This document shows, piece after piece, positions 1-35,842 of a stretch of 35,842 nt of DNA; the stretch's first letter is position 1; each line of letters begins with the position of its first letter. The translations under genes and the position numbers were made by a program. This DNA is from Secundilactobacillus angelensis (GTDB taxonomy: Bacteria; Bacillota; Bacilli; Lactobacillales; Lactobacillaceae), in assembly GCF_012641075.1 (NCBI RefSeq), contig NZ_JAAXLJ010000022.1, positions 1 through 35,842 of the forward strand, written 5' to 3'. Below the pieces are notes generated by a model that saw only the letters and a list, made by a program, of their open reading frames with translations, searched no databases and had not been told where the DNA came from.

Positions 1-561
1 GCCGGTTTTATAGACCTAGATGTTTTAGGAAGTTATCTAGAAAATAACAGTAACAAAGAAATGATGTTGTTCATGTGGTTTAAAAACAACTCCGATTCAT
101 TAAGCTTAACCGACTATGACTATATCTTAATTGATACGCACCCAGATTTTAGCACCATCACTAAAAACGCTATTGCTATCAGTAATTACCTGCTTAGTCC
201 CATTACACCCAGTGAACATGGCTACAATGCCAAGTTTGACCTAGAAACACGACTCGAAAAATTCAGAAAATCACTTTTTGATTATCGAACTGGCGAAACT
301 TACGTTGACGCAAAGCTTTTCTTTATCGGTAATATGATTAGACATAATACAAGCATGTCTCGCGATTTGCTAAAACACATAGAAGGCGATGAAACAGTCG
401 CAACTATAATTCCTGAAAGAGAGCTCTTTAATAAAGCTACTGCAAGGCACGCTTCAATATTTGAATTAGCCAATCATGATGAATCCATTTTAAAGCAAAA
501 TCAAAAGTTCATAGAACACGCCGATCATCTTTTTCAAGAATTAGCAAATAAAACCAAGTAA
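1..561 (+). CDS. parA: ParA partition ATPase, 3' part (gene starts at 35498 across the circular join)
   Basis: This is the C-terminal 186 codons of a ParA/Soj-type ATPase. The frame is open from base 1 and continues the frame that starts at 35498, giving a protein of about 268 residues when the circle is closed. The Walker B-like strand reads YILIDTHPDF at about bases 121-150, as expected for deviant Walker partition ATPases. ParA moves plasmid copies along the nucleoid with a DNA-binding partner. That partner is probably the ribbon-helix-helix protein 13 bp downstream, which follows a clear AGGAGAG ribosome site. An ATG at base 61 is internal, not the start. The family call is firm; the assignment of the partner is inferred from order. 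Confidence 0.93.
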   Translation, partial: AGFIDLDVLGSYLENNSNKEMMLFMWFKNNSDSLSLTDYDYILIDTHPDFSTITKNAIAISNYLLSPITPSEHGYNAKFDLETRLEKFRKSLFDYRTGETYVDAKLFFIGNMIRHNTSMSRDLLKHIEGDETVATIIPERELFNKATARHASIFELANHDESILKQNQKFIEHADHLFQELANKTK

Positions 562-574
562 GGAGAGTTAGATT

Positions 575-823
575 ATGAGTTTAGATTCATTCAATCATAA
601 AAAAGACGAAGAAATGAGAGAAAGTTACGAAACTACATTGAAAGACAACAAGAAAGATGCAGTCGCATTTTTGAAAAATATCAGCCGAAAGGAAGTAGAG
701 CGTAAGCGATCAGTTACCTTCTCAATTACTGAAAGCCAACTAAAAAAAATGGATACGGCTGCCCGAAAAAACGGATTTAAAAATCGTTCAGAATTCTTAG
801 CTTCAATCATAGATGCAATTTAG
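575..823 (+). CDS. Small ribbon-helix-helix DNA-binding protein, probable ParB-like centromere/operator binder
   Basis: An 82-residue basic protein encoded 13 bp after parA. Its C-terminal half looks like a ribbon-helix-helix fold: a strand SVTFSITESQL followed by two helices ending in KNRSEFLASIID. The N-terminal half is charged and probably flexible, as in small ParB-type partners (ParG, omega and similar) whose tails stimulate ParA. Such proteins both bind the centromere and repress the par promoter. A 12-base motif found once upstream of parA (35444-35455) and, as an inverted pair, just after this gene (837-881) is the natural candidate binding site. The specific partition role is inferred from position; the fold is read from sequence. 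Confidence 0.75.
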   Translation: MSLDSFNHKKDEEMRESYETTLKDNKKDAVAFLKNISRKEVERKRSVTFSITESQLKKMDTAARKNGFKNRSEFLASIIDAI

Positions 824-836
824 TAATTAAATAAAT

Positions 837-881
837 AATTAATCAAACAAGTAAACACACAATTTATTTGTTTGATTAATT
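837..881. repeat. Inverted repeat after parAB; candidate parS/centromere
   Basis: Arms 837-855 and 863-881 are 19 bases each with a single mismatch and a 7-base centre. Each arm carries TTTATTTGTTTG (863-874, exact; 844-855 on the other strand with one change). The same 12 bases occur at 35444-35455 over the parA promoter. No T-tract follows, so a protein-binding site fits better than a terminator. Confidence 0.6.
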
Positions 882-996
882 TGTGCTTAGGTAAAAGCTA
901 GTAAAGTGCACTGAACCAAATACGGTTGCCTGTAAGTAAGCGCTATGCTAGACTAAGATTAATTTAACAACCAAATAAAGAGATCAAGCTAAACAG

Positions 997-1030
997 AAAA
1001 ATCCCCGATTCACGAGGAATCGAGGATTTT
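997..1030. terminator. Stem-loop, probable bidirectional terminator of parA-RHH
   Basis: Bases 998-1010 and 1018-1030 pair over 12 of 13 positions (one C-A mismatch), with a 7-base loop. The A-tract on the left and TTTT on the right allow termination from either side. It is followed by further small stems (1042-1060, 1066-1103), so the whole stretch is structured and non-coding. Confidence 0.55.
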
Positions 1031-1105
1031 AGGTTTAGCAAGTAGCTAATAGAGAGCTACTTAGATTCAGACAATTTAGACCGCCAAGTTAAAATCGTCT
1101 GAACA

Positions 1106-1134
1106 TTGTTCTTAATTTGTAGGTTAATTATACC
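1106..1134 (+). promoter_or_regulatory. Predicted repA promoter
   Basis: TTGTTC (1106-1111), a 17-base spacer, then TATACC (1129-1134). It lies about 290 bases before repA, giving the long structured leader usual for antisense-controlled rep genes. Confidence 0.45.
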
Positions 1135-1186
1135 GCAAACCAGTCCTATGGGACAAGTGAAGGATAGTTAAAAACAAATTAAATCC

Positions 1187-1227
1187 AATGGACTAAGTAG
1201 CTAACCAATGCTATTTAGTCCATTTTT
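1187..1227 (+). terminator. Terminator in the repA leader, possible attenuator
   Basis: Perfect 10-base arms at 1187-1196 and 1215-1224 with an 18-base loop, followed by a run of T to 1227. It sits between the predicted repA promoter and repA. That placement suggests premature termination controls repA, perhaps under influence of the antisense RNA, as in pIP501-type plasmids. The mechanism is inferred. Confidence 0.55.
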
Positions 1228-1240
1228 GTTGTTAGAAATT

Positions 1241-1328
1241 AAAAAAAGTTGCCGTATAGGCAACCCAGAATAGACACATGCCGGTGAATTTACAAAGCCG
1301 ATCACGTCCAATGTTCGCTTTGTAATTC
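1241..1328 (-). ncRNA. Counter-transcribed RNA controlling repA (copy-number antisense RNA)
   Basis: On the minus strand an RNA of about 88 nt can be read. It opens with a long stem formed by 1317-1328 and 1286-1298 (one bulged base). The loop between them contains UUGG, which fits the YUNR U-turn motif of antisense copy-control RNAs. It ends in a textbook terminator: GTTGCC/GGCAAC stem at 1248-1264 followed by seven T (plus-strand A 1241-1247). It is fully complementary to the repA leader about 100-190 bases before the start codon. Size, two-hairpin design and place match the RNAI of RepA_N and Inc18 plasmids. Confidence 0.75.
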
Positions 1329-1334
1329 AGTTAA

Positions 1335-1362
1335 AGCATATCAGATTTGTATTTTAAAACAA
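1335..1362 (-). promoter_or_regulatory. Predicted promoter of the antisense RNA
   Basis: On the minus strand TTGTTT (plus 1357-1362), a 16-base spacer and TATGCT (plus 1335-1340). It would start transcription near 1328, exactly at the first stem of the antisense RNA. Confidence 0.5.
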
Positions 1363-1426
1363 GTCAGATGTTTTAGCAACTCTCTTTTAAGACGGCCTGT
1401 GTCAGTTAAGAAAGGGAGCTTTTATT

Positions 1427-2527
1427 ATGGATCAATCAAACTTTAACTTTACAAATGCTAAAAGAGCCTATGAAGTAAAGTTCTACGCTTTGCCGCAGAT
1501 CTTACTCCAAGGAGAAAAATATAAGGATCTTAGCGATAGTGCCATTTTACTTTATTCGGTGTTACGCGATCGTCTAAGTTACTCACTAAGCAATAATTGG
1601 GTTGACGAAAATAACAACGTATATTTCATATACACAAACAATGAACTAAAAGATTTACGAAACTGGTCAAATAATAAAATCAATAAGATTAAACACGAAT
1701 TAATGGACGCAAACCTTTTGTATCAAAAACATATGGGTTTTAATCCAAAATCAGGCAAAAACGAACCAAATAGATTATATTTGGCAGATTTGGAAGTAAC
1801 AGCAAAAGACGTTTATATTAAGCGAGAGCCAATAAAATCGCCTGAACCCCTTGGTACAAGCGGACTTCTCAAAAAGAGAAACCCGCATGATACCATTGAA
1901 CCCCTTGGTACAAGCGGACTTCTCAAAAAGAGAAACCCGCATGATACCGTTTCTGATACGCCTGAATCCCTTGGCACAAGCGGACTTCTCAAAAAGAGAC
2001 AAGATCTAGACTATACTAATAATTTAGATACTAATAGATATAATATAGATACTCAAAAGTTGGACTTTTCCACAGCCCAATTCTCACCAGCAGAACTAGA
2101 AAAGCAAAACAAGGATTTGGTGAACCATGCTAATGACTTCTTAACTGATGAAGACAGTGGCTTACCAGTTTTCTTAGAACCCGAAGCTGTTCAACTACTT
2201 AGCTTTTGGTGCCGAACCCCACAACAAATGCGGCGCTTCATTGGCATTATCTTAAATGCTAAGTACCGAGTTGAGAAGGATCATCAGGATATTGGGGTCC
2301 TAATCCCACTTTATGATGAGGAGCTGAAGCCTTTAATGACCAAAGCCTTGAGACGCTACTTTAACGCTCTTAGAAGCAATGAGAAGCACATTAAGAACGT
2401 TGAAAACTACTTGTACGGTACCATGCAAAACCTATTTGGGGTTTGGTGGAATAAACAAGCGGCTAGAGAATATGCGGCCAAACACCCCGAAGAACAGAAC
2501 ACTGACAATGAGCGCTCTTGGAATTAA
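1427..2527 (+). CDS. repA: RepA replication initiator (RepA_N type)
   Basis: A 366-residue initiator, preceded by AAAGGGAG. The N-terminal ~115 residues (FYALPQILLQGEKYKDLSDSAILLYSVLRDR and following, allowing for gaps in reading) match the winged-helix RepA_N domain of theta plasmids in Firmicutes. Residues about 140-190 are three near-copies of the motif EPLGTSGLLKKR, encoded by iteron-like DNA repeats, so the replication origin most likely lies inside the gene. The C-terminal part is helical and host-adapted in this family. Expression is likely limited by the antisense RNA and the leader terminator upstream. The protein family is clear; the exact origin position needs function data. Confidence 0.93.
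   Translation: MDQSNFNFTNAKRAYEVKFYALPQILLQGEKYKDLSDSAILLYSVLRDRLSYSLSNNWVDENNNVYFIYTNNELKDLRNWSNNKINKIKHELMDANLLYQKHMGFNPKSGKNEPNRLYLADLEVTAKDVYIKREPIKSPEPLGTSGLLKKRNPHDTIEPLGTSGLLKKRNPHDTVSDTPESLGTSGLLKKRQDLDYTNNLDTNRYNIDTQKLDFSTAQFSPAELEKQNKDLVNHANDFLTDEDSGLPVFLEPEAVQLLSFWCRTPQQMRRFIGIILNAKYRVEKDHQDIGVLIPLYDEELKPLMTKALRRYFNALRSNEKHIKNVENYLYGTMQNLFGVWWNKQAAREYAAKHPEEQNTDNERSWN
1843..1999 (+). repeat. Three tandem iteron-like repeats inside repA, probable oriV
   Basis: Two identical 52-base copies (1843-1894, 1897-1948; period 54) and a third partial copy (1963-1999; offset 66) with two base changes. Each copy holds CTTGGTACAAG, a small dyad, and TTCTC-AAAAA-GAGAA, a second dyad. Spacing keeps the reading frame. 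Repeats in mid-rep are the known origin of RepA_N plasmids. Confidence 0.75.
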
Positions 2528-2614
2528 ACGGTATCTAAGCTCATCTAAGCCGTTTTAAACAGATAGAGCATAATTATATTAAACGAGTTTTAAAATGCGC
2601 GTACGGGCATTTTA
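2526..2614 (+). terminator. Two stem-loops after repA
   Basis: AAACGG (2526-2531) pairs with CCGTTT (2550-2555) directly at the repA stop. A second perfect 8-base stem is formed by 2591-2598 and 2607-2614. Both end in short T-runs. Together they likely end the repA transcript. Confidence 0.5.
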
Positions 2615-2686
2615 GGAACGTTGTATAAGTGCCATTGCGGAAAGGACAGCAAACTTAAATTCACAACTTTTAAAGAAGCAGGCTAA

Positions 2687-2715
2687 TTGAGATGGTACTC
2701 AAAGATTAGTATAAT
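2687..2715 (+). promoter_or_regulatory. Promoter and operator of the relB-like / zeta operon
   Basis: TTGAGA (2687-2692), a 17-base spacer, TATAAT (2710-2715). The dyad TTGAG-6-CTCAA (2687-2702) covers the -35 element and is a likely autoregulatory operator for the RelB-like protein that follows. Confidence 0.7.
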
Positions 2716-2746
2716 GTGAGTAGTAATAAAGGGGGGCGAGAAAATC

Positions 2747-3028
2747 ATGGCAGTTAAGGAAAAGAAACGCGTACAAGTCCAGATTGACAAAGAATTGGCA
2801 GATAATACCGAAGCCGTTTTAAGCCAGTTAGGTCTAAACCCAACTACCGCGATCAATATGTTTTATAAGCGGATCGTAGCTGACGCAGCATTACCGTTTA
2901 AACCAGCCCTGAGCGAAGCCGAAAGAGCTAATTTAAGCCTTTTAAAGGCTACCAAAGAGACACCAGTAACAGAGTTCAAAGGCGCTAAAGAAGTCGCTGA
3001 TTGGCTCAATGATCCAGATGAGGACTAA
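2747..3028 (+). CDS. RelB/DinJ-family antitoxin-like regulator
   Basis: A 93-residue protein with the RelB/DinJ pattern: a first strand VQVQIDKELADNTEAVLSQL, then the helix with LNPTTAINMFYKRIV, then the conserved ALPF segment. These are ribbon-helix-helix proteins that repress their own operon and usually neutralise a YafQ/RelE toxin. No RelE-like gene follows; instead an epsilon-like protein and a zeta kinase do. It may therefore act here as the operon repressor, the job done by omega in omega-epsilon-zeta systems. The start is set by a GGGGGG-rich ribosome site just upstream and a strong promoter at 2687-2715. Confidence 0.8.
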   Translation: MAVKEKKRVQVQIDKELADNTEAVLSQLGLNPTTAINMFYKRIVADAALPFKPALSEAERANLSLLKATKETPVTEFKGAKEVADWLNDPDED

Positions 3029-3068
3029 TGGCTTATCAGATTAAATAAATTAATAACTTGGAAGTGTG

Positions 3069-3260
3069 ATGAACATGAAAGATACAATCACAATTAATGA
3101 CTTTTTTGAAATTGCCAAAGAAACTGATTTAAAAGATTTACTTGATAAGTCATTACATGAGCCAGATCCAGAAAAGCGCAAAGTATATGACGCTTTGTAT
3201 ACCTACTTTTTAGATAAAAGGCAAGATGAGGTTATTAAGCGAAAGGACTTTGTCCGTTGA
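3069..3260 (+). CDS. Small acidic protein, likely antitoxin of the zeta kinase
   Basis: About 63 acidic, helical residues (for example NDFFEIAKETDLKDLLDKSL). It lies immediately before the zeta kinase and its stop TGA overlaps the toxin's TTG start as TTGA, so the two are translationally coupled. Size, acidity, helical content and overlap fit an epsilon/PezA-type antitoxin. No conserved motif is visible by eye. Three near-by starts are possible (GTG 3066, ATG 3069, ATG 3075) after GGAAG at 3060-3064. The role is inferred from context. Confidence 0.6.
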   Translation: MNMKDTITINDFFEIAKETDLKDLLDKSLHEPDPEKRKVYDALYTYFLDKRQDEVIKRKDFVR

Positions 3261-3937
3261 TAGATAAACCCCAATATATAATTGTTGCTGGTGTTAACGG
3301 AGCAGGAAAAAGTACGCTATACGATACATTTCCCATCTTGTTTGACAAAACAAAACGGATTAACGCTGATGAACTTTTAAGACAAATGGGTGGCGATTGG
3401 CATAAAGATAGTGACAACTTAAAAGCCATGAAAGAAGAAATCAAACAACTACACTATGCTTTAGATCACCAGCAGAGTATTCACGTAGAAACAACACTGG
3501 CAGGTAGAGGCAAAGCTCAACTCAATTTGATTGACAAAGCTCACAAAAATGGCTTTGAAGTGACTTTATTATATGTTGCTTTGCGAGATGAAAATTTAGC
3601 TATCCAAAGGGTCAACGAACGGGTACAAAAAGGTGGCCACGGTGTTCCAGTAGTAACGATCAAGAAACGTTATTAGCAATCCAAACATAATTTGCCATTA
3701 GTGGCCTTTAAATCTGATAAGGTCATGATCTATGATAATAGCGAAAAGTTTACCTCTGTTTATGCAAGAGAGAAGGGACAAGTTTTTAAAAACGATTTGA
3801 GGCATTTTCCTTGGATAAACCAAAATATTACTTATCCAGAAAAGGTGCAAAAGCAGTTACAAAATTTTGCAGATCAAAACCCAGAAGTAAAGCCTAAAAA
3901 TGATCCAGAAAATAAAAACGATCGGCCTAGTTATTAG
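3257..3937 (+). pseudogene. Zeta-toxin family kinase interrupted by an in-frame TAG
   Basis: The zeta family phosphorylates UDP-N-acetylglucosamine and poisons wall synthesis. The frame begins with TTG and shows Walker A GVNGAGKST (residues 12-20), INADEL (35-40), VETTLAG (78-84) and the late motif RVQKGGHGVPVVTIKKRY (122-139 region). A TAG codon at 3674-3676 then stops it. Translation in the same frame resumes immediately with QSKHNL and continues to 3937, and family members read through here as RY-x-x-S-x-x-NL. So one codon is mutated and about 86 C-terminal residues are cut off. The toxin is probably inactive or much weakened, unless the TAG is a sequencing error or is read through. Confidence 0.85.
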
Positions 3938-3950
3938 GTTGATCGTTTTT
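3914..3950. terminator. Bidirectional terminator between the zeta and mobC-like genes
   Basis: AAAAACGATC (3914-3923) pairs with GATCGTTTTT (3941-3950), with a smaller inner stem CCT/AGG. It lies within the convergent 3' ends of both genes and serves both strands. Confidence 0.75.
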
Positions 3951-4205
3951 TAATTTATCCGGTTTATGGGCGTTAACATAGTCAGCAAATATTTTTAAAA
4001 GTTCTTCGGTTTGTTCGACCGAGAGGTTATTAGCTTGGAAGTACTTTTCTAATAAAGCCCCTTTTTGAATTAATCGGCGAGAACGGGCTTTGCGGGCTTG
4101 CCGACTTTCATAATATTTAGATTGCCGTAATTTAAAATCTTCCCGCTCAATTTTTTGTTTTAAACGCGCTTGTTGTTCAACTAGTTTTTCATATTGATTA
4201 GGCAT
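3927..4205 (-). CDS. MobC-like relaxosome accessory protein (DUF3847-like)
   Basis: About 92 residues, strongly charged and helical. The core RQARKARSRRLIQKGALLE resembles the small accessory proteins encoded beside MobA/MobL relaxases in Gram-positive plasmids. Such proteins help the relaxase open or bind oriT. The start chosen is the ATG at 4205, 8 bases after AGGTGG (plus 4214-4219); ATG 4211 and GTG 4215-4217 are in frame but too close to that site. It is divergent from mobA with oriT between them, and overlaps the end of the zeta relic by 11 bases. Family match is by eye and moderate. Confidence 0.6.
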   Translation of the reverse strand: MPNQYEKLVEQQARLKQKIEREDFKLRQSKYYESRQARKARSRRLIQKGALLEKYFQANNLSVEQTEELLKIFADYVNAHKPDKLKNDQPNN

Positions 4206-4224
4206 AGTCATTACCACCTAACTA

Positions 4225-4434
4225 TTATTGGTTATTTTGATCTTGATTTAAAAAGGCGGCAATTTTTTTAGCAATCATTTTAATTTGTGGAGTGGTCAGT
4301 GTTGCATAATTCAAATTAGATGATTTAATGATTTCCTTACCAAGGCTTTGTTCAATTTTGCTTTTTTCAGCTTTAATCTTTTGATTAAGCTGTTTTAATT
4401 TAGCTTCTTGTTTTTCTAAGTTACTTTGAGTCAC
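4225..4434 (-). CDS. Small coiled-coil protein of the mobilisation region
   Basis: A 69-residue lysine- and glutamine-rich helical protein (QEAKLKQLNQKIKAEKSKIE). It starts with GTG at 4434, six bases after GGAGGG (plus 4441-4446); an ATG 18 bases earlier has no ribosome site. It precedes the MobC-like gene with a 19-base gap and is co-transcribed with it. It looks like a paralogue or partner of the MobC-like protein: its opening also forms a short coiled coil. A function in the relaxosome is inferred from position only. Confidence 0.6.
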   Translation of the reverse strand: MTQSNLEKQEAKLKQLNQKIKAEKSKIEQSLGKEIIKSSNLNYATLTTPQIKMIAKKIAAFLNQDQNNQ

Positions 4435-4584
4435 AATTATCCCTCCAATCATCTTAAAATAATCACCGACACTATATCATAAGGGAAACGCTAAGTCAAA
4501 GTATAAGAGTTGAAATAGCGAAGCGGAAGGCATACACTAAAAGTAAATTCAGGAGAATCAGCAGACAGAGTGAAACGAGGTCAA

Positions 4585-4620
4585 TGCGCACTTACACACA
4601 ACAACTAAAGTTGGTTGTGT
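4585..4620 (-). other. oriT with RSF1010/MOBQ-type nic core
   Basis: The minus strand reads TAAGTGCGCA (plus 4585-4594; TAAGTGCGC is plus 4586-4594), the nic core known for RSF1010, pIP501 and pSK41-like MOBQ origins, where cleavage follows GCGC. An inverted repeat lies on its 5' side, as in those origins (plus 4597-4605 with 4610-4619, one bulged base). It sits between divergent mobC-like and mobA genes. Nicking would be between plus 4585 and 4586. Confidence 0.8.
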
Positions 4621-4646
4621 TATTGTGCTAGACCCTTGTATCAGAA

Positions 4647-4661
4647 GTCGCCGTTGGCGAC
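4647..4661 (+). other. Small stem-loop before mobA
   Basis: GTCGCC (4647-4652) and GGCGAC (4656-4661) form a perfect 6-base stem with a 3-base loop about 40 bases before the mobA start. It may be part of oriT or affect mobA expression; the sequence does not decide. Confidence 0.35.
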
Positions 4662-4704
4662 AACAAAAGCAAACCCATAAACCCAAAGAAAGGTGGTGAC
4701 CGAC

Positions 4705-6768
4705 ATGGCAATTTTTCACATGAGCTTTAGTAATATTAGTGCTGGAAAAGGAAGAAGCGCAATTGCTGGAGCAAGTTATAGAAGTGGTGAAAAGTTATTC
4801 GATCAAAAAGAAGGTCGAAGCTATTTTTATGAGCGTTCGGTTATGCCAGAAAGCTTTATTTTGACACCAAAGAATGCACCAAAATGGGCGAGTGATCGGG
4901 AGAAGTTGTGGAATGAAGTTGAAAAGAAAGATCGTAAATCAAACTCACGATATGCCAAAGAGTTTAACGTAGCTTTACCAGTTGAATTAAGTGAAGATGA
5001 ACAGAAAGAATTATTGAAAAAATATGTACAAGAAAATTTTGTTGATGAGGGTATGGTTGCCGACGTAGCAATTCATAGAGATCACCCAGATAATCCGCAC
5101 GCTCATGTTATGCTAACTAATCGTCCATTTAATCCAGACGGAACATGGGGATTGAAAAGTAAAAGAGAAAATATATTAGATGAAAATGGGAACAAGACTT
5201 ATACAGGAAATAGTCGTTTTCCAAGATCAAGAAAGGTGTGGCTAGTTGATTGGGATAAAAAAGAAAAAATAACTGAATGGCGGCACAATTGGGCGGTTAG
5301 TGTAAATCAAGTTTTAGAGCAAAAAAATATTCCCGATCGGATCAGCGAAAAATCATTTATCGAGCAGGGAATAGATGATACCCCAATGCAACATGAGGGA
5401 ATCAATAGTAAGCGGCATGAAAGAAAAGAATTTAACCAACAAGTTAAGGACTATCGCAAGGCCAAAGCCAGTTATAAAAATAACCAAGAAAAAGTAATCA
5501 ATAGAGGTCATTTAGATAGCCTAAGTAAACACTTCTCGTTTAATGAAAAACGGGTAGTTAAAGAGTTAAGCCATGAACTGAAAACTTATATCAGTTTGGA
5601 GAACTTAGATGATAAGCGGCGCATGCTATTTAATTGGAAAAACAGCACCTTAATTAAACATGCGGTTGGTGAAGATGTGACTAAACAATTATTGACAATT
5701 AACCAACAAGAAAGCTCATTAAAAAAGGCAGATGAACTCTTAAATAAAGTGGTCGATCGTACTACGAAAAAACTTTATCCCGAGCTTAATTTTGAACAGA
5801 CCACACAAGCTGAAAGACGAGAATTAATTAAGGAAACCGAAAGCGAGCAAACAGTTTTCAAAGGCAGTGAATTAAACGAACGTTTAATGAATATTCGTGA
5901 TGATTTATTGACCCAGCAATTATTGACCTTTACCAAGCGGCCATACGTTGGTTTTAAGTTATTAATGCAACAAGAAAAAGAGGCCAAAATCGATCTGAAA
6001 TATACGCTAATGATCCACTCTGATAGCTTAGAAAGCCTAGAACACGTCGATAAAGGCCTACTAGAAAAGTATTCACCAGCAGAACAGCAAACGATTACGA
6101 GAGCAGTCAAAGACCTACGGACAATCATAGCAGTTAAGCAAGTCATTCAAACGCAATACCATGAAGTATTGAAAAGAGCCTTTCCTAATGGTGATTTAGA
6201 TGATCTTTCACTAGTTAGACAAGAACAGGCCTATACAGCCGTGATGTACTATGATCCAACTTTAAAGCCATTAAAAGTCGAAACAATGGCACAATGGCAA
6301 GAAAACCCACCGAGGGTTTTCAGTACCCAAGAACATCAATTAGGGTTAGCTTATTTATCGGGACAGCTTAGCTTAGATCAGTTAGAGAATCATCACTTAC
6401 AACGGGTTTTAAAGCATGACGGCACTAAACAACTCTTTTTGGGTGAATGTAAAGTCGATCCAACGATTAAGAACAGTCAGATTGAGAAAATCCAAAAACA
6501 GTTAAAAGAGCAACAAGCTAAGGACGATCAATATCGAAAATCCCAGCTGGCACATTATCAACCGTTAAATTATAAGCCAGTTAGTCCAAACTACTACTTA
6601 AAGACGGCCTTTAGTGACGCGATCATGACTGTTCTATATGCTCGTGATGAAGATTACCAACGACAAAGACAGGCGCAAGGTTTAAAAGAGACTGAGTGGG
6701 AAATGGCGAAAAAGCAACGGCAACACCAAACTCGAAATCGGCATGAAGATGGGGGCATGCACTTGTAA
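4705..6768 (+). CDS. mobA: MobA/MobL-family relaxase (MOBQ)
   Basis: A 687-residue relaxase that nicks oriT, stays bound to the 5' end and pilots the strand. It begins [19 protein letters not shown], the standard MobA/MobL opening with the catalytic region downstream, and carries the metal-binding histidine motif in [20 protein letters not shown] (about residues 123-142). The start is ATG 4705, eight bases after AGGTGG; an in-frame GTG at 4693 lies inside the ribosome site. The C-terminal half is long, helical and glutamine/lysine rich, with no DnaG-like primase motif that I can see. The RSF1010-like nic core just upstream agrees with a MOBQ enzyme. Transfer functions beyond this must come from a helper element. 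Confidence 0.93.
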
Positions 6769-6864
6769 TCGGAATAAAAAATGCACCGTTAAACCTGGTT
6801 AAAAGCGGCTGAACAAGGCAAAACAGAATTAGAACAAAAGCTGAATCATAAGGAGTGAACGAAC

Positions 6865-9000
6865 ATGACCACTGTTATCTTAGCTGAAAAACCCAGTCAA
6901 GCCCGTTCATACGTCCAAGCCTTTCAAAAGAGCACAAAAAAACAGGGTTACTATACGGTTAGCGACCCTGTTTTGCCCGAAAATACGCTTGTCACGTATG
7001 GTCTCGGACATTTAGTTGAACTAGCCACACCGGATAAATATGATCAGAAATATCAGCAATGGGCCTTATCTAATTTACCGATTTTCCCCGATAAATACAA
7101 GTTTGTGGTATCAGCTAGTAAAAAAGATCAATTCAAGGTCGTCAAAGACCTGTTAACGAAGGCCGATACCATTATTGTTGCCACCGATAGTGGTCGGGAA
7201 GGCTCTAATATTGCGTGGTCGATCATGAACCAAGCGCATATTGATGTTAAGTCGAAAACGATTAAGCGCCTTTGGTTGAATAGCCTAGAAAAAGACGCGA
7301 TTATTACCGGCTTTAAAAATCTTGGTGATTGGCACAAAGACTATTTGGCTTATAAAGAAGCCCAAACCCGTCAAATTAGTGACTGGTTAATTGGTATGAA
7401 TGGCAGTCCTTTATATACTTTGTTGTTAAGACAAAAAGGGGTGCGCGGGGTGTACTCAATTGGTCGCGTGCAGACGCCAACCTTGTATATGGTTTATCGA
7501 AGAGACCAGGCAATCAAAAACTTTAAGCCGGAACCCTATTTTGAACTAAATGCGGAAATTTTAGCCAATCAGCAAAAATTCGCCGCGAAATTAGACCCCT
7601 ATCAGCGGTTTAAAGACGAAGTAGGGCTAATGACATTCATGCAAGCTAAACACGTTCAGAAAGGCTCACAGGACGGTTTAATCAAGAACGTCCAAAAACA
7701 AGGTAAAAAGCGTGCTAGTCCCCAACTATTCTCGCTATCCAGTCTGCAAAGTGCGATGAATAAACGGTATCATGCCAGTGCCAGCCAAACCTTAGCGGCC
7801 ATTCAGAGTTTGTACGAAGCCAAGTTCCTTAGCTATCCCCGAACCGATTGTGCTTATATCACTGATGAAGAATTTGAGTATTTAGTGGCTAATCTGACGA
7901 AGTATCTGGGGTTAGTCTCTAAGCAAGTCGCTTTAACCAATACCACCCCGAATAAACGTTACGTCAATGGGAAAAAGGTTGAAGAACACTACGCTATTAT
8001 CATGACTAAAGTTGTGCCGACGAAAAATCAATTAGCGGCCTTACCTAAATTACAGCAACAGGTCTATGACTTGGTTTTAAGAACGACGTTAGCGATGTTT
8101 GCTGATCCGTATGAGTACGAGGAAACCACCATTATCACCCAAGTTGGTGGCGCCAATTTTAAAGCAACGGGTAAGGTCCCAACGAAGCAAGGTTGGCAAG
8201 CATTATTTGATGATCACACAGCCGACCAGCAAGCAGCAGCAACTTTACCGCTCGTTCACCAAGGCGATCAAGTCCAAGCAAATCTGCAAACACCGCAAAA
8301 AGAAACGACACCACCGGTACCCTTTACCGAAGGTACCCTGATTACGGCCATGAAGACCGCCGGCAAAACGCTTGATGATGAAGAAGCCCAAGCGATTCTT
8401 AAAGATGTGCAAGGCATTGGGACAAGTGCAACCCGGGCCAATGTGCTGGAAGTGTTAAAGAAACGCGGCTATCTCGTCACTGAAAAGAACAAGCTACACG
8501 TCAGTGAAGCCGGAATTACTTTATGTAAAGCGGTTGAACTCGAACCCTTGCTAACTAGCCCAGAAATGACGGCTAAATGGGAGCAAGCATTACAGCAAAT
8601 CAGTACCGAAGAACGCACCCCAGATAACTTTTTGAGCCAGATTAAGAAGTTTGTGGCGAAGTTAATTGCTGATGTCCCCACACAATTAACCGGCAATTCA
8701 GCCATTAAGCAACAAATCAATCACCAACAGCAAGCACAAAAGTCCGCCGAGGTCTTCTTAGAAACACCGCAAGCGACCGTTTTAAATAAACAGAAGTTTT
8801 ATATTGTAAAGCCTAAGTAAGGCGAAGACTTTACCCTGCCCAAGAAATGGAGCAGTAAGACCCTCGGGAAGACCGCCATTAAAGCGTTGGTCACCAAGGG
8901 GGAAACGAGCAAATTAAAGGGTTTCAAGAGCAAAAAAGGAAAGTTGTTTGACGCCAAGTTAAAGCTTGACGGCCATAAATTAAGTTTTGATTTTGATTAG
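6865..9000 (+). pseudogene. topB: Topoisomerase III (TopB/TraE-like) with premature TAA
   Basis: A type IA topoisomerase often found next to relaxases. Visible are the Toprim glutamate in LAEKPSQA (residue 8), ATDSGREGSNIAW (106-118, acidic metal site), SIGRVQTPTL (198-207) and the active tyrosine in SYPRTD (Y324). A TAA at 8818-8820 ends the frame after 651 residues. The same frame is then open to 9000 and encodes a normal topoisomerase tail including KGFKSKKGKLFDAKLKL. The intact protein would be 711 residues. The catalytic core is whole, so the shortened enzyme may still work with altered DNA binding. Ribosome site AAGGAGTGA precedes the ATG. Confidence 0.88.
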
Positions 9001-9048
9001 AACCTGCCTACCGCCCTGCACGTTGTTTCGGTTGATGAACTCGTCATT

Positions 9049-9083
9049 TAGGTTTACTTTTCAAAAACCAAAAAGTGAACCTA
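9049..9083. other. Stem-loop after topB
   Basis: Arms 9049-9062 and 9070-9083 pair over 12-13 positions with a 7-base loop, but no T-tract follows. It separates the topoisomerase from the next two-gene unit and may end or process the transcript. Confidence 0.45.
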
Positions 9084-9120
9084 ACCAACGAGTGTAATTG
9101 TAAAAGAAGGAGGATATATC

Positions 9121-9336
9121 ATGAAAAATGAACTGGAAGCATTAGCAAGCGAATTACCTATTTTGACGGATAAAAGCAGTTATAAGTACCTATCAGAAGT
9201 TGCGGGTAATGGCAAATATATTCAAGTTGCGTGGCAAAAAAAGAATGCTGAATATTTAGCACTTTACGGCACACAATCTATCAAGTTACCCCAAATTGAT
9301 AATTCTGTAGAGTTTGTAGACGCCGAGGAGGGTTAA
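9121..9336 (+). CDS. Hypothetical protein upstream of ardC-like gene
   Basis: A 71-residue protein with a strong AAGGAGG ribosome site nine bases before its ATG, and only two bases from the next gene, so the two form an operon. The sequence (SSYKYLSEVAGNGKYIQVAWQ) suggests a small alpha/beta fold without membrane segments. I do not recognise a family. Its constant pairing with an LtrC/ArdC-like gene in plasmid mobilisation regions suggests a shared role in transfer, but that is inference. Confidence 0.7.
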   Translation: MKNELEALASELPILTDKSSYKYLSEVAGNGKYIQVAWQKKNAEYLALYGTQSIKLPQIDNSVEFVDAEEG

Positions 9337-9338
9337 TC

Positions 9339-10463
9339 ATGCCAAGTAAAGTTGAAACTGAAAAATGGAAAAGGCAGCTTGTCGAAAATGCCGAAAAAGA
9401 AATTTTAAAACTAACTGATAGTGAAAAATTTAAAAGTTATCTTGATACCGTAGCAAAGTTTCACCGGTATAGCCAACGTAATATTGACCTTATCTATTCT
9501 CAAAATCCAAGTGCCAGCCAAGTTGCAGGCTTTAAAAAATGGCAGAATGATTTTAAACGATCAGTAAATAAAGGAGAAAAAGGGATCAGGATTGCGGCCC
9601 CTATTATTAAAAAACTAACTCCAGAGGATCAGAAAAGGCTTGATACGACCGAAGAAAAAGCCATAGTTGGTTATCGCTATATTCCAGTATTTGACATATC
9701 ACAGACAAGCGGCGAACCAGTCCTAAGTGCTAAAGATTTTGTCAAAGAAAATTTGGCCGATCATCAGAATGTGACAAGTTTATATAACGCGTTCAAAGAT
9801 TATTTAAACCAGCAAACCGACCTTAAAGTCAGTGAAGTGCCTTTAGCGACGCTAAATGGGGCTAAGGGGTATTTTCAACCCAGCACTAATGAAATCGTCA
9901 TTGGTGGCGATGAGCCCGACAATGCTTTGAAACTAAAGACGTTATACCACGAATATGCGCATAGCCAGCTACACGGCTTAAAATCAGCCTTTAAAGATCG
10001 GCCACGAGCCTATCAGGAAACCCAGGCCGAAGCGGTCGCATATGTTGCCATGCAAAATATTGGCGTTGATACCAGTAACTATTCGCTCGGTTATGTGGCT
10101 ACCTGGGCTAAAGATACAGCTGTGATCCATAGTGCTTTAAGTGAAATCCAGCAAGTTAGCAACAAAGTGATTGAGCTTAGCGACGGGTTAACCAAACAAT
10201 TAGGCTTACAAGAAGCCCAAAAAGAGCCTGAGCATGATTTAAAAATGCTAGCAGCCCAGTCACTGAATAAGTCCTATCAAAGCTTGCAACAACAAATTCA
10301 ACAGGCAACTAGTCCACAACAGAAATCAGAACTAAAAAATAAATTAAATGATGTACACCAGAAAATCAGTAAGCGAACTCAAAAACAGCTGCAAGCATTT
10401 GCTGAACAGAATCCGGAGATCAAACAACCCGAATCCGAACTTGATCAAAGTCTAAAACGTTAG
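9339..10463 (+). CDS. ltrC: ArdC/LtrC-like ssDNA-binding protein with zincin-type protease domain
   Basis: A 374-residue protein. The N-terminal part (about 10-120; FHRYSQRNIDLIYSQNPSAS, then the GFKKWQ-x-VNKGEKGI pattern) matches the ArdC-type single-strand DNA-binding domain (DUF1738). The middle carries the metalloprotease motif HEYAH (204-208) with a further acidic ligand candidate in ETQAEAVAY (227-235). The tail is glutamine-rich and helical. ArdC of other plasmids protects incoming DNA from type I restriction during transfer. Lying between the mobilisation genes and a type I system of the plasmid itself, an anti-restriction role during entry into new hosts is likely. The start follows GAGGAGG and is two bases after the preceding stop. 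Confidence 0.85.
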   Translation: MPSKVETEKWKRQLVENAEKEILKLTDSEKFKSYLDTVAKFHRYSQRNIDLIYSQNPSASQVAGFKKWQNDFKRSVNKGEKGIRIAAPIIKKLTPEDQKRLDTTEEKAIVGYRYIPVFDISQTSGEPVLSAKDFVKENLADHQNVTSLYNAFKDYLNQQTDLKVSEVPLATLNGAKGYFQPSTNEIVIGGDEPDNALKLKTLYHEYAHSQLHGLKSAFKDRPRAYQETQAEAVAYVAMQNIGVDTSNYSLGYVATWAKDTAVIHSALSEIQQVSNKVIELSDGLTKQLGLQEAQKEPEHDLKMLAAQSLNKSYQSLQQQIQQATSPQQKSELKNKLNDVHQKISKRTQKQLQAFAEQNPEIKQPESELDQSLKR

Positions 10464-10483
10464 CCAGTTTTTAAAGGTCATGC

Positions 10484-10489
10484 TATAAT
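10484..10489 (+). promoter_or_regulatory. Extended -10 promoter of Hol-Tox antisense RNA, cassette 1
   Basis: TGCTATAAT gives an extended -10 with no good -35. The same TGCTATAAT begins cassette 2 (19132-19140) and cassette 3 (26909-26917). Confidence 0.65.
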
Positions 10490-10495
10490 GGAAAC

Positions 10496-10621
10496 AGAAA
10501 AGGAAGCCCCGCCGAAAACAGGACTTCCCACGCAAGCCGCTTCAAAGGCGGTGGCATAATTACAAAACTATATTAATGTCGTCCCGTAACTCGCCAAAGT
10601 TATAATCGGGGCGGCTTTTTT
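10496..10621 (+). ncRNA. Antisense RNA of Hol-Tox type I toxin cassette 1
   Basis: Transcription from 10484-10489 would run to a terminator made of 10578-10586 and 10607-10615 followed by T 10616-10621. The RNA is convergent with the toxin gene and overlaps its 3' end and stop codon. Its 5' part carries a hairpin around GGCGGTGGC (to about 10556); the toxin mRNA leader, read on the other strand, begins with a near-copy of the same block. The design is that of type I systems with RNAs meeting at a bidirectional terminator. Confidence 0.7.
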
Positions 10622-10709
10622 ATTTGTGGTGCTTGTCGATATAGCTGAGTAGCGCGATTAAAAACGTGCCAAACAGCAACATCAACGAGAGTGTCTGGAA
10701 GACGCTCAT
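10620..10709 (-). CDS. Hol-Tox family type I toxin, cassette 1
   Basis: A 29-residue peptide too short for usual gene calling: it begins MSVFQTLSLMLLFGTFLIAL and ends in SYIDKHHK. The layout (short polar start with xALxLM-like motif, one membrane helix, charged tail) matches the putative holin-like toxin family of Gram-positive type I toxin-antitoxin systems, which depolarise the membrane when unrepressed. AGGAAGG lies 11 bases before the ATG and the promoter is at 10808-10836, so the leader is about 95 bases. It keeps the plasmid by killing cells that lose it. It sits between the mobilisation block and hsdS. Confidence 0.78.
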   Translation of the reverse strand: MSVFQTLSLMLLFGTFLIALLSYIDKHHK

Positions 10710-10807
10710 TGACTGTGAAACCTTCCTGAAGATTATTCCATGTTCCCATGGGCCTCACCTCGCAAGGGAAAAGACAGCCACCGCCCTTAAAACTTCCTGC
10801 GTAATCC

Positions 10808-10836
10808 ATTATACAGGTGAATTAAGTGTTGACCAA
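10808..10836 (-). promoter_or_regulatory. Toxin promoter, cassette 1
   Basis: On the minus strand TTGGTC (plus 10831-10836), a 17-base spacer and TATAAT (plus 10808-10813). Confidence 0.65.
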
Positions 10837-10894
10837 GCACAATAAAAATTAAGTCATGGGGTTTCATAGGATCCTAAATTTGATCAAATTAAGC

Positions 10895-12088
10895 TCAGCA
10901 AAACATCTTTTGTAGATACCCTTTTTTTAGTTCCTGGAGTTTTTCAAGCTTACGCTGATGAAGAGTGATAGTGTCATCAAGTTGTTTGAAGAAGGCACCG
11001 ATTTGTTTTTGTTCATCCTTGCTTGGAATTGCAAAGTCTGTTGAAGAAATGTTTTTCCAATCAGAACGCGGCATCTTTGTACCTGAAGTATTGTTTGCAA
11101 CTTTTTGATAATCATCTGATTGAATTAGGTAATAATCAAAGGACGGAACGCTAACATCAGTAGCTTCAAAAACCCAGAAATCACCCAATGCAACGCCTTC
11201 AAAATCAGGGAATAACCAATTTTTCAAATACGGACGAAGTTTCCCATACAAAATATTTTCAGATTCAAACAACGTGCCTTTTCGACTATCAAGTTTTGAT
11301 GAAATATCTTTGTTTAAGCGACCTTCTCCTGAGACAATATCCTCAAACTCAACTTTAGGTAAAACATCAGAATTTGAAGATTTATTCACTCGGTTCACAA
11401 TTTCAGTTAACTTACGCTGTTCCCAAGCGTCAGCAAACCCTGTAAATCTTAATTGCGGGAACTTGCTACCATTTTGGGGGAACATTTTTTGCAAATAGCC
11501 CTGTTTAAGTTCCTTAAGCTTAGCTAACTTACGCTGATGAAGGGTGATAGTGTTGTCAATTGATGAAAGAAAACGACCGACCACGACTTGTTCTCCCTTA
11601 GTTGTCGGAATGCAAATTGGGTAGTGTAAGAGATCAGAAGGCGTCACACGCTTCTGGCTATTTGAAGTGCCAGACGAAATAGACTGCAATTCACTTGTAG
11701 TCTTGTCTGATAAGAATAGCTGGTGAAGAAAACCAAGATCAATCTCAAAAGACTGAAATGGAACAAATTCACCTGACGCTACTGCATTTTCGGGGGCTTT
11801 CTTCACAAACCATATACGTCGTTGTCTTACATTCAGTTTATTGATCAGCAAAACCGTGCCAGATATTTTAAGTCGTGTACTCTGCATTGATTCGCCAAGG
11901 ACTCGATTTGGGCGCTTTCCTCGGTCGTAAGAAGGCATACTATATTCTACAAATTCACGGCTAGGTGTTAATTGCGGGTCAATGCTTTTACGAAGAATAT
12001 CACCAAGATCCCCCAACTTACGTTGTGCCCAAGGATCAGTGAAACCTTTAAATCTTAGTTGCGGATATTTAGCTTGTTTATCCTTCAT
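10895..12088 (-). CDS. hsdS: Type I restriction-modification specificity subunit HsdS
   Basis: A 397-residue subunit that selects the bipartite DNA target. It has the usual two target-recognition domains, each opening with the same block (LRFKGFTDPWAQRKL and LRFTGFADAWEQRKL) and each closed by a coiled-coil spacer (TLHQRKLAKLKELKQGYLQK and TLHQRKLEKLQELKKGYLQK). The start taken is the ATG at 12088, seven bases after GGAGG, which overlaps the end of hsdM by 11 bases; an ATG 27 bases earlier lacks a ribosome site. The repeated blocks would permit domain swapping by recombination, but no second hsdS copy or inverted half is present here. Confidence 0.93.
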   Translation of the reverse strand: MKDKQAKYPQLRFKGFTDPWAQRKLGDLGDILRKSIDPQLTPSREFVEYSMPSYDRGKRPNRVLGESMQSTRLKISGTVLLINKLNVRQRRIWFVKKAPENAVASGEFVPFQSFEIDLGFLHQLFLSDKTTSELQSISSGTSNSQKRVTPSDLLHYPICIPTTKGEQVVVGRFLSSIDNTITLHQRKLAKLKELKQGYLQKMFPQNGSKFPQLRFTGFADAWEQRKLTEIVNRVNKSSNSDVLPKVEFEDIVSGEGRLNKDISSKLDSRKGTLFESENILYGKLRPYLKNWLFPDFEGVALGDFWVFEATDVSVPSFDYYLIQSDDYQKVANNTSGTKMPRSDWKNISSTDFAIPSKDEQKQIGAFFKQLDDTITLHQRKLEKLQELKKGYLQKMFC

Positions 12089-13700
12089 TGTGAGCCTCCG
12101 ACTTTGACTGCTCATTCACCTGGGTGGCCACTAACTGGCTAGCTAATTCATTAAAGGCTTGTTCATTTTGACTGATTTTCTCGTCTAGTTGCTTTAGATC
12201 AGCTTTGACTTGGCCCAGATCAATCTCGGGTTCCGGTTCAAACGTATCGACATAACGCGGAATATTTAAGTTGTAGTCATTCTCCTTGATTTCCGCCGGT
12301 GAGGCCACGTGGGCATATTTATCGACATCTTGCCGGTTTTGATAAGTCGTCACAATTTTTTGAATATTGGCTACTGTTAGCTTATTTTGATTCTTGTCCT
12401 TTTCAAATTCCCGGGACGCATCAATAAATAAGACGTCGTCAGTGGTCTTGTGTTTCTTTAAAACCATGATCAATGTCGGAATACCAGTGGAATGAAAAAT
12501 ATTGGCGGGTAGTCCAATAATGGCATCAATCCGGTTATCCATTAGAAGCTTTTGGCGAATTTTGCCTTCCTTAGCCCCCCGAAATAGCACGCCATGGGGT
12601 AAGACGATGCCCATAGTTCCGTGCTCCTGCAGATGATAAAAGCCGTGTAGCAGAAAGGCAAAGTCGGCTTTAGATTTAGGCGGTAAAACGCCATAGTCGC
12701 GGAAGCGAGGATCAGACAAGCGTTTGTCACTATTATCCCAGTGTGCCGAGTAGGGTGGGTTCATAACAACCGCATCAAATAAGTAAGGTTCGTCAACCGG
12801 CCAATCTTTACTTAACGTGTCGCCATTGCGTAAGTGCATATCGTCATACGAGACTCCATGTAACATTAGGTTCATACGGGCCAGGTTATAGGTCGTGGTG
12901 TTCAATTCTTGACCATGGTAACTCACTAAACCCGGATTTTTCACGTGCTGTCCCACATTCAACAGTAGTGAACCGGACCCAACTGCTGGATCATAAATAG
13001 TTCGAACTTGGTGGTCACCCGCATTACGCTGATAAGTCACAATCTGAGCAATAATGTCGGACACCTGCCGCGGCGTGTAAAATTCCCCCGCCTTCTTACC
13101 AGAATCACTGGCAAATTGCGCAATTAAGTATTCATAGGCGTCACCTAAGACATCGCCTTGATGATGAACGAGGTCAATCGCATTCAAAGCTAACATAGTA
13201 TCACTAATGGTTTGGTTCCGTTGTTGTAAAGAACTGCCTAATTTATTACTACTTAAATCCACATCGGCAAACAAGCCCGAAAAGTCTTGCGCTGACGACA
13301 GATTTTGTGTCGACTGTTCCAGATCATGAAGTGCTTGAGATAAATCGTCTAACGCAAAAGTATGGGCTTGAATCTTGCCAATCAGAGTGGCGTACAACGC
13401 CTGGGGTTGAATTAAATAGCCGAGCGTATTTTGCAAATACTCAACTAAACTGGGCTGCACTGAGACGCCTTCCAACTCAAACTGCGGATCCATATACTGA
13501 GCATATTTCCGGGTGACATTTTCGGTTTCGCCTGCCCAATCACTAAAGGTCGTTAAGGTTTTCTCAGATAGAAATCGATAAAAAATTAACCCCAATAAAT
13601 AATTTTTATATTCAGAAGCGTCCATTTTCCCGCGTAAGACATCGGCCGCATTCCATAGGGCGCTTTCAAGTTGACTAGCTTGAGTTGTTTTTGCTGACAT
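12078..13700 (-). CDS. hsdM: Type I restriction-modification methyltransferase HsdM
   Basis: A 540-residue N6-adenine methyltransferase. The N-terminal helical HsdM_N domain covers about residues 1-160. GEFYTP (205-210) precedes the SAM-binding motif I DPAVGSGSLL (237-246) and the catalytic NPPY (314-317). Two HsdM with one HsdS form the modification enzyme; with HsdR they restrict unmodified DNA. Read from the minus strand the order is hsdR-hsdM-hsdS with a 13-base gap before hsdM and an 11-base overlap after it, so all three are one operon. All key motifs are present. Confidence 0.95.
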   Translation of the reverse strand: MSAKTTQASQLESALWNAADVLRGKMDASEYKNYLLGLIFYRFLSEKTLTTFSDWAGETENVTRKYAQYMDPQFELEGVSVQPSLVEYLQNTLGYLIQPQALYATLIGKIQAHTFALDDLSQALHDLEQSTQNLSSAQDFSGLFADVDLSSNKLGSSLQQRNQTISDTMLALNAIDLVHHQGDVLGDAYEYLIAQFASDSGKKAGEFYTPRQVSDIIAQIVTYQRNAGDHQVRTIYDPAVGSGSLLLNVGQHVKNPGLVSYHGQELNTTTYNLARMNLMLHGVSYDDMHLRNGDTLSKDWPVDEPYLFDAVVMNPPYSAHWDNSDKRLSDPRFRDYGVLPPKSKADFAFLLHGFYHLQEHGTMGIVLPHGVLFRGAKEGKIRQKLLMDNRIDAIIGLPANIFHSTGIPTLIMVLKKHKTTDDVLFIDASREFEKDKNQNKLTVANIQKIVTTYQNRQDVDKYAHVASPAEIKENDYNLNIPRYVDTFEPEPEIDLGQVKADLKQLDEKISQNEQAFNELASQLVATQVNEQSKSEAHNEG

Positions 13701-13713
13701 TGTTTAACCTCAC

Positions 13714-16700
13714 TTATTTTTGTAGATAGATTGCTAAATCGTGTTCAATAAACTGCCGCCAAGCGGCCTGGGACTTAATCCGGTATAGTGGCAAAATAGC
13801 TGGAATCTTCGGCCCAGTGGCAGTTTGAGCTTGTAAGGCCGCTGCTAAATTCGCTGACTGCGTTAATTCTTGTTCATGATGCCATTCATCAGTACCCACG
13901 GTGTGTTCACGTGCCACCCGTAATAGGGCTGCTTGATCTAAGCCCCACGTATGGGCAAAGGTCGTCGTTTTTTTGACCAATTGTTTCTGGGCGTAATCAG
14001 CCACCAACTCCCGAGCATTCAACGCTACTGGCGCTTGATTTGGGGTGCTCCGTTGCTGAGACTGTTGCATTTGTTGCTCAATATAAGGCATGGCTTCGCG
14101 AATTAACTGGGCCTGTTGCGGTTGCGTTTCCGCTAATTTATTCAAACTAGCCTGTACTTTGGCACTATTTTGCAGGTAATCGGTCATATGGGCTTGGGCT
14201 TGATCAGGCGTCGTGTACTGTTGCTGTTCATCAATCCAATCTTGAATTAATTGCGTCAAATAATCATAATCCACCAAGACGACTGAACCAACGGCTAGGG
14301 AAAAGTCTAAGGCAGCTAATTCTTCGGGGATTTTCTCAGGCTCTTGGTTAGTAACCGCCGCTTTAATCCGCAGATATTTACCCGTATAGGATTCTACTTC
14401 GGGCTGAGCGATACCAAAGGCCTTTTCACTGTTTTCCCAAGTGAAATCGTTGTACATCGATAAGGAATTCAATTGCTGATTCACTTGGCGAAAGGCTTTC
14501 ACAAACTGTACCTTGGCAGTGGTTCCTTTCAGGTCATCGGCCGCCGTCGGCGTTTGAGCAATGGCTTTTAAATCGACCACAGCCTTTTGAAATTTTAAGA
14601 CAGCCTGCTGATAAGTGGGACGAATGATGACATTAAAAGAGCCTTCGCCACTATATAACTTATAAGCTTCACGTTCATTCGCTTCCATGATTGCCGGCAC
14701 CCGAAAGGTCACAATTTGGCCTTCTTGTTTTAATTCCCGGTTTTGGAGCCGGTTGGTGCGTGAGTAGGCTTGAATAAGTTCTTGATAAGCTAAGGTGCGG
14801 TCAACAAAGAGCGTGTTTAGCCGAGGGGCATCAAAACCTGTTAATAAACGGCGTACGACAATCACTAAATTAATTTCCTGATCGGGTTGCAAATGAGCAA
14901 AGACCGCCTCACGCCGGGCAGCCCGTTTTGCGACATCTTCGTTATAGAGATTCAAATCGGCTAAATCAAAATTAGTGTGATACTGCTGATTATAATCCTT
15001 TAAAATGGTGGCCATTTGGTCATGTTTGTGCGCACTCTGATCTTCGTTTTCACTTAATGAATAAGTAATCGCAATTCGGGGCCAATCAGGATCTAGCTGA
15101 TTGTGAGTAGTCTTTTTCGCGGCTTTAAAGGCTTGATAATAGCGTTGCGCCATTTCAATGGAGCTGGTGGTTAAAATCGCATTGTAGTTGCCATGCCCCA
15201 AGCTGGTTTTACGTGGGCCTTTTTGTAAAATATATTGAACAACTTGTTGGATATGTTCATCAGTCTCAAAGTCAGCCGGAGTTAAATACGTTTCTTCCAA
15301 GTCCTTGACTGGCATCGCTTGAATCTTGGCTTGAATTTTTGCTTCATCAGCTGTACTCAGCAGGCGGCCTTGCTTATCACGACGCGCTTTGACGCGCTGA
15401 GTTTCTTTTTCGAGGGCCCGGGTTATCAACGTGTCTTTCCCAATCGTCGTTACGTGTTCCACGTTAAACGGTAACACGGCTTGGTCCTCTAAGGCGTCTC
15501 GTAAGTTATAAACGTGACAGACTTTACCAAATAGCTCCTCAGTCGTAACCGCTAGATCACCCTTGAGCTGTTTTTTATTTTCATTAAAGATGGGGGTGCC
15601 GGTGTAACCATACCAATTACTATTGACAAACGCGTCCCGAATTTCCTTTTGCATCTTACCAAACTGCGACCGGTGGGCTTCATCAACAAAGAAGATCACC
15701 CGTTGCTTTAAAGTTTTACTAAAGCGGGATTGCTTACCGGTTGCCAGCTGGGCTTGCGTTTTTTTGACCGCCCGATGAAGTTTTTGAATCGAGGTGACCA
15801 AGACCTTACCGTCATTTTGTTGCAACTTACGCATTAAATCACCGGTATTTTGGGCTTCGTTAATGGCAATATCATCATTGGCGGCATAGGCACTAAAGTT
15901 GCTGGTTGTCTGTTCGTCTAAATCCCGCCGGTCAACTAAGAAGATGACCTTATCGACACCGGGATCTTGCGCAGCTAATTTAGCGGTTTTATATGAGGTG
16001 AGTGTCTTACCAGAACCCGTGGTATGCCAAACAAAGCCATCTTGATGGTCATGAATCCGGTGCATCACGGCTTCAATCGCATAAATCTGATAAGGCCGTA
16101 AGAGAATTAAGCTCTGACGTTCTTGGTCGATGACCGTATATTCACTGACCATTTTGTGGGCCATGGGAATATTAAGGACTTGGCGCGTGAACGCTAAGCC
16201 GTTTTCCACGGGGTGATTATCCCGCGTCCGCCAATTAAACAAAAAAGCTTTATTGAAATGATCCGGTTCGGCATTCGCAAAATACGCCGTACTATCCGGC
16301 GTCATAATCACAAACATTTGCAACAGCGAGTAAATTCCCGTATATTTACCTTCCTGTGCGTATTTTTCAATTTGATTAAAAGCCTGGTTAAGTTCGACCG
16401 TGGCTTTTTTTAGTTCCAATTGAATTAAGGGTAACCCATTAATCAATAGGGTTACGTCAAAACGGCGATCAGGATCGACATCTTGAGTACCAGCTAACCG
16501 TGGTCGCACTGCTTGTCGGACCACTTCATAACTAGATTTACCGCCAGCGACGTCCGCTTTCCAAAATAACTCGAGTGTCACCGTGCCCAGCTTAGCATCA
16601 TCACGTTCAACTTCCACTTTGCCAATGCCATTTTCGGCGGCTAGTAACTTAGCTGCTTCGTAAGGTGTCCGGACCTCAATCGCCCGTTTAACTTGATTAA

Positions 16701-16881
16701 ATTCGGTATCAGTTAGGGGGTATCCCTGCAATTTAGCATAGTTATTGTTATTTAATTTATCACGAAAATTAGCCCATAATTGATCCGGGGTCGCACCATA
16801 CAGGTCTTTGCGTTCCACCCATTGATTGCTTCCAGTCGTTAAGGTTTTAACAACTTCTTTTTCAAATGACAGTTCCAACAT
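13714..16881 (-). CDS. hsdR: Type I restriction endonuclease/translocase HsdR
   Basis: A 1055-residue motor subunit, normal length for EcoR124-like enzymes. The nuclease domain has the PD-(D/E)xK residues in FDVTLLINGLPLIQLELKKA (D142, E156, K158). The SF2 translocase follows with Walker A TTGSGKT (287-293) and DEAH (400-403), then the late helicase motif around RRLLTGFDAPRLNTLFVDR. The C-terminal part is helical and binds the methylase core. AAGGA lies eight bases before the ATG. Upstream at plus 16923-16928 the minus strand has TATAAT as a likely -10. Nothing looks broken, so the system should be active; the ArdC-like protein nearby would act on restriction in other hosts. Confidence 0.95.
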   Translation of the reverse strand: MLELSFEKEVVKTLTTGSNQWVERKDLYGATPDQLWANFRDKLNNNNYAKLQGYPLTDTEFNQVKRAIEVRTPYEAAKLLAAENGIGKVEVERDDAKLGTVTLELFWKADVAGGKSSYEVVRQAVRPRLAGTQDVDPDRRFDVTLLINGLPLIQLELKKATVELNQAFNQIEKYAQEGKYTGIYSLLQMFVIMTPDSTAYFANAEPDHFNKAFLFNWRTRDNHPVENGLAFTRQVLNIPMAHKMVSEYTVIDQERQSLILLRPYQIYAIEAVMHRIHDHQDGFVWHTTGSGKTLTSYKTAKLAAQDPGVDKVIFLVDRRDLDEQTTSNFSAYAANDDIAINEAQNTGDLMRKLQQNDGKVLVTSIQKLHRAVKKTQAQLATGKQSRFSKTLKQRVIFFVDEAHRSQFGKMQKEIRDAFVNSNWYGYTGTPIFNENKKQLKGDLAVTTEELFGKVCHVYNLRDALEDQAVLPFNVEHVTTIGKDTLITRALEKETQRVKARRDKQGRLLSTADEAKIQAKIQAMPVKDLEETYLTPADFETDEHIQQVVQYILQKGPRKTSLGHGNYNAILTTSSIEMAQRYYQAFKAAKKTTHNQLDPDWPRIAITYSLSENEDQSAHKHDQMATILKDYNQQYHTNFDLADLNLYNEDVAKRAARREAVFAHLQPDQEINLVIVVRRLLTGFDAPRLNTLFVDRTLAYQELIQAYSRTNRLQNRELKQEGQIVTFRVPAIMEANEREAYKLYSGEGSFNVIIRPTYQQAVLKFQKAVVDLKAIAQTPTAADDLKGTTAKVQFVKAFRQVNQQLNSLSMYNDFTWENSEKAFGIAQPEVESYTGKYLRIKAAVTNQEPEKIPEELAALDFSLAVGSVVLVDYDYLTQLIQDWIDEQQQYTTPDQAQAHMTDYLQNSAKVQASLNKLAETQPQQAQLIREAMPYIEQQMQQSQQRSTPNQAPVALNARELVADYAQKQLVKKTTTFAHTWGLDQAALLRVAREHTVGTDEWHHEQELTQSANLAAALQAQTATGPKIPAILPLYRIKSQAAWRQFIEHDLAIYLQK

Positions 16882-17002
16882 AAAAACATTCCTTCCCCCA
16901 CCTTTAAATTACTCACTAGTTTATTATACGCGAACAGATTAGCGTTTAGGCTTCATAATTTAATATAGCTAGGATACAAATAAAGCCAAATAGACAAGCA
17001 TC

Positions 17003-17040
17003 AAAAAAACGGAAGGTTAATTATTAAGTAACCGTTCCGT
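17003..17040 (-). terminator. Terminator of the polymerase operon
   Basis: ACGGAAGGTTA (17009-17019 region) pairs with TAACCGTTCCGT (to 17040) with one bulged base. Read on the minus strand it is followed by seven T (plus A 17003-17009). It insulates hsdR from the operon at 17045-19020. Confidence 0.75.
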
Positions 17041-17044
17041 CCTT

Positions 17045-17413
17045 TTATGTTGAAACATTTCGAATTTCTGGTAGTGGGATAAACCGATCAGCATCAACCA
17101 CAATATCATTGGCATTGTAACCATGAATCAAGGTGGTGATATCTGGCCAATGACGGTTGTTTTGGTCAACCGTTTTTAATTGAATGGTCACTGGTTGCTG
17201 ACGCTGATATGCGTCCGCCAATACCTCGGTAATTGTTGCTAAGGATTGTTGCGGTCTTGGAACGTATATTTCATTCAATTGCTGCTTCTGTTGGTTTAAA
17301 GCAGCAGTATGGTCGGATAAATAGAATCCCTGCCATTTCATCATGCCCCGGTCATGGTAATCATGTTCAAAAAAATGTTTAACCGTGTCTAAATCAAAGT
17401 CTTGGTTACTCAA
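17045..17413 (-). CDS. YolD-like protein of the Y-family polymerase operon
   Basis: A 122-residue protein with YHDRGMMKWQGFYLSDHTAAL, the signature of YolD-like proteins (a conserved RGMxKW segment followed by SxH). YolD proteins are encoded beside UmuC-type polymerases in Firmicutes and are thought to stand in for UmuD. The start is TTG in the string TTGAGTAA, which overlaps the stop codon of the gene before it, so translation is probably coupled. It is the last gene of the SOS operon and is followed directly by the terminator at 17003-17040. Confidence 0.75.
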   Translation of the reverse strand: MSNQDFDLDTVKHFFEHDYHDRGMMKWQGFYLSDHTAALNQQKQQLNEIYVPRPQQSLATITEVLADAYQRQQPVTIQLKTVDQNNRHWPDITTLIHGYNANDIVVDADRFIPLPEIRNVST

Positions 17414-17726
17414 GTGGCACCCGCTTTCGTTGAATCAGCTTTTGACTTGCCGGCCAACGTTCCCCAGTAAAGCCAACAAATTCGATTGTTAGTTTTATAT
17501 CTTGTCGTAATGCTTTTAGTAAATTTTCTAAATCAGCTAAATCATAGTTAGCTAATTTATGTAAGGGAACGGATTGCAAGCGCTCATTAGCCCGTTGACT
17601 GTTAAAAAACAGATTATAGGTCTGATCGTAGGTATCATTAGTCAACATTAACCAATAGCGGGTTTTGGGACGCCGCTTAAACAATAGGGTTAACCGCCCC
17701 TTAATAATCTCTATATCGCTATTCAT
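17406..17726 (-). CDS. Conserved small protein between umuC and yolD
   Basis: About 106 residues, starting at ATG 17726, eight bases after GGAGG; the in-frame ATG 15 bases earlier contains that ribosome site. The sequence has RYWLMLTNDTYDQTYNLFF and a regular helical middle (LADLENLLKALRQDIKLTIE). It overlaps umuC by 8 bases and the YolD-like gene by 8 bases, so it belongs to the operon. I do not recognise a characterised family. A role with the error-prone polymerase is suggested only by tight linkage. Confidence 0.75.
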   Translation of the reverse strand: MNSDIEIIKGRLTLLFKRRPKTRYWLMLTNDTYDQTYNLFFNSQRANERLQSVPLHKLANYDLADLENLLKALRQDIKLTIEFVGFTGERWPASQKLIQRKRVPLE

Positions 17727-19020
17727 AGCTATTGCCTCCATTATGTCCGCCCACTAGTGAAGCCCGCTTGATAGCGGTGCCTCCCTTTAATAAACTGGTC
17801 GCGTAAACTAGTTTGGTGAACCCAAATTGCCGGTGAATTTCATCAATCACCTGGTTTAACCGGCTATGGCGAATTTGGTTGCGCGGGGTTTCAAATAAAT
17901 TAAGTTGTTGGCCGGAGTTGGCACTTAGTTTACTGCTATAAACACCAATATTCCGGACAGCTTGACCGTCCCAATTCTGACGGAATAACCACAATAACTG
18001 TTGCGTCAAAACTTGATTGTCGTTAGTTGGTTCAATTTTTAAAGCTTGGTGAAAGCCACCGCGGCCATCTGCTTCGGCTGCGGCATAGGAAAACCCAATG
18101 CTTAGCGATAGACACCCCGCCAGTTTATGGTGGTGCCGAAGCCGCGCCGCCACCTGTTCCCCAATTTCTTTAATGACGGTTTCAATTTCGACTTGGTTAA
18201 AATAATCTCGTGGCAATACTTGCGAATTACCCAGGCTAGCTTCTTTAACCTTAGTTGGTTCCGTAACTTGCGCGCGATCAATTCCCCAGGCCGTAGCAAA
18301 TAATTGGCTACCAATGATGCCAAGTTGTTGTTTGAGTAAATAAGGGTTGGTGTGGGCTAGCTCATACATATTGTGAATTTGAAGCCGGTTCAAACGTTTC
18401 GCCATACGGGGGCCAATCCCCCAAACGTCCGTTAATTCAGTAATTGACCAAATTTTATCCGGCACCGTTTCGTAATGGATTTCACCGATCAATTCATGAT
18501 TATGTTTAGCGTAAAGGTCTAAGGCTAATTTAGCTTGAACCGGATTGTCACCAATCCCCACGGTGGTATACAAGCCTAGTTTTTGCCGAACTGTCTTTTG
18601 AATCAAGCGCGCCACTTCGCGAACGGAATTGCCAAACAGCCGCCAAGTATGGGTCATATCAAGAATGCTTTCATCAATCGAATACGGCCAAACCTCTTGT
18701 TCAGTGGTAAATTGATGAAAGATCTGATTGATCTGCAAATTACGTTGAATATAAAGGTTCATACGCGGTGGCACGACCCATAACTTGGAGTCATTGGGTA
18801 AGTCACGTTTACGGGAGACATTGGCTTTAAGATGAAATAAGTGCTTAGCTTCGGGTGACGTGGCTAAAATAAGCCCACCATTGGTATTTTCAGCTTCACT
18901 AAGGACCACTAACGGGACTTTTAAGGGATTAAGGCCCCGGGCAACGGCTTCGCAACTAGCATAAAAGGACTTGTTATCGATTAAGAAGAACACGCCATGC
19001 GGTTCATCATCAAAAAACAT
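17719..19020 (-). CDS. umuC: Y-family DNA polymerase, UmuC/ImpB-MucB-SamB type
   Basis: A 433-residue translesion polymerase that copies damaged DNA at the cost of mutations. The first metal-binding aspartate is in FFLIDNKSFYASCEA (D15); the second catalytic pair is in YSIDESILD (D116, E117). The helix-hairpin-helix region follows (ELTDVWGIGPRMAKRLNRL) and then the little-finger domain. The ribosome site GGAAGTGAT precedes the ATG. A near-perfect SOS box lies over the promoter upstream (19066-19079), so expression is damage-induced. A decayed copy of its 5' end lies at 26589-26801. Confidence 0.93.
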   Translation of the reverse strand: MFFDDEPHGVFFLIDNKSFYASCEAVARGLNPLKVPLVVLSEAENTNGGLILATSPEAKHLFHLKANVSRKRDLPNDSKLWVVPPRMNLYIQRNLQINQIFHQFTTEQEVWPYSIDESILDMTHTWRLFGNSVREVARLIQKTVRQKLGLYTTVGIGDNPVQAKLALDLYAKHNHELIGEIHYETVPDKIWSITELTDVWGIGPRMAKRLNRLQIHNMYELAHTNPYLLKQQLGIIGSQLFATAWGIDRAQVTEPTKVKEASLGNSQVLPRDYFNQVEIETVIKEIGEQVAARLRHHHKLAGCLSLSIGFSYAAAEADGRGGFHQALKIEPTNDNQVLTQQLLWLFRQNWDGQAVRNIGVYSSKLSANSGQQLNLFETPRNQIRHSRLNQVIDEIHRQFGFTKLVYATSLLKGGTAIKRASLVGGHNGGNSYE

Positions 19021-19049
19021 TTAGATCACTTCCGTTAGCTTTTACCTGT

Positions 19050-19079
19050 ATTGTAGCACAGAAGGCAAACGTGTGTTCC
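19050..19079 (-). promoter_or_regulatory. SOS (LexA/DinR) box overlapping the umuC promoter
   Basis: The minus strand reads GGAACACACGTTTG (plus 19066-19079), matching 13 of 14 positions of the Bacillus-type consensus CGAACRNRYGTTYG. The predicted -35 GAACAC (plus 19073-19078) is inside it; the -10 TACAAT (plus 19050-19055) has an upstream TGC and a 17-base spacer. Bound LexA would block the polymerase operon directly. Confidence 0.82.
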
Positions 19080-19146
19080 CTAAAAACTGCTAGAAAGCTG
19101 ATTAAAAATAGTCGAAAGTCCATTATAGTCATGCTATAATGTAGAC

Positions 19147-19270
19147 AGAAAAAGGAAGCTCCGCTAGAACAGGACTTCCCATGTAGAACCGTTTAAGACG
19201 GTGGCAAAGTTTAATATTAGATTAAATAATCCGTTAGCCCTGCCAAAAGCTAAGACGGATTATTTTTTTT
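19147..19270 (+). ncRNA. Antisense RNA of Hol-Tox cassette 2
   Basis: TGCTATAAT (19132-19140) would start an RNA that ends at the terminator 19225-19234 / 19255-19264 followed by eight T (19263-19270). It overlaps the toxin stop at 19260. Its 5' part has ACCGT/ACGGT and ends in GACGGTGGC. The toxin leader of the same cassette, on the other strand, also reads AAGACGGTGGC, whereas cassette 1 uses AAGG(G)CGGTGGC in both places. Confidence 0.7.
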
Positions 19271-19364
19271 GCTGACTTTTGATCAGCTCAACAATTAATG
19301 CAATTAAGGCTACGATAAAGGTACCGAAAGCCAGCATTAATTGTAAAGCGTCCGCAACGGACAC
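19260..19364 (-). CDS. Hol-Tox family type I toxin, cassette 2
   Basis: A 34-residue peptide starting with GTG eight bases after AGGAG. It reads MSVADALQLMLAFGTFIVAL and continues with a second hydrophobic stretch and a basic tail KSQQKK. The DALQLMLAFGTF segment is typical of the putative holin-like toxin family. It is clearly diverged from cassettes 1 and 3, so it has its own antisense partner. The promoter on the minus strand (19469-19498) touches the first codon of the divergent Pycsar effector. It lies between the SOS polymerase operon and the Pycsar genes. Confidence 0.8.
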   Translation of the reverse strand: MSVADALQLMLAFGTFIVALIALIVELIKSQQKK

Positions 19365-19468
19365 TTAGGCTACTCCTTTCGTTAGGATTTATGGGCTTTA
19401 AAGGTTTAACACCATAAGCACCACCTCCGATTGGAAATAGCCACCGTCTTAACTTTTCTACAAGCTCA

Positions 19469-19498
19469 ATTATACAAGAAGAGAGATGGACTAGGCAA
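19469..19498 (-). promoter_or_regulatory. Toxin promoter, cassette 2, abutting the Pycsar effector start
   Basis: On the minus strand TTGCCT (plus 19493-19498), an 18-base spacer and TATAAT (plus 19469-19474). The -35 ends on the A of the effector's ATG. On the plus strand a weak TTAACT (19449-19454), 16-base spacer, TATACA (19471-19476) could drive the Pycsar genes, overlapping the toxin promoter. Confidence 0.6.
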
Positions 19499-20040
19499 TG
19501 AACGATAATAATTGTGAAAAAACCAAGTATTTACAATATCTATTAGACAAGCAATTAGATTGGATACAAAAATCAGATACAAAAGCTTCAATCTTATTAT
19601 CAGCAATTGGGGTGTTATTTACTTTATTGATAAACTCTCGCTTCTATGGTGTCGTAGTAAATTGTATCCACTATCTTTTTATCAAAGATAAAATTTTTTT
19701 AACGGTACTTATTTTTTTGCTAGTAATTGGATTAATATTAGTCTTTATTGGTGGATTCTATTTATTCTTTACCCTTATACCTAGATTGAAAAACATTTCC
19801 CATCAACAATCCCACATTTTTTTTGGCGATATATCTCAAAATGGGCTAAACGAAATGAAAAATTACTTCTGCAAAGATTTTAATCCCAATGATGACCTAG
19901 TTAATCAAATATTTGTTAATGCCAATATTGCTGATACAAAAATGAAAAACTGCAATAATGGTATCAAATTTATATGTTTAGGCTTTGGGACAATTTTTCT
20001 AGTCACACTGATAGCATCTATTGGACTATCTATCAATTAA
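19498..20040 (+). CDS. Pycsar-type membrane effector (PycTM-like)
   Basis: A 180-residue membrane protein. Residues 20-45 read LDWIQKSDTKASILLSAIGV, the DxKAS pattern and first membrane helix of the Pycsar effector domain. Further membrane segments are at about 66-94 and 156-178, and IFFGDI (108-112) is also usual in the family. Known members are kept silent until a cyclic pyrimidine nucleotide binds, then damage the membrane and stop phage growth by killing the cell. The cyclase lies next, 23 bases downstream. The order effector-then-cyclase is the reverse of the best known E. coli example. The gene is AT-rich compared with the neighbouring hsd and umuC genes, which suggests transfer. The ribosome site is weak (GAGAGATGG region). 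Confidence 0.78.
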   Translation: MNDNNCEKTKYLQYLLDKQLDWIQKSDTKASILLSAIGVLFTLLINSRFYGVVVNCIHYLFIKDKIFLTVLIFLLVIGLILVFIGGFYLFFTLIPRLKNISHQQSHIFFGDISQNGLNEMKNYFCKDFNPNDDLVNQIFVNANIADTKMKNCNNGIKFICLGFGTIFLVTLIASIGLSIN

Positions 20041-20063
20041 TATGGAAGGACATGGAAAATAAA

Positions 20064-20864
20064 ATGGGAAATAGTAAATTTCTAAGTACAGCTGAAGATG
20101 TAATAAAAAAGATTCTAACAGATACAAATAAATTTGATCATCTGGATTACTTGCCTAGTTTAGATAACGCATTAAGTTACACTAATGGTGCTTACGTCAA
20201 AAATACCGCTTTTTTTATTGATATACGAAACTCTTCTAAACTGATTAAAAAAGAGGGATATGAAAGAAGAATAATAGCCAGATTTTATAGATCCTATATT
20301 AGCGAAATAATTGCAGTTTTAAGAAGTCATGAGTGTTGTAGGGAAATAAATATTGTTGGTGACTGTGTTTCAGCAATATTTGTTGAAAACAAAGATAAAT
20401 CAGGTGAATATAAAGACAGATCTGATGTTATAGAAGCTTTAGAATCAGCCTCTATGTTCAATCCTCTATTAGGAATAATAAATAATCTCTTTTCTAAGCA
20501 CTATAAACGAAGAATTGACATTAAAGCGGGCGTGGGTATTGCTACGGGCGAAGCACTGGTTATACAAGCTGGAGAAAAAGGTAGCGGTATAAATAAGCCT
20601 ATCTTTCTTGGTGACAACGTAAATACCGCTGCACACCTATGTGATAAAGCCAATAATGAAAATTATCCATATTTTACTTTGACCGATCAAAACGTTAAAG
20701 ACAATTGTAAAAGGTACATTGCTAATCTTGATAATCAAACATTTGCAGATTTTTTAGCTACACAATTTGCAACTGACGAAGGAAAATACTTCTATGGGGG
20801 AAACTTTTGGAGAATTCCATTTAACGATAGACTCAAAGAATTGCAAAATGATTGTAATTTTTAA
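20064..20864 (+). CDS. Class III pyrimidine-cyclase-like enzyme (PycC-like)
   Basis: About 266 residues with the class III nucleotide-cyclase fold. The first metal aspartate is in AFFIDIRNSSKL (D53), the second in INIVGDCVSAIF (D100). The motif FLGDNVNTAAHL (181-192) holds the transition-state asparagine (N187), but the arginine usual in VNxAAR is a histidine (H191). In Pycsar the cyclase makes cCMP or cUMP upon phage infection and so switches on the membrane effector encoded just before it. Which pyrimidine is used cannot be read here. The start is uncertain: GGAAGGA at 20044-20050 is 13 bases from ATG 20064 and one base from ATG 20052. The gene ends before a good terminator, closing a two-gene operon. 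Confidence 0.78.
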   Translation: MGNSKFLSTAEDVIKKILTDTNKFDHLDYLPSLDNALSYTNGAYVKNTAFFIDIRNSSKLIKKEGYERRIIARFYRSYISEIIAVLRSHECCREINIVGDCVSAIFVENKDKSGEYKDRSDVIEALESASMFNPLLGIINNLFSKHYKRRIDIKAGVGIATGEALVIQAGEKGSGINKPIFLGDNVNTAAHLCDKANNENYPYFTLTDQNVKDNCKRYIANLDNQTFADFLATQFATDEGKYFYGGNFWRIPFNDRLKELQNDCNF

Positions 20865-20879
20865 ATTAACCCCAAACGA

Positions 20880-20908
20880 CCATTAGGGTATACCCTAGTG
20901 GCTTTTTT
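20880..20908 (+). terminator. Terminator of the Pycsar operon
   Basis: CCATTAGGG (20880-20888) pairs with CCCTAGTGG (20893-20901) around TATA, followed by seven T. The centre AGGGTATACCCT is a perfect palindrome; it could also be part of the resolvase site, but the T-run favours termination. Confidence 0.7.
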
Positions 20909-20972
20909 TGATTCTGTGCTATACTGGGAATTACAAATGTTCATTAGAACTGTCCAAAAGGAAGCGCTGACA

Positions 20973-21560
20973 ATGGCTAAAATTGGTTATGCTCGTGTGA
21001 GTTCCAAAGAGCAACATTTAGATCGACAGCTAGCGGCCTTAAAAGGCGTTGATAAATTATTTACGGATAAATTAAGTGGAGCTAACACTAATCGGCCAGA
21101 ACTGCAAAAAATGCTGGCCTATATTCGTGAGGGAGATATTGTCCTGGTCACTGAATTAGATCGCTTAGGCAGAAACAACCATGATTTGACTAAGATCATG
21201 AACTCCATTCAAAATAAGGGTGCCACCCTAGATGTGTTGAATTTACCGTCCATGACAGGGATTGCTGACCCAAATTTACGTCAACTGATGACCAACTTGA
21301 TTATTGAACTCTATAAGTATCAGGCCGAAAGTGAACGTAAGCGAATCATCGAGCGTCAGCAACAAGGGATTGCCCTCGCCAAACAGCAGGGTAAATATCA
21401 TGGACGCAAACCCCAATATGCCAAAGATGATCCCCGTTTGCAACATGCTTTTAAGCTTTATCGAGCTGGCATGAGTGACATTGATGTGTCCCGAAATACA
21501 GGTATTAAACGGACGACCTTTATTCGATACCGTGTGAAATACGGTATTAAAAGAAAATAG
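20973..21560 (+). CDS. Serine site-specific recombinase (resolvase/invertase family)
   Basis: A 195-residue small serine recombinase beginning MAKIGYARVSSKEQHLDRQL; S10 is the catalytic nucleophile. VTELDRLGRN (around residues 55-65) and the E-helix EEL-like segment YKYQAESERKRIIERQQQG are standard. A C-terminal helix-turn-helix follows (AGMSDIDVSRNTGIKRTTFIRY). AAAAGGAAG precedes the ATG at 20973; upstream frame is open but not preceded by a ribosome site. It may resolve plasmid multimers or be a transposon leftover. Two decayed relatives are at 33605-33955 and 35349-35415. Confidence 0.93.
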   Translation: MAKIGYARVSSKEQHLDRQLAALKGVDKLFTDKLSGANTNRPELQKMLAYIREGDIVLVTELDRLGRNNHDLTKIMNSIQNKGATLDVLNLPSMTGIADPNLRQLMTNLIIELYKYQAESERKRIIERQQQGIALAKQQGKYHGRKPQYAKDDPRLQHAFKLYRAGMSDIDVSRNTGIKRTTFIRYRVKYGIKRK

Positions 21561-21608
21561 GGCCCCCCTTTTGGTTAGCACATGTTAACTGAAAGGGTCC
21601 CTATTTTC
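21556..21608. terminator. Bidirectional stem-loop after the resolvase
   Basis: AATAGGG-CCCCCCTTT at the resolvase stop pairs with AAAGGGTCCCTATT near 21590-21605, with a few mismatches, and is followed by TTTTCTTT. It ends the resolvase transcript. Confidence 0.65.
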
Positions 21609-21619
21609 TTTACTTAATA

Positions 21620-21736
21620 AGTCTAATTAAATTAGTGGCCTTGGTCGAAGAAGGCATCAACTATTTTAATCAACTAGATCGTTCACCAGCAAGAAACGAC
21701 CTCACCCCAGCGGAATACTGGAATGAGGCCGTTTAA
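21620..21736 (+). pseudogene. C-terminal fragment of an IS transposase
   Basis: An open stretch reads NYFNQLDRSPARNDLTPAEY and then WNEAV before the stop. A YxN-x-x-R-x-x-x-x-x-LTPAEYW end is typical of IS3/IS150-like (or related) DDE transposases. No start, no catalytic core and no inverted-repeat ends remain. It records an insertion between the resolvase and the nrd operon. The rest of the gap to 21864 holds a plus-strand hairpin ending in seven T near 21827 and nothing else recognisable. Confidence 0.6.
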
Positions 21737-21864
21737 GCAAAGCAAAACTTATATTATTTCAAATGACAACTTGACAGGGACTAGTACAACTCAGGGGGCT
21801 TTACTTTAATATTTCCTGTAGATATTAGCCTTTTTTTAATTTTAATTATGTCTAGAAGCCTATG

Positions 21865-22815
21865 TTAGAAGTCATAGTCGCCGCTACTCATAGCTTCAGC
21901 ATTACCCATTAGATAGCCAGCACCAACTTGTGAAAAGAAATCATGATTGGCCGTTTCGGTTGAAATTCCGTTCATTACGATTGGGTTGATATCTTTAATC
22001 TCAGCATTGGGGAAGCGGGATTCAAAGCCCATATTTTGGAGCGCCTTGTTGGCGTTGTAGTGAACGAATTGTTTAACGTCTTCCGCTAACCCAATCGGCG
22101 CGTAAACTTCTTCGGTGAACGCAAACTCGTTCTCAAGGAGATCGTCGAGCAACTCATCCATCCACTTTTTGAATGTTTTTTGTTCAGTCGCCGATAGCTC
22201 GTTATATCCCAATTGAAATTTGTAGCCGAGGTAGGTACCATGAACAGATTCATCGCGGATCACCAGTTTGATAACTTCAGAAAGATTTGCCAGCTTATTG
22301 TTACCACGGTACCAAAGTGGGGTAAAAAAGTTGGTGTAGTACAAAATTCCTTCAAGAAAGACGCTTGCAACTTTCTTTTCAAGGTTGTTTCCCGTTTGAT
22401 AAATATCATTGATCCGTTTGGCTTTGTATTGCATTCTGGGATTATTGTTCATCCATTTGAATACTTCGTCAACAGTGGCTTGATCGTTCAAAGATGTCAA
22501 AATAGTGCCGTAGCTTTTGGCATGAATTGACTCCATCATCAAAAAGTCATTGAGGACTGCTGCTTCTTTTCGTGTCCGAACGTCGGGCCGCATCACGTCG
22601 ACTCCTTCTTCAGATTGGAGTGTGTCCAGCAAGGCTAATCCACCCACAACCCGATTGATAACCGATTTTTCGGTGCCAGAGAGTGTCCGCCAGTCCCGTA
22701 AATCATTAGAAACAGGTACTCGCGTATCCAGCCAGTATTGTGCCGTTGCTTTATCCCATACATATTCGTCAAGTTCGTCTTCGATGATGTCCCAATTAAT
22801 TGTTTTATAGCTCAT
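21865..22815 (-). CDS. nrdF: Class Ib ribonucleotide reductase small subunit NrdF (active copy)
   Basis: A 316-residue R2 subunit that carries the dimetal-tyrosyl radical cofactor and passes the radical to NrdE. All ligands are visible: D64 (LLDTLQ), E95 and H98 (MMESIHAKSY), E155 (FLEG), E189 and H192 (RDESVHG). The radical tyrosine is Y102. These sit three residues earlier than in E. coli NrdF. The tail ends DYDF, the part that docks on NrdE. It is the last gene of nrdI-nrdE-nrdF2-nrdF; AAGGAG precedes its ATG and it starts 14 bases after the nrdF2 stop. Regulation is from the NrdR boxes upstream of nrdI. Confidence 0.95.
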   Translation of the reverse strand: MSYKTINWDIIEDELDEYVWDKATAQYWLDTRVPVSNDLRDWRTLSGTEKSVINRVVGGLALLDTLQSEEGVDVMRPDVRTRKEAAVLNDFLMMESIHAKSYGTILTSLNDQATVDEVFKWMNNNPRMQYKAKRINDIYQTGNNLEKKVASVFLEGILYYTNFFTPLWYRGNNKLANLSEVIKLVIRDESVHGTYLGYKFQLGYNELSATEQKTFKKWMDELLDDLLENEFAFTEEVYAPIGLAEDVKQFVHYNANKALQNMGFESRFPNAEIKDINPIVMNGISTETANHDFFSQVGAGYLMGNAEAMSSGDYDF

Positions 22816-22829
22816 TAGTTGAATACTCC

Positions 22830-23756
22830 TTAAAAGTCGTAGTCGTCATCGGTCATTTTTTCGGTGTCCGATTCATTGTTTGCAGCCGTTACCTGTTGCA
22901 AAAATTGATTTTGGTCAATCATCAGTTCTTTGAGTTGCGCCACTAGTGAAGACGGTTGAACTTCGTAGACAGCGTTAAAGCCAAGTGACATTAATGCATG
23001 ATTGGCACCATAGGAGGCCAGATTGATGGCTTCGGTGGCATCGTCAAGGTTAGCTTCTAAGAAGTCTTTTTCAGTTTGCATGAGTTGATCAAACTGTGTA
23101 TTAATCCAATACTGCAGTTCGGTTTGATCACTTACAGTGAGTTCTTCAAATCTGAGGCGAAATTTGTAACCAATATAAGCACTAAAAAGGGCGCTACCGC
23201 GGAGAATATTAGCCAACATTTGGTAAGTATTGACGAGAGCCTGTGTTTGAAGTATTGTCCAGTATTTACCAAACGAGAGCCCAGTTTCAGTCAGAATAAA
23301 AAGGGCTTTTTTCTGTAAGGCCATATCGCTAGTGCTCATTTGGGCTAGTTGGTCAATTTCAGCTTGCAGATTGGCATTATCATCTGCCCAAGTAAAACTT
23401 TCACCGCCGTTACCCGGAATCAGAGCCCGGAAAATGGTCGTACAGCTTTTGGCATGGACTGATTTCATAAAGGTAATGGTGTTTAATACGGATTCTTCTT
23501 GTTGAGTTCGCCGATCGTGGCGAATAGCAGGGGTGCCAACTTCTGATTGGTAGACGGCTAACATTGATGTACCTGCCAACATACGAGTAATGGCCTGTTG
23601 TTGAGTATCTGATAGCTGTTGCCAAGCCGTTTGATCATTCGTGATGGGAATCCGAATGTCCAACCAAAAGTTAGTGGTGAGTCGTTCCCACATGTATTTA
23701 TCGAAATTATCTTTAATATCATCCCAGTTAATTGCTTTGTAGTATAAATAGTCCAT
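22830..23756 (-). CDS. NrdF-like protein lacking metal ligands and radical tyrosine (NrdF2)
   Basis: A 308-residue homologue of NrdF encoded between nrdE and the normal nrdF. Aligned with that neighbour, the opening WDDI..MWERLTTNFWLDIRIPITND and the GYKFRL block are well kept. The cofactor site is not: D64 becomes A67, E95 becomes K98, E189 becomes S188, H192 becomes F191, and the radical Y102 becomes C105 (FMKSVHAKSC). Only H101 and E157 remain. The C-terminal DDDYDF docking tail is kept. The frame is intact, so the gene is under selection but cannot hold the usual cofactor. A helper or heterodimer role, as for yeast Rnr4, is a reasonable inference. AAGGAGA is rather far (about 13 bases) from the ATG. 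Confidence 0.9.
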   Translation of the reverse strand: MDYLYYKAINWDDIKDNFDKYMWERLTTNFWLDIRIPITNDQTAWQQLSDTQQQAITRMLAGTSMLAVYQSEVGTPAIRHDRRTQQEESVLNTITFMKSVHAKSCTTIFRALIPGNGGESFTWADDNANLQAEIDQLAQMSTSDMALQKKALFILTETGLSFGKYWTILQTQALVNTYQMLANILRGSALFSAYIGYKFRLRFEELTVSDQTELQYWINTQFDQLMQTEKDFLEANLDDATEAINLASYGANHALMSLGFNAVYEVQPSSLVAQLKELMIDQNQFLQQVTAANNESDTEKMTDDDYDF

Positions 23757-23796
23757 CGTTATTTGTTCGTCTCCTTAATTAGGATTCATGGGTATA

Positions 23797-23812
23797 TGGG
23801 TCTTGTGACCCA
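23797..23812. other. Hairpin between nrdE and nrdF2
   Basis: TGGGTC-TTGT-GACCCA is a perfect 6-base stem in the 106-base gap between the nrdE stop and nrdF2. There is no T-tract, so it may be an RNA-processing or stability element that sets the NrdE:NrdF ratio. Function unknown. Confidence 0.4.
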
Positions 23813-23862
23813 ATAACGTATGCCGGTGTGTTAAACGGACGGTAAGACCCCAAGTGAATTTC

Positions 23863-26031
23863 CTAGATCATGCATGATTCACATTCATTTGCCGTTTTAA
23901 TTTCATCGTCTTCTGTAAACGTTCGAATGTAATAAAGTGACTTAATGCCTTTTGTCCAGGCGTAATTCCGTAACCGGTTAAGGTCTCGGGTTGTCATCTT
24001 TAAATTGTTATTGTCCTTCCACTCGTAAAGGTCAGGTTTCAAAACTGAACGCATAAATAGTGTCAGACTCATGCCTTGATCAATGTGCTTTTGAGCTACG
24101 GCATAGGTGTCAATAATTTTTCGTTGATCAATATCATATGCGGGTGTGTAGTAAGGCAAAGTTTCGTTAGACAGGTAAGGTGCTGGATAGAAGATTGAGC
24201 CTACCTTATTTTCCTGACGTTGTTCTACTAATTGTGTGATTGGATGAAGTGATGCACTTGTTTCATTGACGTACGAAATTGACCCGTTCGGTGCCACAGC
24301 GAGTCTATTACGATGATAAAGGCCGCCAGTAATCACAGCTTGCTTGAGTGCCTTCCAATCTGTAACAGATGGTAATTTAATATTTTTGAAGATTTTTGCA
24401 ACTTTGGTACTCTTAAATTTAAAGTCTGCGTTCAAGTATTGATCGAAGTAACTGCCATCAGCGTACTTTGATTGGTCAAATTTAGCGAAGGTTTCGTGGC
24501 GTTCACGGGCAATTCGATTGCTCGTAACGAGTGAATAGTAGTTTAAAGCTAGGAAGTAGGCATCAGTAAATTCAAGGGCCTCTGGTGAGCCATACTCAAT
24601 TTGGTGGCGTGCAAGGGCAGTATGCAGACCCATAGCCCCTAATCCAATCGTGTGGTAAAGTTCGTTACCATGTTTAACAGTCGGTACTTCCTTAACATCG
24701 GTTGTGTCAGTTACGAGGGTGAGCGCACGAACAGCAACCTCAACTGAGTGACCGAAGTCCGGCGAGTCAATCATATTCATGATATTAGTTGATCCGAGAT
24801 TACATGAAATATCGGTGCCAATTGTCTTGTACGATAGGTCATCATCAAGTTTTGACGGTTCTTGAGGCTGTAAGATCTCACTACAAAGGTTACTCATAAT
24901 AATTTTGCCATCGACAGGGTTAGTTTGGTTGGCCGTATCAATGTTCAAGATGTAAGGATAACCAGATTCTTGTTGGAGTTGAGAAATCTTTTGTTCTAGT
25001 TTCCGCGCGTTAAAGACTGACTTCTTAATATTGGGGTTAGCGACCATGTTGTTATATTCTTTGGTGATATCGATGTAAGCAAATGGCGTACGATATTCAC
25101 GTTCGACATCATAGGGGCTAAAAAGATACATTGGTTCGTTAGTCTTGAGTAATTCATAATATTTATCAGGAACAATCAAACCGAGGGACAAGGTCTTCAC
25201 CCGAATTTTTTCGTCCGCATTTTCCTTTTTGGTATCCAGAAAATGTAAGATGTCAGGATGGAAGACGTTGAGATAAACCACTCCGGCGCCGTTCCGTTGC
25301 CCAAGTTGGTTACTGTAGCTAAATGAGTCTTCAAGTAACTTCATCACTGGTACAACGCCAGACGAGGCGTTGGAAATCTGCTTAATAGGATCACCTGAGG
25401 CGCGCAAGTTTGACAGGTTAACGCCGACGCCCCCACCGATTCGAGATAGTTGAAGGGCAGAATTAACGCCACGTCCAATTGAGAGCATGGAATCGGCCAT
25501 ATCAATTAGGAAACACGACACCATTTCTCCGCGGCGCTTTTTCCCCGCGTTGAGGAAAGTGGGAGTGGCGGGCTGGTAACGCTGTGAAATTAATTCATCG
25601 GCAACGTCATTAGCAAGTTGCTCATCACCGTTTGCAAGGTAGAGAGCATTGAAGACAACACGGTCGATAAAACCTTCCAAGAATTGTTGTCCGTCGTTGG
25701 TTTTCATGGCGTACTGTGTGTAAAACTTGTACGCCCCGAGAAAGCTGCGGAAATGGAAGTGATGGTCTTTCATTCGGTCGAACAAGGACCGCACAAATTC
25801 GTGGGAATACTGATTCAAGATATCTGGATCAATGTAATCTTCGTCGACTAAGTAGTTTAATTTGGCATCCAATGAATCAAATTGTTTAGTCTTTGGTTCG
25901 ACCGTCTCTTCAAAATAGGCCTTGAGGGCTTCTTGATCATAATGTAGCGGAATTTCTCCGTTGCTTGGGATATTTACGAGGTTATTTAAGTAAAAATAGG
26001 TATTTTCCATTTCTGGGGTGCTAGTTACCAT
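23863..26031 (-). CDS. nrdE: Class Ib ribonucleotide reductase large subunit NrdE
   Basis: A 722-residue catalytic subunit that reduces ribonucleoside diphosphates to deoxy forms. Active-site residues are present: redox cysteine C173 (EMVSCFL), the thiyl-radical cysteine with its neighbours in SNLCSE (N381, C383, E385), the partner C410 (ISCNLGSTN) and the C-terminal shuttle CESC (C717, C720). Length is normal for NrdE and the N-terminal ATP-cone of NrdA is absent, as usual for class Ib. AAGGAG lies eight to nine bases before the ATG. It follows nrdI by six bases. No nrdH glutaredoxin gene is in the operon; reductant must come from the chromosome. Confidence 0.96.
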   Translation of the reverse strand: MVTSTPEMENTYFYLNNLVNIPSNGEIPLHYDQEALKAYFEETVEPKTKQFDSLDAKLNYLVDEDYIDPDILNQYSHEFVRSLFDRMKDHHFHFRSFLGAYKFYTQYAMKTNDGQQFLEGFIDRVVFNALYLANGDEQLANDVADELISQRYQPATPTFLNAGKKRRGEMVSCFLIDMADSMLSIGRGVNSALQLSRIGGGVGVNLSNLRASGDPIKQISNASSGVVPVMKLLEDSFSYSNQLGQRNGAGVVYLNVFHPDILHFLDTKKENADEKIRVKTLSLGLIVPDKYYELLKTNEPMYLFSPYDVEREYRTPFAYIDITKEYNNMVANPNIKKSVFNARKLEQKISQLQQESGYPYILNIDTANQTNPVDGKIIMSNLCSEILQPQEPSKLDDDLSYKTIGTDISCNLGSTNIMNMIDSPDFGHSVEVAVRALTLVTDTTDVKEVPTVKHGNELYHTIGLGAMGLHTALARHQIEYGSPEALEFTDAYFLALNYYSLVTSNRIARERHETFAKFDQSKYADGSYFDQYLNADFKFKSTKVAKIFKNIKLPSVTDWKALKQAVITGGLYHRNRLAVAPNGSISYVNETSASLHPITQLVEQRQENKVGSIFYPAPYLSNETLPYYTPAYDIDQRKIIDTYAVAQKHIDQGMSLTLFMRSVLKPDLYEWKDNNNLKMTTRDLNRLRNYAWTKGIKSLYYIRTFTEDDEIKTANECESCMI

Positions 26032-26037
26032 TAGGGA

Positions 26038-26496
26038 TTACTCCTTCGTTGTTTGAAAACAAAATTGATTGCGATAGGTTAAGATGGCATCGGCAATGCG
26101 AGGAATGTCGTGTGCGGTGCCACGTAGCTCAAAATCGGTAATGTAAGGAAAATCGAAGTGTTTAGCATATTGTTTAGCCGTGAGTGCAAACTGCTTATTA
26201 AAATTACGATTACCGCTACCGATAATACCGTAGCAATGCTGGTAATTGCCTTCGTACGCGAGGTAATCTCCCAAAATAGTGGTTAATATTTCAGTATAAC
26301 CGTTATTAACCCCATTACCACCTTTAAGAAAGGCTGGTAGGAAGGTAACAAACGGCTGGTCAAGAGTGGTGAATTCAGGGTGTTCTTTAACATTAATTGA
26401 ACTAACCCGAACATGACGTTCTTTCTCAAAGTATGTTGTCAGTCTGCTAATAAAATATTTCGTGTTGCCACTCAAACTGATGTAGAGAATATTTAT
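26038..26496 (-). CDS. nrdI: NrdI flavodoxin-like protein; start codon appears to be ATA
   Basis: NrdI supplies the oxidant that builds the Mn-tyrosyl cofactor of NrdF. The frame has the FMN loop SLSGNTKYFI, then FLPAFLKGGNGVNNGYTEIL and GIIGSGNRNFN, all typical. The first beta strand NILYIS is coded upstream of the first usable start codon (TTG 26475), so starting there would destroy the fold. Reading further upstream gives ATA-AAT-ATT-CTC, that is x-NILYISLSGNT, with the expected ATG replaced by ATA at 26494-26496, just after GGAA. Either a rare ATA start is used, expression is low, or one base is wrong. With this start the protein has 152 residues, normal for the family. First gene of the nrd operon. 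Confidence 0.85.
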   Translation of the reverse strand: MNILYISLSGNTKYFISRLTTYFEKERHVRVSSINVKEHPEFTTLDQPFVTFLPAFLKGGNGVNNGYTEILTTILGDYLAYEGNYQHCYGIIGSGNRNFNKQFALTAKQYAKHFDFPYITDFELRGTAHDIPRIADAILTYRNQFCFQTTKE

Positions 26497-26522
26497 GGTT
26501 TCCGTAACTAATCATCGTCCTT

Positions 26523-26578
26523 TTTCTATATATAGTGGTTAGACGATCATTGTAGCACTATATGTGGTGTCTATGCAA
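26523..26578 (-). promoter_or_regulatory. nrd promoter with two NrdR boxes
   Basis: Two 16-base palindromes of the NrdR type (consensus ACACTATATATAGTGT) are centred at 26530.5 and 26562.5, 32 bases or three helical turns apart. Between them the minus strand has TACAAT preceded by TGC (plus 26549-26554) with TTGCAT 18 bases upstream (plus 26573-26578). NrdR is an ATP/dATP-sensing repressor, so the plasmid operon should answer to the host's nucleotide pool. Confidence 0.8.
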
Positions 26579-26588
26579 ATTGGTGGAC

Positions 26589-26801
26589 GATCTGATTGAT
26601 CTACAAATTGTGTTGAATATAAAGATTCATGCGAGGTGGCTAAAATGGGCCCACCGTTGGTATTTTAAGCTGCACTAAGAGACGATAAACGGGACTTTTA
26701 ATGAATGGAAGCAAGCTCCCAGGACCCGGCTCACAGTTTGCACCAAAGGCCTTGTTATCAATTGAGAAGAGCACACTGTACGGTTCATGATCAAAAAATG
26801 T
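26589..26801 (-). pseudogene. Relic of a umuC 5' end
   Basis: The stretch matches the first part of the intact umuC gene (18721-19020) with many substitutions. Its start codon has become ACA (26799-26801). About 125 bases are missing at 26640: the join falls between two GTGGC copies that are separate in the intact gene, which suggests slippage deletion. The upstream region continues to match, including a ruined SOS box and the toxin antisense promoter. Non-functional. Confidence 0.75.
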
Positions 26802-26923
26802 TTTGATTATGTCTACTAGTTTTTACCTTTGTTTTAGTACAAAAAAACGTGCGTCCCCTAGAACTATTAGAAAGTTAATTTAAAATAGTCGAAGGATAAT
26901 TAAAGGCATGCTATAATGCGGGG

Positions 26924-27043
26924 AAGAAAAAGAAGCCCTGCGTGAACGGAGCTTCTCAGACAAGCCGCTTTAAAGGCGGTGGTCTAGATTACAAAATACA
27001 TTGTCGCCTTGTAACCGACCAAAGTTACGCAGGGCGGGTTTTT
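26924..27043 (+). ncRNA. Antisense RNA of Hol-Tox cassette 3
   Basis: TGCTATAAT (26909-26917) starts it; a terminator with stem around 27003-27015 / 27024-27036 and T 27039-27043 ends it. The core GCCGCTTTAAAGGCGGTGG matches cassette 1 closely. The antisense promoter and terminator are whole, while the toxin side is damaged. Confidence 0.6.
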
Positions 27044-27131
27044 ATTTGTGGTGCTTGTCGATATAACTGAGGAGCGCGATTAAAAACGGGCCAAACAGCA
27101 ATATCAACGAGCGTGTCTGGAAGGCGCTCAT
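27042..27131 (-). pseudogene. Hol-Tox toxin, cassette 3, promoterless
   Basis: A 29-residue frame colinear with cassette 1. It begins MSAFQTRSLILLFGPFLIAL and ends SYIDKHHK. Changes such as T-R in place of T-L and G-P in place of G-T put a charge and a proline into the membrane segment. The leader matches cassette 1 only to about 27195, where an unrelated truncated gene takes over, so the toxin has lost its own promoter and the 5' matching block. It is probably a decayed toxin with a surviving antisense gene. Confidence 0.65.
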
Positions 27132-27165
27132 TGGCTGTGAAATCTTCCTGAAGATTATTCCATGT

Positions 27166-27267
27166 TCACATGGCCTCACCTAGCAGGGGATCAGACTGTC
27201 CTTTATTAAAAAGTGCAGCGACTTTTTCGAAATACGATTTATCTAATAGATGCTCATTATGTTTCAT
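27166..27267 (-). pseudogene. N-terminal gene fragment fused to toxin cassette 3
   Basis: A good start (AGGAGAG, then ATG at 27267) opens a 33-residue frame, MKHNEHLLDKSYFEKVAALF and on, with TATAAT on the minus strand at plus 27321-27326. After about 23 codons it runs into the leader of toxin cassette 3 and stops. I do not recognise the parent protein. Its live promoter could read through into the toxin frame of cassette 3. Confidence 0.5.
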
Positions 27268-27327
27268 CTTTTTCTCTCCTTACTTATGTCATTAAGTAAT
27301 GACACGCTTCTAACCCTTTAATTATAC

Positions 27328-27377
27328 AGCATCAAAAAGAGGTCACAACTGTTAAGTTGTGGCCTGCTTTTTGATGC
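27328..27377. terminator. Strong bidirectional hairpin
   Basis: AGCATCAAAAAG-AGG-TCACAACT pairs with AGTTGTGG-CCT-GCTTTTTGATGCT, about 23 bases per arm with one bulge and one G-T pair, loop GTTA. T-rich runs on both strands allow two-way termination. It separates the truncated gene from the RelB relic. Confidence 0.6.
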
Positions 27378-27393
27378 TAATTCTCTTTTTCAC

Positions 27394-27570
27394 CAACAGA
27401 TTAAGAAACAAGCTGCTGAGATATTTGATGATCTAGATCTAAATCTTTCAATTTCCATAAACATCTTTATTTCAGAAAAACATAACTGACGGAAGTTTAC
27501 CTTTGAGATTGAGAATCCAATTTATAGTGAGGCCAACCAGATAGAACTGAATCGTCATTTCAAAGCATAG
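27394..27570 (+). pseudogene. RelB/DinJ antitoxin relic
   Basis: One frame reads IKKQAAEIFDDLDLNLSISI, a clear RelB/DinJ helix, then hits an internal stop, and resumes with FEIENPIYSEANQIELNRHF to a TAG at 27568-27570. The start codon and first strand are missing. It stands 53 bases before a YoeB remnant, the usual partner. Dead gene. Confidence 0.7.
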
Positions 27571-27623
27571 CTAATAATAAGAATCTCCATGCTCATTAAT
27601 TTCCAGACAATAGAGATTGATAA

Positions 27624-27850
27624 ATGACATCAGTTAAATTTTTAGGTGAAACATGGCATGAGTATGTTGTCTGGCAGATTGAAGACCAAAGAGCTTTAAG
27701 TCATATCAATAATTTAATAAAACTAATTCAGAGCGATGGGGTAGGATTGGGTCTAAGAAAGCTAAATTCCTTTTTTATTCTTGGTAAATTGTCGAATACT
27801 GCTGATATAAAATAGATATAATCGTTGTTATACCAAGGATGCAACTGCTG
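27624..27850 (+). pseudogene. YoeB/Txe toxin relic
   Basis: The frame opens MTSVKFLGETWHEYVVWQIE and continues with NNLIKLIQSDG, as in YoeB/Txe mRNA endonucleases. It then becomes unlike the family, with stops at 27813 and 27819, although SLLYQ after them resembles the late RLVYQ segment. Catalytic residues near the C-terminus are lost. With the relic before it, this was a RelB-YoeB system. Confidence 0.65.
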
Positions 27851-27932
27851 GTTGTCAGATTGCTCAAATAATATGCATGCATTCTTAGAAGACCTGTTAG
27901 ATAGTAATGTGGTGGAAGGGAAGTTTTGCTGA

Positions 27933-28274
27933 ATGATTTTAGGGCAACGAATTCGAGAGGAACGTGAAAGAAGGAACTGGACTCAAAATGACTTAGCTGA
28001 ACTATTAAATGTTAGTAGACAGTCTATTTCAAAATGGGAAATTGGCTCAGCCTATCCTGATATTGAAAGATTAATTCAGATTAGTGATTTATTTGAAGTT
28101 AGTTTAGATAGTCTTATCCGTGGAGACGAAAAGTTTCAAAAAAAGATTAAAGTAGAGAGCTCTAAAGTTGGTATGACTTTTTGGGACTTTATGAGTTATC
28201 GCTGGTGGGTAATCTTTGTTGTTGCATGGTGTTTGGCTTGGCTGTTACCAGTCATCATTCATGCACTTAAATAA
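27933..28274 (+). CDS. XRE-family regulator with a C-terminal membrane helix
   Basis: A 113-residue protein. The N-terminal half is a Cro/CI-type helix-turn-helix: LGQRIREERERRNWTQNDLA and SRQSISKWEIGSAYPDIERL. After a short linker residues about 90-111 (WWVIFVVAWCLAWLLPVIIH) form one membrane helix. Such membrane-bound XRE proteins often regulate the transporter they are coded with. GGAAGGG precedes the ATG. The ABC ATPase begins 19 bases after its stop. It probably senses membrane stress or a peptide and controls the operon; this is inferred from design and position. Confidence 0.88.
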   Translation: MILGQRIREERERRNWTQNDLAELLNVSRQSISKWEIGSAYPDIERLIQISDLFEVSLDSLIRGDEKFQKKIKVESSKVGMTFWDFMSYRWWVIFVVAWCLAWLLPVIIHALK

Positions 28275-28293
28275 AAATAAAGGAGTGGCAGTG

Positions 28294-28989
28294 ATGACAG
28301 AATACATTTTAAAGACAAAACAGTTAACTAAAAAATTCAAGAATAACATTGTTTTAAATCATATTAATTTGGAAATACCGAAAGGGAAGATTTATGGATT
28401 ACTAGGAATCAATGGAGCTGGAAAGTCGACTACCATGAAGATTATTACCGGAATTATTACCAGTTTTGAAGGTGAAATGAAATTCAATGGACAACCATGG
28501 AGACGATCAAGTTTAAATAAAATAGGGGCCTTAATCGAATATCCGGCAGCATATGAGAACTTAACAGCGTATGACAACATGAAAATTGTTGCTTTAGAAG
28601 AAGATTTACCACTTGACGGGATTCCAATAACCTTAAATCGTTTGAATATTAATGACACTGGTAATAAAAAAGTGAAAAATTTTTCATTAGGTATGAAACA
28701 ACGATTAGGAATTGCCATGGCGATGTTGAAAAATCCAGATTTTTTAATTTTAGATGAGCCTTTTAATGGCCTTGATCCCTATGGAATTAAAGAGTTAAAA
28801 GAATACTTAAAGGAGCTTACTGAAAATGGAAAGACAGTCATGATTTCCAGTCACATTCTTCCGGAACTTCAAGATATTGCGGAGTATATTGGTATCATCA
28901 ATAATGGTTCGCTAGTTTACCAGCAGGCAGTGACGGGCAAAGAAGATTTAAACCAAATATTCTTTGAAAAGACCCAGGAAGGGAGTTAA
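28294..28989 (+). CDS. ABC transporter ATPase, bacitracin/lantibiotic-immunity type
   Basis: A 231-residue ATPase with Walker A GINGAGKST (38-46), signature SLGMKQR (131-137) and Walker B FLILDEP (150-156). The segment IEYPAAYENLTAYDNM after the Q-loop region and the overall length match BcrA/LanF-type ATPases. These pump or pull peptides away from the membrane and give resistance to bacitracin or lantibiotics. The start is ATG 28294, after AAAGGAGTGG; the open frame upstream overlaps the regulator gene. Two permeases follow with 2-base gaps. There is no bacteriocin gene close by, so the target peptide is unknown. Confidence 0.92.
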   Translation: MTEYILKTKQLTKKFKNNIVLNHINLEIPKGKIYGLLGINGAGKSTTMKIITGIITSFEGEMKFNGQPWRRSSLNKIGALIEYPAAYENLTAYDNMKIVALEEDLPLDGIPITLNRLNINDTGNKKVKNFSLGMKQRLGIAMAMLKNPDFLILDEPFNGLDPYGIKELKEYLKELTENGKTVMISSHILPELQDIAEYIGIINNGSLVYQQAVTGKEDLNQIFFEKTQEGS

Positions 28990-28991
28990 TC

Positions 28992-29756
28992 ATGCAGACA
29001 GCTTCAAAAATTGAAATGTTAAAGACAAAGGACAGTACTTATTTGAAAACTGCTTTGGTCCTACCTTGTATTTTCTTAGTATTTACGTTAATGACCATAT
29101 TGTCATCAACAAATCCTACAGGTATGGCTGATGGAGTTAGTATCATTCAATCTAACATTTTTAATCTGTGGGGATTAATATTGTTGCCCATTTGTATTGT
29201 GGTGATCATTAGTAGTGATTTTCAGCAAGAATCTAGAGCGCTGGGAAGACAACGGGCTCTGGCCAACAACTGGTCTCTGAAATGGATGTATCTGGCAAAA
29301 ACATTAAAATTCTGGTTGCTAGTTTTACTTTCTCAACTAGTTCTGGTTGTTATTGTGTTGATCAGTAATTTATTGACAACTAAAATAGTTGGCAATTTTC
29401 CATTATTGTTTTGTACTTCTTTAGTTATTTGGATTGGCGGCTTGCCACTAATCGTAATTAATATGTATTTACTAAGCTATCTGAATGCCATTATGGTCAG
29501 CATACTAAACTTATTTATTTCTATTGGAAGTACCTTTTTAGGAATAACACTAGCCCCATGGTTCTGGATTGATCCATGGGTATACGCATTGCGGACAACA
29601 ACACTACTAAGGAGTAATCCCAACGGGACAATTCTAACTACCGGTAATACTTTGGTAAATGATACTAGCTTCATATATTTAATTCTGTTATCTGTTACCT
29701 TTTGGGTAATAATTAATTATTTATACGCAATAATTATCGACAGAAAGGTGGCGTAG
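28992..29756 (+). CDS. ABC-2 permease subunit 1 (lantibiotic-immunity LanE/G-like)
   Basis: A 254-residue membrane protein with about six helices: a first one near residues 20-40, then pairs across the rest, ending at TFWVIINYLYAIII. It follows the ATPase stop by two bases, after GAAGGGAG. The arrangement ATPase plus two unlike permeases of 220-250 residues is that of LanFEG and related immunity exporters. Conserved acidic residues in the cytosolic loop after helix 2 (SSDFQQESRALGRQRALANN) would contact the ATPase. Confidence 0.85.
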   Translation: MQTASKIEMLKTKDSTYLKTALVLPCIFLVFTLMTILSSTNPTGMADGVSIIQSNIFNLWGLILLPICIVVIISSDFQQESRALGRQRALANNWSLKWMYLAKTLKFWLLVLLSQLVLVVIVLISNLLTTKIVGNFPLLFCTSLVIWIGGLPLIVINMYLLSYLNAIMVSILNLFISIGSTFLGITLAPWFWIDPWVYALRTTTLLRSNPNGTILTTGNTLVNDTSFIYLILLSVTFWVIINYLYAIIIDRKVA

Positions 29757-29758
29757 CA

Positions 29759-30430
29759 TTGCTTAAAGTAACTTTTCTTAAAATTAAGCATCAACCATTT
29801 CTCCTAGGTGTTTTGACCTTAGTTATTGGTTATGGATTGTTAATTGTTTGGAAGATGCGATCTAGTCCTGATAATAGTGATATTTGGTTTAAAAATGGTC
29901 TAGTCTATTTAAATTGTCTGACCCCCTTTTTGATTAGCTTAATTATTGCTATTCAAAGGAAATTTGAAGATCAAAGGCCTAATTTTTATAGTGTTTTATC
30001 ATCTCCTAGCCGAACAAAATGGTTGTTAGCTTTCTCACTAGGAGCCTACACCATCTGGTTAATGAATCTATTAACCTTTAGTTTGTTATTTTGGATTTTT
30101 ACCAAGGTGCCCTTTAGTGAATACGTTAATTTATGGGTGAGCGAAGCATTTTTAGGAATGATTTGGGTACCAATTATTGAATATTTTGGAATTATTCATA
30201 GTTATTTAGCAAGCATAGTTGTTGGCGTTATGACCATTCCGTTTACGATCTATTATGGAACGACTCAATTAGGGATTGATTTATGGAAAATGATACCTTG
30301 GGTATATAGCATAAAAATATATCTAATCCCTAAGTCACAATTAATTTGGATGATTTTAGTCATTTTGATTTGTACGTTACTGGAACAATTATTGGTTAAT
30401 TGGTGCTTTAACAATTGGACAGGTAGATAA
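29759..30430 (+). CDS. ABC-2 permease subunit 2 (lantibiotic-immunity LanG-like)
   Basis: A 223-residue protein with about six membrane helices and a charged loop AIQRKFEDQRPNFYSVLSSP that resembles the ATPase-contact loop of subunit 1. It starts with TTG two bases after the preceding stop, seven bases after AAGGTGG. With subunit 1 it would form the heterodimeric channel. Expression should follow the ATPase through coupling. Confidence 0.85.
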   Translation: MLKVTFLKIKHQPFLLGVLTLVIGYGLLIVWKMRSSPDNSDIWFKNGLVYLNCLTPFLISLIIAIQRKFEDQRPNFYSVLSSPSRTKWLLAFSLGAYTIWLMNLLTFSLLFWIFTKVPFSEYVNLWVSEAFLGMIWVPIIEYFGIIHSYLASIVVGVMTIPFTIYYGTTQLGIDLWKMIPWVYSIKIYLIPKSQLIWMILVILICTLLEQLLVNWCFNNWTGR

Positions 30431-30443
30431 GGAGAGATTAAAA

Positions 30444-30800
30444 GTGAATCAAGTAAAAAATATCGTTATTTTTATTTCGTGGGTTTCCTTAGCAAGCATT
30501 ATTGTTTTATTTGCTATCCAAACTCATAGTTTTAATCAAATCATGGTATTATTTTTAGTGATTTTACCAACATTGTTAAATGTGCCCTTAATTTTTAAAA
30601 GCCGGAACAAAACCGCAACTAATTTTCAATTTCTTATGATAGGGATTAGTATTGCGATATTCCTATTAGCTATGGTGACGTCAATACTCGAATCAACATA
30701 TATTAATTATGTTCGTTGGGGAATGGGATTAGCGTCAATTATGGGTATATCGATCAATGCTTACTTAATTCATTGCAGTACAAGAAAGAGAAAAGTTTAA
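30444..30800 (+). CDS. Small four-helix membrane protein of the ABC operon
   Basis: A 118-residue protein starting with GTG after AAGGAGAG, 13 bases from the previous gene. Four hydrophobic segments (about 7-25, 31-50, 61-83, 92-110) and a basic tail (STRKRKV) suggest an inner-membrane protein with a positive cytosolic end. I recognise no family. As the last gene of the operon it may be an accessory immunity factor. Confidence 0.75.
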   Translation: MNQVKNIVIFISWVSLASIIVLFAIQTHSFNQIMVLFLVILPTLLNVPLIFKSRNKTATNFQFLMIGISIAIFLLAMVTSILESTYINYVRWGMGLASIMGISINAYLIHCSTRKRKV

Positions 30801-30843
30801 CCAAAATCGATTTGGTCCAGCATGGTTTCTTGACTGTCTTGAT

Positions 30844-30919
30844 CCAAACTCAAATAAGGAGAGCGTAAAATATCTTTTATGCATTTACACAAGATATTTT
30901 ACGCTCTCCCTGAGTTTGG
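30844..30919. repeat. Long interrupted inverted repeat
   Basis: Perfect 19-base arms 30858-30876 and 30891-30909 around a 14-base loop, extended by outer 9-base arms 30844-30852 and 30911-30919. It lies between convergent genes. It has no T-tract, and could be a paired set of insertion-element ends or a processing hairpin. Confidence 0.7.
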
Positions 30920-30945
30920 CTTTACTCCAGCTCAGGGGGTTCACT

Positions 30946-30971
30946 TTACCTCATATTCGAGGTAACTTTTT
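30946..30971 (+). terminator. Terminator of the ABC operon
   Basis: TTACCTC (30946-30952) pairs with GAGGTAA (30959-30965), then CTTTTT. The lead-in CTCAGGGGG is shared with the hairpin region near 21790. Confidence 0.65.
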
Positions 30972-31017
30972 AGATTTAGCTAGTAATCCGTATTAAAGTT
31001 AATGGCTAGCTCCCAGT

Positions 31018-32862
31018 TCAACTTTTTAAGGGCTTACGATCTGTCAACAAAGCAATCGGCGACAGAATCAAAACAATCACCGCTCCTACTAAGTAGGTAT
31101 GACTGAAGGCCTGGCTGATTTGTCGATTCTTAGTATGCTTAATTTTTCTCAAAGCTGTCGTTAAAGCTTCTTTTTGTGCCAATTGTTTGAGACCTACTAA
31201 CAATTTTTTCTGACCCTGGCTTATTTTCTGATTACCCAAATTAATTTTTTGAGAAGCTACTGATAGTTTAGATATAGCGGTATTTTGATTTTCTAACTTG
31301 GTTAAGGTAAGTGTTAGTTGCTGGTTGCCCGCTTTTAAGTTGTCAGTAGCTAGTGCTAACTTCTTCTGGGCTTGGTAGACCTGGTGAAGATCGGTTCCCT
31401 TTTGGGGCTGTGGTAAATCAACTTGAGATTTGGCCGCTTGTTTAAGGGCACGTCTTAGGTTCGTCTGTTTGTTTTTAGTTGTTAATTTGGCTGATCCAGT
31501 AGTGGAAAATAGGCTGTTCAATTGTTGATGAGCCACTTTCTTTACTTTGGGTGATAATTGCTGTCGATCAACAATTTGAATGGCATCTTGATGAATATGC
31601 TGCTTAGCTGTATTGACATTATTATCAAGGACCGTTACTAGAATTGCAATTCCTAAACAAGTGCCAATTTGACGCGCTGCGTTAACAATTCCCGAACCAA
31701 TCCCACTTTTATTTTTTGGCAAATGCTTAACCGAGGCCACTAACGAAACCGAAGAGAACCCAAAGCCAACACCGTTAATCACCAGAAAAGTAATGATAAC
31801 AGCTTTAGGCGTTGTGGTGGTGATAAACGACAAGAGCAGTAAACTAGCTGCCATGACTAAGAGGCCAATCAAAGTAACCGGAACTGCACCAACTTGATCA
31901 AATAACTTAGTTCCCAAAGGCATCGCTACCATGATTGTTAAGGAAACTGAAATAATAATTAGGGCTGCATGTAACGCTGTATCGTTCAGAACGTCTTGTA
32001 AAAAATAATTTAAAATCAGGGTGGGGCTAACTAACGCAAAGCCAGTTAAAAAGTAAACTAAACTAGAAGCAGTTAAGGTTTTTTCACGGAACAAATCTAA
32101 TTCAAGTAGTGGGTGTTTGACTTTACTTTCGATAAAGATGAACAATCCAATAGCTAATACGCCACCAATGAGTGTTCCTAAGATGATGCCCGATTGCCAA
32201 CCATATTGGCGGCCTTCTAGTAGGCCAAAGGTTAAACCACCCAAGCCTAGTGTTAAAAGAACCGTTCCTGGTAAATCAATTCTCCCCGCCAAGGATTCGT
32301 CATATGATTCCCTTACCCCCATAGCTATAATTAGAAAGGCTACAATGGTTAAGGGAACATTAATGCCGAATACCCAGCGCCAAGAAGCATATTCAATAAT
32401 CACACCACCAATCGGTGGCCCCCCGGCAGCAGCTAAAGCCGTTACTGCGCCCACAACGCTAGCAATTTTGGACATATGTGCTTTGCCAAATATTTCAATT
32501 CCCATTGGTAAGACAATCGGGGTGATAATGGCACCGCCTAATCCTTGAAAAAATCGAAAAGCAATCAATTCTGGTAACGACGTTGCCAGCATACAAGCCG
32601 CCGAAAAGCCACCAAATAAGGCTAACCCTAATAACATAATTTTTTTACGACCATAACGATCGGCAATCTTTGAACCAGTGATCATAAACACGGCTAAGGC
32701 TAACGTATAGATGGTGGCAACCCAACTTGTATCAGTTAAACTGGCATTGAAATGGGTCATAATTTTGGGTAAAGCAATGTTGACGATAGTACTGTCTAAG
32801 GTGCCCATAAACATCGCAATGGTTAACCCGATAAAACTGATAATTTTAGTAGTTTTTGACAT
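31018..32862 (-). CDS. DHA2-type MFS multidrug exporter (EmrB/QacA/LfrA-like)
   Basis: A 614-residue 14-helix proton antiporter. MFMGTLDSTIVNIALPKI (motif D1 of the family), GSKIADRYGRKKIM (motif A) and ALAAAGGPPIGGVI (motif C) are all present. Between the last two helices lies a large water-soluble insert, about residues 425-585, rich in K, Q and heptad-like repeats (for example LKAGNQQLTLTLTKLENQN), which looks like a coiled coil outside the membrane. Such inserts occur in a subset of lactobacillus exporters. AAGGAG precedes the ATG. It is divergent from a TetR repressor gene, with a palindromic operator between them, so it is probably induced by its substrates. Confidence 0.9.
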   Translation of the reverse strand: MSKTTKIISFIGLTIAMFMGTLDSTIVNIALPKIMTHFNASLTDTSWVATIYTLALAVFMITGSKIADRYGRKKIMLLGLALFGGFSAACMLATSLPELIAFRFFQGLGGAIITPIVLPMGIEIFGKAHMSKIASVVGAVTALAAAGGPPIGGVIIEYASWRWVFGINVPLTIVAFLIIAMGVRESYDESLAGRIDLPGTVLLTLGLGGLTFGLLEGRQYGWQSGIILGTLIGGVLAIGLFIFIESKVKHPLLELDLFREKTLTASSLVYFLTGFALVSPTLILNYFLQDVLNDTALHAALIIISVSLTIMVAMPLGTKLFDQVGAVPVTLIGLLVMAASLLLLSFITTTTPKAVIITFLVINGVGFGFSSVSLVASVKHLPKNKSGIGSGIVNAARQIGTCLGIAILVTVLDNNVNTAKQHIHQDAIQIVDRQQLSPKVKKVAHQQLNSLFSTTGSAKLTTKNKQTNLRRALKQAAKSQVDLPQPQKGTDLHQVYQAQKKLALATDNLKAGNQQLTLTLTKLENQNTAISKLSVASQKINLGNQKISQGQKKLLVGLKQLAQKEALTTALRKIKHTKNRQISQAFSHTYLVGAVIVLILSPIALLTDRKPLKS

Positions 32863-32892
32863 CTATCAAGCGCTCCTTTCGGTAACAGATGA

Positions 32893-32939
32893 AAACAAAG
32901 GAAACATTTGTTACCTTTGTTTGCAGTCTTTAGTATAAT
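32893..32939. promoter_or_regulatory. TetR operator and tetR promoter
   Basis: Arms 32893-32906 and 32909-32922 are 14 bases with one mismatch around TT. Further GTTACC half-sites lie at 32881-32886 (inverted) and 32997-33002. The -35 TTACCT (32911-32916) lies in the palindrome and TATAAT (32934-32939) follows 17 bases on, so the repressor would also limit its own gene. Confidence 0.72.
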
Positions 32940-33026
32940 TAGCCCTAAGCATTAAAACAATCCTTATTGGCTAAATGCTACAGATTGCTATAATTTGTTA
33001 CCGATAGTAGAGGAGATGTTAATAAA

Positions 33027-33602
33027 ATGAACGGAAAGCAGCGTATGGTTGAACAGTCTAAGCAATGGTTATGTGACGCTCTTATAAATTTAATGGCACA
33101 AGAGAATTTTCAGGATATTTCTATTACTGAAATTGCCCAAACCGCTGAATTATCACGAAAAACATTCTATCATTCTTTTAAAAATAAAGAAGCGGTTATT
33201 AATTACCTGTGTGATCAGTTGTTCGATCAGTACTTTGAACAATTGCTCCAGCAGAAACCACAGGTAGGGGAAATGATGTTAAAAACAACTTTTGACATTT
33301 TTTTAAATTTTTGGTGGCAGAAACGAGATTTAATTCAATTATTGATCCGACAAGGCTTATTTGATCACATGAATGAAATTTGGCAGCAAAAAGCAATTCC
33401 CCGTTATCAACAGTTTGCGGCTCCATGGCATGTTCATGGCACTCCTACCCAAGTGAATTATGTGATGGCTTTTCAATTAGGTGGTTTTACCAATATTCTA
33501 CGTGTCTGGTTAGGCCAAGATCATCCTGAGTCACCAGAACAAATTAAGGATTTAATGTTGTTGGCTGCCCAACAATTAGCTGATAGTTTGAATACAAATT
33601 AG
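33027..33602 (+). CDS. TetR/AcrR-family repressor
   Basis: A 191-residue regulator. The N-terminal helix-turn-helix reads ISITEIAQTAELSRKTFYHS, standard for the family; FKNKEAVINYLCDQLF continues the hinge. The C-terminal ligand domain is helical with no recognised ligand. GAGGAG precedes the ATG by ten bases. It is divergent from the MFS exporter and most likely represses it from the palindrome at 32893-32922, with release by the exported drug. Confidence 0.92.
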   Translation: MNGKQRMVEQSKQWLCDALINLMAQENFQDISITEIAQTAELSRKTFYHSFKNKEAVINYLCDQLFDQYFEQLLQQKPQVGEMMLKTTFDIFLNFWWQKRDLIQLLIRQGLFDHMNEIWQQKAIPRYQQFAAPWHVHGTPTQVNYVMAFQLGGFTNILRVWLGQDHPESPEQIKDLMLLAAQQLADSLNTN

Positions 33603-33604
33603 AT

Positions 33605-33955
33605 TAGTTAGACAGAAATAATCAGGATTTAACTAAGATTATGAATACCATTCAAAATGAGGGGCTACCCTATATGTATTAAATTTGCCGTCTATGACGG
33701 GACTTGCTGATTCTAATTTACGGCAACTGATGACAAACCTTATTATTGAACTATAGTAAGTACCAGGCTGAAAGAGCGTAAGCGGATTATTAACCGGCAT
33801 CAACAGGGCATTGTCCTGGCTAACCAGCAGGGCAAATATCATGGTCGTAAACAGCAATATAATGAAGATGATCCCCGTTTAAAACACGCCTTTAACTCTA
33901 TCAACCAGGCATGAGTGACATAGACGTTGCCCGGAATACCGAAACGAAACAGCTA
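33605..33955 (+). pseudogene. Serine resolvase relic
   Basis: This stretch is homologous to bases about 21165-21500 of the intact resolvase gene. Recognisable pieces are TKIMNTIQN, NLPSMTGLADSNLRQLMTNL and the ERKRIINRHQQGIVLAN segment. The frame is broken by several indels, including one after the IIEL block, and both the catalytic N-terminus and the last codons are missing. Confidence 0.8.
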
Positions 33956-33960
33956 ATAAA

Positions 33961-33996
33961 AGCAGGTATTACAAATGTAATACCTGCTTATTTTTT
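33961..33996. terminator. Perfect-stem terminator
   Basis: AGCAGGTATTAC (33961-33972) and GTAATACCTGCT (33977-33988) form a 12-base stem around AAAT, then TATTTTTT. It ends plus-strand transcription from the tetR side and overlaps the stop of the minus-strand gene at 33988. Confidence 0.8.
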
Positions 33997-34158
33997 CCTA
34001 TTACTGTCAACACGATCACCTAAGATTCCAACTAATACGCCAACAACCAGAATACAACCAACTAAATCATGATATGGAAAATCGTAGTGATTACTTGCCC
34101 ACAGTATGATTAAAAGAATTACAACTAGGGTTGTGCGAAGCAAAAAACTTTTTCTCAC
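33988..34158 (-). CDS. Small two-helix membrane protein
   Basis: A 56-residue frame, short enough to be missed, starting with GTG one base after the stop of the gene before it. It reads MRKSFLLRTTLVVILLIILW, then a polar turn SNHYDFPYHD and a second hydrophobic stretch, ending GDRVDSNRKK. The tight one-base spacing indicates coupled translation with the 79-residue membrane protein upstream. No family recognised; its stop lies in the terminator stem at 33961-33996. Confidence 0.55.
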   Translation of the reverse strand: MRKSFLLRTTLVVILLIILWASNHYDFPYHDLVGCILVVGVLVGILGDRVDSNRKK

Positions 34159-34159
34159 A

Positions 34160-34399
34160 CTATTTGGCTGCCAGTGGTAATTTAAAGATGATAAAAGTCG
34201 ATACAGCGTAAATAATTAAAATCGGAATCAGTAACATTCCATAGGTGATGGGCCACGTCAAAACGGTCATTAAGGCAGTGCCAACGGTATTTAAAATTAC
34301 TAACGTTTTCCTGGTTAGTTTAAATGAATGCCACATTAAAAACCACCAGTATACCAATGAGATAAGCAGTACAAAGCTTCCCAATTCAGTTAATGACAA
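34160..34399 (-). CDS. Small three-helix membrane protein
   Basis: A 79-residue protein starting with TTG, eight bases after a perfect AGGAGG. It is almost wholly hydrophobic, with segments about 6-24, 33-50 and 53-72 and a lysine in LTRKTLVIL between the first two. I recognise no family. It is co-transcribed with the 56-residue protein downstream. The pair is far from the other operons and may be a small immunity or membrane-stress unit. Confidence 0.65.
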   Translation of the reverse strand: MSLTELGSFVLLISLVYWWFLMWHSFKLTRKTLVILNTVGTALMTVLTWPITYGMLLIPILIIYAVSTFIIFKLPLAAK

Positions 34400-34469
34400 T
34401 TTATATTCCTCCTAGACGTTGCTTATTTGTATTAGCACTATGGAACATAATTTAGACAGGCTCTCTAAA

Positions 34470-35146
34470 TTAATACGTTTTGATTTTATAAACGCCAAAA
34501 CGATCAATGTCCATATAAAGTTTACTATGCGGGTGAGCATCTCTCATATTAGTCAGGTGATCTGCTATATTGCTAAAATAGACAGAAAGGGTAACTCCGA
34601 CTGGTGGAGATACAAGTGATCCAAATTCAGCAATAGCTTGACCATTTTTGAATTCTGCTATCTCTTTATTTACTGCTGTCTTATTGCGCATATACACCCT
34701 AATCCCCACCAAAAACGTTTAATAGTTGGATTTGGTGAAGACTTGGCCAAGACTACACCGAATGCTGCACTTGTTGAAGCTCCATATGTCTTATCATTAG
34801 TCTTGATAGTATAGCCGTTGCTTTTAATGTCAGCATTGACTTGTGAAAGCTCATCTTCTATTTCTGTAACCATGCTTTGAGAAACATTATTATTTTCAGG
34901 GAGCTGTAATACGTATTGATTATTAACAACTTTTACATATGGATCAAGTTGATTAATTTGATTCTCAGTCAATTGATTATTTTCTGAATCTGATAATTTT
35001 GCTGTTTCAGTTGTTTGACCAGCATCCTTTATGACATTAGTTTGTTTTAACTGGGTAGTATCTGCAGAAGCCCTGCTTGTTGGTATATATGTGGCAGTTA
35101 AAATTGCACTTGCCAATAGAACTAACCCTAATTTTCTGTTTTTCAT
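34470..35146 (-). pseudogene. Secreted protein with a one-base frameshift
   Basis: The gene opens with a signal peptide MKNRKLGLVLLASAILTATY, a basic start, hydrophobic core and an ASA cleavage site near residue 28. A mature acidic part follows. After KRFWWG the frame turns to CICAIRQQ-stop. Moving one base at the GGGG run (plus C 34704-34707) restores a long frame: WWGIRVYMRNKTAVNKEIAE, down to the stop at 34470. The joined protein would have about 225 residues. A WWG-x-x-x-Y-x-x-N pattern after a leader recalls secreted Gram-positive peptides of unknown function. The base loss may be real or a homopolymer error. It is the last gene before the partition block. Confidence 0.7.
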
Positions 35147-35348
35147 TGTTCATCGACCTCTAAAGTAGCAAAATCTTAGTCTACGAATTATATAAAAATA
35201 TTTACAAGCAAACCATAAGTCTTATTTTTAGTATTTTCAATTATAATACTCATACGCGTGGTGCTAGTTAAATTTAGACAGTAAAAAAGCCTGACGGTGT
35301 ACACTTAAATCAATATACAGTAAAGAAGTGTTAAGTATATCAGACTAG

Positions 35349-35415
35349 TTTAAGCCTTATCAGTCGAGAATGAGTGATGTTGATATTGCTGAAGTACGTG
35401 ATTAAGCCGGCCAAA
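35349..35415 (+). pseudogene. Second resolvase relic (3' end)
   Basis: The bases correspond to the recombinase's C-terminal helix-turn-helix: compare LYRAGMSDIDVSRNTG in the intact protein with the relic's ISREMSDVDIAEVRD. It stands just upstream of the parA promoter. The rest of the 350-base gap (35147-35497) holds a minus-strand TATAAT near 35185-35191 for the secreted protein and no gene. Confidence 0.5.
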
Positions 35416-35443
35416 GCCATTGCATTAATTATTTAATAAATTA

Positions 35444-35472
35444 TTTATTTGTTTGTCTGCTAATGATATAAT
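35444..35472 (+). promoter_or_regulatory. parA promoter with candidate RHH operator
   Basis: An extended -10, TGATATAAT (35464-35472), has no good -35. The -35 and spacer are covered by TTTATTTGTTTG (35444-35455), the motif repeated at 837-881 after the parA-RHH pair. The small partner protein would thus repress its own operon here. Confidence 0.6.
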
Positions 35473-35497
35473 TAAGCTAGATGAAGGAGGTATCAAG

Positions 35498-35842
35498 ATG
35501 AAGATTATTACTTTTACTGCTATCAAGGGTGGTGTTGGTAAAACAACCTTGACTTTAAATTATGGTGATTGGTTAGCCAAACATGGTAAGAAGGTTCTAT
35601 TAATCGATTTAGACCATCAGTGCAATTTAACAACCGTTTTTGAAAAGACACGACGAAACAATACCATCGCTGAAGCGTTTAAAGAAAATGACAATGCTCA
35701 AAAAGTAAAAATTGACAGTGTCGGACCGAATCTAGATTTAATAGCCGGTTTTATAGACCTAGATGTTTTAGGAAGTTATCTAGAAAATAACAGTAACAAA
35801 GAAATGATGTTGTTCATGTGGTTTAAAAACAACTCCGATTCA
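35498..35842 (+). CDS. parA: ParA partition ATPase, 5' part
   Basis: The start codon follows AAGGAGG by seven bases. The protein opens MKIITFTAIKGGVGKTTLTL, with the deviant Walker A KGGVGKTT at residues 10-17, and the next strand VLLIDLDHQCNL carries the A' aspartate. The frame continues past the window end into base 1 after allowing for the 99-base overlap, giving a complete 268-residue ParA. It belongs to the small ParA (type Ib) class without an N-terminal DNA-binding domain, which fits a ribbon-helix-helix partner. Confidence 0.93.
   Translation, partial: MKIITFTAIKGGVGKTTLTLNYGDWLAKHGKKVLLIDLDHQCNLTTVFEKTRRNNTIAEAFKENDNAQKVKIDSVGPNLDLIAGFIDLDVLGSYLENNSNKEMMLFMWFKNNSDS
35744..35842. repeat. 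Terminal overlap identical to bases 1-99 (circular molecule)
   Basis: The last 99 bases repeat the first 99 exactly and lie inside parA in the same frame. This is the overlap left when a circular contig is opened, not a biological repeat. Unique length is 35,743 bases. Confidence 0.93.

Follow-up and report, generated by a model that had tools for sequence, protein, structure and literature searches.

The class Ib ribonucleotide reductase (RNR) operon of a probable Lactobacillaceae plasmid encodes two NrdF-type small subunits, one intact (NrdF) and one (NrdF2, hereafter F2) that represents a real, conserved family labelled as an ordinary RNR subunit in the records examined. RNR makes DNA precursors. 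Judging from the residues it has lost, F2 should be catalytically dead, able neither to make nor to pass on a radical. The most likely explanation, next to which decoy and transient-chaperone roles are possible, is that it pairs with NrdF. We are moderately confident that the class Ib small-subunit dimer is here an NrdF-F2 heterodimer, in which NrdF is the activated half and F2 a dedicated half without catalytic function. In addition, we lean towards a broader proposal, i.e. that Lactobacillales have a distinct, mobile class Ib RNR subtype with an obligate NrdF-NrdF2 heterodimer, composed of a radical-making protomer with a degenerate arm and a dead protomer that gives the arm and a second NrdE tether, which would have arisen once and spread on plasmids and chromosomes.

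The window, i.e. the whole stretch of 35,842 nucleotides that was analyzed, makes up a single contig (35.8 kb) in a Lactobacillaceae genome of 2.6 Mb. It encodes a RepA_N replication gene and a MobA/MobL relaxase, and is therefore most likely a plasmid. The operon, in the order nrdI-nrdE-F2-nrdF, lies on the minus strand (Table 1). It is not the sole class I RNR of its genome, since a further NrdF-type gene, the third, is found on another contig beside nrdE and ORFs that by eye resemble ribosomal protein genes; the same possibility was rejected for three other genomes (G460, G493, and G439), each with a further NrdF elsewhere. The window also contains a type I restriction-modification set with specificity, methyltransferase, and restriction subunits (10895-16881, minus strand), a gene for a Y-family (ImpB/MucB/SamB) DNA polymerase near the RNR operon (17719-19020, minus strand), and a Pycsar-type anti-phage pair identified by PADLOC, in which the ORFs of a PycTM-like effector and a PycC-like cyclase overlap by 67 bases (19498-20864, plus strand). 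Rfam matches above the gathering score comprise two to the RatA antitoxin RNA and one to the sRNA rli28, at 19137-19226 (+), 10486-10577 (+), and 19298-19484 (-).

Table 1. Features of the RNR operon, in window positions
Feature	Position	Strand	Remark
NrdR-box-like site further from nrdI	26556..26569		32 bp start to start from the other
NrdR-box-like site nearer nrdI	26524..26537		
nrdI, flavodoxin-like activator	26038..26475	-	145 aa; TTG start per ORF listing, true start may differ
nrdE, class Ib catalytic subunit	23863..26031	-	722 aa
nrdF2 (F2), NrdF paralogue without metal-site and radical-path residues	22830..23756	-	308 aa; ATG start, no internal stop
F2 residues 3-11, YLYYKAINW, conserved N-terminal arm	23724..23750	-	
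A67 codon, replaces metal ligand D64	23556..23558	-	never D in 30 F2
K98 codon, replaces ligand E95	23463..23465	-	
C105 codon, replaces radical tyrosine Y102	23442..23444	-	Y in 19 of 30 F2
G187-S188-A-L-F191 codons, replace D188 (radical path), E189 and H192 (ligands)	23184..23198	-	
C-terminal docking tail DDDYDF of F2	22833..22850	-	
nrdF, intact partner NrdF with all six ligands and tyrosine	21865..22815	-	316 aa

An initial annotation of this DNA, made from the sequence, had described F2 as an intact frame with an R2 core and a DDDYDF tail, and this holds as assessed by the 308-aa frame, the Pfam match, and alignment with the adjacent NrdF. The same alignment contains all five changes that it had listed, namely the loss of four of the six metal ligands (D64 to A67, E95 to K98, E189 to S188, and H192 to F191) and of the radical tyrosine (Y102 to C105). 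Only H98 and E155 (NrdF numbering) are kept, which gives the ligand string AKHESF. That list, right for the window, had missed three further losses, D188, Y301, and N261 (NrdF numbering), which are common to all 30 family members described below. By profile, F2 is an R2 protein in Pfam (PF00268, 142.3 bits versus a cut-off of 33.6) and matches eight NCBIfam models, under the cut-off of each. With the NrdF model TIGR04171, it scores 190.8 bits, below the cut-off of 355 expected of an active NrdF and passed by its neighbor NrdF (430.3 bits). An AlphaFold model of F2 displays the all-helical R2 fold (mean pLDDT 88.2), its eight best matches in the PDB are NrdF chains (TM-score 0.81-0.84 by query length), and the nearest solved relative by sequence is Streptococcus sanguinis NrdF (PDB 4n83, E 2.1e-51). 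A second model, of one of the least altered F2 (L126), has a mean pLDDT of 85.0.

From the logic of the alignment, we take D188 and Y301 to be the equivalents of Escherichia coli NrdB D237 and Y356, and the NrdF equivalences to E. coli D237, W48, and Y356 are all assumed in this way. Y356 is an established radical-transfer residue on a flexible tail and D237 is part of the water network of that path (PMC11482829). N261, together with K257, Y160, and position 156, matches residues described as lining the channel from NrdI to the metal site in Bacillus cereus R2b (PMC9462851).

To define the family signature, we compared 30 F2 genes from Lactobacillales, which were chosen rather than drawn at random and are related to each other, with 43 NrdF. 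The 30-operon set leaves out near-identical operons (L023-L029, L032, L037, L039, L083-L087, and others), the duplicates L090 and L092, and the broken loci L093 and L094. D64, D188, Y301, and N261 are absent in 30/30 F2 and present in 43/43 NrdF, all of which also have Y102 and the full six-ligand set. In F2, the D64 position is A, S, T, N, or Y, the D188 position is G or N, position 189 is S, N, E, or T and never K, and the N261 and Y301 positions are never N and Y, respectively, several F2 carrying a tyrosine elsewhere within the last 45 residues. E155 is kept in 27 of the 30, whereas W28 and the tail residues D, Y, and F are kept in all of them. Position 102 is Y in 19 F2, C in five, V in three, and T, I, or F in one each. 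The tyrosine loss reported by the initial annotation is thus real in the window and in 10 other F2, and is not a family trait. The ligand string AKHESF is that of the window's group (9/30), SENEEH and AENEEH are found in the F2 of Lactococcus/Enterococcus plasmids, and AEHEEH, the least altered string (7/30), keeps five of the six ligands as well as the tyrosine. Since the further ligand losses differ among lineages, the common loss is that of the radical path, N261, and D64, and not that of the tyrosine. A cysteine radical at position 105 was rejected as a family mechanism, since the residue is C in only 5/30.

Because D64, D188, Y301, and N261 are lost throughout, F2 should be unable to make or pass a radical. 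Compared with an active class Ib R2, F2 retain the helical fold and the C-terminal tail, lack the complete six-ligand set, and never have the radical-path pair D188 and Y301 (0/30, versus 43/43 NrdF). We considered whether F2 might itself be active with a novel cofactor or radical. The five ligands and tyrosine of the AEHEEH members speak for such an enzyme, but the missing D188 and Y301 equivalents in 30/30 and the six different residues (Y, C, V, T, I, or F) found at position 102 make it very improbable.

F2 and intact NrdF travel together. A ligand-depleted R2 paralogue lies beside an intact R2 in 30/30 operons of the set and in 15/15 genomes with F2 in a sample of 395 genomes of the order. 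When these 395 genomes were searched with a partner-NrdF profile, the 15 genomes scoring 596-683 bits were the same 15 that have F2, which is directly upstream of the partner NrdF in each of them. The next five NrdFs score 520-532 bits, and all five have nrdE directly upstream and no F2. Gene order is nrdI-nrdE-F2-nrdF in 29/30 operons. The exception is G635 (L123, 4882-7399), where nrdI-nrdF2-nrdF lie on a contig of 2.2 Mb, preceded by an ORF that by eye is Crp/Fnr-like, and no nrdE was found within the 12 kb covered. At that locus, therefore, F2 follows NrdF rather than NrdE. The gap between F2 and NrdF is 9-122 nt in 27/30 operons and 225-950 nt in three Lactococcus/Enterococcus operons, as measured to the start codons used, some of the Enterococcus/Lactococcus partner NrdF starts being trimmed at a later ATG. 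In one of the duplicates (L090, Enterococcus faecium plasmid CP033377.1), a thiol peroxidase gene (7316-7807) lies between F2 and nrdF. Together with msrA and a Crp/Fnr regulator, both annotated close by, this gene hints at an oxidative-stress context.

A maximum-likelihood tree of 73 rows (30 F2, 30 partner NrdF, and 13 other NrdF) places F2 in one clade (support 99/98) and partner NrdF in another (100/100). Branches within the F2 clade are long, and joins between such branches drew a warning from the tree tool. The initial annotation had proposed to look for a clade with the same A/K/S/F/C substitutions always next to a normal NrdF. The clade exists, beside one intact NrdF clade, but the exact pattern is found in only 4/30 F2 rows. 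The two clades divide into matching subgroups, a pattern that suggests that F2 and NrdF have been inherited jointly from a single origin, and F2 and NrdF distances correlate at 0.954 over the 30 operons. Plasmid spread accounts for part of the relatedness among genomes and operons, and these counts are therefore not independent. Two F2-less class Ib operons (L133 and L134, in G673 and G646) encode NrdFs that rank with the highest-scoring relatives of partner NrdF from beyond its clade; their NrdI frames are short (129 and 130 aa), and the G646 NrdF starts with MTFLHYKAID, close to the F2 arm.

F2 is constrained by purifying selection but changes faster than NrdF. Indeed, the median pairwise Nei-Gojobori dN/dS of F2 is 0.146, compared with 0.037 in NrdF. 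A few of the 43 pairs used are unreliable; five are far apart and close to saturation (0.58-1.04), and two are so similar that they differ by few changes (0.55 and 0.33). The selection check proposed in the initial annotation thus gave a non-neutral value, and the outcome it had associated with decay, i.e. neutral rates and no orthologues with a conserved pattern, is not what is seen in this monophyletic family. That F2 is a decaying duplicate carried by plasmids is accordingly hardly credible. It would fit the faster change of F2 and the few broken copies that exist, but runs against purifying selection and monophyly, on which grounds we rejected plasmid decay for the family, against the intact frames of the 30 operons analyzed (L093 and L094, both broken, are outside the set), and against an arm and tail that are invariant over sequences only 26-30% identical to the window's. 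The broken copies are on plasmids CP120657, where F2 aligns in two pieces under two annotated features, and NZ_PP589796, where it also aligns in two pieces, and there are fragments in the E. faecium plasmids AP026629 and NZ_CP066660. In the latter (L094, NZ_CP066660.1, 3500-4324), nrdI is followed by the F2 fragment with no nrdE between them, and an IS30 transposase gene comes just after.

The distribution of conservation along F2 would fit a heterodimer. As assessed by mean pairwise identity in 16 representative operons, F2 is overall much less conserved than NrdF (0.35 versus 0.73). The C-terminal tail is equally conserved in the two proteins (0.60), loop 30-37 is high in both (0.86 and 0.95), and residues 84-93 are slightly more conserved in F2 (0.68-0.72 versus 0.63-0.69), a further departure from the overall pattern, beside those of tail and arm, that tempers the argument below. 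The N-terminal arm, residues 1-16, has an identity of 0.69 in F2 versus 0.37 in partner NrdF, the latter value being lowered by shorter or partly trimmed starts. The motif L-[YH]-Y-x-A-[IV]-N-W is present in 30/30 F2, and this arm, like the tail, is invariant across F2 that share only 26-30% identity with the window's. In the 13 other NrdFs, the arm Y is found in 13/13 and the A in 11/13, whereas partner NrdFs have the Y in 12/30 and the A in 0/30, even when trimmed starts are re-read with up to ten upstream codons. As the sequences read, the dimer arm has been kept by the putative dead subunit and has degenerated in its active partner. In one solved NrdF dimer, the monomers are described as swapping N-termini (PMC6754363), and the argument from the arm combines this one published description with conservation. 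A kept arm in F2 and a degenerate one in its partner would be as predicted by an asymmetric heterodimer and hard to explain by separate homodimers, although F2 might form homodimers instead.

We infer heterodimer formation, one radical per dimer, and a tethering role of F2 from these patterns, and propose the following mechanism. NrdF and F2, made from one operon, would pair as a heterodimer in which the F2 arm packs on NrdF. NrdI would activate the NrdF half alone, which would hold the metal-tyrosyl radical, and the radical route to NrdE would run through W28, D188, and Y301 of NrdF. F2 would give a second C-terminal tail, docking on the second NrdE of the NrdE dimer. Possible benefits of F2 include stability, radical protection, or altered regulation. 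In a class Ia RNR studied by cryo-EM, the small-subunit dimer is reported to engage one catalytic subunit at a time (PMC11482829), therefore one competent half could suffice.

Upstream of nrdI, 27/30 F2 operons have paired NrdR-box-like sites spaced 31-32 bp start to start. In a rough control by mononucleotide shuffling, at most one of 200 shuffles was as good in each of these 27 operons. No clear pair was found in L079, L080, and L082, nor upstream of nrdI in the F2-less L133 and L134; in the same control, 11 shuffles were as good for L079 and nine for L082, and none for L080, whose pair is low-scoring, lies inside the nrdI frame, and was not counted. The NrdR-like pattern alone gives six matches over the whole window, no more than chance, and a promoter and terminator scan gave no more sites than shuffles. 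Taken as 16-bp boxes, the paired sites leave a 15-16-bp spacer, as described for Listeria monocytogenes, Streptomyces coelicolor, and E. coli (PMC12051234). Paired boxes with the usual spacer suggest that F2 is probably co-expressed with the enzyme under the usual RNR repressor.

The initial annotation had proposed that F2 is a chaperone, a regulatory subunit, or a decoy for NrdE. The evidence instead favors a structural partner of NrdF in a putative heterodimer. As a regulatory decoy, an F2 homodimer or monomer would fill the docking site on NrdE via its tail and throttle the enzyme. Such a protein would be expected to keep its docking tail, as seen in 30/30 F2, in which the radical-path tyrosine preceding it is gone, and could well sit in an operon with paired NrdR-like boxes (27/30). 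A decoy, however, needs little beyond the tail, yet the R2 core, the dimer arm, and the pairing with one NrdF clade are conserved, and G635 keeps F2 and NrdF without a linked nrdE; we consider this role unlikely. We also doubt that F2 is a transient assembly factor, which would help NrdF fold, load manganese, or meet NrdI, and then leave. The position of F2 directly before nrdF with nrdI nearby, the two or more metal ligands left in every one of the 30 F2, and the description of yeast Rnr4 as needed for correct R2 folding (PMC3267527) are all in its favor, but it gives the kept NrdE-docking tail no obvious use and does not sit well with the loss of the NrdI-channel residue N261 in 30/30.

F2 is found in many lactic acid bacteria and is often plasmid-borne. 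A protein at least 60% identical to F2 is encoded in 165 of 441 matching plasmid records, and each of the best 60 rows listed has two places in the record, which correspond to F2 and NrdF in the records opened. A further 43 full-length F2 records come from a second plasmid lineage, in Enterococcus and Lactococcus, and five from an Enterococcus faecalis type. For partner NrdF, tallied separately from F2, 216 of 325 matching plasmid records reach at least 60% identity. Among genomes, F2 is present in 26/397 Lactobacillaceae and in at least 15/395 of the order (residues were checked in the best-scoring matches), in some cases in chromosome-sized contigs such as those of G104, G163, and G378. At thresholds under which distant members might escape, two samples of the class (398 and 396 genomes) gave neither F2 nor partner NrdF outside Lactobacillales. 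A phage origin was rejected, with no phage record reaching 60% identity among 593 matching records; one IMG/VR contig carries F2 and may be a plasmid.

In the plasmid records examined, F2 is called an RNR beta subunit. Counts of nrdF taken as active enzymes would therefore overcount radical-making subunits on these plasmids. In Lactobacillus pentosus MP-10, a plasmid operon with matching gene order and lengths is tabulated as having two ordinary beta subunits (PMC6662855). Among the matches listed from the open-access literature, we found no description of a radical-less NrdF beside an active one, so that a bacterial NrdF-NrdF2 heterodimer is provisionally new as far as this literature goes. 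If our explanation is correct, the class I R2 of these bacteria would be heterodimeric, and the enzyme would be one that naturally works with a single radical. A symmetric dimer offers little means of telling whether its two R2 protomers act in alternation or independently. An RNR in which evolution has disabled one of them would put the asymmetric, one-side-at-a-time model seen by cryo-EM (PMC11482829) to a natural test.

Comparison with known systems places F2 apart from each of them. Class Ib NrdF, as in S. sanguinis (PDB 4n83), has the same fold, but all ligands, the tyrosine, the radical path, and the NrdI-channel asparagine are present in 43/43 NrdF rows, whereas no F2 has the complete set. 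Class Ie R2 (QSK and VPK types) resemble F2 in being derived from class Ib NrdF with substituted metal ligands (PMC11846895), and R2e structures match the F2 model. However, as described, R2e keeps the aspartate and the tyrosine (as DOPA) and is a working R2, whereas F2 loses the aspartate (30/30) and in 11/30 the tyrosine, mostly keeps E155, and accompanies an intact NrdF. At the positions of glutamates 95, 155, and 189, which we inferred from the spacing of D112, Y150, and K237 in PMC11846895, class Ie has V/Q, P/S, and K, and F2 has E155 in 27/30 and never K at 189. We therefore rejected a class Ie identity on the residues at ligand and tyrosine positions, in agreement with the initial annotation. 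Apicomplexan R2_e2 (PMC3824934), which exists alongside a canonical R2 and is described as a second type in which the residue at the radical tyrosine position varies, shares both properties with F2 but is a eukaryotic clade, whereas F2 groups with bacterial NrdF. The best-fitting parallel is the one named from the start, yeast Rnr4 (beta-prime), like F2 an R2 paralogue without metal ligands beside a functional R2 in the same genome, which is described as the cofactor-less, inactive half of Rnr2-Rnr4 (PMC3267527 and PMC3824934). Rnr4 is a eukaryotic class Ia protein, whereas F2 derives from bacterial class Ib NrdF, with which it groups by profile and in the tree of 73 F2 and NrdF rows, lies in an operon with nrdI, and would be a putative heterodimer subunit. 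If it is one, bacteria have reached the yeast solution too.
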